From: Zanthoxylum bungeanum
Taxonomy: Eukaryota > Streptophyta > Magnoliopsida > Sapindales > Rutaceae
DNA: 64,000 nt
Assembly: GCA_019454045.1 (NCBI GenBank)
Contig: SKCR01038859.1
Location: 124,001-188,000 of the forward strand
Direction: 5' to 3'
Part shown: positions 1 through 64,000 of the stretch, piece by piece
Layout of the letters: each line of letters begins with the position of its first letter
How positions within the stretch are numbered: position 1 is the stretch's first letter
Notes under the pieces: generated by a model
The model's database searches: none
Told to the model about the DNA's origin: nothing
Seen by the model: the letters and a program-made list of their open reading frames with translations, nothing else
Position numbers and translations under genes: made by a program

Positions 1-1104
1 AGTTTACTAATCTCTTGCTACTACATACAAATACATATGTATATATATATAAATATATCATGTTTCATGTTTACACAAATACCTATAAAGTTTCTTTATA
101 TATATACAGGTTCCATACATGTAACTATATACAACTTTGTTATATAACTAATTACGAACAATGTTAAATTTATTAAATATTCGTAGCATGAGTTACTTAC
201 TTGGCTAGGCAAACACTCATAATCCCGGTCCGATCTGTCAAAATAAGTAGCAAAACACGGTCAGAACCGCTATTTGCGGAACTTTCAACTCATCTATACA
301 AAACTTCCGGACCTCCCCGGAACACCTAAGTCATCTCCAATACTACGGTTCAAACTTGATTACTCTATTACGTATCTTTCTATACAATTCCAACTAGCTA
401 GATAGCCTAGATTCTCGTTTTACGTGTTTGCAGTAAATCTTACGGAAAAGTTTCCGTAAACGTTATGAAAGGGTCTCGAACCCCGAATATTCCGAATCAT
501 GAATTACTTAATTACCCTCGCAATATCATATTTATACAATATTCATGATTACGGTCAACTACGCTCGGTCGCGTGAGAAACTTCGTTTTACCGGAAACTC
601 AGTAATTCTACTGGATCGATCATATCTCATCCGATTCTCCCCGGATTCTACCACATTTATCGTTTTAACATATTAAAACATATCCAATTCATTTCATGCT
701 AATTCGCTAAACTACGGAACTACCGGAAACATCCGAATATAAATCGATAAGCTTTAAAATAACAAATTCTAAACGGAGAATCGTACCGAAATTACGAGGC
801 CATATTTGGACTCCCATTGGCCATACGAACGCGCTGGTGTGATCGAAATTTTGATCAAAGCTACTGTTCATCGTGGGTCTACTATTCATCCGATGCTTCT
901 TTCCTCGTTTCGCATGCAACCGGCCGCTGTTCGGTGAAACCGGCTCCTCATACTTGTAGTACTCTCTGAGAGCTTCGATTTGGTAGGTGGCTCGGGTCAT
1001 GGTTCGAAGCGACGAGCCGGGGATCAGATGACCCAAGCCATGCGTGTTTCTCCCTCTATTCCGCCATTCAGCCGGCGTTCTCTGGTCAGTTGTCGGCCGT
1101 CTTG
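1..1104 (-). mobile_element. Ty3/gypsy-type LTR I, distal part, continuing off the window
   Basis: On the minus strand this continues the LTR that begins at 22522; copia A separates the two halves. It aligns, in reverse orientation, along its length with 62180-63080 of LTR E. Shared stretches include the segment around 940-990, the CGGATGTTTCCGG-like stretch near 725-735 and the segment near 180-240. An open stretch on the minus strand at 707-1036 is not kept open in LTR E, so I do not treat it as a gene. The rest of the parental element lies to the left of base 1. The five bases next to the copia A insertion (1100-1104, TCTTG) are its target-site duplication. Confidence 0.8.
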
Positions 1105-3176
1105 TGTTGGAGTTTCTAAGTCCTGAGGATCAAATATAAAGCATAAAATACATGTGCGAATACAACGAGGAAGTTGCGGAATACTCACATCGATCGATTG
1201 AGCGACACACGAGGCAACAAAAATTTTTAGCCCTCTCCATGAAGCTCATGGCAGTGCAGAGTTTTGGCTCCTCCATTTTCAGTTTTGATCCAAGCTCCAA
1301 GCTCCAAGCTTTAGTCAAACTATTCCCGGCTCATGGGTGGACTTCCCTATCACCTTCGCATGACTTCGTGGTGTGCTAGCACTCTTAATTTTGCCACAAA
1401 ATCATGACTTATTGCTTCCCTTCACTGCTCGGCTTTGGGCAGAAAACTCAATGAAGAAAAGCCCCTTGGGCGTGTAAAATGAGAGAAGAGATTAAGAGAG
1501 AAAGTTGTGTGAGTTGTTAGAAGAAAAGTGTATCTAATACACTTAATTTGAAAAGTCAAAATCATTAAATAAAATAATGATAAATGCCTTTCAAATCCAT
1601 CAAATGCTTTCCATCAACTTCCATCAACTCACATCAATCCATCAATCTTGAATAGTGACTAGTGTCAATCACTCAAAGTGAAAGACATCTATCACTTGAT
1701 TGACGCATGATGTGACGCTAGATGCGACTAGCGATTCGACGCTTGATTTGACTTGCGTGCCGCACTCGAATTCAAAATGCGAATGCGCTCGCAAATAATC
1801 TCGGGCTCGGGTTCGCTGATTCCAAATTAATGAATTTTTTATTGCGTCGTAATTAAATCTAATTTAATTAAATAATCATGTCTAGCATAATTACTATTCA
1901 CGTCGCTAACGAATTAATTCTAAATTAATTCATTCGCCCGAATTAAAATCTATTTTAATTCCGCGTCTAAATCCAATTTCGTTTAATATATCGAATATAT
2001 TAATTTATCGATTAATTCCAAATTAATCGTTCTCTCTCTTTAAGTGATATTTTATCCTAGATAAAATATCTCTGCAATTAATCGTATATTAATTTTCTCT
2101 CTCATCTAATTAATCCTAGATTAATTAAAGTGTGAGTCATACGTCATCGGTTAATCTTCGGGAAGCGACCCATGAGATCCCCAGATATGTTGGTAGTAAA
2201 TACGGTCGTCGGACTATCCGAACACGTATGTACCAAGTACTACGTTTTACCGATTTACAAGACAAGGTTGGCTTCTAGCAAAACGTCATGCCTACCCAAT
2301 TCTCCAGAAACATCCTTACAGGAATATAAGATCTGTATCAGGCATGCAGTATACGTGGTATTGCGTATTTCGATCCAGTATCGGATGATCACATGCAAGC
2401 CTGGGGCTGGTTCAGTGTCTTCCCCATACGAAGCATATATCGGATGACGAGCAACTAGTCTCTTTATTATCGGATAATCATGAGCAAGTCATATTATCCC
2501 GACGGTTGTAATTTTTTTAGAGAACCAGTTTTGTATCCCATCGCGATCATCATCTCCATATGACTGGAGTGACACTTCCATCTTACATCACACCAATACA
2601 CTACGATTCTCAATATACCCAGCAGAGGCGTACACAGAACCTGTTAAAGCCCTGGACGACCAAAACCAAAGCATATTGATTGTCGCAAGTATTAGCGGTG
2701 CAAGTCTCAGGTTAAGACCAAATACACCTACCCTGATTTCGGACTTCCATAGACACATAGTCATAACTACCAATGGAATCCGAGGGGTCTATCCAGAGCG
2801 AAGCTGTTTTCCGTACCATCAGTAAAACACAACCTCCTATTACACTTGCATGAGTATCCTATACCCAAATATATGAGAACTATACCGTTGTGCCCTCACA
2901 AACGCGCATAAGTGTATACTATATTTTACGTATTCATCGATGTCCAATCTCGACAATACTCTGACTAGGGATATTTAATGATTTATCCTTCGTGGACTGA
3001 TACTGTCTCATATCATTCTCAATCCAGGAACAATCATAAGGACCTCAAATCATTTATACATCTAGGTGATCTATTCACAAATGATAAGAGCGCAATCTTC
3101 TTTGTCACATAGTTAACTTTACAACAACACCATGATCTGTACAAATAGTGACGTTATGGGTCATAATTGTCCAATA
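1105..3176 (-). repeat. Copia A 3' LTR (about 2.07 kb)
   Basis: It starts with TGTTGG on the plus strand and ends CCAATA, a mutated form of the family end CCAACA. It matches 7593-9659, 20015-21954, 29652-31605 and 59495-61476 throughout. Short direct repeats built on TCAA-rich and GACGCTTGA-like words lie near 1610-1760. It is adjacent to the minus-strand purine tract at 3177-3190, which marks it as the 3' LTR. Confidence 0.9.
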
Positions 3177-3190
3177 ATCTCCCACTTGGC
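3177..3190 (-). other. Polypurine tract of copia A
   Basis: On the minus strand this reads AAGTGGGAGAT directly before the LTR, the usual plus-strand primer layout of plant copia elements. The same tract is present in copies B, C and D. Confidence 0.8.
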
Positions 3191-6100
3191 CTATAGCCAG
3201 TCACTCGACCGAACTTTGTACGGTTGGCTCAAATTGTTGAGAAAGTGCTTTCGTCAATGGATTTACTTGATTATCATCTGATGGGATTTATTCGATCATC
3301 ACATCGCCACGATGTATGATCCGAACGAATCAGATGAATAGTCGAAGTATATATCTGGATCATCGATGAGACCATTAATTATTTAGCATGCACTGACGCA
3401 TAGCTTAGCTGCTAACAGAACTGTATCTAATCTAATTAGATTTGTTAATAACCCAGATGGCTTCTGTTGCTGCCTCAACTGCAGCAATAACCCGCATTCG
3501 TTGTTTATTTGGTAACAGTATCTTACTTGGAAGATTTCCAGCTCACTGTACCGTTATTCAAACTGTATAGTACCGTTTGTGACTTATAGTCATTTTTATC
3601 GGTTAGGAAACTTGCTACATTGATCCCAGTCACTTCAAGTTCTCCATCTCCATAGTTTAAGACAGCATCCTTAGTTCTCTAAGATACTAAGTATGTTCTT
3701 AACTTCAATCCAGTGACTATCACTTGGATTGGCCTGTTTGTGAATCCATATGCTCAAAACGTATGAGACACCAGGTCGCGTATATTTTTCAATGTGCGAT
3801 TTCTCGGAGAGTGTTAACAACTTTAAATCTATCCCAATAGATCTTTATTCCTAGAATAAATGTTGTTTCTCCCAAGAATTCTACGGAGAATTTTCATGAA
3901 AGCCAAGCTTTCGCCGATTATTTTATGGGAATATCATTTCCAAGAAATGACATGTCATCATTATTTCTAGGACAGCCACTGTCAGTGCGCTCCCACTAAC
4001 CTCCTTATATACACAAGAATCATTTTCGTTTTGAATTAAATCATAAACCATTATGATTACATCAAAACGATAATTCCAAGAACCTTTTCTTGCTTCAATC
4101 CAAACATGGATCGAATAACCTACAAACCTTGTTTGCTAGTTTTGATACAGCAAATCGTCACGATGTTGTAAACATCCTCCAAAAGGTTTCCTTTTCAGGA
4201 AAGCAATTTTCCCGTTCAGCTACCATATTTTATAAATGAAACATGTAGCTTTAGCAAGCATTATCCAAATGGCTTTATCGTGGCAACAGTTAAAAGATTT
4301 CGTTGTAATCAACACAATGTTGATAACGATACCTTTCCGATACAAGCCTAGCTTAGTATATTGGTATGTTGCCTTCCATGCAGAAACCCATACCCCAGGT
4401 TGTTTTCTGATTCTCTCCGATCTACATGGTTCTTGTGTATTCGAAGATTACTGGTATAGTTTCATCCTTGATGAACTATTTGTGTTCCATTAAGGACTTG
4501 GTGCCTTGAATAGTATTACTCCGATTTTCATCGAGTTTTACTATCCTCCCACTTACCACTACTTATCGATATTCCTCTTAGGAAAACCACATGGTGAGCA
4601 ACAATCTAATTGTTCTCTTGTGAGTTGTATAAGTACTATACTTTGGTATCCCTCGGATAACCTATAAATTGGCACTTATCCAATTTGGGTTCTAGTTTGG
4701 TATCATCCAAACATATGCCCAACATACCCAAATATTCAGGAATGAGAAACCCGGTTTCTTTCCAGTTCATATCTAATATGTAATCTGTCAAACAGATTAT
4801 TATGGAACCTTATTCAAAATAAGTTCTGCACTGTTTATGCTTATCCGTTGAAGTAAATGGCAGCTCAGAGCGACTCATGATTAACCTTATCATGTCTAAC
4901 AAAATTTGATTTATCCTCTTTGGACACACCGTCAAATTGATGTGTTCCAGGAGGAGTCCTCATTTGAAAGAATACTATACTCTTTCAAGTATACGAGAAA
5001 CTTATTGCTTAAGTATTTTCCATTACGATCTTACCGTGACGGTTTAATACTTTAGCCGATCTGTTTGTCTATTTCGTGTCGAAACTTTAAAAAAGTTTCC
5101 GATTCGTATTTCAAAAGAAACACTTAACCATAACGCAATGCCACATCCGTAAAGGTCACGAAATATTCATATCCACCTCTAGCCTAGCTAGACATGGGCC
5201 CACTTGCTTCACTATGAAGTAGGACTAACAGATTGGTGGCATTTACACTTTTACCAAGTAAATAGTGTTTTAGGCACTTTGCCCAATAAACTAGATTTGT
5301 AGACTTTATTTGATTGGAATCAAAACAGTCTGAGTACCTACTCTTCAAAGTATGAATATACGAGTCTTGCTTCATTGTGTCCCAGACAACAATGCCACTT
5401 ATAAGTTTCAGTTGATCAAATCAGTTTGAGCTATATGTTTGTCATGTTATATGTTTGAGATTTATTTATATTCAAAATATAAATTCTGTTATTCACATCT
5501 AATGTGTTTTATCTCAATATCATCTTCATATAATAAAACACTTTAGTGTTCCAGAATATAAAGGTACACTCTCAACGAGTTATACTCGATATAAAGATAA
5601 CGTTTCTAGTCAAACTAGTTACTTATAACAGTTTCCTAATTTAAGTACACACGCGAATGGTAGTTCTTAAACTTAGGTATCTACGGTAAAAACAGTGACT
5701 TTCGTCCCATTTCCAATCCGTAGATTAATCTCAACTGAAGTCAGTATCCTGCTCATAGCAGATTCTGCACATCAATAGATATATTTTATATACCACACTA
5801 AGTATTTAAAATCCAATATCAATACTAGTAGTGAACATAATTTTGACAAATATATTTGAAGTTAGAGCCTTGCTCGTCTTCAATTTCTTCATGTCTGCTT
5901 TGTCCAAACGGCAGTCACGCTTCCGCGATTTCGTTGCACAATGTAGCAGACATTTTGGGATATGTCCTTTATCTTCCCAAGAAGATTATAATGATTTTGC
6001 CTTTGCCCTTTTTTCTACATTCTAGAAGCCTTTGGCCAAGCCTTTGCCTTCTAGAATATCGAAGTAAGATGCGCCTTGCGCTACTTGCCTAATTACAAAG

Positions 6101-7592
6101 TTTGACTTTATCTCCTTGAGATAGTCATTAACTCTCCAAGAGTTATTTATTGTAATTTTAGTACTTCTAAAATCTAAGTATAGATTTATGAAGATCCTTC
6201 AATTTCAACATCATACTTTAAGGATATAATCCTTAGTTCTGAATAAGAAACTAAGGAGTCTACTGCGACAAGCTTAATGGATTAAACACTTCAGTTATCA
6301 TTACATGAATCTTCCAAAGATCATGCTCTACTACTTGCTCAACTCTGGGCTTAGGCCTAATATGTTATTTTTATCAAATAACTTTTAGTTTCCAGGACAA
6401 TCCTGAGATATATTCCTAATTTGAAAATTAAAAACCATTTAAATATATTTTTACCTAGTATTATGTTTTAAATGTCAGTCTTTCAATTTTATCTTGATTC
6501 TAATAGTCCAACTATTTGATCAACAATTTAGGTACTATTAAATATAATGATTATTATAGTCCAACTATATTTAATCAACTATACTTCAATTGGTTAAATT
6601 CAATTATATTGATTACTATAATCCAATTATAAATCAACTATAAATGAATAGTTTGAATACAGTCCAACTGTAATATTAAAACAACGATTAAATATTAGTC
6701 CAACTAATATTTAATTATTCGACGAGTGATATTTGTTTGAGCTCGTACGGCAAGTAACTAAACGAATATTGCAAATTTAATACTTACCTCCCATTATTTT
6801 TCGACGAGCCTCTAACCCTCTGTCGAGTACTCAGGAAACCGTGTTTCCTAGTGGGCTAGGATCCCGTTAAATATCACACAATCTTGACTCTGGCCAACAA
6901 ATAGTATGATAATTAACTAGGTAGATCTTTAAGATCAATTGGATCCAATCCAATTCCTAGATCTAGTAGGGGGACATCCAAGTCCGAAACATATATCTTA
7001 TATATGCCATTATATCCAATATATTCCCTAACCTTTTTTCCTCTGAATCAATTAAGCCTTGGCTTTGGCATAACAAACATAATGATCCCAGTTAAGCGGA
7101 ACCTATTGACCATGGAAAGCTTCGTAATCAATGTCGATGGACAAGAAGTGGTCTTGACTTTGGCCAAATAAACCACAACTTGGACAAGACACCGATATGG
7201 AATAAAGCTCTTGTGATTCAAACACATCCTCGACGGATAAAGGCCTTGACTTTGGCCAAAAAGCCAATGCTAGTCTTGGATCTTGAATGAGAATCATTCA
7301 ATGTAAGGAAAAATACTTAATATTTTACGGGGGTTTTTCGCGTGCAAATTGGCAACCAATTTATTATCTTTGTTAAGGTCTCATCATCATACACCCTTAA
7401 ACATGCATTCTAAACACATAATAAAGCGCGTATAATAAAATAATAATGATATGCGGATAGATACTTTACACATTGGTCCTTTATCAAATCTCTCCATTTC
7501 TCTCTCCCACTAGCACAAGTATTACTTCTACCCGTTACACTACACTTCTAAAGAAACCTCATTTACATTGAGGGGAATATGTGAGAAGAGAA
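3191..7592 (-). pseudogene. Copia A gag-pol remnant (left internal block)
   Basis: There is no long open frame. Order on the minus strand runs from high to low coordinates. A Gag zinc-knuckle relic lies near 5900-5965 (the RKRDC tail is readable). An RT relic lies near 4100-4330. An RNase H relic at about 3440-3500 reads VIAAVEAATEAIW, a block typical of copia RNase H. Compared with copies B and C, about 190 bp are missing near 4375, where RT N-terminal sequence should be. 5400-6780 is AT-rich and unreadable as protein. 6890-7270 carries four spaced copies of a CTTGACTTTGGCC-like word. The block stops at 7592, where copia B is inserted; 7588-7592 GAGAA is the target site. Confidence 0.8.
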
Positions 7593-9659
7593 TGTTGGTG
7601 TTTTCTAAGGTCCCAAGATCATTAAACAAGCATGAAATAAGTGTGAATACAAGTCGAGGAAGTTGCGGAATACTCACATTGATCGGTTGAGCGACGCGGG
7701 AGGCAACAAAAAATTCTTTTCTGCTCGGCAGTGGACTGCTCACAACTCACTGTTTGGGCGTCCATTGATGCACCTTGAACAAGCTTCAAGCTTCGTCAAA
7801 TGATTCCCGGCTCATGGGTGGACTTCCCTATCACATTCGCATGTCTCTCGCAGTGTTAGCTCTCTTGATTATTACCACACAAATCCACACTTTGCTTCTC
7901 TATCTCTCGGCATAACTGAACCAGAAGAGAGAAAATTTTCATCCCCCAAGGCATGAAAGAGAAGAGACAAAAATGGAGGAGGAGAGAGATAAATATGTGT
8001 TGTAATTTTGGTATTCAATTTCAAAATCATATACAATTTTGGCTTTAGAAAAGTCAAACCAATTAAAGCCATCAATGCCAACCACACACATCAACTCACA
8101 TCATTCAAGTGTCAAGTCACATCACTCAAGTTTGTCAAGTCACATCACTCAAAGTGACAAGTGATTTGACGCTTGAAGTGACTAGCAATTTGAAGCTTGA
8201 TGCGACCAATGATTTGACACTTGATTTGACTTGCGTGCCGCACTCGAATTCGAAATGCGAATGCGCTCGCAATAATCTCGGGCACGGGTTCGCTAATTCC
8301 AAATTAACGAATTTCCATTGCGTCGTAATTAAATCTTATTTAATTAAATAATCATGCCAAGCATAATCACTATTCACGTCGCTAACGAATTAATTCTAAA
8401 TTAACTCGTTCGCCCCGAATTAAAATCTAATTTTAATTCCGCATCGAAATCCAATTTCGTTTAATATATCGAATATATTAATTTAACCGATTAATTCCAA
8501 ATCGTCGGTTCTCTCTCTTTAAATGATATTTATCTCAGATAAAATATCTCCGCGATTAATCCCAGAATAATTTTCTCTCTCTTCTAATTAATCCCAGATT
8601 AATCAAGTGTGAGTCATACGTCATCGGTGAATCTTCGGGAAGCGACCCATGAGATCCCCGAATATGTTGGCAGTAAATACGGTCGTTGGCCTATCCGAAC
8701 GCGTACGTACCAAGTACTATGTTTTACCGATTTACAAGACAAGATTGGCCTCTACAAAAGCGCCATGCCTACCCAATTCTCCAGAAATATCCTTACAGGA
8801 ATATAAGATCTGTATCAGGCGTAGTATACGTGGTATTGCGTATTTCGATCCTGTATAGGATGATCACATGCAAGGCCTGGGGCTGGTTTAGTGTCTGCCC
8901 CGTACGAAGCATATATCGGATAACGAGCAACTAGTCTCTTTATTATCGGATAATCATGACCAAGTCATATTATCCCTACGGTTGCAACCCTTTTAGAGAA
9001 CTAGTTATGTATCCCTACGCTATCATCATCTCCATATGACTGGAGTGATACTTCCGTCTTTACATCACACCCAATACACTACGATTCTCAATATACCCAG
9101 AAGTGGCGTACACAGAACCTGTTAAAGCCCTGGACGACCAAAACCAAAGTATATTGATTGTCGCAAGTATTAGTGGTGTAAGTCTCAGGTTAAGACCAAA
9201 TACACCTACCCTGATTTCAGACTTCCATAGACACATAGTCATACTACCAATGGAATTCTGAGGGGGTCTTTCCGGAGCGAAGCTGTTTTCCATACCATTG
9301 GTAAAACACAACCTCCTATTACACTTGCATGAGTATCCTATACCCAAATATATGAGAACTATGTCGTTGTGCCCTCACATACGCGTACAAATGTAATACT
9401 AGTCTTTTACGTATTTATCGATGTCCAATCTCGACAATACTCTGACTATGGATATTTAATGATTTATCCTTCGTGGACTGATATTGTCTCATATCATTCT
9501 CAATCCAGGAACAAATCATAAGGACCTCCTATCATTTATATATCTTGGTGATCTAATCACAAATGATAAGAGAGCAATCTCCTTTGTCACATAGTTAATT
9601 TATACAACAACACTATAATCTGTACAAATAGTGACGCTATGGGTCATAACTGTCCAACA
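7593..9659 (-). repeat. Copia B 3' LTR (2.07 kb)
   Basis: It has TGTTGG...CCAACA ends. A cluster of short direct repeats, variants of TCAAGTCACATCACTCAAG, runs through about 8100-8240. It pairs with 15503-18765 once the hAT insertion is removed. Confidence 0.92.
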
Positions 9660-9673
9660 ATCTCCCACTTGGC
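9660..9673 (-). other. Polypurine tract of copia B
   Basis: The minus strand reads CAAGTGGGAGAT immediately before the LTR, as in the sister copies. Confidence 0.8.
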
Positions 9674-12600
9674 CTATAGCTAGTCACTCGAGTGTCTGAC
9701 ACCCGAACTATGTACGGTTGGCTCAAATTGCTGAGAAAGTGCTTTCGTTAGCGGATTTGCATGATTATCATGTGATGCGATTTATACGATCATCACATTG
9801 CCACGATATATGATCCGAACGAATCAGATGATTATCAAAGTATATATCTGGATCGTTGATGAGACCATTAATTCTTTAGCCTGTGCTGACACCTAGCTCA
9901 GCTGCTAACAGAACTATATCTAATCTAATTAGATTTATTATTGACCCAGATGGCTTCTATTGCTACCTCAACTGCAGCAATAACCCGTATTTGTTGTTTA
10001 TTTGGTAACAGTATCTTGCTAGGAAGATTTCCAGCTCGTTGTACCGTTATTCAAACTGTATAGTACTGTTTACGACTTATAGTCATTTTATCGGTTAGGA
10101 AACTTGTAGTAGTGATCCAGTCAGTTCAAGTTTTCTTTATCTCCATAGTTTAAGACAGCATACTTAGTTCTCTAAGATACTAATGGATGTTCTTAATTTC
10201 AATCCAGTAACTATCACTTGGATTGGCCTGTTTGTGACTCCATATGCTCAAAGCGTATGAGACACCAGGTCACGTATATTTTTCAATGTACGAGTTCTCG
10301 GAGAGTGTTAACAATTTTAAATCTATCCCAGTAGATCTTTATTCCTAAAATAAAGATTGTTCCTTCCAAGAATTCTATGGAGAATTTTCATGAAAGCCAA
10401 GCTTTCACCGATTGTATTATGGGAATATCATTTCCAAGAAATGACATATTAACATTATTTATAGGACAGCCACTGTCAGTGCGCTCCCACTAACCTCTTT
10501 ATATACACAAGAATCATTTACGTTTTGAATTAAATCATAAACCATTATGATTACATTAAAGCGATAGTTCCAAGAACCCAATGTTTGCTTCAATCCAAAC
10601 ATGGATCGAATCACCTGCAAACCTTATTTGCTAGTTTGATATGACAAAACCGTCAAGATGTTGCAAATATCATCCAAAAGGTTTCCTTTTCAGGAAAGCG
10701 ATTTTCCTGTTCAGCTGCCATATTTCATAAATGAAACATGCAGCTTCAGCAAGCATTATCCAATTGGATTTATCATGGTAACAGATGAAAGGTTCGTCGT
10801 AATCAACACAATATTGATAACTATACCTTTCCGCTACAAGCCTAGCTTAGTACGTTGGTATGTTTCCATCCATGTATGTCTTCATTGAAGACTTATATAG
10901 TAGCAATAGGCACAATGCCTTGTGGTACATCTACTAGTATCCAAACTAAGTTGATTTACATGGAATCCATTTCGGACTCATGGCACTTTGCTATAATAGG
11001 GAGTCGATACCTTGTATCACTTCCTCATACGTAGTCAGTTGGCATTCCTCAATAAGATAGACATCTTTATGAGGTGAGATCAGAAACTCATACCCCAGAT
11101 TGTTTTCTGATTCTCTTCGATCTACATGGTTCTTGTGTATTCGAAGATTACTGGTACAGTTTCATCCATGATGAACTGTTTGTGTTCCATTAAGGACTTG
11201 GTGCCTTGAACAGTATTACTCCGATTTTTCATCGAGTTTTACTATCCTCCCACTTACCACTGCATATCGGTATTCCTCTTAGGAAACCGTATGGTGAGCA
11301 AAAATCCAATTGTTCTCTAGTGAGTTGTATAAGTACTATACTTTGGTATCCCTCGGATAACCTACAATTGGCACTTGATCCAATTTGGGTTCTAGTTTGG
11401 AATCATCTAAACATATGCCCAACATACCCAAATTATCAGGAATGAGAAAGCCCAGTTTCTTTCTTATTCATATCTAATATGAAATCTATCAAACAGATTA
11501 TTATGGAACCTTATTCAAAATAAGTTATGCACTATTTATGCTTATCCGTTGAAGGAAATGTTAGCTCAGAGCGACTCATGATTAACCTTATCATATCTAA
11601 CAAAATTCGATTTAACCTATTCAGACACACCGTCAAATTGACGTGTTCCGGGAGGAGTCCTCATTTGAAAGAATTCTTTACTCTTTCAAGTATACGAGAA
11701 ACTTATTACTTAAGTATTTTCCATTACGGTCTTACCATGACGGTTTTATACTTTAACCGATCTGTTTATCTATTTCGTGTCGAAACTTTAAAAGTTTCCG
11801 ATTTGTGTTTCAAAAGAAATGCACAACCAAAATGCGATGCCACATCCGTAAAGGTCACGAAATATTTATATCCACCTCTAGCCTAGCTAGACATGGGCCC
11901 ACTTGCTTCACTATAAAGTAGAGCTAACAGATTGGTGGCATTTACACTTTTACCAAGTAAATAGTGTTTTAGGCACTTTGCCTAATAAACTAGATTCGTA
12001 AACTTTATTTGATTGGAATCAAAACAGTCCGAGTACCCACTCTTCAAAAGTGTGGATATACGAGTCTTGTTTCATTGTTTCGCAGACAACAATGCCACTT
12101 ATAAGTTTCAGCTGATCAAATCAGTTTGAGCTATATGTTTGTCATGTTATATGTTCGAGATTTATTTATATTCAAAATATAAATTCTGTTATTCACATCT
12201 AATGTGTTTTATCTCAATATCATCTTTATATAATAAAACACTTCAGTGTTCTAGATATAAAGGTACACTCGCAACGAGTTATACACGATATAGAGATAAT
12301 ATTCTAGTCAAACTAGTTACATTATAACAGTTTCCTAATTAAGTACACATCCTAAGGGTAGTTTCCTAAACTTAGGTATCTACGGTTTAAAACAGCGACT
12401 TTCGTCCCGTTTCCAATCCGTAGATTAATCTCACTGAAGTCAGTATCCTGCTCATAGCAGATTCTGCACATCAGTATATATTTTATGTACCACACTAAGT
12501 ATTAAAAATCTAATTTCAATACTAGTAGTGAACATAATTTTGACAAACATATTTAAAGTCAGAGCCTTGCCCTTCTTCTATTCCTTCATGTCTGCTTTGT

Positions 12601-12800
12601 CCAAACTGCAGTCACGCTTCCGCGATCCCGTTTGCCACAATTTAGGCAGACATTTTGGAAAATGTCCTTTATCTTCCTAGAAAATTATAATGATTTTGCC
12701 TTTGTCATTTTCAACACTCCAGAAGCTTTTGGCCAAGACTTGGCCTTCTAGAATATCGAAGTAAGGTGCGCCTTGCGCTACTTGCCTAATTGTAAATTTT
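9674..12800 (-). pseudogene. Copia B gag-pol remnant
   Basis: Minus-strand protein relics survive in short pieces. A Gag zinc-knuckle relic lies near 12590-12660 (spaced Cys residues and an RKRDC tail). An N-terminal RT block lies at about 10880-11050, with readable words such as SEMDSM and a VPQGIVPI stretch known from copia RT. A central RT relic lies near 10700-10860, and an RNase H relic at about 9945-10000 reads VIAAVEVAIEAIW. Stops and frameshifts are frequent throughout and no domain is complete. 11100-12500 contains the protease/integrase segment but is too decayed to delimit domains. Confidence 0.78.
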
Positions 12801-15489
12801 GACTTTATCTCCCTGAGAGAAAAGTCATTAAATCTTCAAGAGTTATATATTACAATTTTAGTACTTCTAAAATCTTAGTATAGATTTATGAAGATCCTTC
12901 AATTTCAACATCATACTTTAAGGATCTAATCCTTAGTTCTGAATAAAAAATTAAGGAGTCTACTGCGACAAGCTTAATGGATTAAGCACTCAAGTTTTCA
13001 TCAAATGAATCTTCCAAAAATCATGCTCGACTATTTGCTCAACTCCGGGCTTAGGCCTAATATGTTATTTTATCAAATAAAATAACTTATTAGTTTCCAG
13101 GACCATCCTGAATTTATTCCCAATTTGAAAAATTAAAACATTTAAATACATTTTCCCTAAGATTATGTTTTAAATGTCAATCTTTCAATTTTCATCTTGA
13201 TTCTAATAGTCCAACTATTTATCAACAAATTTAGGTACTATTAAATATAATGATTATTATAGTCCAACTATATTGATCAACTATACTTTAATTGGTTAAA
13301 TTCAATTATATTGATTACTATAATCTAATTATAAAATCAACTATATATTGAATTAGTTTGAATACAGTCCAACTAACATTTAATATATTTAACGAATGAT
13401 ATTTGTTTGAGCGCGTATGGCAAGTAATTAAACGAATATTGCAAATTCAATTCTTGCCTCCCACTATTTGTCGGCGAGCCTTTAACCCTCTGTCGAGTAC
13501 TCGGGAAACCGTGTTTCCTAGTGGGCTAGGATCCCGTTAAATATCACACAATCTTGACTTTGGCCAACAAATTGTATGATAATTAACTAGGTAGATCTAT
13601 AAGATCAATTAGATCCAATCCAATTCCTAGATCCGGTAGGGGGACGTCCTAGTCCGAAACATATATCTTATATATGTCAATATATCCAATATATTACCTA
13701 ACCTGTTTCCTCTGAATCAACTAAGCCTTGACTTTGGCACAACAAACTTAGTGATCCCAGTTAAGCGGAACTCATTGACCATGGAAAGCTTCGTAATCAA
13801 TGTCGATGGACAAGAAGTGGTCTTGACTTTGGCCAACAAACCACAACTTGGACAAGACACCGATATGGAACAAAGCTCTCGTGATTCAAACACATCCTCG
13901 ACGGACAAAGGCCTTGACTTTGGCCAACAAGCCAATGCCAATCTCGGATCTTGACTAAGAATCACTCTATGGAAGGAAAACGCTTAATATTTTGCGAGGG
14001 ATTTTCGCGTGCAAATTGACAACCAATTTATTATCTTTGTTAAGGTCTCATCATCATACACCCTTAAACATGCATTCTAAACACATAATAAAGCGCGTAT
14101 AGTAAAATAATAATGATATGCGGATAGATACTTTACACGTTGATCCTAGATCAAATCTCTCACTTTCTCTCTCCCGCTAGCACATGTATTTGCTTTTACC
14201 CGTTACACTACACTTCTAAAGAAACCTCATTTACATTGAGGGGAATAGGTGAGAAGAGAAAAAAAGAATAAGGAGGTAATAAGGCTGGACACGTAGGTCC
14301 AATTAATAAATCAAATTTATTACAACAATTTCTAAAATTGCCCCACCCATCTAATATCCATCCGATATACATTATTCATGCATCGCAACCATGTATTCAC
14401 ACAAGCATGTTATCAATCAATCTAATCAAATTAATTAATCTGATAATTAATGACCATCCAATGTTCAAACAACGACTTGATTTTGTGCGAGTCAAACTCG
14501 TTTTACGAATAAGTACTCAAAGTACGAATTCTCGAATTAAATTAAACTACATAATCAAATCCAATTCAATTTGTATTTAATACTAATTCGCTATTTAATT
14601 CCAAATTAAATACTACACTTTATTAACGAACCTTTGCGACTTATATTCCAAATCTAATCGTTACGGATCTCAAAGCTCGATTAACGTCAAACGTCATTTT
14701 AATTAAAGTCCAATGGGCTTTCAATTAATTTCTTAAGGCATGGGCTTTTGGTCAACATGGGTCAAACCCAAAGAGTAAAGCCCATTAAAGGAATCACCCT
14801 TATATGCCTTTGAAACCAATTTAGGCCCATTAGGCCCAATTAACGTTAAAGTTCCATTAGTCGCATTTGGGCTTAACGGAAGAAGTTTTGGGCACAATTG
14901 GATCCAACCAATTTAGCCTAAACCCAACTTGATACAACCAAGCCCAATAAGCCCATTTACAACTTTAAAAGTCCAATTTCCAAAATTAGGCCCAATATAA
15001 TTAAATTCCAAATTCCAAATTCCCAATTTAATTACCAAAGTGTATAGCATTATTAATCACCCAAATCAATATTTCCAAAACTTCAAATTAGCCTAATTAA
15101 TCATACTTATCATCATCATCACATGTCCAACATATTTTGATTAAAATCAAACCCAAATCATGCTTATATGTCTCGGCCAAGGATGTGATTTTATGTCCGA
15201 TGCAAATTCAATCCGATTAAATCCAAATCAACATAAATCCACATTCCCGATTGATTTCCAACACATCCAATGATCAAAAATAAAAAAATCCAAGACATTT
15301 AGGGCACTAATGTATTCGGCCAACCTATACATTTTGGGGAAAAATATTCGAAATAATTTTCAACAATTGATCCAACCAATCATCAATTAAAACACATTTA
15401 AGCATACTAATTCATCCAATTTCATTATTACATGCTCAAAATCAATTTTACCCAAATTTTAAGCCATAAACATTTTCATGCTCAACCTT
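12801..15489 (-). other. Copia B gag 5' part and leader, non-coding or decayed
   Basis: No protein is recognisable. 13553-13930 has four copies of the word CTTGACTTTGG (near 13553, 13727, 13822 and 13913) that are also present in copies A and C. 14290-15480 is an AT-rich leader with many TTGGGCC/GGCCCAA-like words near 14700-15010. It ends at the primer-binding site. Confidence 0.6.
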
Positions 15490-15501
15490 GCTCTGATACC
15501 A
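15490..15501 (-). other. Primer-binding site of copia B (initiator tRNA-Met)
   Basis: On the minus strand this reads TGGTATCAGAGC, the canonical complement of the initiator tRNA-Met 3' end used by Ty1/copia elements. It sits one base from the 5' LTR end. Confidence 0.9.
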
Positions 15502-15613
15502 TTGTTGGTGTTTGTTAAGGTCCCAAGATCATTAAACAAGCATGAAATAAGTGCGAATACAAGTCGAGGAAGTTACGGAATACTCACATCGATCGGTTGA
15601 ACGATGCGGCAAG

Positions 15614-16842
15614 TAGGGTGTTCACGGGTCGGGTCGAGTCGGGTTTTTTTATTTTTCTGATGACCCGATCGGGTCGGGTCAGTCGGGTCGGTCAACCTGA
15701 AACCTGAAAAATTATTACATGACCCGCGCGGGTTGGGTCAGAACGGGTCGGGTCAAAAAACCGCGGGTCGAGTCCGGTCAACTTTAAAAAATCAGTGAAG
15801 TATATTATATATTTTAATGATATAACTTTAAATAAACAAGTGTGTAGCTGAGATGGTTATGCATTTTATTGATTTCCAATAGATGATAGTTTCGATTCTG
15901 ACCATGGGCATTTGGATTTTTTTTTTCATTGATGTGCGCCTGTGCTTCTAATTTTTTCTCTTTTTTCATTGCTGTGCACATGTGCTTCCTGACTACAAGT
16001 GCATAATGTTTGTTTTCTTTCTTTTTCATGGTTATCTGCAGAATCATATTGTTGTGCGCCTGTTGGGTTTCATATTTTTTCTCCTCACTTCCATTAAACC
16101 ATCACAGCTAATCTTCTCTTTGCAATCAATCAAGCAAAATATATGAATCCCACATATGCACAGTTTTGCTAACATGGAAGGTAATATGGCTGAGAAAATA
16201 CTCCCTTTACAGTGGCATCAATGATCATGTGTTCTTATCGGTAAAATGGACAGGAATTTTCCAAAAGCATTACAATTAGCTATTAGCTGAAATGTGACTA
16301 TTTACATAAACTAAATCTACAAAACTCAAAACTGAAATAGAGAAAAACTATAAGATAAGAAACCAAATAACTAAGATATTAGTTGACACAAAACACGAAT
16401 ACAGCGAATTCACTATTATTTTTAATTCAAAACATTCTAAACTTGCCATTTACTAACCAAACACTTCAACAGTTCATCTTACAAAATACAAACTTCCAAA
16501 TCTGAAAATATGCCAAACAACACAAGAGAGGAAGATGAGTGAGATATTGAGATTGGTAGTGGCAGATCTGAAGATACTCACGCTGCCTGCGAGAATGAGA
16601 AGAGAAGGATGAGGCAGATTTTGTTTTGTGGCTGAATGGTGAATGTCCTAATTTTTTTTTAAATATATATGATTTACATCGGGTCGGGTTGGGTTGACCC
16701 GATGTAAATCCTTCTATATCCGCGACCCGACCCGAATTTCGGGTCGGGTTGAAGATGACCCGAAAATTCCATTTTTTATTTTATAAACTTGACCGGTCGG
16801 GTCGGGTTGGTCGCGACCCACCCAACCCTATGAACACCCCTA
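15614..16842. mobile_element. Non-autonomous hAT-like DNA transposon (1.23 kb)
   Basis: The left end reads TAGGGTGTTCACGGGTCGGG, and the right end, reverse-complemented, reads TAGGGGTGTTCATAGGGTTG; these are imperfect terminal inverted repeats of the hAT style. The flanking octamers GCGGCAAG (15606-15613) and GCGGGAGG (16843-16850) fit a decayed 8-bp target duplication. The sister LTR at 7593-9659 has the uninterrupted site. Both subterminal regions are dense in GGGTC/GGGTT repeats in opposite orientation. No transposase is visible inside. Confidence 0.8.
15838..15925 (+). other. tRNA-like segment, possible SINE head
   Basis: TAGCTGAGATGG fits the A-box consensus of RNA polymerase III promoters. 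About 40 bases further, GTTTCGATTCT is close to the B-box. A T-rich run follows at about 15917-15926. This could be the head of a tRNA-derived SINE or a decayed tRNA fragment inside the hAT-like element. I cannot define a 3' end or flanking duplications. Confidence 0.35.
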
Positions 16843-18770
16843 GCGGGAGGCAACAAAAAAATCTTTTCTGCTTGGTAGTGGACTGCTCACAACTCACTGT
16901 TTGAGAGTCCATTGATGCTCCTTGAACAAGCTCCAAGCTTCGTCAAAAGATTTTCGGCTCATGAGTGGACTTCCATATCACCTTCACATGTCTCTTGGAG
17001 TGTTAGCTCTCTTGATTTTTACCATAAAAATCCACACTTTGCTTCCCTATCTCTCGGCAGTACTGAACAGAAAAGAGAAAGAAAAATTTCAGCCCCAAAG
17101 GCGTGAAAGAGAAGAGAGAAAAAAGGATGGGAGAGAGAGATAAATGTGTGTTGTAATTTTGGTAATTCAATTTCTAAAATCATATACCAATTTTGGATTT
17201 AGAAAAGTCAAACCAATTAAAGCCATCAATGCCAACCACACACATCAACTCACATCATTCAAGTGTCAAGTCACATCACTCAAGTTTGTCAAGTCACATC
17301 ACTTAAAGTGACTAGGGATTTGACGCTTGATGCGACCAATAATTTGACGCTTGATTTGACTTACGTGCCGCACTCGAATTCGAAATACGAATGCGCTCGC
17401 AAATAATCTCGGGCACGGGTTTGCTAATTCCAAATTAACGAATTTATGTTGCGTTGTAATTAAATCTAATTTAATTAAATAATCATACCAAGCATAATCA
17501 CTATTCACGTCGCTAACGAATTAATTCTAAATTAACTCGTTCGCCCGCATCGAAATCCAATTTTGTTTAATATATCGAAATATTAATTTAAAACGATTAA
17601 TTTCAAATTAATCATTCACTCTCTTTAAATGATATTTTATCCCAGATAAAATATCTCCGCGATTAATCTAAGATTAATTTTCCCTCTCTTCTTATTAATC
17701 CCAGATTAATTAAAGTGCGAGTCATACGTCATCAGTGAATCTTTGGGACGCGACCCATGAGATCCCCGGATATGTTGGTAGTAAATACGGTCGTCGGACT
17801 ATCCGAACTTGTACGTACCAAGTACTTCGTTTTACCGATTTATAAGACAAGGTTGGCCTATAGCAAAGCGCCACGCCTACCCAATTCTCCAAAAATATCC
17901 TTACAGGAATATAGGATCTGTATCATGCGTAGTATACGTGGTATTGCGTATTTCGATCCAGTATCGGATGATCACATGTAAGGCCTGGGGCTGGTTCAGT
18001 GTCTGCCCCGTACGAAGCATATATCGGATAACGAGGAACTAGTCTCTTTATTATTAGATAATCATGACCAAGTCAATTATCCTGAAGGTTGCAACCCTTT
18101 TAGAGAACCAGTTCTGTATCCCTACGCGATCATCATCTCCATATGATTGGAGTGACACTTTCGTCTTGATATCACACCCAATACACTACGGTTCTCAATA
18201 TACCCAGCAGAGGCGTACACAGAACTTGTTAAAGCCCTGGACGACCAAAACCAAAGTATATTGATTGTCGCAAGTATTAGCGGTGCAAGTATCAGGTTAA
18301 GACCAAATACACCTACCCTGATTTCGGACTTCCATCGACACATTTTTATACTACCAATGGAATTCCGAGGGGGTTTATCCAGAGCGAAGCTATTTTCCGC
18401 ACCATCGGTAAACACAACCTCCTATTACACTTGCATGAGTATCCTAAACCCAAATATATGAGAACTATGCCGTTGTGCCCTCACAAACGCGCACAAGTGT
18501 AATACTAGTCTTTTACGTATTTATCGATGTCCAATCTCGACAATACTCTAACTATGGATATTTAATGATTTATCCTTCGTGGACTGATATTGTCTCATAT
18601 CATTCTCAATTTAGGAACAAATCATAAGGACCTCCTATCATTTATATATCTTGGTGATCTAATCACAAATGATAAGATAGCAATCTCCTTTGTCACATAG
18701 TTAATTTGTACAACAATACCATGATCTGTACAAATAGTGACGCTATGGGTCATAACTGTCCAACAGAGAA

Positions 18771-20014
18771 TACAAAGAATAAAAAGGTAATAAGGCTGGA
18801 CACGCAGGTCCAATTAATAAATCAAATTTATTACAATAATTTCTAAAATTGCCCCACCCATCTAATAACCATCCGATATACATTATTCATGCATCGCAAC
18901 CATGTATTCACACAAGCATGTTATCAATCAATCTAATCAAATGAATTAATCTGATAATTAATGACCATCCAATGTTCAAACAACGATTTGATTTTGCGCG
19001 AGTCAAACTCGTTTTGCGAATTAGTACTCATAGTACGAATTCTCGAATTAAATTAAACTGCATAATTAAATTAAATTCAATTTGTATTTAATACTTATTC
19101 GCTATTTAATTCCAAATTAAATACTACACTTTATTAATGAACCTTTACGACTTAAATTCCAAATTTAATCGTTACGGGTCTCAAAGACCGATTAACGTCC
19201 AACGTGAATTTAATTTAAGTCCAATGGGCTTTTAATTAATTTCTTAAGGCGTGGGCTTTTGGTCAACATGGGTCAAACCCAAAGACTAAAGCCCATTAAA
19301 GGAATCACCCTTATATGCTTTTGAAACCAATTTAGGCCCATTAGGCCCAATTAACATTAAAGGTCCATTAGTCACATTTGGGCTTAACGGAAGTGGTTTT
19401 GGGCCCAATTGGATCCAACCAATTTAGCCTAAACACAACTTAGTACAACTAAGCCCAATAAGCCCATTTACAACTTTAAAAGTCCAATTTCCAAAATTAG
19501 GCCCAATATAATTAAATTCCAAATTCCAAATTACCAATTTAATTAGCAAAGTGTTTAACATAATTAACTACACAAATCAATATTTGTAAAACATTGACTA
19601 CCCTAATTAATCATGTTCATCATCATTATCACATGTCCAACACATTGATGAAAAATCAAACCCAATTCATGCTATATATGTCTCGGCCAAGGAGGGGATT
19701 TTATGTTCGATTCAAATTCAATCCGATCAAATCCAAATCAACATTAAATCCTCATTCTCGATTGATTTCCAACACATCCAATGATCAAAAATCAAAAAAT
19801 CAAGACATTTAGGGCATAATGTATTCGGCCAACACAAGAAATTTGGGGAAAAATGTTTCAAACAAATTTTCAACAAATTGATCCAATCAATCCTCAATTA
19901 AAACATATTTAAGCACACTAATTCATCCAATTTCATTAAAACATGCTCAAACACTATTTACCCAAATTTTAAGCCCTAATCAAATTTCATGCTTTTCAAT
20001 CGCTCTGATACCAT
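18771..20014 (-). other. Copia A leader region (right internal block) with primer site at 20002-20013
   Basis: This continues copia A after the nested copia B and is colinear with 14260-15502 of copia B and 28445-29651 of copia C. It is non-coding, AT-rich, with GGCCCAA/TTGGGCC-like words at about 19210-19510. Bases 20002-20013 read gctctgatacca, the initiator tRNA-Met primer site on the minus strand. Confidence 0.8.
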
Positions 20015-21954
20015 TGTAAAATACATGTGCGAATACAACGAGGAAGTTGCGGAATACTCACATCGATCGGTTGAGCGACACACGAGGCAACAAAAATTTT
20101 CTGCCTTCTCCATGAAGCTCATGGCAGTGCATATTTTTGGCTCCTCCATTTTCAGTTTTGATTCAAGCTCTAAGCTCCAAGCTTTAGTCAAACGATTCCC
20201 AGCTCATGGGTGGACTTCTCTATCATGACTTATTGCTTCCCTTCACTGCTCGGCTTTGGGCAGAAAACTCAATGAAGAAAAGCCCCTTGGGCGTGTAAAA
20301 TGAGAGAAGAGATGAGGAGAGAAAGTTGTGTGAGTTGTTAGAAGAAAAGTGTATCTAATACACTTAATTTGAAAAGTCAAAAAATCATTAAACAAAATAA
20401 TGATAAATATCTTTCAAATCCATCAAATTCTTTCCATCAACTTCCATCAACTCATATCAATCCATCAATCATGAATAGTGACTAGCATCAATCACTCAAA
20501 GTGAAAGACATCTATCACTTGATTGACGCATGATGTGACGCTAGATGCGACTAGTGATTCGACGCTTGATTTGACTTGCATGCCGCACTCGAATTCGAAA
20601 TGCGAATGCGCTCGCAAATAATCTCAGGCTCGGGTTCGCTAATTCCAAATTAATGAATTTTCCATTGCATCGTAATTAAATCTAATTAATTAAATAATCA
20701 TGCTTAGCATAATTACTATTCACGTCGCTAACGAATTAATTATAAATTAATTCGTTCACCCGAATTAAAATCTAATTTTAATTCTGCGTCTAAATCCAAT
20801 TTCGTTTAATATATCGAATATATTAATTTATCGATTAATTTCAAATTAATCATTCTCTCTCTTTAAGTTATTTTTATCCTAGATAAAATATCTCCGCAAT
20901 TAATCCTAAATTAATTTTCTCTCTAATCTAATTAATCCCAGATTAATTAAAGTGTGAGTCATACGTCATCGGTGAATCTTCGGGATGCGACCCATGAGAT
21001 CCCTGGATATGTTGGTAGTAAATGCGATCGTCGGATTATCCGAACACGTACGTACCAAGTACTACATTTTACCGATTTACAAGACAAGGTTGTCTTCTAA
21101 CAAAGCGCCATGCCTACCCAATTCTCCAGAAATATCCTTACAGGAATATAAGATCTGTATCAGGCGTAGTATACGTGGTATTGCGTATTTCGATCCAATA
21201 TAGGATGATCACATGCAAGGCCTAGGGATGGTTCAATGTCTGCCCCGTACGAAGCATATATCGGATGAGGAGCAACTAGTCTCTTTATTATCGGATAATC
21301 ATGACCAAGTTATATTATCCCGACAGTTGCAACCTTTTTAGAGAACCAGTTCTGTATCCCTACGCGATCATCATCTCCATATGACTAGAGTGACATTTCA
21401 GTCTACACAGAACCTGTTAAAACCCTGGATGACCAAAACCAAAGCATATTGATTGTCGCAAGTATTAGCGGTGCATGTCTCAGGTTAAGACCAAATACAC
21501 CTACCCTGATTTCGGACTTCCATAGACACATAGTCATACTACCAATGGAATTCCGAGGAGGTCTATCCAGAGCGAAGCTGTTTTCCGTACCATCAGTAAA
21601 ACACAACCTCCTATTACACTTGCATGAGTTTCCTATACCCAAATATATGAGAACTATACCGTTGTGCCCTCACAAACGCACACAAGTGTAATACTAGTAT
21701 TTTACGTATTCATCGATGTCCAATCTCGACAATACTCTGACTAAGGATATTTAATGATTTATCCTTCGCGGACTGATACTGTCTCATATCATTCTCAATC
21801 CAGGAACAAATCATAAGGACCTCATATCATTTATGCATCTAGGTGATCTAATCACAAATGATAAGAGCGCAATCTCCTTTGTCACATAGTTAATTTATAC
21901 ACCAACACCATGATCTGTATAAATAGTGACGTTATGGGTCATAACTATCCAACA
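20015..21954 (-). repeat. Copia A 5' LTR, with small deletions
   Basis: It pairs with 1105-3176. Its first bases are TGTAAAATAC, so about 40 bp that follow TGTTGG in the partner LTR are missing. A second gap of about 50 bp lies near 21400, relative to 2580-2630 of the partner. The right end CCAACA is followed by TCTTG. Confidence 0.88.
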
Positions 21955-21959
21955 TCTTG

Positions 21960-22522
21960 GACATGGGAAACGTCGGCGCACCAGCCGGCATAAGGGCGCC
22001 AGCCGACGGTGGCCGAAATGCCACCGGCGATGGTCTTTTCTTTCTCCCTCTCTCTCTTCGCGTTTTGTTGTTTCCCATTTTTTTTTATTCTGTATATGCT
22101 GAAAATAATATTAAATAATAATAAAACAAAATATCTTATACCCGATTTTACTAAAATGCCCTCACCTCTAAGGATAATTTCATAAATCATCACTTTTGAA
22201 GCCCTTCTGGCGCGATTCTAGAAATGTGTTCAACATGAAAGTTGTCCGTCTTGGAAAAACGAGTTCGATGGTTCAAGAATCAACTCGATCGGAGTTCGTT
22301 TGCTAATTCTATGCTCAAAACTATAAACTTTACGCATTTTACAAAAATCGCGTAACTAACTTTTGATCCCACGCGTTTTCCGAAGCGACGAATATTCAAA
22401 ATCTATTATTCCAACCCACATAACATCACTTAAACTCTTATTCTTCATTATCATCATGCTCCGAGACTATAACGTTAGTCCAGAAATCTTCTAGAACCGC
22501 CACGAAAATCTGGGATGTTACA
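21960..22522 (-). mobile_element. Ty3/gypsy-type LTR I, proximal part
   Basis: On the minus strand it starts TGTAACATCCCAGATTTTCG at 22522 and matches the start of LTR E (61538 onward) for about 500 bp. It ends at the copia A insertion and resumes at 1104. A GC-rich patch rich in GCCGG words lies at 21965-22035. It cuts the 3' LTR of copia C: the sequence from 22523 corresponds to the interior of the copia LTR, near 30298 of the partner. Confidence 0.85.
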
Positions 22523-23860
22523 CCAAATTAACAAATTTTCCGTTGCGACGTAATTAAATAATTATGCCTAGTAAAATTACTATTCACGTCGCTAACGAAT
22601 TAATTCCAAATTAACTCGTTTGCCCGAATTAAATTTTAATTTTAATTCAGCGTCGAAATCCAATTTCGTTTAGTATATCGAATATATTATTTTACCGATT
22701 AATTCCAAATTAATCGTTTTCTCTCTTTAAATAATATTTCATCCTAGATAAAATATCTCCGTAATTAATTCTAGATTAATTTTCTCTCTCATCTAATTAA
22801 TCCCAGATTAATAAAGTGCGAGTCATACGTCATCGGTGAATATTCGGGAAGCGACCCATGAGATCCCCGGATATGTTGGCAGTAAATACAGTTATCAGAC
22901 TATCCGAATAGGTACGTACCGAGTACTATGTTTTTACCGATTTACAAGACAATGTTGGCTTCTAGCAAAGCGCCATGCCTTCCCAATTCTCCAGAAACAT
23001 GCTTACATGAATAAGCGATCTATATCAGGCGTAGTATATGTAGTATCGTGTATGTCGATCCAGTATCGGATGTTCACGTGCAAGGCCTAGGGCTGGAAAT
23101 GTGTCTGCCCCGTACGAATCACATATCGGATCTCTGGTAACTAGTTTTTATTATCGGATATACATGACCTAGTTATAATATCCCGATAGCTACATGATAT
23201 AAGAGAATAAGTTTCGTATCCTACGTGATCATCATCTCCACTATAACTAAAGTGTTACTTTCATCTTGACATCACACCCAATACACTATAATTCTCAATA
23301 TACCCAGAAGAGGCGTACACAAAACTGGTTAAAGCCTTGGATGACCAAAACCAAAGTATATTGATTGTCGCAAGTATTAGCGGTGCAAGTCTCAGGTTAA
23401 GACCAAATACACCTACCCTGATTCGGACTTCCATACACACATAGTTATACTACCAATGGAATTCCGAGGGGTCTATCCAGAGCGAAGCTGTTTTCCGTAG
23501 CATCGGTAAAACACAACCTCCTATTACACTTGCATGAGTATCCAATACCCAAATATATGAGAACTATACCGTTATGCTCCCATAACACGCACAAGTGTAA
23601 TACTAGTCTATTTCATATTATCGATGTTCAATCTCGATAATACTACGACTAGGGATATTTAATGATCAAACCTTCATGGATTGATACTGTCTCATATCAT
23701 CTCAATCCGGAACTATTCATATGGACCTTTTATTATTTATACATCTAGGTGATCTAATCACAAATGATAAAAGAGCAATTTCCTTTGTCACATAGTTAAT
23801 TTGTACAACAACACTGTGTTCTGTATAAATAGTGATGCTTTGGGTCATAATTGTCCAACA
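22523..23860 (-). repeat. Copia C 3' LTR, truncated by gypsy LTR I
   Basis: It matches the right two thirds of the 5' LTR (about 30298-31605). It ends CCAACA and is followed by the minus-strand purine tract AGTGGGAGAT at 23861-23870. Confidence 0.88.
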
Positions 23861-24149
23861 ATCTCCCACTTGGCCTATAGCCAATCAATCAGGTGCTTTA
23901 CACCTGAACTATGTACCGGTGGCTCAAACTTCTACTGAGAAAACAACTTTCATCTGTGGATTTAAAAGGTTATCATCTGATGCGATTTATTCGATCATCA
24001 CATCGCCACGATGTATGATCCGACGAATCAGATGAAAATAGTTTAAAGTATATATCTAGATCGTTGATGAGACCCTTAATTCTTTAGCCTGTGCTGAAGC
24101 CTAGCCCAGGCACTAACAGAACTATATCTAATCTAATTAGATTTATTTT

Positions 24150-24460
24150 GATCCAAAATGCTACTATTGCTGCGACAGTCACGGCAATGTTCCGCTCTTG
24201 TTGTTTATTCTGTAACAGTATCTTACATGGAAGATTTCCAGCTCACTCTTCCGTCATTTAAACTTTATAGTACCTTTATTACGACTTACAATCGTTTTAT
24301 TGGTTAGGAAACTTGCAGCAGTGAACCCACTCACTTCAAGTTCTCCTTCTCCATAACTTAAGAAAGCATCCTTAGTTCCTCTAATATACTCAAGGATGTT
24401 CTTAACATCAATCCAGTGACTTTCACTCGGATTGGCCTGATTGTGACTGCATATGCTCAA
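24150..24460 (-). pseudogene. Copia C RNase H remnant
   Basis: A 68-residue stretch on the minus strand (24254-24460) reads with the copia RNase H layout: HWIDVKNILEYIRGTKDAF, then SGFTAASF where the family has GYTDASF. The Asp of that motif is therefore Ala here, which would remove a catalytic acid. Downstream (24150-24250) WKSS and TTRAEH words remain of the WKSSKQ...TEAEY block, with stops between. It is adjacent to the polypurine tract and 3' LTR, as expected for copia order (integrase before RT and RNase H). Confidence 0.85.
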
Positions 24461-24800
24461 ACCATAGAAGACACCAGGTCACGTACATTTTTCAATATAC
24501 GAGTTCTCGGAGAGTGCCAACAACTTTTAGATCTAACCTAGTATATCTTTATTCCTAGAATAAAGGTTGTTTCTCCCAAGTATTCTACGAAGAATTCTTA
24601 TGAAAGCCAAGTTTTCACCAATTATTTTACATGGGAATATCATTTCCAAGAAATGACACATCATCATTATTAGGGCATTCATTATCAGTGCACTCCCACT
24701 AACCCTCTTATATATACACAAGAATCATTTTCGTTTTGAATCAAATCATACACCATTATAATTACATCAAAACGATAGTTCCAAGAACCCAATGCTTACT

Positions 24801-25260
24801 TCAATCCATACATGGATCGAATAACCTGAAAACCTTGTTTGCTAGTTTTGGTACGACAGAATCGTCAGGATGTTGTAAATATCCTCCAAAAGGTTTCCTT
24901 TTAAGGAAAGCGATTTTGACGTGCAGCTGCCATATTTCATAAATGAAACATGTAGCATCAGCAAGCATTATCCAAATAGATTTACCGTGGCAACAAGTAA
25001 AAGGTTTCGTCGTAATCGACACAATGTTGATAACGATATCTTTTCGCTACAAGCCCAGCTTTGTACGTTGGTATGTTGCCATCCATGTATGTCTTCCTTG
25101 AAGACATATATAGTACTAATAGGCAAAATGCCTTTTGGTACAACAACTAGTATCTGAACATAATTGGTTTACATGGAATCCATTTCGAGCATCATGGCAC
25201 TTTGCCATAATAGGGAGTCGATACCTTGTATCACTTCCTCATACGTAGTCGGTTCGTCTT
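24801..25260 (-). pseudogene. Copia C reverse transcriptase remnant
   Basis: The minus-strand stretch 24801-25022 contains IWQLHVKIAFLKRKPFGGY, a decayed form of the copia RT block that normally reads DVKTAFLNG, so the first catalytic Asp is replaced by His. PKLANKV follows, a known spacer before the KL..SIYGLKQ block, which is not readable. 25023-25260 carries weaker N-terminal RT words. No YVDD box can be seen. Confidence 0.75.
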
Positions 25261-25473
25261 CCTCAATAAGATTGACATCTTTATGAGGTGAGATCAGAAA
25301 CCCATACCTCCCATGTTATTTTCTGACTCTCCTCGATCTACGCGGTTCTTGTGTATTCGAAGATTGTGGTACAGTTTCATCCTTGATGAACTGTTTGTGT
25401 TCCATTAAGAACTCGGTGCCTTGAACAGTATTACTCCGATTTTCATCGAGTTTTACTATCTTCCCACTTACCA

Positions 25474-25659
25474 CTACATATCGGTATTTCTCTTAGAAAA
25501 ATCGCATAGCGAGCAATAATTAAAATTGGTTTCCCTAGAATAACCTACAAGTAGGCACTTATTCGATTTGGGTTCTAGTTTGGTATCATCCAAACGTATG
25601 CCTAGCATTCCCAAATCATCAGGAATGAAAAACCTGGTTTCTTTCCTGTTCATATCCAA
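25474..25659 (-). pseudogene. Copia C integrase C-terminal remnant
   Basis: The 61-residue stretch holds RLDDTKLEPKSNKCLLVGYS, matching the copia integrase C-terminal block in which KL..KS.KC.FVGY is conserved. It lies upstream of the RT relic on the minus strand, the copia order. Confidence 0.78.
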
Positions 25660-26764
25660 TATGAATTCTGTCTAACAGATTTTCATGCAACCTTATTCAA
25701 AATAAGTATTGCACTATTAAATGATTATCCCTTTGAAGGAAAATGGTAGCTCAGATCGACTAATGTAACCTTATCATGTCTAATAAAATTGGGTTTCTCT
25801 GTTCAGACTCACCGTTAAATTGACGTGTTCCGGGAGGAGTTCTCATTGAAAGAATACTATACTCTTTCAAGTATTTTAGAAACTTATTGCTTAATTATTT
25901 TCATCATGGTCTAACTGTGATGAAATAATACTTTAGCCGATCTGTTTGTCTATTTCGTGTCGAAACTATAAAAGTTTCCGATTCGTGTTTCAAAAGAAAC
26001 ACATAACCATAACGCGATGCAACATCCGTAAAGGTTACGAAATATTCATATCCACCTCTAGCCTAGCTAGATATGGGCCCACTTACGTCACTATGAACGA
26101 GGGCTAACAGATCGATGGAATTGCACTTTTACCAAGTAAAGGTGTTTTAGGCACTTTACCCAATAAACTAGATTCGTAGACTTTATTTGAGTTGAATCAA
26201 ATCCGTCCTCGTATCCATTCTTCAAAAGTGTGGATATACGAGTCTTGTTTAATGTGTCCCAGACAACACTGCCACAAATAAGTCTTATCTGATCAAATCA
26301 GTTTGAGCTATTTGTTTGTCATAGATTTATTATATTCAAAATATAAATACTGTTATTCACATCTAATGTGTTTATCTCAATATCATCTTTATAAAATAAA
26401 ACACTTTAGTGTTCTAGAATATAAAGGTATACTGGCAACGAGTTATACTCGATATAAAGATAATGTTTCTAGTCAAACTAGTTACATTATAACAGTTTCC
26501 TAATTTAAGTACACACCCGAAGGGTAGTCCCTAAACTTAGGTATCTACGGTTAAAACAACGACTTCCGTCCCGTTTCCGATTCGCAGATTAATCTCATCT
26601 GAAGTCAGTATCCTGCTCATAGCATATTCTGCACATCAATGCATATTATGTACCACATTTAGTATCTAAAATCCAATTTTAATGCCAATAGTGAACATGT
26701 TTATGACAAACATCTTTGAAGCCGGAGCCTTACACCGTCTTCATTTCCTTCATGTCTACCTTGT

Positions 26765-26835
26765 CCATACGGCAGTCATGCTTCAGTGACCCCGTTTGCC
26801 ACAGTTTAGGCAGACATCTTGGGATATGTCATTTG
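26765..26835 (-). pseudogene. Copia C Gag zinc-knuckle remnant
   Basis: One minus-strand frame reads VCLNCGKRGH followed by a stop where Trp is usual (GHW), then in another frame a KHDC-like tail. This is a CCHC zinc knuckle of Gag nucleocapsid, broken by a stop and a shift. The same place in copy B is also recognisable. Confidence 0.72.
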
Positions 26836-29637
26836 TCTTCCTAGAAGACTATAATGGTTTTGCATTTGTCCTTTTCCACACCCCAGAAGCTTTCGGCCTA
26901 GTTTTGGCATTCTAGAATGTCGAAATAATATGCGTCTTGCGCTACTTGCCCTTTTGCAAACTTTGGCTTTGGCTCATTGAGCATAGCCATTAACTCTCTA
27001 AGAGTTACCTATTGAAATTAATGCTTCTAAGATCTAATGATAGATCTATGAAGATCCTTCAATTTCAACAGCATGGTTTAAAGATCTAATCCTTAGTTAT
27101 GATGACGAAATTAAGGAGTCATTTTGGCAAGCTTAAAGGATTAAACACTAAAGTTATCATCACATGAATATTCCAAAGATCATGCTCTACTATTTGCTTA
27201 ACTCCGGGCTTAGGCCTAAGATGTTATTTTATCAAATAGAGTAACTTCTTAGTTTCCAGGACTATCCTGAAATTTTATTCCCAATTTGAAAATTAAAGTC
27301 GTTTAAATACAGTTTCCGTAGGATTATGTTTTAAACACCAATCTTTCAATTTATCTTGATTCTAATAGTCCAACTATTTAATCAACGATTTCAAGTACTT
27401 TGATTATAATGATTACTATAGTCTAACTATATAATCAACTATAATTTACATGATTAAATTAAATTATATTGATTATTATAATCCAATTATAAAATCAACT
27501 ATTTATTGAATTAGTTTGAATACAGTGCAACTGTTTTAATTAAAACAAAATTAAATATTAGTCCAACAAATATATTAATTATTTGACGAAAAATGAAATG
27601 TGGGCGTATGGAAAGTATCTAAACGAAATTGCAAATCTAATACTTGCCTCCCACTATTTTTCGGCGAGCCTCTAACCCTCTGTTGAGTACTCGGGAAACC
27701 TTGTTTCTTAGTGGGCTAGGATCCCGTTAAATAACACACAATCTTGACTTTGGCCAACAAATTATATGATACTTAACTAGGTAGATCTCTAAAATCAATT
27801 GGAGTCCATCCAATTCCTAGATCCAGTAGGTGGACATCCAAGTCCGAAACATATATCTTATTTATGCCAATATATCCAATATATTCCCTAACCTTTTTTT
27901 CCTCTGAATCAATTAAGCCTTGGCTTTGGCACAACAAACTTAATGATCCCAGTTAAGCGGAACCCATTGACTATGAAAAGCTTTGTAATCAATGTCGATG
28001 AACAAGAAATGATCTTGACTTTAGCCAACAAATCACAACTTGGACAAGACACCGATATGGAATAAAGCCTTCATGATTCAAACACATCCGTGATTGACAA
28101 AGGTCTTGACTTTGGCCAACAAATCAATGCCAGTCTTGGATCTTGAGTAAGAATCACTCAATGGAAGGAAAAACGCTTAATATATTTTGAGGGTTTTTCG
28201 CATGTAATTGGCAACCAATTAATTATCTTTATTAAGGTCTCATCATCATACACCGTTAAACATGCATTCTAAACACATAATAAGATGCGTAAATAAATAT
28301 AATAATGATATGCGGATGGATACTTAAACATATTATTCCTAGAACACAATCTCTCCATTTCCTCTTTCCCGTTAGCACAACTTCTACCCGATTACATAAC
28401 ACTTCTAAAGAACCTCATTTACATTGAGGAAATAGGTGAGAAGGGAAATACAAAGAGTAAGGAGGTAATAGGCTGGACACGCAGGTCCAATTTAATAAAT
28501 TCTAAATTTATTATAATAATTTCCAAAATTGCCCCACCCATCTAATATCCATCCGATATACATTATTCATGCATCGCAATCATGTATTCACACAAGAATG
28601 TTATCAATCAATCTAATCCAATTAATTTATCTGAATATTAATGACCATCCAATGTTCAAACAACGATTTGATTTTGCACGAGTCAAACTCGTTTTGCGAA
28701 TAAGTACTCAAAGTACGAATTCTTGAATTAAATTAAACTACAACATAAATCCAATTTAACTTGTATTTAATACTAATTCACTATTTAATTCCAAATTAAA
28801 TATTCATACTTTATTAATGAACCTTTGCGACTTATATTCTAAATCTAATCGTTACGGGTCTCAAAGCCTGATTAACATCCATTGTCAACTAATTAAAGTC
28901 TAATGGGCTTTCAATTAATTTCTTAAGGCATGGGCTTCAGTAACCAAAGCCCAATCAAGGAATCGCCCCATAAGCCTAGAAATCAATTTCGGCCCAATTA
29001 AACTTTAAAGGCCCATTAGTCATAATTGGACTTTATGGATATGGTTTTGGGCCCATTTGGATCCAACCAATTTAGCCTAAACCCATCTTGGTACAACCAA
29101 GCCCATTTATCCCAATTGCAACTTTAAAGCCCAATTTCCAAAATAGGCCCAATTAATTAAATTACCAAATTCAAATTTCATAATTAAATTAACCTAAGTG
29201 TAGTGGCATAATTAATTACCCAAATTAACATTTCCAAAACATTAATTAGCCTAATTAATTATGCTCATTATCTTCAAAACATGTCCAACACATTTTAATC
29301 AAAAATCAACATCATTTCATGCTCTTTATGTCACGGCCATTAGGGTTTTTACAAATCGATTTCGATTTCAATCCAATTGAATCCTAAATCAACATTACCC
29401 AATCGATTTCAACTCATCCAATGAATCAAAAAAAAATCACCATGACATTAGGGGAAGTCCAACTTTCGGCCAAGCCATAAAATGGGCAACAAATTGATCC
29501 AATCAATATTTCATGAAATTGATCCAATACAACTTCAATTCAACATCATTCAAGCATACTTAATCAAACAATTTCATTAAATCATGCTCAAAATCAATTT
29601 ACCCAATTTTAAACCTAATAAAGTTCCATGCTCAAAT
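26836..29637 (-). other. Copia C gag 5' part and leader, decayed
   Basis: No protein is recognisable. Four spaced CTTGACTTTGGCC-like words lie at about 27741-28120, as in copies A and B. 28880-29160 has GGCCCAA-like words. Confidence 0.55.
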
Positions 29638-29650
29638 GGCTCTAATACCA
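29638..29650 (-). other. Primer-binding site of copia C
   Basis: The minus strand reads TGGTATTAGAGCC, one base different from the canonical initiator tRNA-Met complement. It sits one base before the LTR. Confidence 0.85.
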
Positions 29651-29651
29651 T

Positions 29652-31605
29652 TGTTGGGTTTCTCTAAGGTCCCAAGGATCATTAATAAAGTGTGAATACA
29701 GTAATGAAATATGGCGGAATTATACTCACATTGAACAGCTTTGTGATGCGACAAAGAATAAAACTTTTCTTTTTGTTGATGAAGCATTCGGCCATGGGTG
29801 TATTTGGACTCCATCTTCATCTTCAAGCTCCAAGCTTTAGGTGTTGAGATTCCATCCATGCTCATAAGTGAGTTTCCCTATCACCTTGTATGCCTCTTTG
29901 TGTGCTAGCACTCTTGAAGATTTGCAACAAATCTTCTAATTCTTGCTTATGGCTATTGGCCAAATGAAGAAATTTTGAGAGAAAATTGGCCCTTTGGCCG
30001 TGAGTTTGAGAGGGAGAGAATAAGAGAATGTGTTGGTTTGGTTGTTGGGAATTTTGTGTATCTAATACACCTTTTACAAATTCAAAAAGTCAAGGCAAAA
30101 AACAATTAATGCCTTCCAACTACCACATCAACTATTCATATCACTCAAAGTGACATGTTGTCAATCACTCAAAGTGACTTGACATCACATCAATTAAAGT
30201 GACTAATGATTTGACGCTAGATGTGACTTGTGGGCCGCACTTGAATTTGAAATGCGAGTGCGCCCGCAAATACTCCCGGGCTCGGGTTCGCTAATTCCAA
30301 ATTAATGAATTTTCCGTTTCGACGTAATTAAATAATTATGCCTAGCAAAATTACTATTCACGTCGCTAACGAATTAATTCTAAATTAACTCGTTTGCTCG
30401 AATTAAAATCTAATTTTAATTCCGCGTCGAAATCCAATTTCGTTTAATATATCGAATATATTATTTTACCGATTAATTCTAAATTAATCGTTCTCTCTTT
30501 TTAAATAATATTTTATCCTAGATAAAATATCTCCTTAATTAATACCAGATTAATTTTCTCTCTCATCTAATTAATCCCAGATTAATAAATTGCGAGTCAT
30601 ACGTTATCGGTGAATCTTCGAGAAGCGACCCATGAGATCCCCGGATATGTTGGCAGTAAATCCGGTTATCGGACTATCAATACGTACTTACCTAGTACTA
30701 CATTTTTACCGATTTACAATGAATAAGCGATCTATATCAGGTGTAGTATACATGAATAAGCGATCTATATCAGGTGTAGTATACGTAGAATCGTGTATGT
30801 TGATCCAGTATCGGATGTTCACGTGCAAGGCCTGGGGATGGAAATATGCCTGCCCCGTACGAAGCACATATCGGATCTCTGGTAACTAGTCTCTATAATC
30901 GGATATACATGACCTAGTCATAATATCCTGATAGCTACAACATATAAGAGAACAAGTTCCGTATCCGACGTGATCATCATCTCCACTATAACTGAAGTGA
31001 TACTTCCGTCTTGACATCACACCCAATACACTATAATTCTCAATATACCCAGAAGAGGCGTACACAGAACCGGTTAAAGCCATGAACGACAAAAACCAAA
31101 GTATATTGATTGTCGCAAGTATTAGCGGTACAAGTCTCAGGTTAAGACCAAATACACCTACCCTGATTCGGACTTCCATAGACACATAGTTATACTACCA
31201 ATGGAATTCTGAGGGCTCTATCCAGAGCGAAGCTGTTTTCCGTACCATTGGTAAAACACAACCTTCTATTTCACTTGCATGAGTATCCAATACCCAAATA
31301 TATGAGAACTATGTCGTTATGCTCCCATAACACGCACAAGTGTAATATTAGTCTATTCCGCATTATCGATGTCCAATCTCGATAATACTACGACTAGGGA
31401 TATTTAATGATTAAACCTTCATGGATTGGTACTATCTCATATCATCTGAATCCGGAACGAATCATATGAACCTTCTATCATTTATATATCTAGGTGATCT
31501 AATCACAAATGATAAAAGAGCAATTTCCTTTGTCACATAGTTAATTTGTACAACAACATCGTGTTCTGTACAAATAGTGATGCTATGGGTCATAATTGTC
31601 CAACA
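29652..31605 (-). repeat. Copia C 5' LTR (1.95 kb)
   Basis: It has TGTTGGG...CCAACA ends. It contains a perfect 33-bp tandem duplication (30719-30784) that no other LTR copy in the window shows. That duplication sits where other copies have the sequence around 8745-8800. Confidence 0.9.
30719..30784. repeat. Perfect 33-bp tandem duplication in copia C 5' LTR
   Basis: Units 30719-30751 and 30752-30784 are identical and start ATGAATAAGCG. It is private to this LTR; the matching region of its own 3' LTR near 23010 has one unit. Confidence 0.95.
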
Positions 31606-32009
31606 GTGGGGTCTTGGGCATGTGGATGGATTTTACGCTGTGTGGATTGGGCTTGCATGGTGGGTCGTGGGCTAAGGTTTGAAGTAGAAACTGGCTGAGA
31701 AAATCCAGACTGGCTAGTGAGTTCGAATCCGATAAGATGCTAATTTTTGGAGGTTTTTCTTCTTTCCGACATTCATTTTTCGCAACTTCAGCAACTTTTC
31801 AGACATTACCTCCATGCGAGGCTCATCATCGGGTTCATGCAAAAATGCAATGTTTACAATCGCCCCCACTTTGATGAGTCTTGTGCAGTGTGTGACAGTG
31901 ACAACCCTATTAAAGTCATGCATGTATTTTAACTTACCTGGTTCGTTGGCCATTACCGGACTTACCTGTTGTTTTGCTGCTTTTGTGAGATGCTTTGATT
32001 TTTAAGATT

Positions 32010-33470
32010 CTTTCCCGAAAGGAGTTGAGTTGATGGTGAGGAGCTTCGTCCTCTAGGATTCATTCACGAACCATGCTGAGTGTGAGATGTTTCGATCTAT
32101 TGGATTCATTCCTAAACTGAGTTGATTTGATGGCGAGGTGCTTCGTCCTCTGGGATTCATTCCCGAACCATGCTAGGCTTGAGATGCTTCGATCTCAGAG
32201 ATTCATTCTGAACTGAGTTGATTTGATGGTGAGCTACTTCGACCCTGGGATTCATTCCCGAACCATGCTGGGTGTGAGATGCTCGATCTTTGGCCTGAAC
32301 TGAGTTAATATGATGGCAAGGTACTTCGACCCCTGAGATTCATTCCTGAACCATGCTGGGTGTGAGATGCTCCGATCTTTGGGATTCATTCCCAAACTGA
32401 TTTGAGTTGATGGTGAGGTGCTTCGATCCTTTGGGATTCATTCCCGAACCATACTGGGTGTGAGATGCTTCGATCTCTAGGATCTATTCCCGAATTGAGT
32501 TGAATTGATGGTGAGGTGCTTCGACCCATGGGATTCATTCCCGAACCATGCTGGGTATGAGATGCTTTGATATCTGGGATTCATTCCCGAGCTGAGTTGA
32601 GTTGATGACGAATTACTTCGACCCATGGGATTCATTGCCGAACCATCCTGGGTGTGAGATGCTTCGAACTCTGGGATTTATTCCCGAACTGAGTTGAGTT
32701 GATGACGAGGTGCTTTTACCCCTTGGATTCATTCCCAAACTGAGTTGAGTTTATGGCAAGGTGCTTCGACCCTGGGATTCATTCTCTAACCATGTTGGGT
32801 GTGAAATGCTTCGATCTCTGGGATTCATTCCCAAATTGAGTTAAGTTGATAGCGGGGTGCTTCAACCCCTGGGATTCATTCCTGAACCATGCTGGGTGTG
32901 ACATGCTTTGATCACTGGGATTCATTCCTGAACTGTATGGGTGATAGCGTCTTGGTCCTCCTATGTGACTCTTCGATCCACTGTTTTTTTTATGATGATG
33001 AGGTGCTTCGATCTCTGGTATTCATTCCCAAACTAAGTTGAGTTGATGGCGAGGTGCTTCGACCCCTGAGATTTATTCCCGAACTGTATGGGTGATAGCG
33101 TCTTGGTCCTCTTATGTGACTCTTTGATCCACTGGGTGTTTTCCGTGAAGATGAGGTGCTTTGATCTTTGGGATTCATTCCTGAACTGAGTTGAGTTGAT
33201 GGCGAGGTGCTTCGACTCTTGGGATTCATTCCCGAACTATATGGGTGATAGTGTCTTGGTCCTCATGTATGACACTTCGATCCACTGGGGTGTTTTTTCA
33301 CGATGATGAGGTGTTTCGATCTCTTTGATTCATTCCCAACCTATTGATAATATGGGCCTCGCCCCCTAGGATTCATTCTTGAACTATCGATAATATAGGC
33401 CTCGACCCTAGTATTCATTCCCAAAACTGTTGATGATGTGGGCCTCGACCCTAGGATTTATTCATGAGGT
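32010..33470. repeat. Minisatellite array in element H 3' region
   Basis: The array is built of half-units of about 45-50 bp sharing GGGATTCATTCCCGAAC and a GAGRTGCTTCGA word, combined into units of about 95-100 bp. Around 32930-33300 a longer variant with GATAGCGTCTTGGTCCTC recurs three times. The copies are diverged. Such arrays in the 3' untranslated region are known for Tat/Ogre elements and have been linked to satellite DNA. Confidence 0.9.
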
Positions 33471-33894
33471 TCCTCCATTCCTGGAGTTGCTCGTCCTCGT
33501 CGCTTTTTTTTCAAAGCCTTGCGAACATAAAATAAATTTTATTTATATGCGACGTGTATACATGGATGCATTCCCTATTTCGATGGGGTTTCTCTGTCCT
33601 ATTAGCTTGATGTCATCTTTAATTAGGCGTTCCTTGTGTTAGAAGGTTTTTTTCACCCTTTTAGGAATATTTTTGGCCTTTGGGCGCTCCCTTGGCCTGC
33701 TGACAGTTTCCTTCTGCCATTTCTCCTCCGGTGATTGCTCAATTCTCTTTGGTCTCACTACTCAAGATCCCACAGGTTCGTCCTATCTTTTGCCTAAGTT
33801 GTCCTTTCAGATTTTCATCTTAACAGATTACTATATCTTGTCTGAGTCGCCTTTTTAGGTTTTCAACTCAGCAAGCTAAAAAAATATTTTTTTC

Positions 33895-34110
33895 TCTTTT
33901 TTCATTTTTTCAGATCTCTCCTCATTCTCGAGGCTCTTCACTCGTCCTTTTTCCCGAGGTTGTTCTCCATTTTTAGAGTTCTTCGTCCTTATTCCTGAGG
34001 CTGCTCTACTCCTCTCCATTCTCAGAGTTCCTCATTTTCGAGGCTCTTTGCTCGTCCTCATTCTCGAGACTCCTCTCCATTCCTAGAGTTCTTCGTCCTA
34101 GATCTTTTGA
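33895..34110. repeat. Degenerate short tandem repeat, pyrimidine-rich
   Basis: It repeats variants of CTCATTCTCGAGGCTCTT and GAGTTCTTCGTCC with a period of roughly 30 bp. It is part of the 3' non-coding region of element H. Confidence 0.7.
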
Positions 34111-34545
34111 TCTTGTCCCAACATCTAAGAAACAAAAGACGTGATTTGTAATTACTTGACTCTAATCTTTCCCGGTTAGCTAGCTGGGATTCATGCAATC
34201 TATGAACATCTTGAACATTTGTTTCAATAAAGGCATTTGCATTATTTCTTAGTACACATATAGGAAATAATAAACTACATTGCAAGGGTACTTCTGTCGC
34301 TAACTGTTCATCACGGATTTTACAATTAACCATTTTTTCTTGCTCACTCATGCTCCGTATTTTGCTTGGGCTGTCCTTTGCGGATTTTCAACCTAACAAG
34401 CCTTTTTTCTTTTTTTCTTCTTTTTTTATACAAAGTATTGTTTCAGCCTGTCCACGTTGATGAGCTCAGTGAACTCGTTCCCTTCCAAATCTGAAAGTCT
34501 CACTGCCTCATTCCCTATCACCTTCTTGACTAGGTAGGGTCCTTC

Positions 34546-34920
34546 CTAATTGGGCCTGAACTTTCCCCTTTGGTCCATTATAAGTGGATTTGACTGCTTA
34601 AGCACTAGATCACCTTCTCTGATCTTGGTGGGACGCACCTTCTTGTAGAACGCCTTGGCCAATCTTTTCTGGTATAGCTGCATGTGGTGCAAGTCCTTTA
34701 TCCTTTTCTCATCCATTAATGCTAGCTGTTCGAACCGCTGCGATGCCCATTCTTGCTGGTGCAATCCTGCCTTTGCTAGTTCCCACATTGATTGTATTTC
34801 TATTACCATTGGTAATACTGCCTTGATCTCGTACTCCTGAAATTGGACTCTATTATTCGTCACTATGTGATGTGGCATTCCATATCGACATACTATGTTA
34901 CGAGCTATGAACTTGGTCAT
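34546..34920 (-). pseudogene. Element H integrase remnant, internally deleted
   Basis: The first part reads RNIVCRYGMPHHIVTNN, where the family has a D-N pair (I.DNG); the catalytic Asp is Asn here. After VQFQ the sequence jumps to EYEIKAVLP, so roughly the last third of the catalytic core and the region after it are missing. The C-terminal part is readable: QLYQKRLAKAFYKKVRP followed by REGDLVLK, the conserved tail of Tat-type integrases. The N-terminal zinc finger is absent. Confidence 0.82.
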
Positions 34921-35132
34921 CTAGCCAACATCACCTCCAAATAGATTTTTTCCATTTCTTGACAGTGGGCTTCATACGGAAGCATCTTTTTAGTGAGATA
35001 GTAAACTGCATGTTCCACCTCTGTCTCATCTTCATATACCATCATCGCCCCCAGCGCTTTGGGTTCTATGGCCAAATACAACATCAAGGGTTTGTCCGGC
35101 CTTGGAGGTTTCATGACGGGCGGTTTAACCAA
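34917..35132 (-). pseudogene. Element H RNase H N-terminal fragment
   Basis: It reads KPLMLYLAIEPKALGAMMVYE, then AVYYLTKKM and YEAHCQEMEKIYL. This matches the plant gypsy RNase H start (P..LYL...ALGAVL, AVYYLS..L, E..YP..EK), although the first catalytic Asp position is occupied by Leu-Ala context typical of this branch. It stops at a TAG after 71 residues and is directly followed by the integrase fragment, so the C-terminal half is deleted. Confidence 0.8.
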
Positions 35133-35313
35133 GTATTCTTTAATTTTGTCAAAGGCTTATTGACATTGTATATTCCACTCCATGGGTTGGTCTTTCCTCA
35201 ATAGCTTGAAGATGAGCTCACATACTAATGTCATCTTGGCAATGAACCTACTGATATACTAGATTTTCCCAAAAAAAGCTCTAACTTCCTTTTCTATCTT
35301 CGGTGCGGGCATC

Positions 35314-36027
35314 TCAGCAATTACCTTGATCTTTTTCAAGGTCCACTTCTATTCCTCTCATTCCTACCGTATGCCCCAACAAATTTCTGGATGTTACCCC
35401 AAACACACACTTCTTGGGGTTGAGTTGAAGGTTATACTTATCGATTCTTTGAAGGAATTTCTCCAGTGCTTCTATATGTTCGGCCCTCGTCTCTGATTTA
35501 ACCATCATGTCATCCATGTATACCTCAATCTCCTTATGCATCAAGTCATGGAATAATGTAGTGGCTATTCGTTGATAAGTGGCTCCCGTATTTTTAAGTC
35601 CAAACGGCACCTTGTAACAATATATACTGCACTCAATGACGAAGGGAGTCTTATACTTGTCTTTTTCGGCCATGAAGACCTAGATATATCTTGAGAATCC
35701 ATCCGTGAATGAGCAGATAAAGCCGCGCTATCAACCAACTCGTCTATATAGGTTAGGGAAAATCATCATTTGGTAAGATTTGTTTGGGTCCCTATAATCT
35801 ATGCACATTCTGACCTTTCCATCCTTTTTCGGTACCGGCACAATGTTGGCTAACCACTCGGGGTACTTCACCACTTCTAAGAACCCCACATCTATGTGCT
35901 TCTTGACTTCTTCCCTAACCTTTTCGGCCCATTCTAGCCTCATTCTTTGGAGCTTCTGTTTTACTGGTCTCATGTTCGGATATGTTGGTATCATGTACTG
36001 GGCAATACTCATGTCCACTCCTGGCAT
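35314..36027 (-). pseudogene. Element H reverse transcriptase, near-complete but broken
   Basis: The N-terminal piece (35731-36027) has PEWLANIVPVPKKDG and RMCIDYRDPNK. The piece at 35314-35673 has CYKVPFGLKNTGATYQR, the active-site box YMDDMMVK and LQLNPKKCVFGV. At least two stops separate the two pieces (35674-35730), and the DG-FSGY block with the first Asp is only faintly visible. The YMDD acids are intact. This is the most legible RT in the window. Confidence 0.9.
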
Positions 36028-36106
36028 ATCTTCATAGAACTAGGCGAATACTTATATATATTTTATTAATATTTTCTCTAATTCTTTCCGCTCATTAGAG
36101 GTAACC

Positions 36107-36598
36107 TCACTTGCAATTAAATTTCCTTGGGGTTTTCACATGTACCAAGATTAAATGCATTTGCTTTGTTGAGTTAATGTCAAATGTGCTCATGTCTTGT
36201 ATGTTATGATATCGACTAACAGGAAAAGACTCGAACAAGTAAGCAAAATAAATGTCTTTATTATTAATAAATGCAAGATTACAATCAAATAAATCAGGAA
36301 AATAAACATCTGCATCATTTGTAGCCTTGTCTTCTTCCGTCTTCTTTCTTTCTTCGAGCATCAGATTCTCCAACTGCAATAGTTCTTCTTCCCATTTATC
36401 TTCCTCTTTTACAATTTCCTCTGTCTGTGGTTCCTTACCCATTACATCTTTGAAGATCTCGAATCCTAGTACTATGATCTCATTGACTTCTACGAGTTCA
36501 GGCTCTTCTTGATACCCTGTGGCTTTCATAAAGTATTCCGTCAGCTTCATCCTTTTTACCTCCTCTTCATCACTACTGCTATCCCATATCCCATGCAA
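36107..36598 (-). pseudogene. Element H acidic pol segment upstream of RT
   Basis: A 163-residue open stretch that is strongly acidic (EEE, KEEDKWEEE) in its middle part. In Tat-type polyproteins a poorly conserved acidic linker lies between protease and RT, and a stop-interrupted continuation runs from here into the RT N-terminus (36028-36106). I see no protease motif. Its assignment rests on position and composition only. Confidence 0.5.
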
Positions 36599-36939
36599 GA
36601 AGCTTGGTGGTTGAGAGTTTGGAGGACAAAGCTTTCAGGCAAGCAGGAGTTGATCATGTAGATGGGTATTGGAGCGGAGTGGTAGTTGGATAGAGGGTTT
36701 CTATGTGTGGGTTGTTCTTTTTTCCAGGTCGGATGGATCTCATGCCTAAGGTAGGTGCAGTTGTCAGTTTTGTGGTCTTTTTACTGATAGTAGTGATAGT
36801 GTAGGTTTAGGTAAAGGTGGAGTGGCATACGGTTTGGAAGTGGTTTAGGTTCTAAGGATTTTATGAATCCTTACCTCTTCTTGACAAGTCTTCATTCTTC
36901 TCTAACCTAACAGAAATCTGTGATGGCTTTTAAGACAGG
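36599..36939 (-). other. Element H upstream region, no domain seen
   Basis: I see no Gag or protease motif on the minus strand here. It probably represents decayed gag. Confidence 0.4.
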
Positions 36940-37088
36940 GGGTCAACATGATGCGTGTATGCATGCGATGCATGAGATGCATGTGGTTATCAAAACAACA
37001 TGCTGGGTGTATGCATGTAATGCATGAGATGAGTGAGATGCATGAGATGCGTAAGATGTAGGTGGTTATCAAAATAGCATATACCATT
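36940..37088. repeat. ATGCATGAGATG-type repeat in element H leader
   Basis: Short words ATGCATGAGATG and variants recur, and a longer word GGTGGTTATCAAAA-like occurs twice about 75 bp apart (near 36985 and 37060). Confidence 0.7.
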
Positions 37089-37455
37089 TCGACCTTATTC
37101 CTTTCACACCCATGGTAAGTCCATTTCTGCCCTAAGTATGGCTCATTTTATGCACCAATGTGGGGTACAAAAAATCATTATCTCCTACGCTACAGGGGTG
37201 AACCTTGGCTACCTAAGTCTCTCTTAGTCAGTAAAAGACAAAAACCGCCCATTTACAATATTGACTAAGCCTATTATGGGGACCGTGTCATTATCTAGAA
37301 ACGACAACTTGGGCCCTCAGAAATCACGGTTGTGGTGAAGACGGACTTGGAGATATCTAAAAGTATACAAATATGCCATAATAAGGCATACCCTTCCTGG
37401 ATGAAAGCCAGTGTGGATATCGAACTCGTGCATCTGGCATATTCAGATTATGTTT

Positions 37456-39991
37456 TGTAACATCCCCGATCTGGGAGATGTTACGGCAGGGGATAGCTGT
37501 ACTAACCCTATAAGCCTCTGACTTTCTGACTGTATCGTAAACTATTCTAATGCAATGTCATGCATATAGACCTTAACTCAATCAAAATAAAATACTTATA
37601 TTATCTTAAATTCATACTCAAAAATGCTTTTTTTATTGTTTTACAATACTTTAATAGACACTTATAATGACTACCACAATACTAATGCATACAAATACTT
37701 TGACTTTAAACTGGACTCTGTACTGGTGGACTCCATCCCTAGTGACGGTATCAGTGTCCATCCTTCCGAGCTTGTCCTCCTGGAATCCCTACAAAACAAC
37801 TAAAAACTAGAGGGGGGTTAGATCGCTATACGACTTAAGTGAGTGGACTAAAACTTGAAAACTGAAAGGAAAACTTGATTTCCAAAATCATAATTTTTAA
37901 TAAAACCTTCTTTGTATGAAAACTTGTTCTAAAAGCTATATCTTTCTGAAAAATGCTTCTGAAAATTTAGTTTCTGAAAACTGTCTCTAAAATCTGATTT
38001 TCTGAAATCTCTTTGCTAAAATCTGGATTTTGAAATCTGAGTACTGAAGTTCTGAAAACTGTATGAAATCTGAAATTTGCAAGATTTTCTGAAATCTGTA
38101 TCTCTGTCTGAAAAACCTGGACGTATGAGGGCGTTACGTATCACCGTCCCCCCATACGCCTAACTTGAGCCAGTAATGCAAATCCATGACTTTGGGGCGT
38201 TACGTATCGCCGTCCCCCAAAGTATGCCACTACTGTCTCAGAAACTGGTGGTTTTGGGGTGTTACGTATCGCCGTCCCCCAAGCAACAAACTGGAGCTGG
38301 GGTGCGGATCTATGCTACCACCCAAGCTCAAACTAGGGTCTATGGGCATTACGTATTGCCGTCCCCCTAGTCCATCTGGAGGATCTGAGAGCGTTATCTC
38401 AGTCCTCAATATGTGCACATGCTCTCTATGTCCGTCAATTCCACCTGTGTCTCAAGTTACATACTAGGGTGAGTTTTTACCTCATGCCCCGGAAAACATG
38501 AAAACTATGCTGTAAATCATAAAACTGTAACACTGTTTCTTGAAAAGCATTTTCCTTCTCAAAGTATAATTAAATACGTAGTAACTGAAAGAAAAGTTTA
38601 TACGCCCTAAAGCGTAAAAATATAAGTCTGTACGAAAATTTGAAATAAAAATCAGATGAAATAAATAAATGTCCACTCACAGTTTCTGAACTTAGTTGGC
38701 ACCGGATTCCTTGATCGAAAGAAACTGTGATTTCTGCGGATAACCTATGGTCAGAACTTGGTTAGAATCATCGTAGTCAAATAACTTCGCTGCTTTTAAA
38801 GATTCATCCGAATATTATGCAATCAAGACTTATAATAATCATATCTTAGTATAGGATATGTATGGACTAATACGAAACTCCAAGGGTGGCCTTGAATGCA
38901 TAAGAATAGAGTTTAGGGGGTTTAAAACTGTTTAACCATGTTTTTGTTCGCGACGCTCGTAAACCAGAATCGTCTCTCAGACCTTCCTGCTGCGCGTCGT
39001 GACGCCAGGGCTGCGTCGCGACGTGACCTGGAAAACTAGGTTACTGGTTTCCTTCTCTAACTCAATCCCATCTCCAAATCTTCCATCTTTACTCCATTCC
39101 AACATTTCCAATCTACAAACCAACTTCTCATTGATCATTTTTCACTTCATTTCTCATCAACTAAACTACTAATTCATCAAGAATTTAACCTTTTTACTCA
39201 CTTTATCAACTTAACCCATTTCACCAAAATTAAAAAAATTGGGTCTACCATCTTATTTATTGATTTAAAACATAAGAAATCACAAAATCATCATCATACT
39301 CATTTTCTTTATCACTACATAATTGCCAAATCATTGAACACATCATTTAAGAGAATGGGTCATTGGTTTTTACCTTTCTTTCTTGATTTCCAACTCTTCC
39401 ACAAAGCTCCATGGATGGTAAACCTCTTTTGCTTCTCTTTCTCTTCTTTCTTCCTCTCCTTCTTCTTTTCTTCTTCTTCTGTCTTCTTCTTTTCCCTCCA
39501 TTTTCTCTCACGGTTTCCTCTTTTCTTTCTTTCTTCCAAATTCGTTTTTAGTATTTGGTAATAGTAAAAAGTGGGTGGAGGACCTAAATGATACAAGAGA
39601 GATATAGAAACTTCTAGAGAAATGGAGAAATTTGAGATTTTTATCATTTGGGTCCGATTTTACTATTCACCTAGATTTTGACTTGCATTTTTGACCCAGT
39701 TCTGTTCTTAATTTGGAAAAATGTTTAACGTGAAAGTTGTACATCTCAGTCTAAGCTTTTCGACAATATAGAATTCATAAAAATCAGAGATTGTATGAAA
39801 ATTTTATGCCCAAAATACTATGGGCGGTTAAAAATAAATACGGTACAGTCCCATCCCGAGACTTCGAGAAGTCTATCGATCACCTCGAAATTGATTTTAC
39901 AGATATACTTTTGTCCCATCATAATTTATTTTGCATGTCTTTGCTTTGACTGTATTACTGTAGTCGGTAGTAAAAACAACAGGTCGTTACA
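37456..39991 (-). mobile_element. Solo LTR S1, TGTAAC-type Ty3/gypsy, 2536 bp
   Basis: The ends are TGTAACATCC and GTCGTTACA, flanked by TGTTT at 37451-37455 and 39992-39996. No internal region or second LTR is present, so it is a solo LTR formed by recombination. Sister copies are S2 (45543-48772) and G (57058-59494), aligned in the same orientation. TATA-box positions in S2 and G indicate transcription on the minus strand. It holds a repeated TTACGTAT module (38125-38372), a CG-rich segment with GCGTCGCGACG (about 38950-39035) and a long pyrimidine run (39420-39540). Confidence 0.9.
38125..38372. repeat. Four copies of a GGGCGTTACGTATCGCCGTC module in LTR S1
   Basis: Copies start near 38128, 38193, 38255 and 38343. 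Each has a G-run, the self-complementary core TACGTA and a C-run, so each can fold into an imperfect hairpin. The same four-fold arrangement occurs in S2 (46145-46375) and G (57650-57935). Confidence 0.88.
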
Positions 39992-40319
39992 TGTTTGGAC
40001 CTCCTAAGCCCATCAAGGCTTTCATACAAGTTGGCCCGTTATCATTTTAAAGTGTTCAATCAGATTATCGCAAGGTATAATAATTATTTTATTTCTTTAT
40101 AAATTATCAAATAAGTAAATTCCCATGTACTTTTTGCCATACTTTCATACACACATAAGACAAGTAACAATCAATTCGTTGTGCCTATAATATTCATAGG
40201 TCTTTTTGAAAAGAGAGTAATATTTTTATTCTAAAATGATATCAGAGTGCACACTTTCTGTCAATTACAGTTTATTTATTAAAAAAAAGTACCCATTTTT
40301 TTTTTATAATAATACATCT

Positions 40320-40570
40320 TTAACCCTTATAATGAGCTTTGAGTAAGTGACACTCAAACTAGTTGGCTTTAGGGCATTAGGTGTTAAGACACCCCTATAG
40401 ACTTAATTGATCGGATCTCAGTTGTCAAAAAAATATTCGACTCCCTTAAGTTTTCTCTCTAACCCATGTAACAAGCTTTGGGACAGTTACTTCCAAACTA
40501 GTTGGTCTTAAGGCAATAAGTGTTAAAACACCCATACAGACTTAATTGTTCGAGTTAGAGAAGGTACGAA
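40320..40570. repeat. Duplicated ~120-bp module in the F2 3' region
   Basis: Two diverged units contain CAAACTAGTTGG and GTGTTAA(G/A)ACACCC, near 40355-40400 and 40495-40535. The same two-unit arrangement occurs in element F at 54400-54620. Confidence 0.82.
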
Positions 40571-40599
40571 ATTGAACTTATTCACACATATATTTCTTT

Positions 40600-40790
40600 T
40601 ACAAACTCAAGCTCTACCATTTTACGTGAATAATCACTGCTTACTGAGGCAAGATGTCTGGTTACTAAGTAAAAACTTGATTTGTTATTATTATCATTTT
40701 TTAAACTAACTAAAGATCAACCGTTTTACGTGAACAATCACTGCTTGTGAGGCAAGATGTCTAGTTACTAAGTAAAAGCTTCATTAATGT
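40600..40790. repeat. Second duplicated ~110-bp module in F2
   Basis: ACCATTTTACGTGAATAATC and its variant recur near 40616 and 40728. Each is followed by a GAGGCAAGATGTCT word. It has no counterpart in element F that I can see. Confidence 0.82.
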
Positions 40791-41270
40791 TTTTTAAAAA
40801 GGAAAACACAAATTCCACTACCCTTAGGTGCTACTGCCAACAAACTAGAGAACTGAATATTATAAAATTTTCACTTACAACCCACGATCATATGTTACCG
40901 TGTATGTTGATAGTACTAGTCAAATGAGCATATTAATATCAAATTTAATTAATATTATGGAGAATTCATAAATTTAAATGATAAAAAAAGACATGAACAA
41001 AAATAACTTGTTACGAATTACTTTCAGGTACGTCTTAGGAGTGAAAACTCCTTACACTGCCATCTCTGAACAACAATTCCACTTGCTTAGTCAAAAATTT
41101 ATTGTTGGTTTGTGTATAGTTTTTTGAATAAAACACAAAAGAAAAATCAACACAAAAATATTTTTTTTACACACAAAATAACAAAAAAATAAAAAATAAT
41201 GTTTAAAAAACACAAAAATAAAATATTTTTTAAAAAAAAACACAAGAAATGAAAACTATCTAGTCAACTA

Positions 41271-41283
41271 TCCCCTCCCCCCA
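41271..41283 (-). other. Polypurine tract downstream of LOG-like gene in F2
   Basis: On the minus strand it reads GGGGGGAGGGGA after TTTGT. A homologous tract, TTGGGGGAGGGAAA, follows the LOG-like gene in element F (53951-53964). Athila-type elements commonly have such a tract after pol. Confidence 0.75.
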
Positions 41284-41425
41284 AACAAATTGAGACGTTG
41301 TCCACAATATCTGAATAAAAAGAAGTAGAGTTTAGAAGATATCGTCTGGTTAGTGTTGAAAAAACAATTGACTCAACAACAATACTCTTTAACCCAAAAA
41401 AATAATTATAGATTGGGATTCATAT

Positions 41426-42052
41426 CCACTATATGCTTCTTGCCATGATTATTATACGACCAGTCCAACTTGGAAAGAAATGGGTCAATTTTAGGTTCAT
41501 AGGCTAACAATTAGTCGATTAATTCAGTAGCTTTTCCTGCAGTAAGAACAATATCTTTTTCCGATTTTGAAATGAACCCGAGTTTTTTAGCATCCTCAAG
41601 AAATACTAAAAGAAAATCAAAAAACAATTATCTATATTAAGTAGTCTAATGGATTTTCGGTGAATATTCAAATTTGCCCATGACGCAATTGTGAATATTT
41701 CTTCCAACGTGCCCAACCAACGTGGTAAAGCAATAAAAACATCAGCATGAATGATAATTTCCCTAAGTTATTCAGACATACCCAGACAATGTATTTTTCT
41801 CCATTCGATAAGATTTTTGTCTGCTAATGTTTTTGGGATGATTCTTAAAACTTGATTATCTCATTCTTACATGGCCTTTGAAACACATCCCATCAATCCA
41901 TGATTGCCACCGTCATATACTAAATGCATGTTTCTTTCTGCCATAAATCTACCCAATTCTATTACAGCGTTAACATATTTTGGTTTAGTTCCAAAACTAG
42001 ATTCATAAAATAAACAGATATTAGTGACTCATCGTCTTAAAGTTTTCTCCAT
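41426..42052 (-). pseudogene. LOG-like (cytokinin riboside phosphohydrolase family) pseudogene in F2
   Basis: About 209 codons on the minus strand from an ATG at 42052, close to the usual 210-230 residues of plant LOG proteins. LOG enzymes release active cytokinin bases from riboside 5'-monophosphates. Readable blocks in order: NMHLVY followed by DGGNHGLMG (family LVYGG.SIGLMG), RIIPKTLADK (VIPK.L), GMSE, HADVFIALP followed by RWLGTLEE, WANLNIH, and a C-terminal EPKIDPFLSKLDW resembling the family end that contains SKLNW. The signature PGG.GT..E is damaged (PRW for PGG). Several stops and at least one frameshift are present. There are no introns. It lies between the pol remnant and a polypurine tract of the Athila-like element, at the same place as the copy at 53203-53853. 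Confidence 0.82.
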
Positions 42053-42104
42053 TTTGCTCTCTCTTATTTGGATATATCGAAAAGAGAAATGATGAGCTGT
42101 AGTT

Positions 42105-42140
42105 ATAGATCCTGAAAAAGGGTGAGCAATAAAAGCACTA
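42105..42140 (-). promoter_or_regulatory. Possible 3' splice site upstream of the F2 LOG-like gene
   Basis: The minus strand reads CTCACCCTTTTTCAGG, with the CAG at 42114-42112, 60 bases before the shared ATG. The homologous place in element F reads CTCACTTTTTTCAGG. A pyrimidine tract plus CAG, kept in both copies, fits a splice acceptor; this is an inference. Confidence 0.5.
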
Positions 42141-42630
42141 TTAATTATAAAATGATAATTATCAGATAAATAGTAAAGTAGATCGTGAAAGTCAAAAAGT
42201 TTAGATACCGTCGGTAAATTAAAGCAAAGGAAATCAAAGAAATAAATTGAAAGAAAATGTACCGGTAGTTGTGATCGTGGCTCATATCTTCCTCTAGTTT
42301 TATGTTTAGTAACGGCTTGAAAGCCCTTTATGGGTCGGAGATATGCTTCCCATCCAATTTTCTTACAAATTGGCAAATACGACCTTTCAATGTCAGATTC
42401 CCGTGACTATATTATTATTTTTCTTTTTGAAATTATGTATGTAAGTTGTGAGTCAATCTATCAAGTCCATTATGATGCGTCTCAAGAGTCGTTGATATAT
42501 TATCTATTGACTCCTTACTCAAGCCTTCTCTAACGAATTGAATTTTTTCTTCATGATTATTAGACATCATTCCTAAAGAACAACAATGAGTGTTGCACGT
42601 CCAACGTGCGCATTTATAATAAACACCTAA

Positions 42631-42969
42631 TTATTTAGCTCTTCTTTTCTTAGTATATGGGATTTTCTCCAAACTAGGAATGTAAGAGATGAATGAATCA
42701 ATAAATTTAAGAACCCATGTTTTAATCACTTCTTTCTTGTAAAGGTTTAATATTTTTTTAAGTGATCGACGTGTCCTAACATTATCTTTGAAATGTATTC
42801 TACGTATGCATTTTAAAAGATTTTTATCTTTTATATCTTTTAAAGTCCATCCAATTCCTTTTTTATGTTCACTAAACGCATTTAACAACTTACTTTCTTG
42901 ATCGCTTGTAAGGGAAGAAGAAATTACCACATGGTAAGTTTGTTTATTTCTAAGAAATGTATATTTCAA
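42631..42969 (-). pseudogene. F2 reverse transcriptase N-terminal fragment (Athila type)
   Basis: A 112-residue open stretch contains KYTFLRNKQTYHVVISSSLT and SDQESKLLNAFSEHKKGIGW, followed by RRIHFKDNVRTRR. This is the conserved entry to the RT of Athila-type polyproteins. After KEVIK the sequence no longer matches RT and stops. Catalytic blocks (VPKKGG, YMDD) are absent. 42053-42630 holds no recognised domain; its last 130 bp are homologous to 53020-53150 of element F. Confidence 0.85.
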
Positions 42970-43249
42970 TCCTTCAAGTAAAGTCTTTAATTTTAATTTG
43001 TGTGCTTCTTCATGTTTCTCTTCTTCAAGTCTTCCTAGTTCCTCAAAATTTTATTTCTTTCTATCGACTTCTAGTACCTATGTAGAATCAAGTAAAGAAA
43101 AATCATTAGAAAAATCTTAATCTAATTGCGTACTTGATCCAAGAAAATTAGTTGTACAAATTTACATGGGTTCATATTTACTCCATTGAATATGTTCTTC
43201 CAAAATTAGTTCAATTGGTTCCATGTTCTCATTCACAGTCCTTATCATA

Positions 43250-44000
43250 GGGTTGCTCGCACATGTTAAAAATATTAAACTCCAATGTCATATTGTCAAA
43301 GGAAAAATTCATGATTCCATTCCTGCAATTAATAAAAACATTAGCTGTTCTTAAAAATGGATGACCAAGTATTACAGGAATTGGCTTGTAACTATCTGCA
43401 ACAGGTTATGTTTCTAAGACAATAAAATCCACATCATATATGAATTTATCGACTTGTAATAACACATTTTCCATAATTCTTTTTAGATACATCAAGTGAT
43501 CTATCAACAAGTAAAAGAGTAGTTGAAGTTGGTTTTAACTCTCCAATATTAAATTATTGGTAAATCAAAAATGGAAGCAAGTCGACACTAGCTCCAAGAT
43601 CAAGCAATGCATGTTCAATTTTATGATTTCAAATAATACATGAAATAGTTGGACAACCAAGGCCCTTGTATTTCAATGCATTGTCGGTTGAGAGAATGGA
43701 ACTTACTTGTTCAATTAGAAAAGCTTTCTTTCTTACATGATTTATTCTGTTAATATGTACAAGTCTTTCAAAAATTTGGCATAAAATGGTATCTGTTTGA
43801 TGGCATCTAACAAATAAGTATTGACCTTCAGCTGTTTGAATATTTCATATCTTTTTGAGGAATGATTCAATTTTTATATTTTCAATGCTTGAGGAAATGA
43901 AGGTGCATGAGAAAAATCATTATCATCAACGATAAGTAATGGTTCATCAACCCATTCATTTCCCTCTGAAGTTGACTTTTTTCAACTTCACGAGGTTTAA
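43250..44000 (-). pseudogene. F2 Gag C-terminus and aspartic protease remnant
   Basis: The protease active-site motif LLDLGASVDLLPF is readable at about 43575-43620 with its Asp intact, followed by VENVLLQVDKFIYDVDFIVL and PIPVILGHPFLRTANVF (normally LGRPFL). Before it, a decayed segment has AFLIEQVSSI and GCPTISCII words that precede the protease in Athila-type polyproteins. Several stops and one or two shifts are present. The wording differs from the protease of element F (DLGVSVNLMP, ILGRPFLATC), so the two elements are not recent copies of each other. Confidence 0.85.
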
Positions 44001-44076
44001 GAATAGGTATGTGGATCACCTATTACTATGAATAGTAATAACAGATTTGACTCGGTCTATGTGTTGACTACCAGAA

Positions 44077-44118
44077 TATAACATCCCCGATCAGGAAGAT
44101 GCCAGCGGTAGGGAATAG
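44077..44118 (-). mobile_element. Ty3/gypsy LTR G, terminal 42 bp
   Basis: TATAACATCCCCGATC... aligns with the first 42 bases of S1 (37456) and S2 (45543), then stops at the insertion of element F. It continues at 57058. It sits in F2 sequence. Confidence 0.82.
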
Positions 44119-44317
44119 TGATGAGTGGTAAATGTATCACTATTTTCCACTCATTTGACCTAATATTTTATATATTTTCTTGATTTTTGTGAATATTTTG
44201 ATTTGTTTTATGTTATTTTATAGATAAATAAAGTTTTTCGAGGCTAAAACAATGAAAAACAGACAAAATGGCAAAACTGTCATTTAGCGCGTCGCGACAA
44301 GCACTCTACGTCGCAGC

Positions 44318-44480
44318 CGCTAACGTGCACCGGAGTCTGATAACGTGCTCCAAGACATGTGTCACATTCAGAGAAGATTTACTAAAATACACTGTGCTAA
44401 CGTGCGCCGTTTGCTAATGTGCTCCGAAAATCTGCTAATGTGCGCTTGCCACATGTCAACATCTTAGGAAATCTGTTAAC
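44318..44480. repeat. Cluster of TAACGTGC words in element F LTR
   Basis: At least six variants of (C)TAACGTGC(G/T)CC are spaced 15-60 bp apart. They also occur in the 3' LTR at 55319-55470. Confidence 0.78.
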
Positions 44481-46144
44481 GTGCATCGCGCCATGTGTCA
44501 CCATCACATGCTGTCGATAATCATCATCGCCACATCAGCACGATTATTGAATTAATCTATCATCCCCTGCCACGTGTCAGCCGATCCGCGTTAGGCACCC
44601 TAAATCACAATGTGTAGCGACGCGCAATGGCTACGTGTCTTGACTCGCCAAGCCTATTGGCTCGAAATTTCAGTTGTAATCTCATACTTTTCTCTATGTA
44701 ATTCCTTAAGAATACTAGAGGATTGTATCTTGCTTGTTTATTTATAGCTTTCAGTAATTAATTTCCGCTTTTGCACTTTCTTTTCTTTACTTTTCACTTT
44801 TTAATTTATGCAATTTACTTTTACGCACAATATTTTCCTTTCTTTACTTTTTAGCAATTTACTTTTCAGTAATGAGGAGGTAACTTCGCCTTGTTGGGGT
44901 GAAAGGTAAAACTTTTATTACTAATAGTTAGATTAATCTTCCTTAAATATAATATATAAACTAGTTAAAATCTGACTTAATGAGGATACCGCTATATTGA
45001 TCGGTTGGTAATTATTAAAATTGGTTTTAACCTGACTAAACTGGATACCGCCTGGTTGGTCGATTTCTAATTAATTAATAATTTAACTTAATCAGGATAC
45101 CGCATATATGACTGGTTGGTAATTATCACGCAAAGTTAATATATTATATTAAGAGAGATATCTAAAATAATAGTGATAAAAGTGGATTTTTTAACCCAAA
45201 GTATTTTCTTTTTTGTATTTTTATATTTTTACTTTCCAGCATTTACTTTTCAATATTTGCTTTATGTCTTTTATTATTTTTTAAGTTTTTACTAGCCGTA
45301 AATATGTGTAGTAAATAAGCCCATTATTTGGGATTGTGAAGAATTCCAATATCAACGGTTTATAAGAGGTTATTTTATAGTTGGGTAATATAAAGGTTTA
45401 CTTACTAAGTCTTAAAGTTAATGCTTATTGTTAACTGGCCACTAATAAGATTGATCAGGTTACTTAAAATAAACTTGACAGAGGAATTTTAGGTTTCAGC
45501 CTTAGACTTAATAGCTCACGATCTTTCTTGAGGATAGATAACTGTAACATCCCCGATCTGAGAGATGTTACCTGCAGAGGATATCAGTACTAACCTCATA
45601 GCCCCTTACTTCCTAACTGTATTCTAAGCTATTCAAATGCAATGTCATGTATGGGGACCATAACCCAACTTATTAATATAAAGTACTTTTGTTACTCATA
45701 ACTATATACTCAAAACTTACTTTCTTTACAAACATTAACAGACACTCATAATGATTATAAGACACTAATGAATGCATACAACTTTACTTTGACACTGACT
45801 GGACTCTCATGCTATCTGACTCTCTGCTAGTGGACTTCATCCCCAGTGACTACATCAGTATCCGTCCTCCCTAGTACGTCCTCCTGAATTTCCTGTAAAA
45901 ATACAAATACTAGGGTAGGGGGTTAGATCGATGTACGATCTAAGTAAGAACATTTGGTTTTATAACTGAAATCTCATAAAATAGCTTTATAAGAAAACTG
46001 GTTTGTTGCTTTAAAATTCTGAATTTCTTACAAAACTGCTGGATCTGGAAACTTTCTTTTCTAAATCTCTTTCTGAAAACTGTGACTAAAATCTAAATTT
46101 TTTTCTGAAAAACTGTATCTCTATCTAAAAAATAACTGTACGTA

Positions 46145-46375
46145 TGAGGGTGTTACGTATCGCCGTCCTCCTATACGCCTAACTGGAGCCAACAATGCAA
46201 ATCCATGACTTTGGGGCGTTATGTAACACCATCCCCCAAAGCATGCCACCAATGTCTCTAAAACTGGTGGTCTTGGGGTGTTAAGTATCGTCGTCCCCCA
46301 AAACTGAAGCTGGGGGTACGGATCTATGCTACCACAAACTGGGGTCTAAGGGCGTTACATATCGTCGTCCTCCTA
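46145..46375. repeat. Four-fold TTACGTAT hairpin module in LTR S2
   Basis: Diverged copies lie near 46147, 46214, 46275 and 46350, with G-run and C-run arms around the TACGTA core (some cores mutated to TATGTAA or TAAGTAT). It matches 38125-38372. Confidence 0.82.
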
Positions 46376-48340
46376 GCCCAGCTCGAGGATATGAGAGCAT
46401 CCCCTCAGTCCTCCACATGTGCACATGTCACTATATCCGTCAATTCCAAACTATATCAAGTTGCATACTTGGGTGATTTTTTCCCTCATGCCCCAAAAAA
46501 CATGAAAACCATATTTTAAATCTTAAAACTGCAAATATTGTTTTCTGAAAATCATTTCCTTTCTTAAAGCATAACTATAAATAACAATAACTAAAAAGAA
46601 AAGCTTTTAACACCATAAAGCGTAAAATGTAAGTCTGATATGAAAATACGAAATGAAAATCAAGTAAAAGAGAAAGTATCCACTCACTGGTTCAGAATTT
46701 TCTTATGACACTTTGCGATGGTGGCGAAATCGTATCTCTTGGAGATAATCTAGAATTAGCAAAATTCGTTAGTACCAAGGTTGCGAATTATATCATTTCT
46801 TAATAAAATTTGTTCATTATTCATGTTAACTCATACTTACTACGTTACTAATATTTTAGAGTAGTCTAATAATTTTTATTAAGCTCGTTCGAGGATTTCA
46901 CAAGCTACTTCATAAAACTCCATATTCTGCCATCTATCCAGAAAGTTTTAGTGCGCCTACAGTGACTTTGAAAATTTGGTGTGCTAAATCGGGATTGAAT
47001 TTGGCCCTAAAATTTTAATAAAATACTCGCTTATGTGTCTACTTTATGTTGGATTTTACAGATAGCAGTTTTGATTCCTAGAACGCAAGTTATGGACTGA
47101 AGTTCGGGGGTTGTGCGGCTGGAAAAACTGGGCACAGGGGCAGCAGATAGTCTGACTTCAAAAATTCGGTCTGGTCTCATCTTAAGTCAAAAATTCTACA
47201 TTTTGGATATGTTACTACTTTATATGTCTAGTTTATGCAAAAATTTACGCTTCATCAATCGGATATCAGAAACATAACTTATAACCAATTCTTCCCAGCC
47301 TGTCCGGAAAACATCCTAAACCAACATCTCCTGTAACTTTATTATTTCGTCTTCTTTCTAATTCCATCAATCCAACAAACCCCAACAGAATTTTAACCAT
47401 TTTAATCACTATTTATAACATGTGAATTGTGTTTATTTTCTTCAATTAATTGGAGTGTGGCATTATATCGAACACTTGGTGTGCGGCATGCCTAAATCCC
47501 CCCATTCTTACAAAACAATACTTAAAACATCATAATACACCCTATTCCTCATAAACTAAATCATCATTTCATCAACAACCAACTTTCAATCAATTACATA
47601 TACTTCATGTAATTAAACCCAAAACTTAATAATTTTCAATCCATATTTTAATTCAAACAATAATCAATCCCCAAATCAAATACCACATCCACAAAACATT
47701 CTCAAGCTAATACAACATTTAGTTTATCATTATAGCACACTTCTAAAATTCATCATCAATCCTCATCATCCAAATCAAATTAACAAACTTGGATAGCAAA
47801 TCCAAAATTTACCCAACACCCATTTCTTCTTCACAAATCATCTAAAGTCCATTTCATAACAATACTTTCATGCTATAACCCAATATATAAAACATTATCT
47901 TACACTCCATTTAACATACATCAATCTTCCAATTTATCAATAATTCAATTATTTATACACCAAACCACTTACTAATCCCAAAACTACATAACCCATTTTA
48001 TTACTTCTAATTTCATATCCTTAACTAGTCTCAAGCTTAGGAGTTTTAAATCAAATCTTCAAACAAATTTTACTATAACAACAATTTTCAATCATGCTTC
48101 TATCATCCTTGAATCATTAAAATTCATAAATTTAAAAATTTGGGTTAAAAGCTCTTACCTTATTTATTATTGTTTCTTTCTCCTTCCATGCCTCTTAATA
48201 TTGCCAAGCTCTTCTCTATTTCTTTTCTTCTTCCTCTTCTTCTCTTCTTCTTCTTTTTCTTCTCTTCTTCTTCTTTTTTTTCTCTTCCCTCTTTTTTCTT
48301 TCTTACGTATTTTTCTTTCCTTTGATTTGTAAATAGCACT

Positions 48341-48356
48341 CCCTTTATATAGTGGG
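48341..48356 (-). promoter_or_regulatory. TATA box of LTR S2
   Basis: The minus strand reads CCCACTATATAAAGGG about 420 bp from the TGTAAC start of that strand, a normal U3 distance. LTR G has CCCTCTATAAATAGGG at the matching place. Confidence 0.7.
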
Positions 48357-49285
48357 GTGCCTTAGATATTTGGAAGTTTGTGAAAAAGTATAGAGAAATC
48401 TAGAAAGTTTGAGATTTCTCCTTTTAACCCCGAAATTACTATTCATATATATTTTAACTTGTGTTTTTGACCCGGTTCTGGTCCGAATTTGGGAAAATAT
48501 TTAACGCAGAAGTTGTAGGTCTCAATCTTAGGTTTTCAAAGATATAAAATTCATAAAAATCAGAGATCATATGAAAAAGTTATTCCCCAAATACTATGGG
48601 CGGTTCAACGGAAACACGGTACAGTCTCATCCCGGGACTTCGATAAATTTACCAATAGTCCCTAAAATCATCTCATGAATATGTTTGAGCCTTAACATAA
48701 TTTATTCTTCATGCCTTCGTCCCGTTCGTAATAGTATTACTGTAGGCAGTAGTAAAACTACTGGTCATTACAATAACCCTTTAATAGATTTCCTTACAGG
48801 ATAGACATATACCTGTTGGGCGGGGGGGTAGCCACAATTAGAACTTAATCTTAATGAATTCAGGTAACCTGGTTGACATAGACATATAGTTTAATTGGGT
48901 TACACTGGGTATTTACATCTGGCCATCCACATAAGCTTTTGCAGAATTTCGTGTTTCGGGTTAGTAAACTAATATATTACACAAATGTAAAATAACCACT
49001 TCATCTTTTAAAAAGCTATTGGAATAATTCACAACCCTGGATAGTTTCTTAATATTGAATTTTCTTTAATCTACTTTCGCGCCTTTTTATTTATTTGTTT
49101 TAAATTCAAAGTCACAATTCAGATCACCATCAAATCAAATAATCAATCCATTAGATACTTGTAATAATTTGACTTCATAAATTAATAGCTTAGGTATTAA
49201 GTTCTCGTGGGATCGATACTTTTCATACTACTTGAACGATACGTGCGCTTGCACTATACGCATGTGAATACGCCGGTCAAGTTTT

Positions 49286-49303
49286 TGGCGCCGTTGTTGG
49301 GGA
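49286..49303 (+). other. Primer-binding site of element F (tRNA-Asp)
   Basis: TGGCGCCGTTGTTGGGGA differs by one base from the complement of the plant tRNA-Asp 3' end used by Athila/Tat elements. It is six bases after the LTR. Confidence 0.88.
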
Positions 49304-49520
49304 CTTATTTATCTTCCACTATTAGTTTTGGAGTTAGATACCTTTACTTGTATCTAATTCCTTTTTACTTATTTTTATTATTTTTCTTGTGTTTCAGGTT
49401 CTCAAACCCTACATGAGACGAACTAGAAGCTTTGAAATCCGACCGCTTGACCTAAAGATTGAAAGAACCATTAGATAGTTGAGAAGGGAAAGGCGAGAAG
49501 GCTAAGAAGCAATTGTTAAC

Positions 49521-50876
49521 ATGGAACCTGAACCTTTAGAAGTTTCACCACCAATTCCCATTCGAGACAGAACCATTCCGGTGGTTGACGGCTTCATTTC
49601 CTGTATTGTACTTCCTCCCTTACCAGCAAATGCGTGTGACATCAAAACATACATTCAGATGATACAGAAGTCAGTTCAGTTTTGGGAGAATGTAACTGAA
49701 GATCCTAATGCCCACATTAGAAACTTCAAGGAAGTTTGCGACACTTTCAATTACAACCGAGCAGTTGAAGAAGCAATGAGACTGCGTGTTCTTCCATATT
49801 CCCTGAAAGACAAAGCTAAAGCTTTGCTACATTCAGTACCAGCCGGTTCCATCATAACTTGGAACACTCTAGCCACCAAATGTCTTGCAAAGTACTTTCC
49901 ACCAGCCACAACTGCAAAGCTGAGGAATGACATCACATCTTTTCTGCAACAAGACTTAGAATCCCTCTGTGAAGCTTGGGAAAGGTATAAAGATTTACTC
50001 CGAAAATTTCCTCACCATGAGATTCCAAAATGGATACAAGTCCAAACTTTCTATAATGGACTTTCTGGAATAATGAGAACCACAATCGATGCTATTGCTA
50101 GAGGAGCTCTAATGGAAAAATGAGAATATCAAGCCCGGGACCTAATTGAAGAAATAGCCAACAATAATTCCTTGTGGCCAACAAAAAGAAGCATGATCCA
50201 ACGAATTGTTAGAATTTATTAAGTTGGAGCCAACATAGCAGTGAATGCCAAGCTGTATCAGATATGTAAATTCATGTAAACTTTCAACATAAAAGGTAAT
50301 ACTGGATCCACAGGTTCACCATATGGAGGAGTACCAAAACCAAACCAACATGAAGAGACGGTGAATTATGCCAACAATTTCAATAGATAAGGAAACAATC
50401 CATAGTCAAACACCTACAACCCAAGGTGGAGGAATCATCCCAATTTCGCCTGGAGCAACAATTCAGGGGAAAAGAACTATCCACCACCTAGATTCCAACA
50501 ACAGAACAAAGGCCACGAGCATGAAAAAGAACAAAGAATAGCAGAAGTGCTAGCTCAGTTAAAAAAATACTATGCTATATTTCAGATCCAATCAGCTTCC
50601 ATTAAAGCACTTAAGAATCAAATTGGACAACTGGCTAATGCTCAGAGTTACAGGTCACCAGGAAATCTTCCCAGCAATACAGAACCAAATCCAAGGAACC
50701 GAGGGAAGGAGCAATATCAAGCCATAACTTTGGAAAACGGTACAGAAATCAACAAAGATATTGGATTCAAGGCATCCATTAAGGAAGTTCCAAAAGATGC
50801 AGTTCCATATATGGAGGAAAAAGAAGCAAAGGAAAAAGAACCAGAAAAAATCACTCTACCTCCACGTTTTCCATAG
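49521..50876 (+). pseudogene. Element F gag remnant (Athila type)
   Basis: A first open stretch of 200 codons (49521-50123) carries the Athila capsid block: EDPNAHIRNFKEVCDTF, LRVLPYSLKDKAKALLHSVP, KCLAKYFPPATTAKLRNDI and a tail with WIQVQTFYNGL. A TGA replaces the next codon. 50124-50546 is the continuation with several stops but readable NPRWRNHPNFAW. 50547-50876 has the coiled-coil-like and linker part with QIGQLANAQ and LPSNTEPNPRNRGKEQ. No zinc knuckle is seen, which is usual for Athila Gag. Confidence 0.92.
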
Positions 50877-51451
50877 CGTCTCCTGAAAAACAAACTAGAC
50901 AAGCAGTTTGCTCGATTATTGGAGGTGTTCAAAAAGCTGCATATCAACATCCCATTTGCAGAAGCCTTGGAAGAAATGCCCAGCTATGTTAAATTCATGA
51001 AATATATTCTTTCACAAAAGTGGAGATTGGGAGATTATGAGACAGTAGCATTGACGGAAGAATGCAGCGCCATCATTCAGAGGAAACTTCCCCAAAATTG
51101 AAAGATCTTGGCAGTTTCACTATCATATACACTATCGGAGAACATTACATTGGTAACACTTTATGTGATTTAGGAGTAAGTGTTAATTTAATGCCTTTTT
51201 CTATTTATAGGAAACTGTAAATAAGAGAAGTAATGCCTACCTCAGTCTCTCTACAACTTGCTGATAGAGTACTCACATTTTCGAGAGGAGTAGTTGAAGA
51301 TGTGCTGGTCAAAGTCGACAAACTCATTCTCCCAACAGATTTCATTATCCTTGATATGGAAGAAGACAAAGATATTTCTATCATCCTTGGGAGACCATTT
51401 TTGGCTACATGTATTGATGTTCAAAAAAGAGAACTAACCATGAAAGTGTAG
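50877..51451 (+). pseudogene. Element F aspartic protease remnant
   Basis: After a stop at 50874, LEVFKKLHINIPFAEALEEM continues the Athila polyprotein (50919-51101). Next comes the protease: CDLGVSVNLMP at about 51160-51195 keeps the active-site Asp, with Val for the usual Ala. ILGRPFLATC lies at about 51390-51420. Stops at about 51100, 51222 and 51450 break the frame. Confidence 0.88.
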
Positions 51452-51484
51452 GACCAAGAAGTTACCTTCAATGTTTTCAAAGCC

Positions 51485-52140
51485 ATGAAATACACGAGTG
51501 AAGAAAAAGAGGAATGTTTCAGAATTGATGTTGAAAAACTACCTCTACCAATAACTATCAAAGTGATTCGGAGTTTTCTCGGACATGCTGGCTTTTACAA
51601 TAGATTTATCAAAGACTTCTCAAAGATTGCTAAACCTCTGTGCAATCTTCTGGAGAAAGATTTTCTTTTCAATTTCACCAGAGAATGCCACGAAGCTTTT
51701 GAGATCTTAAAACAGAAGCTGGTCTCTACCCCCATCATAGTAGCACCTGACTGGACCCTTCCATTTGAGGTGATGTGCGATGCTAGTGATTTTACTGTAG
51801 GTGCAGTTTTAGGACAACGCAAAGCAAAGATTTTCCATACCATTTACTACTCCAGCAGAACTCTAAATGAAGCTCAACTCAACTACACAACAACTAAAAA
51901 TGAGTTGTTTGCAGTTGTGTTCGCTTTTGATAAATTCTGGTGGTGGTCTACACAAATTATTCAGCAATCAAATACTTGATCGTGAAGAAAAATGACAAAC
52001 CCAGATTGATCCGTTGGATACTTCTACTGCAAGAATTTGATGTAGAGATCCGAGACTAGAAATAAATAGAAAACCAAGCAACAGATTATTTATCAAGGCT
52101 CAAGAATAGAGAAACAGCTGGCAAAGAACTGACAATCAAA
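51485..52140 (+). pseudogene. Element F RT C-terminus and RNase H, RT core deleted
   Basis: After KAMKYTSEEKEECFRIDV the reading passes directly to EKLPLPITIKVIRSFLGHAG, which in Athila pol lies just after the RT palm and fingers. The palm with YMDD is therefore missing while the frame is kept. RNase H follows with FEVMCDASDFTVGAVLGQR (catalytic Asp present) and [19 protein letters not shown] (catalytic Glu present). A shift at about 51950 and a stop near 52060 lead to decayed [12 protein letters not shown] and DYLSRL words. Confidence 0.9.
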
Positions 52141-52189
52141 GAAACTTTTCCATATGAACAGTTATTTTCCATGAAACAGCATGATGTCC

Positions 52190-52995
52190 ATTGGTATGCT
52201 GACTATGTTAACTAAATAGTGTCAAGAAATGGCCGTTGGAATGGACAACTCAACAACGGAAGAAATTCTTCAAAGAAGTCAAGCGTTATGTCTGGGATAA
52301 GCCGTACCTGTTCAAACGCTATGCTGATCAATTACTGAGACAACGTGTTCCACATGAGGAGGTCAATAGTGTCTTGCAACATTGTCACTCGTCATCATAC
52401 GATGGACACTTCAGCGGGAATAAAATTACAGTCAAAGTCTTACAATCAGGTTTGTTCTGGCCCACTCTTTTTAAAGATGCTTATCTTTGTGCTCTTCAAT
52501 GTGACAGGTGCCAGAGAACAGGAAATATTTCAAGGAGAAATGAAGGACCTCTGTAAAATATTCTGGAAGTGGAAATATTTGATGTATATGGGATTGACTT
52601 TATGGGACCCTCTGTTCCATCATTTGGAAACCTGTATATAGTAGTTGCAGTAGACTACGTCTCCAAATGGGTTGAAGCAATTGTACTACCATCCAATGAT
52701 TCAAAAGTGGTGATAAAATTCCTTTAAAAGAATATTTTCACTCGTTTCGGAACACCTTGGGCTATTATTAGCAATGGTGCCACACGTTTCTTCAACAAAT
52801 ACTTCGATGGAATCCTATCCAAATACGGAGTTACTCATAAAGTTACCACTGCCTATCATCCACAGTCAAATGGACAGGTTGAAGTTTCGAACAGGGAGAT
52901 CAAAAGAATCTTGGAGAGAACCGTTGGATCAACAAGGAGGGACTGGTCTATAAAATTGGATGATGCATTATGGGCCTACCAGACAGCTGACAAAT
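52190..52995 (+). pseudogene. Element F integrase, truncated and mutated
   Basis: The zinc-binding segment HCHSSSYDGHFSGNKI...CDRCQ is intact at about 52378-52515. After a TAA, the catalytic core is readable: [15 protein letters not shown] (first Asp present), [12 protein letters not shown] where the second catalytic Asp is Asn, and [20 protein letters not shown] (Glu present). The frame ends after DALWAYQTA, short of the C-terminal part, where non-coding sequence starts. The missing Asp and the stops make it inactive. Confidence 0.92.
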
Positions 52996-53019
52996 TTGTC
53001 TTTTACTAATAATTGTAAT

Positions 53020-53152
53020 TTTTTTTTGTTATTTTCTTTTATTTTCTCCGACAAGATCCAGGCTTTTTGACCTTCACGATTTATTTTACTATTTAACTAA
53101 TAATTATCATTTAGTAGGTACTAGTGCTACTATTATTACTCACTTTTTTCAG
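53020..53152 (+). promoter_or_regulatory. Conserved leader with possible 3' splice site before the LOG-like gene
   Basis: This stretch is homologous to 42112-42240 of F2 on the other strand. It ends CTCACTTTTTTCAGG with CAG at 53150-53152. Both copies keep the pyrimidine tract and CAG at the same distance (50-60 bases) before the shared ATG. This fits splicing of a downstream ORF from the genomic transcript, as proposed for env-like ORFs of Athila elements; no donor is identified. Confidence 0.5.
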
Positions 53153-53202
53153 GTGTTATGAATTCAACTCATCATTGCATTTTTGAAGGCATCCAAATAA
53201 AA

Positions 53203-53853
53203 ATGGAAGCCACTTCAAAAAGACGAGTTGTAAATATCTATATCTTTTATGTTACTAGTATTGGTACTAAGCCACAATATGTGGCGGCAGCACAGGAATT
53301 GAGACGAGTCTTACCTGAAAAGAATATGCACTTAGTATATGGCGGTGTTAATCTTGGACTAATGGGGATCATTTCAAAGACCGTATAGGATAGAGGCAGC
53401 CAAGTCTTGGGAATCATCCCAAAATCTTTATTGGAGGTGAATCTGATAGGACCATCAAACAGAGAGAAACTAATTGTGGCAGGTATGTCTGAACAACTGG
53501 TAGAAATGATTAATCGTGCTGATGCTTTTATTGCTTTGCCAGGTGGCTTGGGTACAATGGAAGAAATCTTTACTGTAATATCTTGGGCGAACTTGAACAT
53601 ACACTAGAAACCAATTAAACTGTTCAATGGATATGGATTTTATGATTTTTTGTGTATTTCTTGATGATGTCCAGAGAAATTGGTTTGTGTCAAAACCTTT
53701 AAAAAACTCCTCTTTACTGCCAGAACTGCCCTAGATTTAATTGACCAAATCTTAGCATTTGAACCAAAAATTGACCCTATCCTTTCCAAGATAAACTAGT
53801 TCGATAATGATCGTGGTAACAAGCGTCAGATAAATCTATATCTTAACCTTTAA
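53203..53853 (+). pseudogene. LOG-like (cytokinin riboside phosphohydrolase family) pseudogene in element F
   Basis: 217 codons from the ATG shared with F2, which I prefer to an upstream ATG at 53158 that F2 lacks. Blocks by codon: LVYGG (44-48), GLMG (52-55), GIIPKSL (70-76), GMSE (94-97), ADAFIALPGGLGTMEE (106-121) containing the family signature PGG.GT..E, WANLNIH (128-134), and a C-terminal EPKIDPILSKIN. Family members hydrolyse cytokinin riboside monophosphates in the cytosol and nucleus. The usual MH.RK motif before the signature is replaced by MSEQL, so a conserved Arg is missing. Stops lie at codons 62 and 135 and later, with a short shifted stretch near codons 150-165. There are no introns although plant LOG genes are usually multi-exonic. 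It sits between integrase and the polypurine tract. Confidence 0.9.
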
Positions 53854-53947
53854 ATTTTCTTTGTAGATATAGAATTTCAGCTAACCAGGTACTATCTTCT
53901 AAACTCATCTTCTACTTTTTAAGACAATGGGGACAACATCACATTTA

Positions 53948-53964
53948 GATTTGGGGGAGGGAAA
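53948..53964 (+). other. Internal polypurine tract of element F
   Basis: GATTTGGGGGAGGGAAA, after the word GACAATGGGGACAAC. It is homologous to 41271-41283 of F2. It lies 1.2 kb before the 3' LTR; a second purine-rich stretch (GGTTTGGTGGTGTGA, about 55160-55174) adjoins the LTR and is the more likely LTR-proximal primer. Confidence 0.7.
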
Positions 53965-55172
53965 TATTTGATTAGTATCTTGTAATTATTCTGTTATTTT
54001 TATTTGATTTTTAGTTAAAATTTTCAAAATATTCAAAAAAATTGAAAAACTTTACAAAAATTTTAAAAAAAATATATTTTATATTTTTATGTTTTTAACA
54101 TGATTAATCAGGTGAAATTGGTGTGAGATAGTTGTGTAAGGAATTTTCACTCCTAAGACGTATCTCAACCTATTTCGGAATAAGTTAATTTTTGTTTATT
54201 TCCTTTTGAATTATTTAATTTGTGAATTCTCCAAAATATTGACTAAAATGAATCTTTATATGCTCAATTGATAGGTATTATCAACATACAAGGTAACATA
54301 CGGAAATGAGTTGTAATTTACGAGTTTGTAATATTATGTGCTCTAGTTTAATTGGAGGAATCATCTAAAAAGTAATGGGATAAAAAAATGTTGAGATCCG
54401 ATTTATTAAGTTTGTATTGGTGTTTTAACACCTAATTCCCTAAAATCAACTGGTTTGGAAGCCACTGGCCCAAAGTTTGCTACATGGATCAAAGATGTTA
54501 GAAAAATATATATATATCTGAAGTCCGAGTAATTAAGTCCGTAGGGGTGTCTTGACACCTGCTGCCCTAAAGTCAACTGGTTTGGAAATCGCTAGCCTAA
54601 AGCTCGCTATATGGATATAAAATATTATATATAAATAAAAAAAAATCAGAAAAAACAGAAAAATATTTCATTGCCTAAACAAAGGTGTGAATTCTGATAT
54701 AACTTTAGGATAAAAATATTACTCTCTTTTCAACTACACTTGTGAATATTGTGGGCACAATGACTTGATTAATACTTGTTAGCTGTGTATATGGAGAATA
54801 GTAAAAATAATCGGATAATTTACTTATTCGGTAATTTAAAAAGAAAGAAAACAACTCTAAACTTAGATAAGAAGTTTCACCTGATTAGCACTAACTCGTT
54901 TACTCTATTTTTCTCTTGTCTTTTGCTTTTTTGTGCATTAGTTTTACTATCTTTTTACTTTTGTGAAACATTTGTGGGTATCGTTGCTATAAGCCCTCAC
55001 GAGACTACAACTCGTCCACTAGGGAAACCTAGGGGTTCAAAGGCTTGTTGCATATGCTAAATGAAACTGTGATCCCTACGAAAGTGGCTTAGTTTAATGT
55101 TTATTTTAAAGATGTTTATGTTATTTTATTTTTTTTTGCTCGAGGACTAGCAAAATTTTAGGTTTGGTGGTG
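53965..55172 (+). other. Element F 3' non-coding region
   Basis: AT-rich, without recognised protein. 54060-54890 is homologous to 40070-41060 of F2 on the other strand, including GTGTAAGGAATTTTCACTCC near 54134. 54400-54620 is a two-unit tandem duplication (CAACTGGTTTGGAA word in each). An open stretch at 54776-55060 has a hydrophobic segment but is not shared with F2, so I do not call a gene. Confidence 0.7.
54400..54620. repeat. Two-unit tandem duplication (~125 bp) in element F 3' region
   Basis: The units share GGTGT(T/C)TTAACACCT-like and TCAACTGGTTTGGAA words at about 54418-54475 and 54543-54590. F2 has the same pair at 40320-40570. Confidence 0.85.
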
Positions 55173-57052
55173 TGATATTTTGATGTGTTTTGTGTTATTT
55201 TGTAGATAAATAAAGTTTCAGGACTATCTGTAATCAATTCAGGCTAAAACAGTGAAAAACAGACAAAATGGCAAAACTATCATTTGGTGCGTCGTGACAC
55301 GCACTCTGCATCGCGATCGCTAACGTGCGTCGGAGTCCATTAACTTGAGCTAGGACATGTGTCACATTCAGATAAGATTTGCTAAAATAAGCCGTGCTCA
55401 CGTGCGCTGAATCTACTAACATGTGTCTGCCACATGTCAACATCTCAGGAAATCTGCTAACGTGCGTCGTGCCACATGTCACCATCACATGCTGCCGACA
55501 ATCATCATCACCACATCAGCATAATTATTGAATTAATCTTTCATCCCCTGCCACGTGTCAGCCGATCCGCGTTTGGCGCTGCAAATCATGGCGTGTCACA
55601 AAGCATAATGGCTACACATCGTGACGCGCCAAGCCTATTGGTGCCTATAAATGAGCTCGAAATTTCAGTTGTAATATCATACTTTTCTCTATGTAATTCA
55701 TTAAGAATACTAGAGGATTGTATCTTGTTTGTTTATTTAAAGCTTTCAGAAATTAATTTCTGCTTTTGCACTTTTTTTTCTTTCCTTTTCACTCTTTAAT
55801 TTCTGCAATTTACTTTTACGCACAATATTTTCCTTTCTTTACTTTTCAGCAATTTACTTTTCAGTAATGAGGAGGTAACTCCCCCTTACTGAGGTGAAAG
55901 GTAAAATTTTTATTTCTAATATTTAGATTAATCTCCCTTAAATATAATATATAAACTAGTTAAAACCTGACTTAATGAGGATATCGTTATATTGGTCGGT
56001 TGGTAATTATTAAAATTGGTTTTAACCTGACTAAACTGGATACCGCCTGGTTGGTCGGTTGGTAATTAATTATTAATTTGACTTAATCAGGATAGCGCCT
56101 ATATGGCTGGTTGGTAATTATCACTCAAAGTTAATATATTATATTAAGGAAGATATCTAAAATAGTAGTGATAAAAGTGGATCATTTAACCTGCAGCATT
56201 TTCTTTTATTGTACTTTTACATTTTTACTTTCCAGCATTTACTTTTCCACATTTACTTTTCAGTATTTACTTTATGTCTTTTATTTTATTTATGTTTTTA
56301 TTAGCCGTAAATATGTGTCGTAACTAAGCCCGTTATCTGGGGTTGTGAAGAATTCCAATATCACCGGTTTATAAGGGGTTATTTTATAGTTTGGGTAATA
56401 TAAAAGAATTACTTATTAAATCTTAAGCTTAATGCTGCTTGTTAATCGGCCACTAATAAGATTGATCAGGTAAACTTATAATAAACTTAACAAGGAATTT
56501 TAGGTTTCAACCTTATACTTAATAGCCCACGATCTTCATGGAGGATAGATAACCCTTTAATAGATTTTCTTACAGGATAAACATATACATGTCGGAGGGG
56601 TAGCCACAATTAGAACTTAATCTTAATGAATTCAGGTAACTTGGTTGACACAGATATATGGTTTAATTGGGTTACATTGGGTATTTACATCTGACCATCG
56701 ACAGAGACTTTTGCAGAATTTTGTGTTCCAAGTCAGTAAACTAATATATTACACAAATGTAAAATAACCACTTCATCTTTTAAAAAGATATTAGAATAAT
56801 TCACAACCCTCGATAGTTTCTTAATATTGAATTTTCTTTAATCTACTTTTGCCGCCTTTTTATTTATTTATTTTAAATTCAAAGTCACAATTCAGATCAC
56901 CATCCAATCAAACAATCAATCCAATTGATACTTGTAATAATTTGACATCATAAATTAATAGCTTAGGTATTAAGTCCTCATGGGATAGATAATTTTTATA
57001 CTATTTGAACGATACATGCACTTGCGTTATATGCGTGTGAATACGTCGGTCA
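55173..57052 (+). repeat. Element F 3' LTR (1.88 kb)
   Basis: It matches the 5' LTR from 44187 onward. It lacks about 65 bp of the 5' end and has a small insertion near 55220. It carries the empty target site of solo LTR S2 near 56541-56560. It ends GGTCA, followed by AATAT. Confidence 0.9.
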
Positions 57053-57649
57053 AATATATCGTACTATTCCCCTAAGTCTCTGTCCTTCTAAATATAAACT
57101 AAGCTATTCTCTTTTCCCAAATCAAATTCTTATTTAAGGAACCAATGTCCAAACTTGACAACATGGAAAACAAATTTATTATTAATAACTGTAAACTTAT
57201 AAACACTTGTTTTGTAATGACTACACAACACCCAAATACTAATACATGACTTCTGCTTAACACTGACTGGACACTCATTGACTCTGACTTGAACTAGTGG
57301 ACTCCATATCCTAATGACTACATCAGTATCCGTCCTTTCAAGCTCGTCCTCCGAGAATACTTGTAAAAAGAGAACTCTGGAGAGGGGTTTAGATCGCTAT
57401 ACGATCTAAGTGAGTGGATAAAAAACTGAAATACTAATATAAATCATTTGGTTTTAAAATCAAGATTTCCATAAATAACTTATATGAAAACTCTCTTTTT
57501 GAAAACTTCGCTTGAAATCTCTTTTGTAAAACTTAATCTTTCTGAAAACTACTTTCTGAAATCTGTCTATAAAATCTAATCTCTGAAATTCTTTTTTTGA
57601 AAATCCGATGTATAAATGCTGGGTTGGATCTGAAAAACTTGACGTTTGG

Positions 57650-57935
57650 GAGCGTTACGTATCGCCGTCTCTCCATACGCCTAACTAGAGCCAGGACTGC
57701 AAAACCATGACTTTGGGAGATTACATATCACCATCCCCCAAAGAATGCCACTTCCGTACCTGAAACTGGTGGTCTTGGGGCATTACGTATTGCCGTCCCC
57801 CAAGCCACAAAAACTAAACTGGGGGTGCGGATCTATGCTACCATACAAGCTCTGAAACTAAGATCTAGGGGCATCTGTCATCCTTAGTCCTGAACTAAGA
57901 TCTGAGGTATTACGTATCCCTGTCCCCCCAATCCT
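57650..57935. repeat. Four-fold TTACGTAT hairpin module in LTR G
   Basis: Diverged copies near 57651, 57715, 57777 and 57903, each with CATTACGTAT-like cores and C-runs. Third occurrence of the module in the window. Confidence 0.82.
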
Positions 57936-59164
57936 CTACATATACACATGTTCTCTTTCCATCAGTTTCAAACTGTATCAAGTTATATACTGAGGTGGGT
58001 TTTTCCCCATGTCTCGAAAAACAGAAAACATATTCTGAAAACACTTCTTTCTCAAATATAACTTAAATCATCAGCTTTTATGTGACCATTGTAATAAAAT
58101 GATCTATCGCCCTAAGGCATAAAACGTAAGTCTGTTGCATAAATAACAAATGAAAATCAATTAAAAGAGTAGTGTCCACCTCACAGTTAGAATCTCTGGC
58201 TGGAGTTATACCGCTTCGTCGAATGAGATCGCAACTCCTATAATGGTCTATAAGTGATAACTTGATATGAGATAAGTTCTGGAACTAGGCTAAACTGCTA
58301 AATTCAAATACGTAATATCGTAACTTGGTATATTATACTTGTCCTAAGATGAAATATGTGCATACGAACTGATACGAGACCCTAAGGATGGTCTCTAACA
58401 CGCTAGGGTGGTTTAAAATAATTTTTGGGGAATTTTGTGCCATCCGTCGTGACGCAAACCCTTGTGCGTCACGATGCGTAGCATCCAGAGGCGTGCCATC
58501 ATTTTCTTCTTGTGCATTGCGACGTAAATCCCTTTTGCATCGCGACATGAAATAGAATTCCAGGATTCTGTTCTTTATCTCCAATCCAACTCACCCAATT
58601 GCACTTTCTACCATTTCTATACTAAAACCATAACCTAAAACATCATCATACATCATCTTCACACATTAAAATTCGAGTTAACATCCTCACCACTTCTAGA
58701 ACAATATCTACACACAAACAATTCAATTAATCTTCAATTCCATATTCAAGACAATATATCATCCCCCAATAATTCCTTAACCTCACACTTCTTATTTTTG
58801 ACCAATCCTTTAAAAATTTCTATATTTGGGTATTTAACCCAATAATCATCTTCCTTACTTATCAATTACCAATATTCAATTGTTTTTTTATGCCAACATT
58901 CCTATTCTACCATTATGCTCCCAAAATTCAACAAATCAAATTTTTGGGTAAAGCTTTCTTACCTTTCTCTTCTTGCTTTTCTTCATTATCTAAACCCTCC
59001 ATTGATGCTCATCTTCTTATTATTTGCTTCCTTTCTCATTTCGTCTATCTTTTTTTTCTTTTATTCTATTTTTCTTCTTTTCTTCTCTTCTTCCCCTTCT
59101 TTCTTTCACGATTTTTCCTTCATTTTTCTACTCAATTTTTCACTTTTGGAATGAGGAAATAGTG

Positions 59165-59180
59165 CCCTATTTATAGAGGG
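59165..59180 (-). promoter_or_regulatory. TATA box of LTR G
   Basis: The minus strand reads CCCTCTATAAATAGGG. It is positionally equivalent to the TATA box in S2, and a purine-rich 5' leader follows it (pyrimidine run on the plus strand). Confidence 0.7.
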
Positions 59181-59494
59181 AGGAGTTGATTTTTTGTGAT
59201 GAAATTTAGAGGTTAGGATTAAGCCACCTCATCTTTTATAGACCAATCCCGAAATTTACTGTAGCTACCTCTGATTTATCAATTTTTGACTCATTTCGGT
59301 TTCAAATTTGGAACAATTCCCAATGTGAAAGTTGTAGGTCTCGGTCTTAGCTTTCCGATGATATAAAATTCATAAAAATCAAAGATTTTACGAAAAGTTT
59401 ACGGCCTGAACACCAAAGGTTTTTCGAGGTGTAACAAAAACTAAGTTCTGCGTCGAAATTTCAAGAAATCATCTAATTGTCCCGATGCTATTTT

Positions 59495-61537
59495 TGTTGG
59501 GTTTTCTAGGTCAAACCAAGATCAATTAAGCGAATGAAATGTGTGAATACAACAAAGTAAAGTAGTGGAAATACTCACTTTGATCGGTTAGATGTTGGCG
59601 GAGAGTTCAAAACTTTTGCCTTTGAGAAGTTGTTCCAAGCTTTCCTTTTTTATGTGTTCTGCCAAGCCCCTTGGATTTGATCTTCAAGCTCCAAGCTTTG
59701 TGAATGATTGCATGCTCATGAATGGATTTCCCTATCACCTTTGTAAGACCTATTTAGTGTGCTAGCACTTGGAAAAATTTGCCACAAATTGTTTCCTTTG
59801 CTTCTTGTTGCTCTCGGCCAATGAGAGAAATTTTGAGAGAAAAATGGCTTCCAAGTAGTGAGATGGAGAGGGAGAGAATCAAGTTGTGTGTATTTTGATT
59901 TCAAAAAACATACACCACTTACCACTTTCCAAAAATGGTACAAGGCATTAATGCCTCTTAACAACTCCCATCACTCAAAAGTGACAAGATGCCAATCACC
60001 AAAAAGGTGACATGACACACATCACAAAAAGTGGATGTGACATGTGAGTGACTTGCGGTGTGATTTGTGGCCGCACTTGATTCAAAATCGGAGTGGCCTC
60101 GTAATCACACCCCGGGCTCGGGTTCGTTAATTCCGAATTAACAAATTTTTACGTTGCGACGTAATTAAATCAAATTTAATTAAATAATTATGCCTAGCAA
60201 AATTACAATTCACGTCGCTAGCGAATTAATTCTAAATTAACTCGTTGGCCCGAATTTAAATCTAATTTTAATTCCACATCGAAATCCAATTTTGTTTAAT
60301 ATATCGAATATATTATTTTATCAATTAATTCCGAATTAATCGTTCTCTCTCTTTAAATAGTATTTTATCCTAGATAAAATGTCTCCGTAATTAATCCCAG
60401 ATTAATTTTCTCTCTCTTATTAATTCTAGATTAATTATGCTCGAGTTATACGTCATCGGTGAATCTTCAGGAAGCGACCCATGAGATCCCTGGATATGTT
60501 GGCAGTAAATCCGTCGTCGGACTATTCGAATACGTACGTACCTAGTACTATATTTTTACCAATTTACAAGACATGGTTGGCTTCTAGCAAAGTACCGTGC
60601 CTACCCAATTCTCCAGAAATATTCTTAAAGGAATATTTAATCTGTATCATGCGTAGTATACATAGTATTGCATATTGCGATCCAGTATCGGATTTCACGT
60701 GCTAGGCTTGGTGCTGGAATTATGTCTGCCCCGTACGAAGCACATATCGGATCTCTAGTAACTAGTCTCTATAATCGGATAAACATGAGCTAGTCATATT
60801 ATCCCGATAACTGCAGTACATAAGAGTACTAGTTCCGTATCCTACGTGATCATCATCTTCATATAACTGAAGTGATACTTCTATCTTGACATCACACCCA
60901 ATACACTACGATTCTCAATATACCCAGAAGAGGCGTACACAGAACCTGTTAAAGCCCTAGACGACCAAAACCAAAGTATATTGATTGTCGCAAGTATTAG
61001 CGATGTAAGTCTCAGGTTAAGAAAATACACCTACCCTGATTCGGACTTCTATAGACACATAGTCATACTACCAATGGAATTCCGAGAGTTCTATCCAGAG
61101 CGAAGCTGTTTCCATACCAATGGTAAACATAACCTCCTATCACACTTGCATAAGTATCCAATACTTAAATATATGAGAACTATGCTATTATGCTCCCACA
61201 ACGCGCACAAGTGCAATACTAGTCTATTTCGCATTATCGAAGTCCAATCTCAATAATACTATGACTAGGGATGTTTTAATGATTAAACCTTAGTGAATTA
61301 ATATTGTCTCATATCTTATTAATCCGGAACTAATCATATGGACTTTTATCATTTATATATCCCGGTAATTCAATTCCAAATGATAAAATAACAATTTTCT
61401 TTTTCACATAGTTAATTTGTACAACAACATAATGTTCTGTACAAATAGTGATGCTATGGATCATAATTGCCCAACAATCTCTCACTTGGCCTATAGCCAA
61501 TCACTAAGGTGTCCTACACTTGAACTATGTACGGGTC
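59495..61537 (-). mobile_element. Ty1/copia D, 3' LTR and start of internal region
   Basis: Same family as copia A-C. The 3' LTR is 59495-61476 (TGTTGGG...CCAACA), the minus-strand purine tract follows at 61477-61490, and about 60 bp of internal sequence run until gypsy LTR E cuts it at 61538. It is inserted in gypsy LTR G. No coding part is inside the window. Confidence 0.88.
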
Positions 61538-61944
61538 TGTAACATCCCAGATTTTCGGAACTGTTCTAGAAGATTCTCGGACAAACGTTATAGTCTCGGG
61601 AATAGGATGATATCAGAGAATAATAGTTTAAGCGGTGTTATATGGGTTGGAATAGTATATTATGAATATTCATTACGTTGGAAAACGCGTGGGATCAAAA
61701 GTCGGTTACACGATTTTCGAAAAACGCGTAAAGTTTATAATTTTGGTCACAGAAGAAGCAAACAAACTCCTATTGAGTTGATTCTTGAACCATCAGACTC
61801 GTTTTTCTGAGACGAACAACTTTCATGTTGAGCACTTTTCGAGAATCACGTCAGAAGAGCTCCGAAAATATGAAATTCCAGAAAGTTCCATGATATGGGC
61901 TAAAGAGCAAAATCACGGGGACTTATTTGATATTTTCCCAGCTA

Positions 61945-61954
61945 CTATATAAAA
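61945..61954 (+). promoter_or_regulatory. TATA box of LTR E
   Basis: CTATATAAAA, about 410 bp after the LTR start, a normal position for a plant LTR promoter. Confidence 0.65.
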
Positions 61955-63101
61955 CCTCAAATTTTTGAAAAATCACATATTTTGTAAAACCAAACCAAAC
62001 TCCTCACCTGCACCCCCACACCCATTTCGCGTTTATGCGTTCGTTGGTCGCGCCGACGGCCTGCCGGCCACCGCCAGCCGGTGCGACCGTCTAGAATGAA
62101 GTGCCCGGCCACCGTGTGTCCAGTGGTGGCCGGCGGCGACGCAAAGACGCCGGAAATGGTGAGTTTTGGAGAGGAAGAGGCGCGCACGTGGGTTGTCCAA
62201 TCACGGCACGTCGCTTCGTCTTACGGCCCGAGCCACCTACCAAATCGAAGCCCTCGGAGAGTACTACAAGTATGCAGAGTCGATTTTATCGAACAGCAGC
62301 CGATTGCATGCGAAACGAGGAAGAAAGCGGCAGTGAACAGTAAACCCATGGTGAACAGTAGCTCCGATCAGAATTTCAACGACACCAGCGTGTTCGTATA
62401 GCCGAGGAGAGTCTGAATATGGCCTCAGAATTTCGGTACCACTCTCTGTTTAGAATTTGTTATTTCAAAGTGAATCGATTTATATTCGGATGTTTCCGGT
62501 AGTTCCGTAGTTTAGCGAATTAGCATGAAGTGTATTGGATATGTTTTAATATGTTAAAATGATAAATATGGTAGAATTCGGGGAGAATCGGATGAGATAT
62601 GATCGATCCGGTAGAATTAACGAGTTTCAAGTAAGACGGAGTTTCTCGCGCGACTAAGCGTAGTTGATCGTAATCATGAAAATAGTATAAATGTGATATT
62701 GCGAGGGTAATTAAGTAATTCTGGATTAGTTCGGAGGGTTCGAGACCCTTCGTAGTGTTTGTGGAAACTTTTCCGCAATATTTACCGCAAACGCGTAAAA
62801 TGAGAATTTAGGCTATCTAGCTAGTTGGAATAGTATAGAAAGATATGTATTAAAGTAATGAAGTTTGTACCGTAGTATCGGAGATGATTCGAGTGTTTCG
62901 AGGAAGCCCGTAGCTATCATAGATAAGTTGGAAGTTCTGCAAATAACGGTACTAACCTTGTGTTATTACTTGTTTGACAGATCGGACCCGGATAGCGGGC
63001 GTTCGCTTAGCCAGGTAAGTAATTCATGCTTTGAACACTTAAGAAATTTAGCGTTGCTCGAAATCAGTAATATAACAAAGTTTTATATAGTTATAGTATG
63101 A

Positions 63102-63103
<2 letters not shown>

Positions 63104-63141
<38 letters not shown>
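63104..63141. repeat. (AT)n microsatellite in LTR E
   Basis: It runs as an almost pure AT dinucleotide tract of about 38 bp. The matching place in LTR I (near 40-110) has shorter ATAT stretches. Confidence 0.95.
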
Positions 63142-63143
<2 letters not shown>

Positions 63144-64000
63144 TAAAGGCAAGCATGAGTACATAGAAATAAAGAGACACATATCTAGATATAAACTAGT
63201 ATATGTATTTTTATAGATAGATAAAGCATATGAATGATGTTATGTTTATGAATATATATATTGAGACTTGGGTATGGGGGTTGTAGAAACTACACCCTAG
63301 GGATTAGGATTAAAGTTTAAAGAACGATAAAATTGTAAAGAAATGAATATATAAGCACTTATCCATATAGAAGGATACAAAAACAAGATCACGAGTACTT
63401 TCATAGTTAAGTATAAGTTTGCATGATTTAAAAGGCAATTAAGTAATCATGAATAGAGTATGTATGCATAAACAAGAGGCTGTGTGTGTTAAAGTACAAA
63501 GGTAAGTTAGTCACATAGAGAAATAAATAAGCGAGTATCTTATATATGTATGTAATCTGTGTACAAGTATTTTGATGCATGATTAAGTGAGAACAGAGTA
63601 TGTGTGTTTATAAACATATGTAGATGAGATCTTTAAGTTTGTTTATATTTGGAGCATATAGTTTATAAGAATATTATAGATGGAATCATAGCTAGAGTAG
63701 AAAGAAGCATGATAAATGCATATGCATATGTATGTGTTAAGGTTTTCAGAAATTGAGTTACGGTTAAGAATGCTTTTGAAGTTTAAAGTGTTTTAAAAGA
63801 AAAGCTTTAAGTGTTCTTTTTTTGAAAGAAATGTATTTAAGACATGTTTTAACAGTTTTAAGATTTGATTTAAGTTTTAAAAGTATATCAGCAGTTTTCG
63901 TTACATGTTTTTCCGGTCATGAGGTAAAACCTCACCCCAGTATGTAACTCGAGATACAGTTGGAATTGACGGATTCAGAGACATGTGCACATGTAGAGAG

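Follow-up and report, generated by a model that had tools for sequence, protein, structure and literature searches.

A decayed LOG-family open reading frame between pol and the 3′ LTR of an Athila-like retrotransposon in Zanthoxylum bungeanum

Organization of the locus and of element F

The window analyzed here, a stretch of 64,000 nucleotides of Zanthoxylum bungeanum (assembly GCA_019454045.1, contig SKCR01038859.1, positions 124,001 to 188,000 of the forward strand), contains an element, designated element F, in which a LOG-family coding segment is located between pol and the 3′ LTR (Table 1). Two LTRs bracket the gag and pol of element F, the organization by which an LTR retrotransposon is recognized. 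With the insert removed, the LTRs showed 89.7% identity over 1827 sites (K2P 0.113), a distance that, at the substitution rates common in plants, corresponds to an age of millions of years; both start with TGTGA and end with GGTCA. The insert in the 5′ LTR is flanked by the ATAAC duplication at 45538-45542 and 48773-48777. Element F was at first taken for a member of a tandem LTR array, a reading given up once 48773-49279 proved to be the part of the 5′ LTR that follows the insert. In the ranges tried, element F showed no exact target-site duplication of 5 bp, for which decay or recombination are possible reasons.

Table 1. Features of element F and of the second LOG copy (copy b) in the window.
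Feature	Position	Strand	Evidence or remarks
5′ LTR of element F, interrupted by insert 45543-48772	44188-49279	+	Pairs with 55171-57052
Insert in 5′ LTR of element F, solo-LTR-like, TGTAACATC...ATTACA, 3,230 bp	45543-48772	.	ATAAC duplication
Primer-binding site candidate TGGCGCCGTTGTTGGGGA	49286-49303	+	6 nt after LTR end of element F
gag open frame of element F	49506-50123	+	PF03732 (49506-50120), E 2.2e-18
Protease region pieces of element F	50877-51448	+	Sequence reading; 41–50% amino acid identity to copy b pol remnant
RT end plus RNase H of element F	51452-51979	+	PF17919 (51452-51976), E 1.4e-26
Integrase of element F, zinc domain and core pieces	52212-53009	+	PF17921 (52212-52553), E 6.2e-9
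Leader common to copy b	53017-53202	+	Acceptor-like T-tract and CAG at 53144-53152
LOG-family extra ORF, decayed	53203-53853	+	Pfam, structure-sequence match, tblastn
Purine tract GGGGGAGGGAAA, 3′ of LOG ORF	53953-53964	+	Counterpart in copy b at 41282-41271 (-)
3′ noncoding block, largely common to copy b	54096-54854	+	Holds 104-bp tandem duplication
3′ LTR of element F	55171-57052	+	Pairs with 44188-49279; uninterrupted insert site
Copy b of LOG, decayed and broken up by frameshifts	42052-41409	-	tblastn P0001, E 3.1e-48 and 1.1e-14; P0008, E 5.6e-64
Copy b cassette: LOG ORF with its leader, purine tract, and 3′ block	40084-42248	-	Self-comparison of window
pol remnant upstream of copy b	42634-43981	-	Protease region; RT N-terminal side by sequence reading

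The primer-binding site candidate TGGCGCCGTTGTTGGGGA is presumably tRNA-Asp-like, with two mismatches to the tRNA end; a tRNA-Asp-type primer-binding site is used by the Athila lineage. Pfam returned no match for two pieces of the protease region and no RVT_1 match in the element F pol, from which the RT core seems to be missing. The integrase core (rve) scored E 0.0011 and 19.7 bits, below the cut-off of 32.6, and the integrase apparently lacks its C-terminal part, ending abruptly near 52990, ahead of the LOG leader. Only 232 bases separate the RNase H frame (end 51979) from the integrase frame (start 52212), too few for a further domain at this place, but element F has deletions; Tat elements, by excerpts of PMC6317226, carry an archaeal RNase H, which in Ogre and Retand is situated between RH and INT. 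The same source describes an additional ORF, 3′ of pol and ahead of the 3′ LTR, as common among OTA elements, and in element F this place is occupied by LOG at 53203-53853. Assignment of element F to Athila is likely. The domain order and the paired LTRs (44188-49279/55171-57052) bear out the placement given by the original prediction, between the integrase and the polypurine tract and within the LTRs; no element boundary, which would point to an unrelated transposable element in a host gene, was detected inside the LOG segment 53203-53853.

Regarding the LOG segment, residues 1–135 of the 53203-53853 translation, with the stop read as X, matched PF03641 (E 2.9e-20, 73.2 bits, cut-off 27) and SLOG cluster4 (E 2.4e-11). 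The 72-aa piece at 53389-53607 matched PF03641 by itself (E 2.8e-18), and the pieces 53203-53388 and 53668-53799, each by itself, gave no Pfam match. The nearest solved structures by sequence were AtLOG3 2a33 (E 2.7e-38) and AtLOG8 1ydh (E 2.4e-32), and in tblastn the database protein P0001 covered 217 of 217 residues at 53203-53853 with 72% identity (E 8.9e-97). The family assignment, first made from motifs, was thus upheld by the Pfam and protein searches of the translated segment, with relatives 70–72% identical among the significant LOG matches, and the PF03641 and P0001 values ruled out a chance similarity. The single-frame sequence of the original prediction proved not to be an open frame, as premature stops were located at codons 62, 135, 154, 155, and 199, ahead of the final stop at codon 217, and residues ~150 to 165 were out of register. 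With these five stops and the register shift, a working LOG gene in element F is not supported; judged from its sequence, this copy is unable to yield a full-length protein and, in its present state, is dead. Within the first 147 codons, two stops were seen and 0.77 expected from the LTR distance (P(≥2) 0.18), which fits a later, LTR-dated decay. The PGGxGTxxE motif and the catalytic Glu were present, and the position of the catalytic Arg was occupied by Gln (MSEQL).

Elsewhere in the window, pieces related to the insert (the TGTAACATC repeat) were located at 37456-39991 (+) and 57257-59401. The region 1105-31606 carried several long direct repeats with 75–96% mutual identity, which also matched 60061-61534 and formed a dense nest of related repeats, while tandem arrays were found at 31984-33463, mainly 97-bp units (7.9 copies, 81% matches, 31984-32740), along with longer variants. 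Open frames at 34549-36634 (-) resembled another decayed Ty3/gypsy pol; one of these frames, at 35317-35679, matched RT (PF00078, E 7.1e-18), and the two others submitted to Pfam gave no match.

The second copy and the shared LOG cassette

The original prediction did not mention copy b; the comparison of the window with itself revealed that 53017-54349 (+) matches 42248-40842 (-) with 66.9% identity over 1434 columns, and that 54405-54854 (+) matches 40546-40084 (-) with 72.2% over 474 columns. The cassettes of element F and copy b have ~1.85 kb in common, both flanks included, and the purine tract GGGGGAGGGAAA of element F corresponds to GGGGGGAGGGGA in copy b. The 104-bp tandem duplication in the 3′ noncoding block of element F (54397-54500 and 54524-54627, 77% identical) likewise has matching sequence in copy b. 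Because the two copies share both flanks, LOG belongs to the element, which supports the proposal that it is carried as an extra 3′ sense ORF by an Athila-like Ty3/gypsy element. Two independent LOG captures within the window were rejected, given the homology of the whole cassette with both of its flanks.

Upstream of copy b, pieces of another gag-pol were identified, and none of the six pieces around or upstream of copy b that were submitted to Pfam gave a match. The copy b pol stretch showed no significant blastn match to the element F pol. At the protein level, the matching protease pieces of element F and copy b were 41–50% identical and the LOG pieces 58–61%; together with the blastn result, these values place one LOG cassette behind two rather different pols. 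Recombination with another element family, and not descent along its own pol, may have brought element F its LOG cassette, a reading to which we give somewhat less than an even chance. It draws on the contrast between cassettes with 67–72% DNA identity over ~1.85 kb and pol stretches without a significant blastn match, on the low identity of the protease pieces, and on the element F integrase, which stops just ahead of the cassette. Against this, the protease evolves fast in general (GAG and PROT are called more variable in excerpts of PMC6317226), a simple deletion could account for the break in integrase, and the comparison covers two elements only. Old common descent with a faster change of pol would be the alternative to recombination for the two pols.

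Relatives, catalytic residues, and the prenyl pocket

Relatives were drawn from the best 120 of 1872 matches and the best 120 of 7739 matches (the latter from the 8000 best candidates scored), and the canonical set comprised 120 LOG1/LOG3-like rows, the best 120 of 7998 matches (from the 7999 best candidates scored). From 173 listed relatives, 22 under 195 aa and three fused models (P0006, P0016, P0028) were removed, leaving 148 retro-type relatives. The closest among the matches listed were P0001–P0003, proteins of 217 aa without stops, 70–72% identical to the LOG segment and encoded on ENA contigs of 760–1296 bases; named relatives among the matches listed included Xanthoceras sorbifolium, Populus, Reevesia pubescens, Diplodiscus trichospermus, and Parasponia andersonii. 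Clusters among the matches listed held up to 205 member sequences (P0086), with 39 for Xanthoceras P0098 and 29 for Reevesia P0269, where the counts refer to sequences and not to copies in one genome. The other retro-type rows in the alignment were 49–88% identical to P0001.

The comparison with host LOG genes suggested in the original prediction was carried out as a tree in which 95 proteins from the database were combined with both window copies and 13 canonical LOGs. In this tree, the retro-type proteins were monophyletic in relation to a host side consisting of LOG1/3 and LOG8 only, forming one clade (support 0.945) set off by a long branch (0.66). Support for the position of copy b was weak (0.47). 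Since 60 of the 95 database proteins in the tree formed one Populus-like group, the residue and tail counts among relatives are not independent.

Signs of an element context outside the two window copies were found only in protein records, namely P0006 (linker) and P0010/P0011 (leader-like extension). The Xanthoceras gene model P0006 consists of two LOG pieces joined through a linker, which matched the copy b pol remnant at 43897-43790 (37 columns, 59%, E 1.7e-7) and suggests that LOG sits with a copy b-like pol beyond the window too; in this model itself, Pfam detected no domain of a retroelement. For P0011, the N-terminal extension matched the copy b leader (29.5 and 21.4 bits, E 1.1e-4) and, less well, the element F leader (26.5 bits, E 0.004, against a maximum of 21.0 bits from 60 shuffles in the F leader), the latter match being weak alone because an unrelated place at 610-672 scored 26.9 bits. 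The extension of P0010 behaved in a similar way, with 32.9 bits in the copy b leader and 24.8 bits in the F leader; for P0074, P0118, and P0023, the extensions matched neither leader. Two scans of viral contigs (IMG/VR) for relatives with context confirmed 0 of 4 and 0 of 29 stretches. The Xanthoceras records P0006, P0016, P0028, P0074, and P0098 are multi-copy ‘hypothetical proteins’ resembling retrotransposon LOG ORFs annotated as genes, some of them fused.

In CgLOG, Arg99 and Glu122 are the proposed catalytic residues, and the prenyl-group pocket, common to AtLOG3, is composed of Met96, His97, Lys100, Glu125, and Trp129 (excerpts of PMC4979012). The catalytic Arg was present in 135 of the 148 retro-type relatives and Glu122 in 143; Thr119 was found in 143 and Glu121 in 146, and the phosphate-binding Ser19 in only 105. 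At the pocket positions, Met96 (141) and Trp129 (147) were kept in nearly all relatives, and His97, Lys100, and Glu125 occurred in 38, 11, and 11, so that three of the five pocket positions were usually replaced in the retro-type clade. The canonical LOG1/3-type set scored 120/120 at each catalytic, phosphate, and pocket position examined. The exact PGGxGTxxE motif was present in 89 of 98 retro-type rows and 109 of 120 canonical rows, where at least 10 of the 11 misses seem to come from gene models that run into foreign sequence after DAFIALP. P0001 was predicted to adopt the LOG fold (pLDDT 86.7; TM 0.95, by target, to AtLOG3 2a33), with a tail (203-217) of low confidence. Compared with AtLOG3 (2a33) and AtLOG8 (1ydh), the retro-type proteins are alike in fold, in PGGxGTxxE, and, in most relatives, in the catalytic Arg and Glu; they differ in the three pocket residues, mostly replaced, and in an added basic and LxLxL tail. 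This tail contained a basic cluster in 125 of 148 relatives versus 1 of 120 canonical proteins, and a strict LxLxL in 120 of 148 versus none of the 120 LOG1/3-type proteins (e.g., KKRKLDLDLNL). As the canonical set is LOG1/LOG3-like, a missing tail there does not mean that no host LOG has one. The LxLxL tail was kept by the element F LOG and is absent from copy b. The EAR repression motif has LxLxL as one consensus form (PMC6283911 and PMC9956375), and that LxLxL acts as such in retro-type LOG is a guess.

The segment could still represent a cytokinin-activating LOG, with which the element would raise free cytokinin in expressing cells. The catalytic Arg and Glu of most relatives speak for this reading, as do the 11 of 148 relatives (seven from Xanthoceras) that retain the full canonical pocket, whereas the relatives nearest to the segment among the matches listed, P0001–P0005, carry Ser, Leu, and Ile/Thr where 120 of 120 canonical proteins have His, Lys, and Glu; we consider it doubtful, if still a serious contender. 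Ten of the 11 full-pocket relatives were included in the tree and branched at the base of the clade, nine of them in a group with a support of 0.29, while the node setting off the remaining clade with P0043 had a support of 0.875. Because the full-pocket relatives branch at the clade base, the pocket was probably altered after capture. We file the retro-type segment, on its residues, as LOG-fold and LOG-family by descent and not as a cytokinin enzyme; the ‘hormone-activating’ label of the original prediction is doubtful and perhaps wrong, since three of the five pocket residues are usually replaced.

Coding-type change, origin, and significance of the cassette

The codon comparison between element F and copy b covered 136 codons readable in both, 11 of 147 having been dropped for stops or gaps. 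The differences at codon positions 1, 2, and 3 amounted to 36, 28, and 59 (p 1.2e-4), and dN/dS was 0.20 (NG86) and 0.18 (LWL85) at a dS of 1.27, near saturation, with YN00 returning no estimate. Two 3′ noncoding control stretches, picked for good alignment, showed no phase (p 0.49 and 0.58), and the leader control leaned to the same phase as the ORF (10/11/19 of ~50 each, p 0.07). The 3′ controls diverged by 21–22% and the ORF by 31%; conservation between F and b is not confined to coding sequence. The noncoding stretch 54096-54350, for instance, is 21% different between F and b, less than the LOG ORF, and may hold a cis-acting function. By this codon pattern, the LOG ORF changed as coding sequence while the F and b lineages diverged. 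The shared leader, ORF, purine tract, and 3′ block, together with differences mostly at third positions, therefore indicate that the gene was maintained inside replicating elements.

A LOG mRNA captured by accident, a passive passenger with no role for the element, would agree with the broken state of both window copies and with noncoding control stretches better kept than the ORF. It is quite unlikely in view of the third-position excess (p 1.2e-4) and the dN/dS of ~0.2, the retention of the catalytic residues in 135 and 143 of the 148 relatives, in an alignment whose other retro-type rows are 49–88% identical to P0001, and the origin of the records in several plant families. A host LOG gene hit by insertions of unrelated elements, to which the proximity of both copies in a repeat-rich window might point, was rejected as very improbable on account of the ~1.85 kb with both flanks common to the two copies, the LTR-to-LTR bracketing with gag, RNase H, and integrase upstream, and the absence of a detected boundary in the LOG segment.

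As a whole, the locus is best explained as a decayed accessory gene, an extra sense ORF that Athila-like Ty3/gypsy elements carry 3′ of pol and ahead of the 3′ LTR, which would have been captured and maintained and whose substrate pocket would have drifted; we regard this explanation as probable. A host LOG mRNA would have been captured long ago in the slot where other elements hold an env-like ORF. Two elements in the window carry LOG with the same leader and 3′ flank, with coding-type change between them. The LOG could have been translated from a spliced 3′ RNA by means of the acceptor-like CAG ahead of the ORF; spliced expression has been reported for Bagy-2 (PMC7264820, in part). The product would be a dimeric LOG-fold nucleoside-5′-monophosphate phosphoribohydrolase that kept the catalytic Arg, Glu, and most of the phosphate loop, and its substrate pocket may have drifted off prenylated adenine nucleotides; the protein would serve as an accessory enzyme of the element with a shifted substrate. 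A bolder version, which we consider unlikely, holds that an old rosid-wide element lineage turned the captured LOG into a dedicated accessory protein. It would keep LOG catalysis without the prenyl pocket and thus act on another nucleotide, as retroviral dUTPases do on dUTP; its basic and LxLxL tail would direct it to the nucleus and dock the TOPLESS co-repressor, and the cassette would recombine between element families.

The original prediction held that a hormone-activating enzyme placed as a third ORF in a retrotransposon would be notable. Steinbauerova 2011 reportedly mentions, in its abstract, two Athila-like elements similar to LOGL4. Passages of PMC9289625 describe YgdH, a domain known from LOG proteins, in consensus sequences of LTR elements from two Citrus species (C. 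sinensis and C. clementina) and, with a filter disabled, from Populus trichocarpa, and call the YgdH result ‘in line with’ Steinbauerova 2011; with these cases already in print, the arrangement is not new. In excerpts of PMC6317226, Neumann 2019 counted extra ORFs from 250 codons up only, and a 217-codon LOG would therefore be passed over. The Citrus and Populus elements, as far as PMC9289625 describes them in these passages, are alike in having a LOG-family domain in rosid Ty3/gypsy elements, and the present case differs in its host, its decayed copies, and two elements with different pol and one cassette; the same passages mention neither the pocket nor the tail features. Literature searches on LOG/YgdH/cytokinin or EAR motifs with retrotransposons, in a coverage outside which most subscription papers fall, gave no pocket or tail report among the matches listed (best 30 of 124, 10 of 118, and 12 of 15), and the new part may be the altered prenyl pocket and the added tail of the retro-type clade.

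In contrast to the env-like sense ORFs of Athila, Bagy-2, and similar elements, the retro-type ORF encodes a LOG-fold protein. An orchid Ty3/gypsy lineage with an m6A demethylase domain, described in part of PMC9289625, is likewise a plant Ty3/gypsy lineage that gained a host-type enzyme domain; the enzyme is another one and is called functional in the title of that paper. According to PMC9289625, it is considered rare for additional conserved domains to become fixed in plant LTR elements. Populus ‘LOGL10’ models and the Xanthoceras and Reevesia ‘hypothetical proteins’ in the clade may be genes of retrotransposons instead of hormone genes, which is a warning for annotation. What sets the locus beyond a routine repeat is an ORF that appears to have been maintained and shared between elements, in a clade altered at the residues that define a cytokinin LOG. 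Since the fold and the catalytic residues of this ORF are known, and intact relatives are available for expression and assay, the role of extra 3′ ORFs becomes testable.
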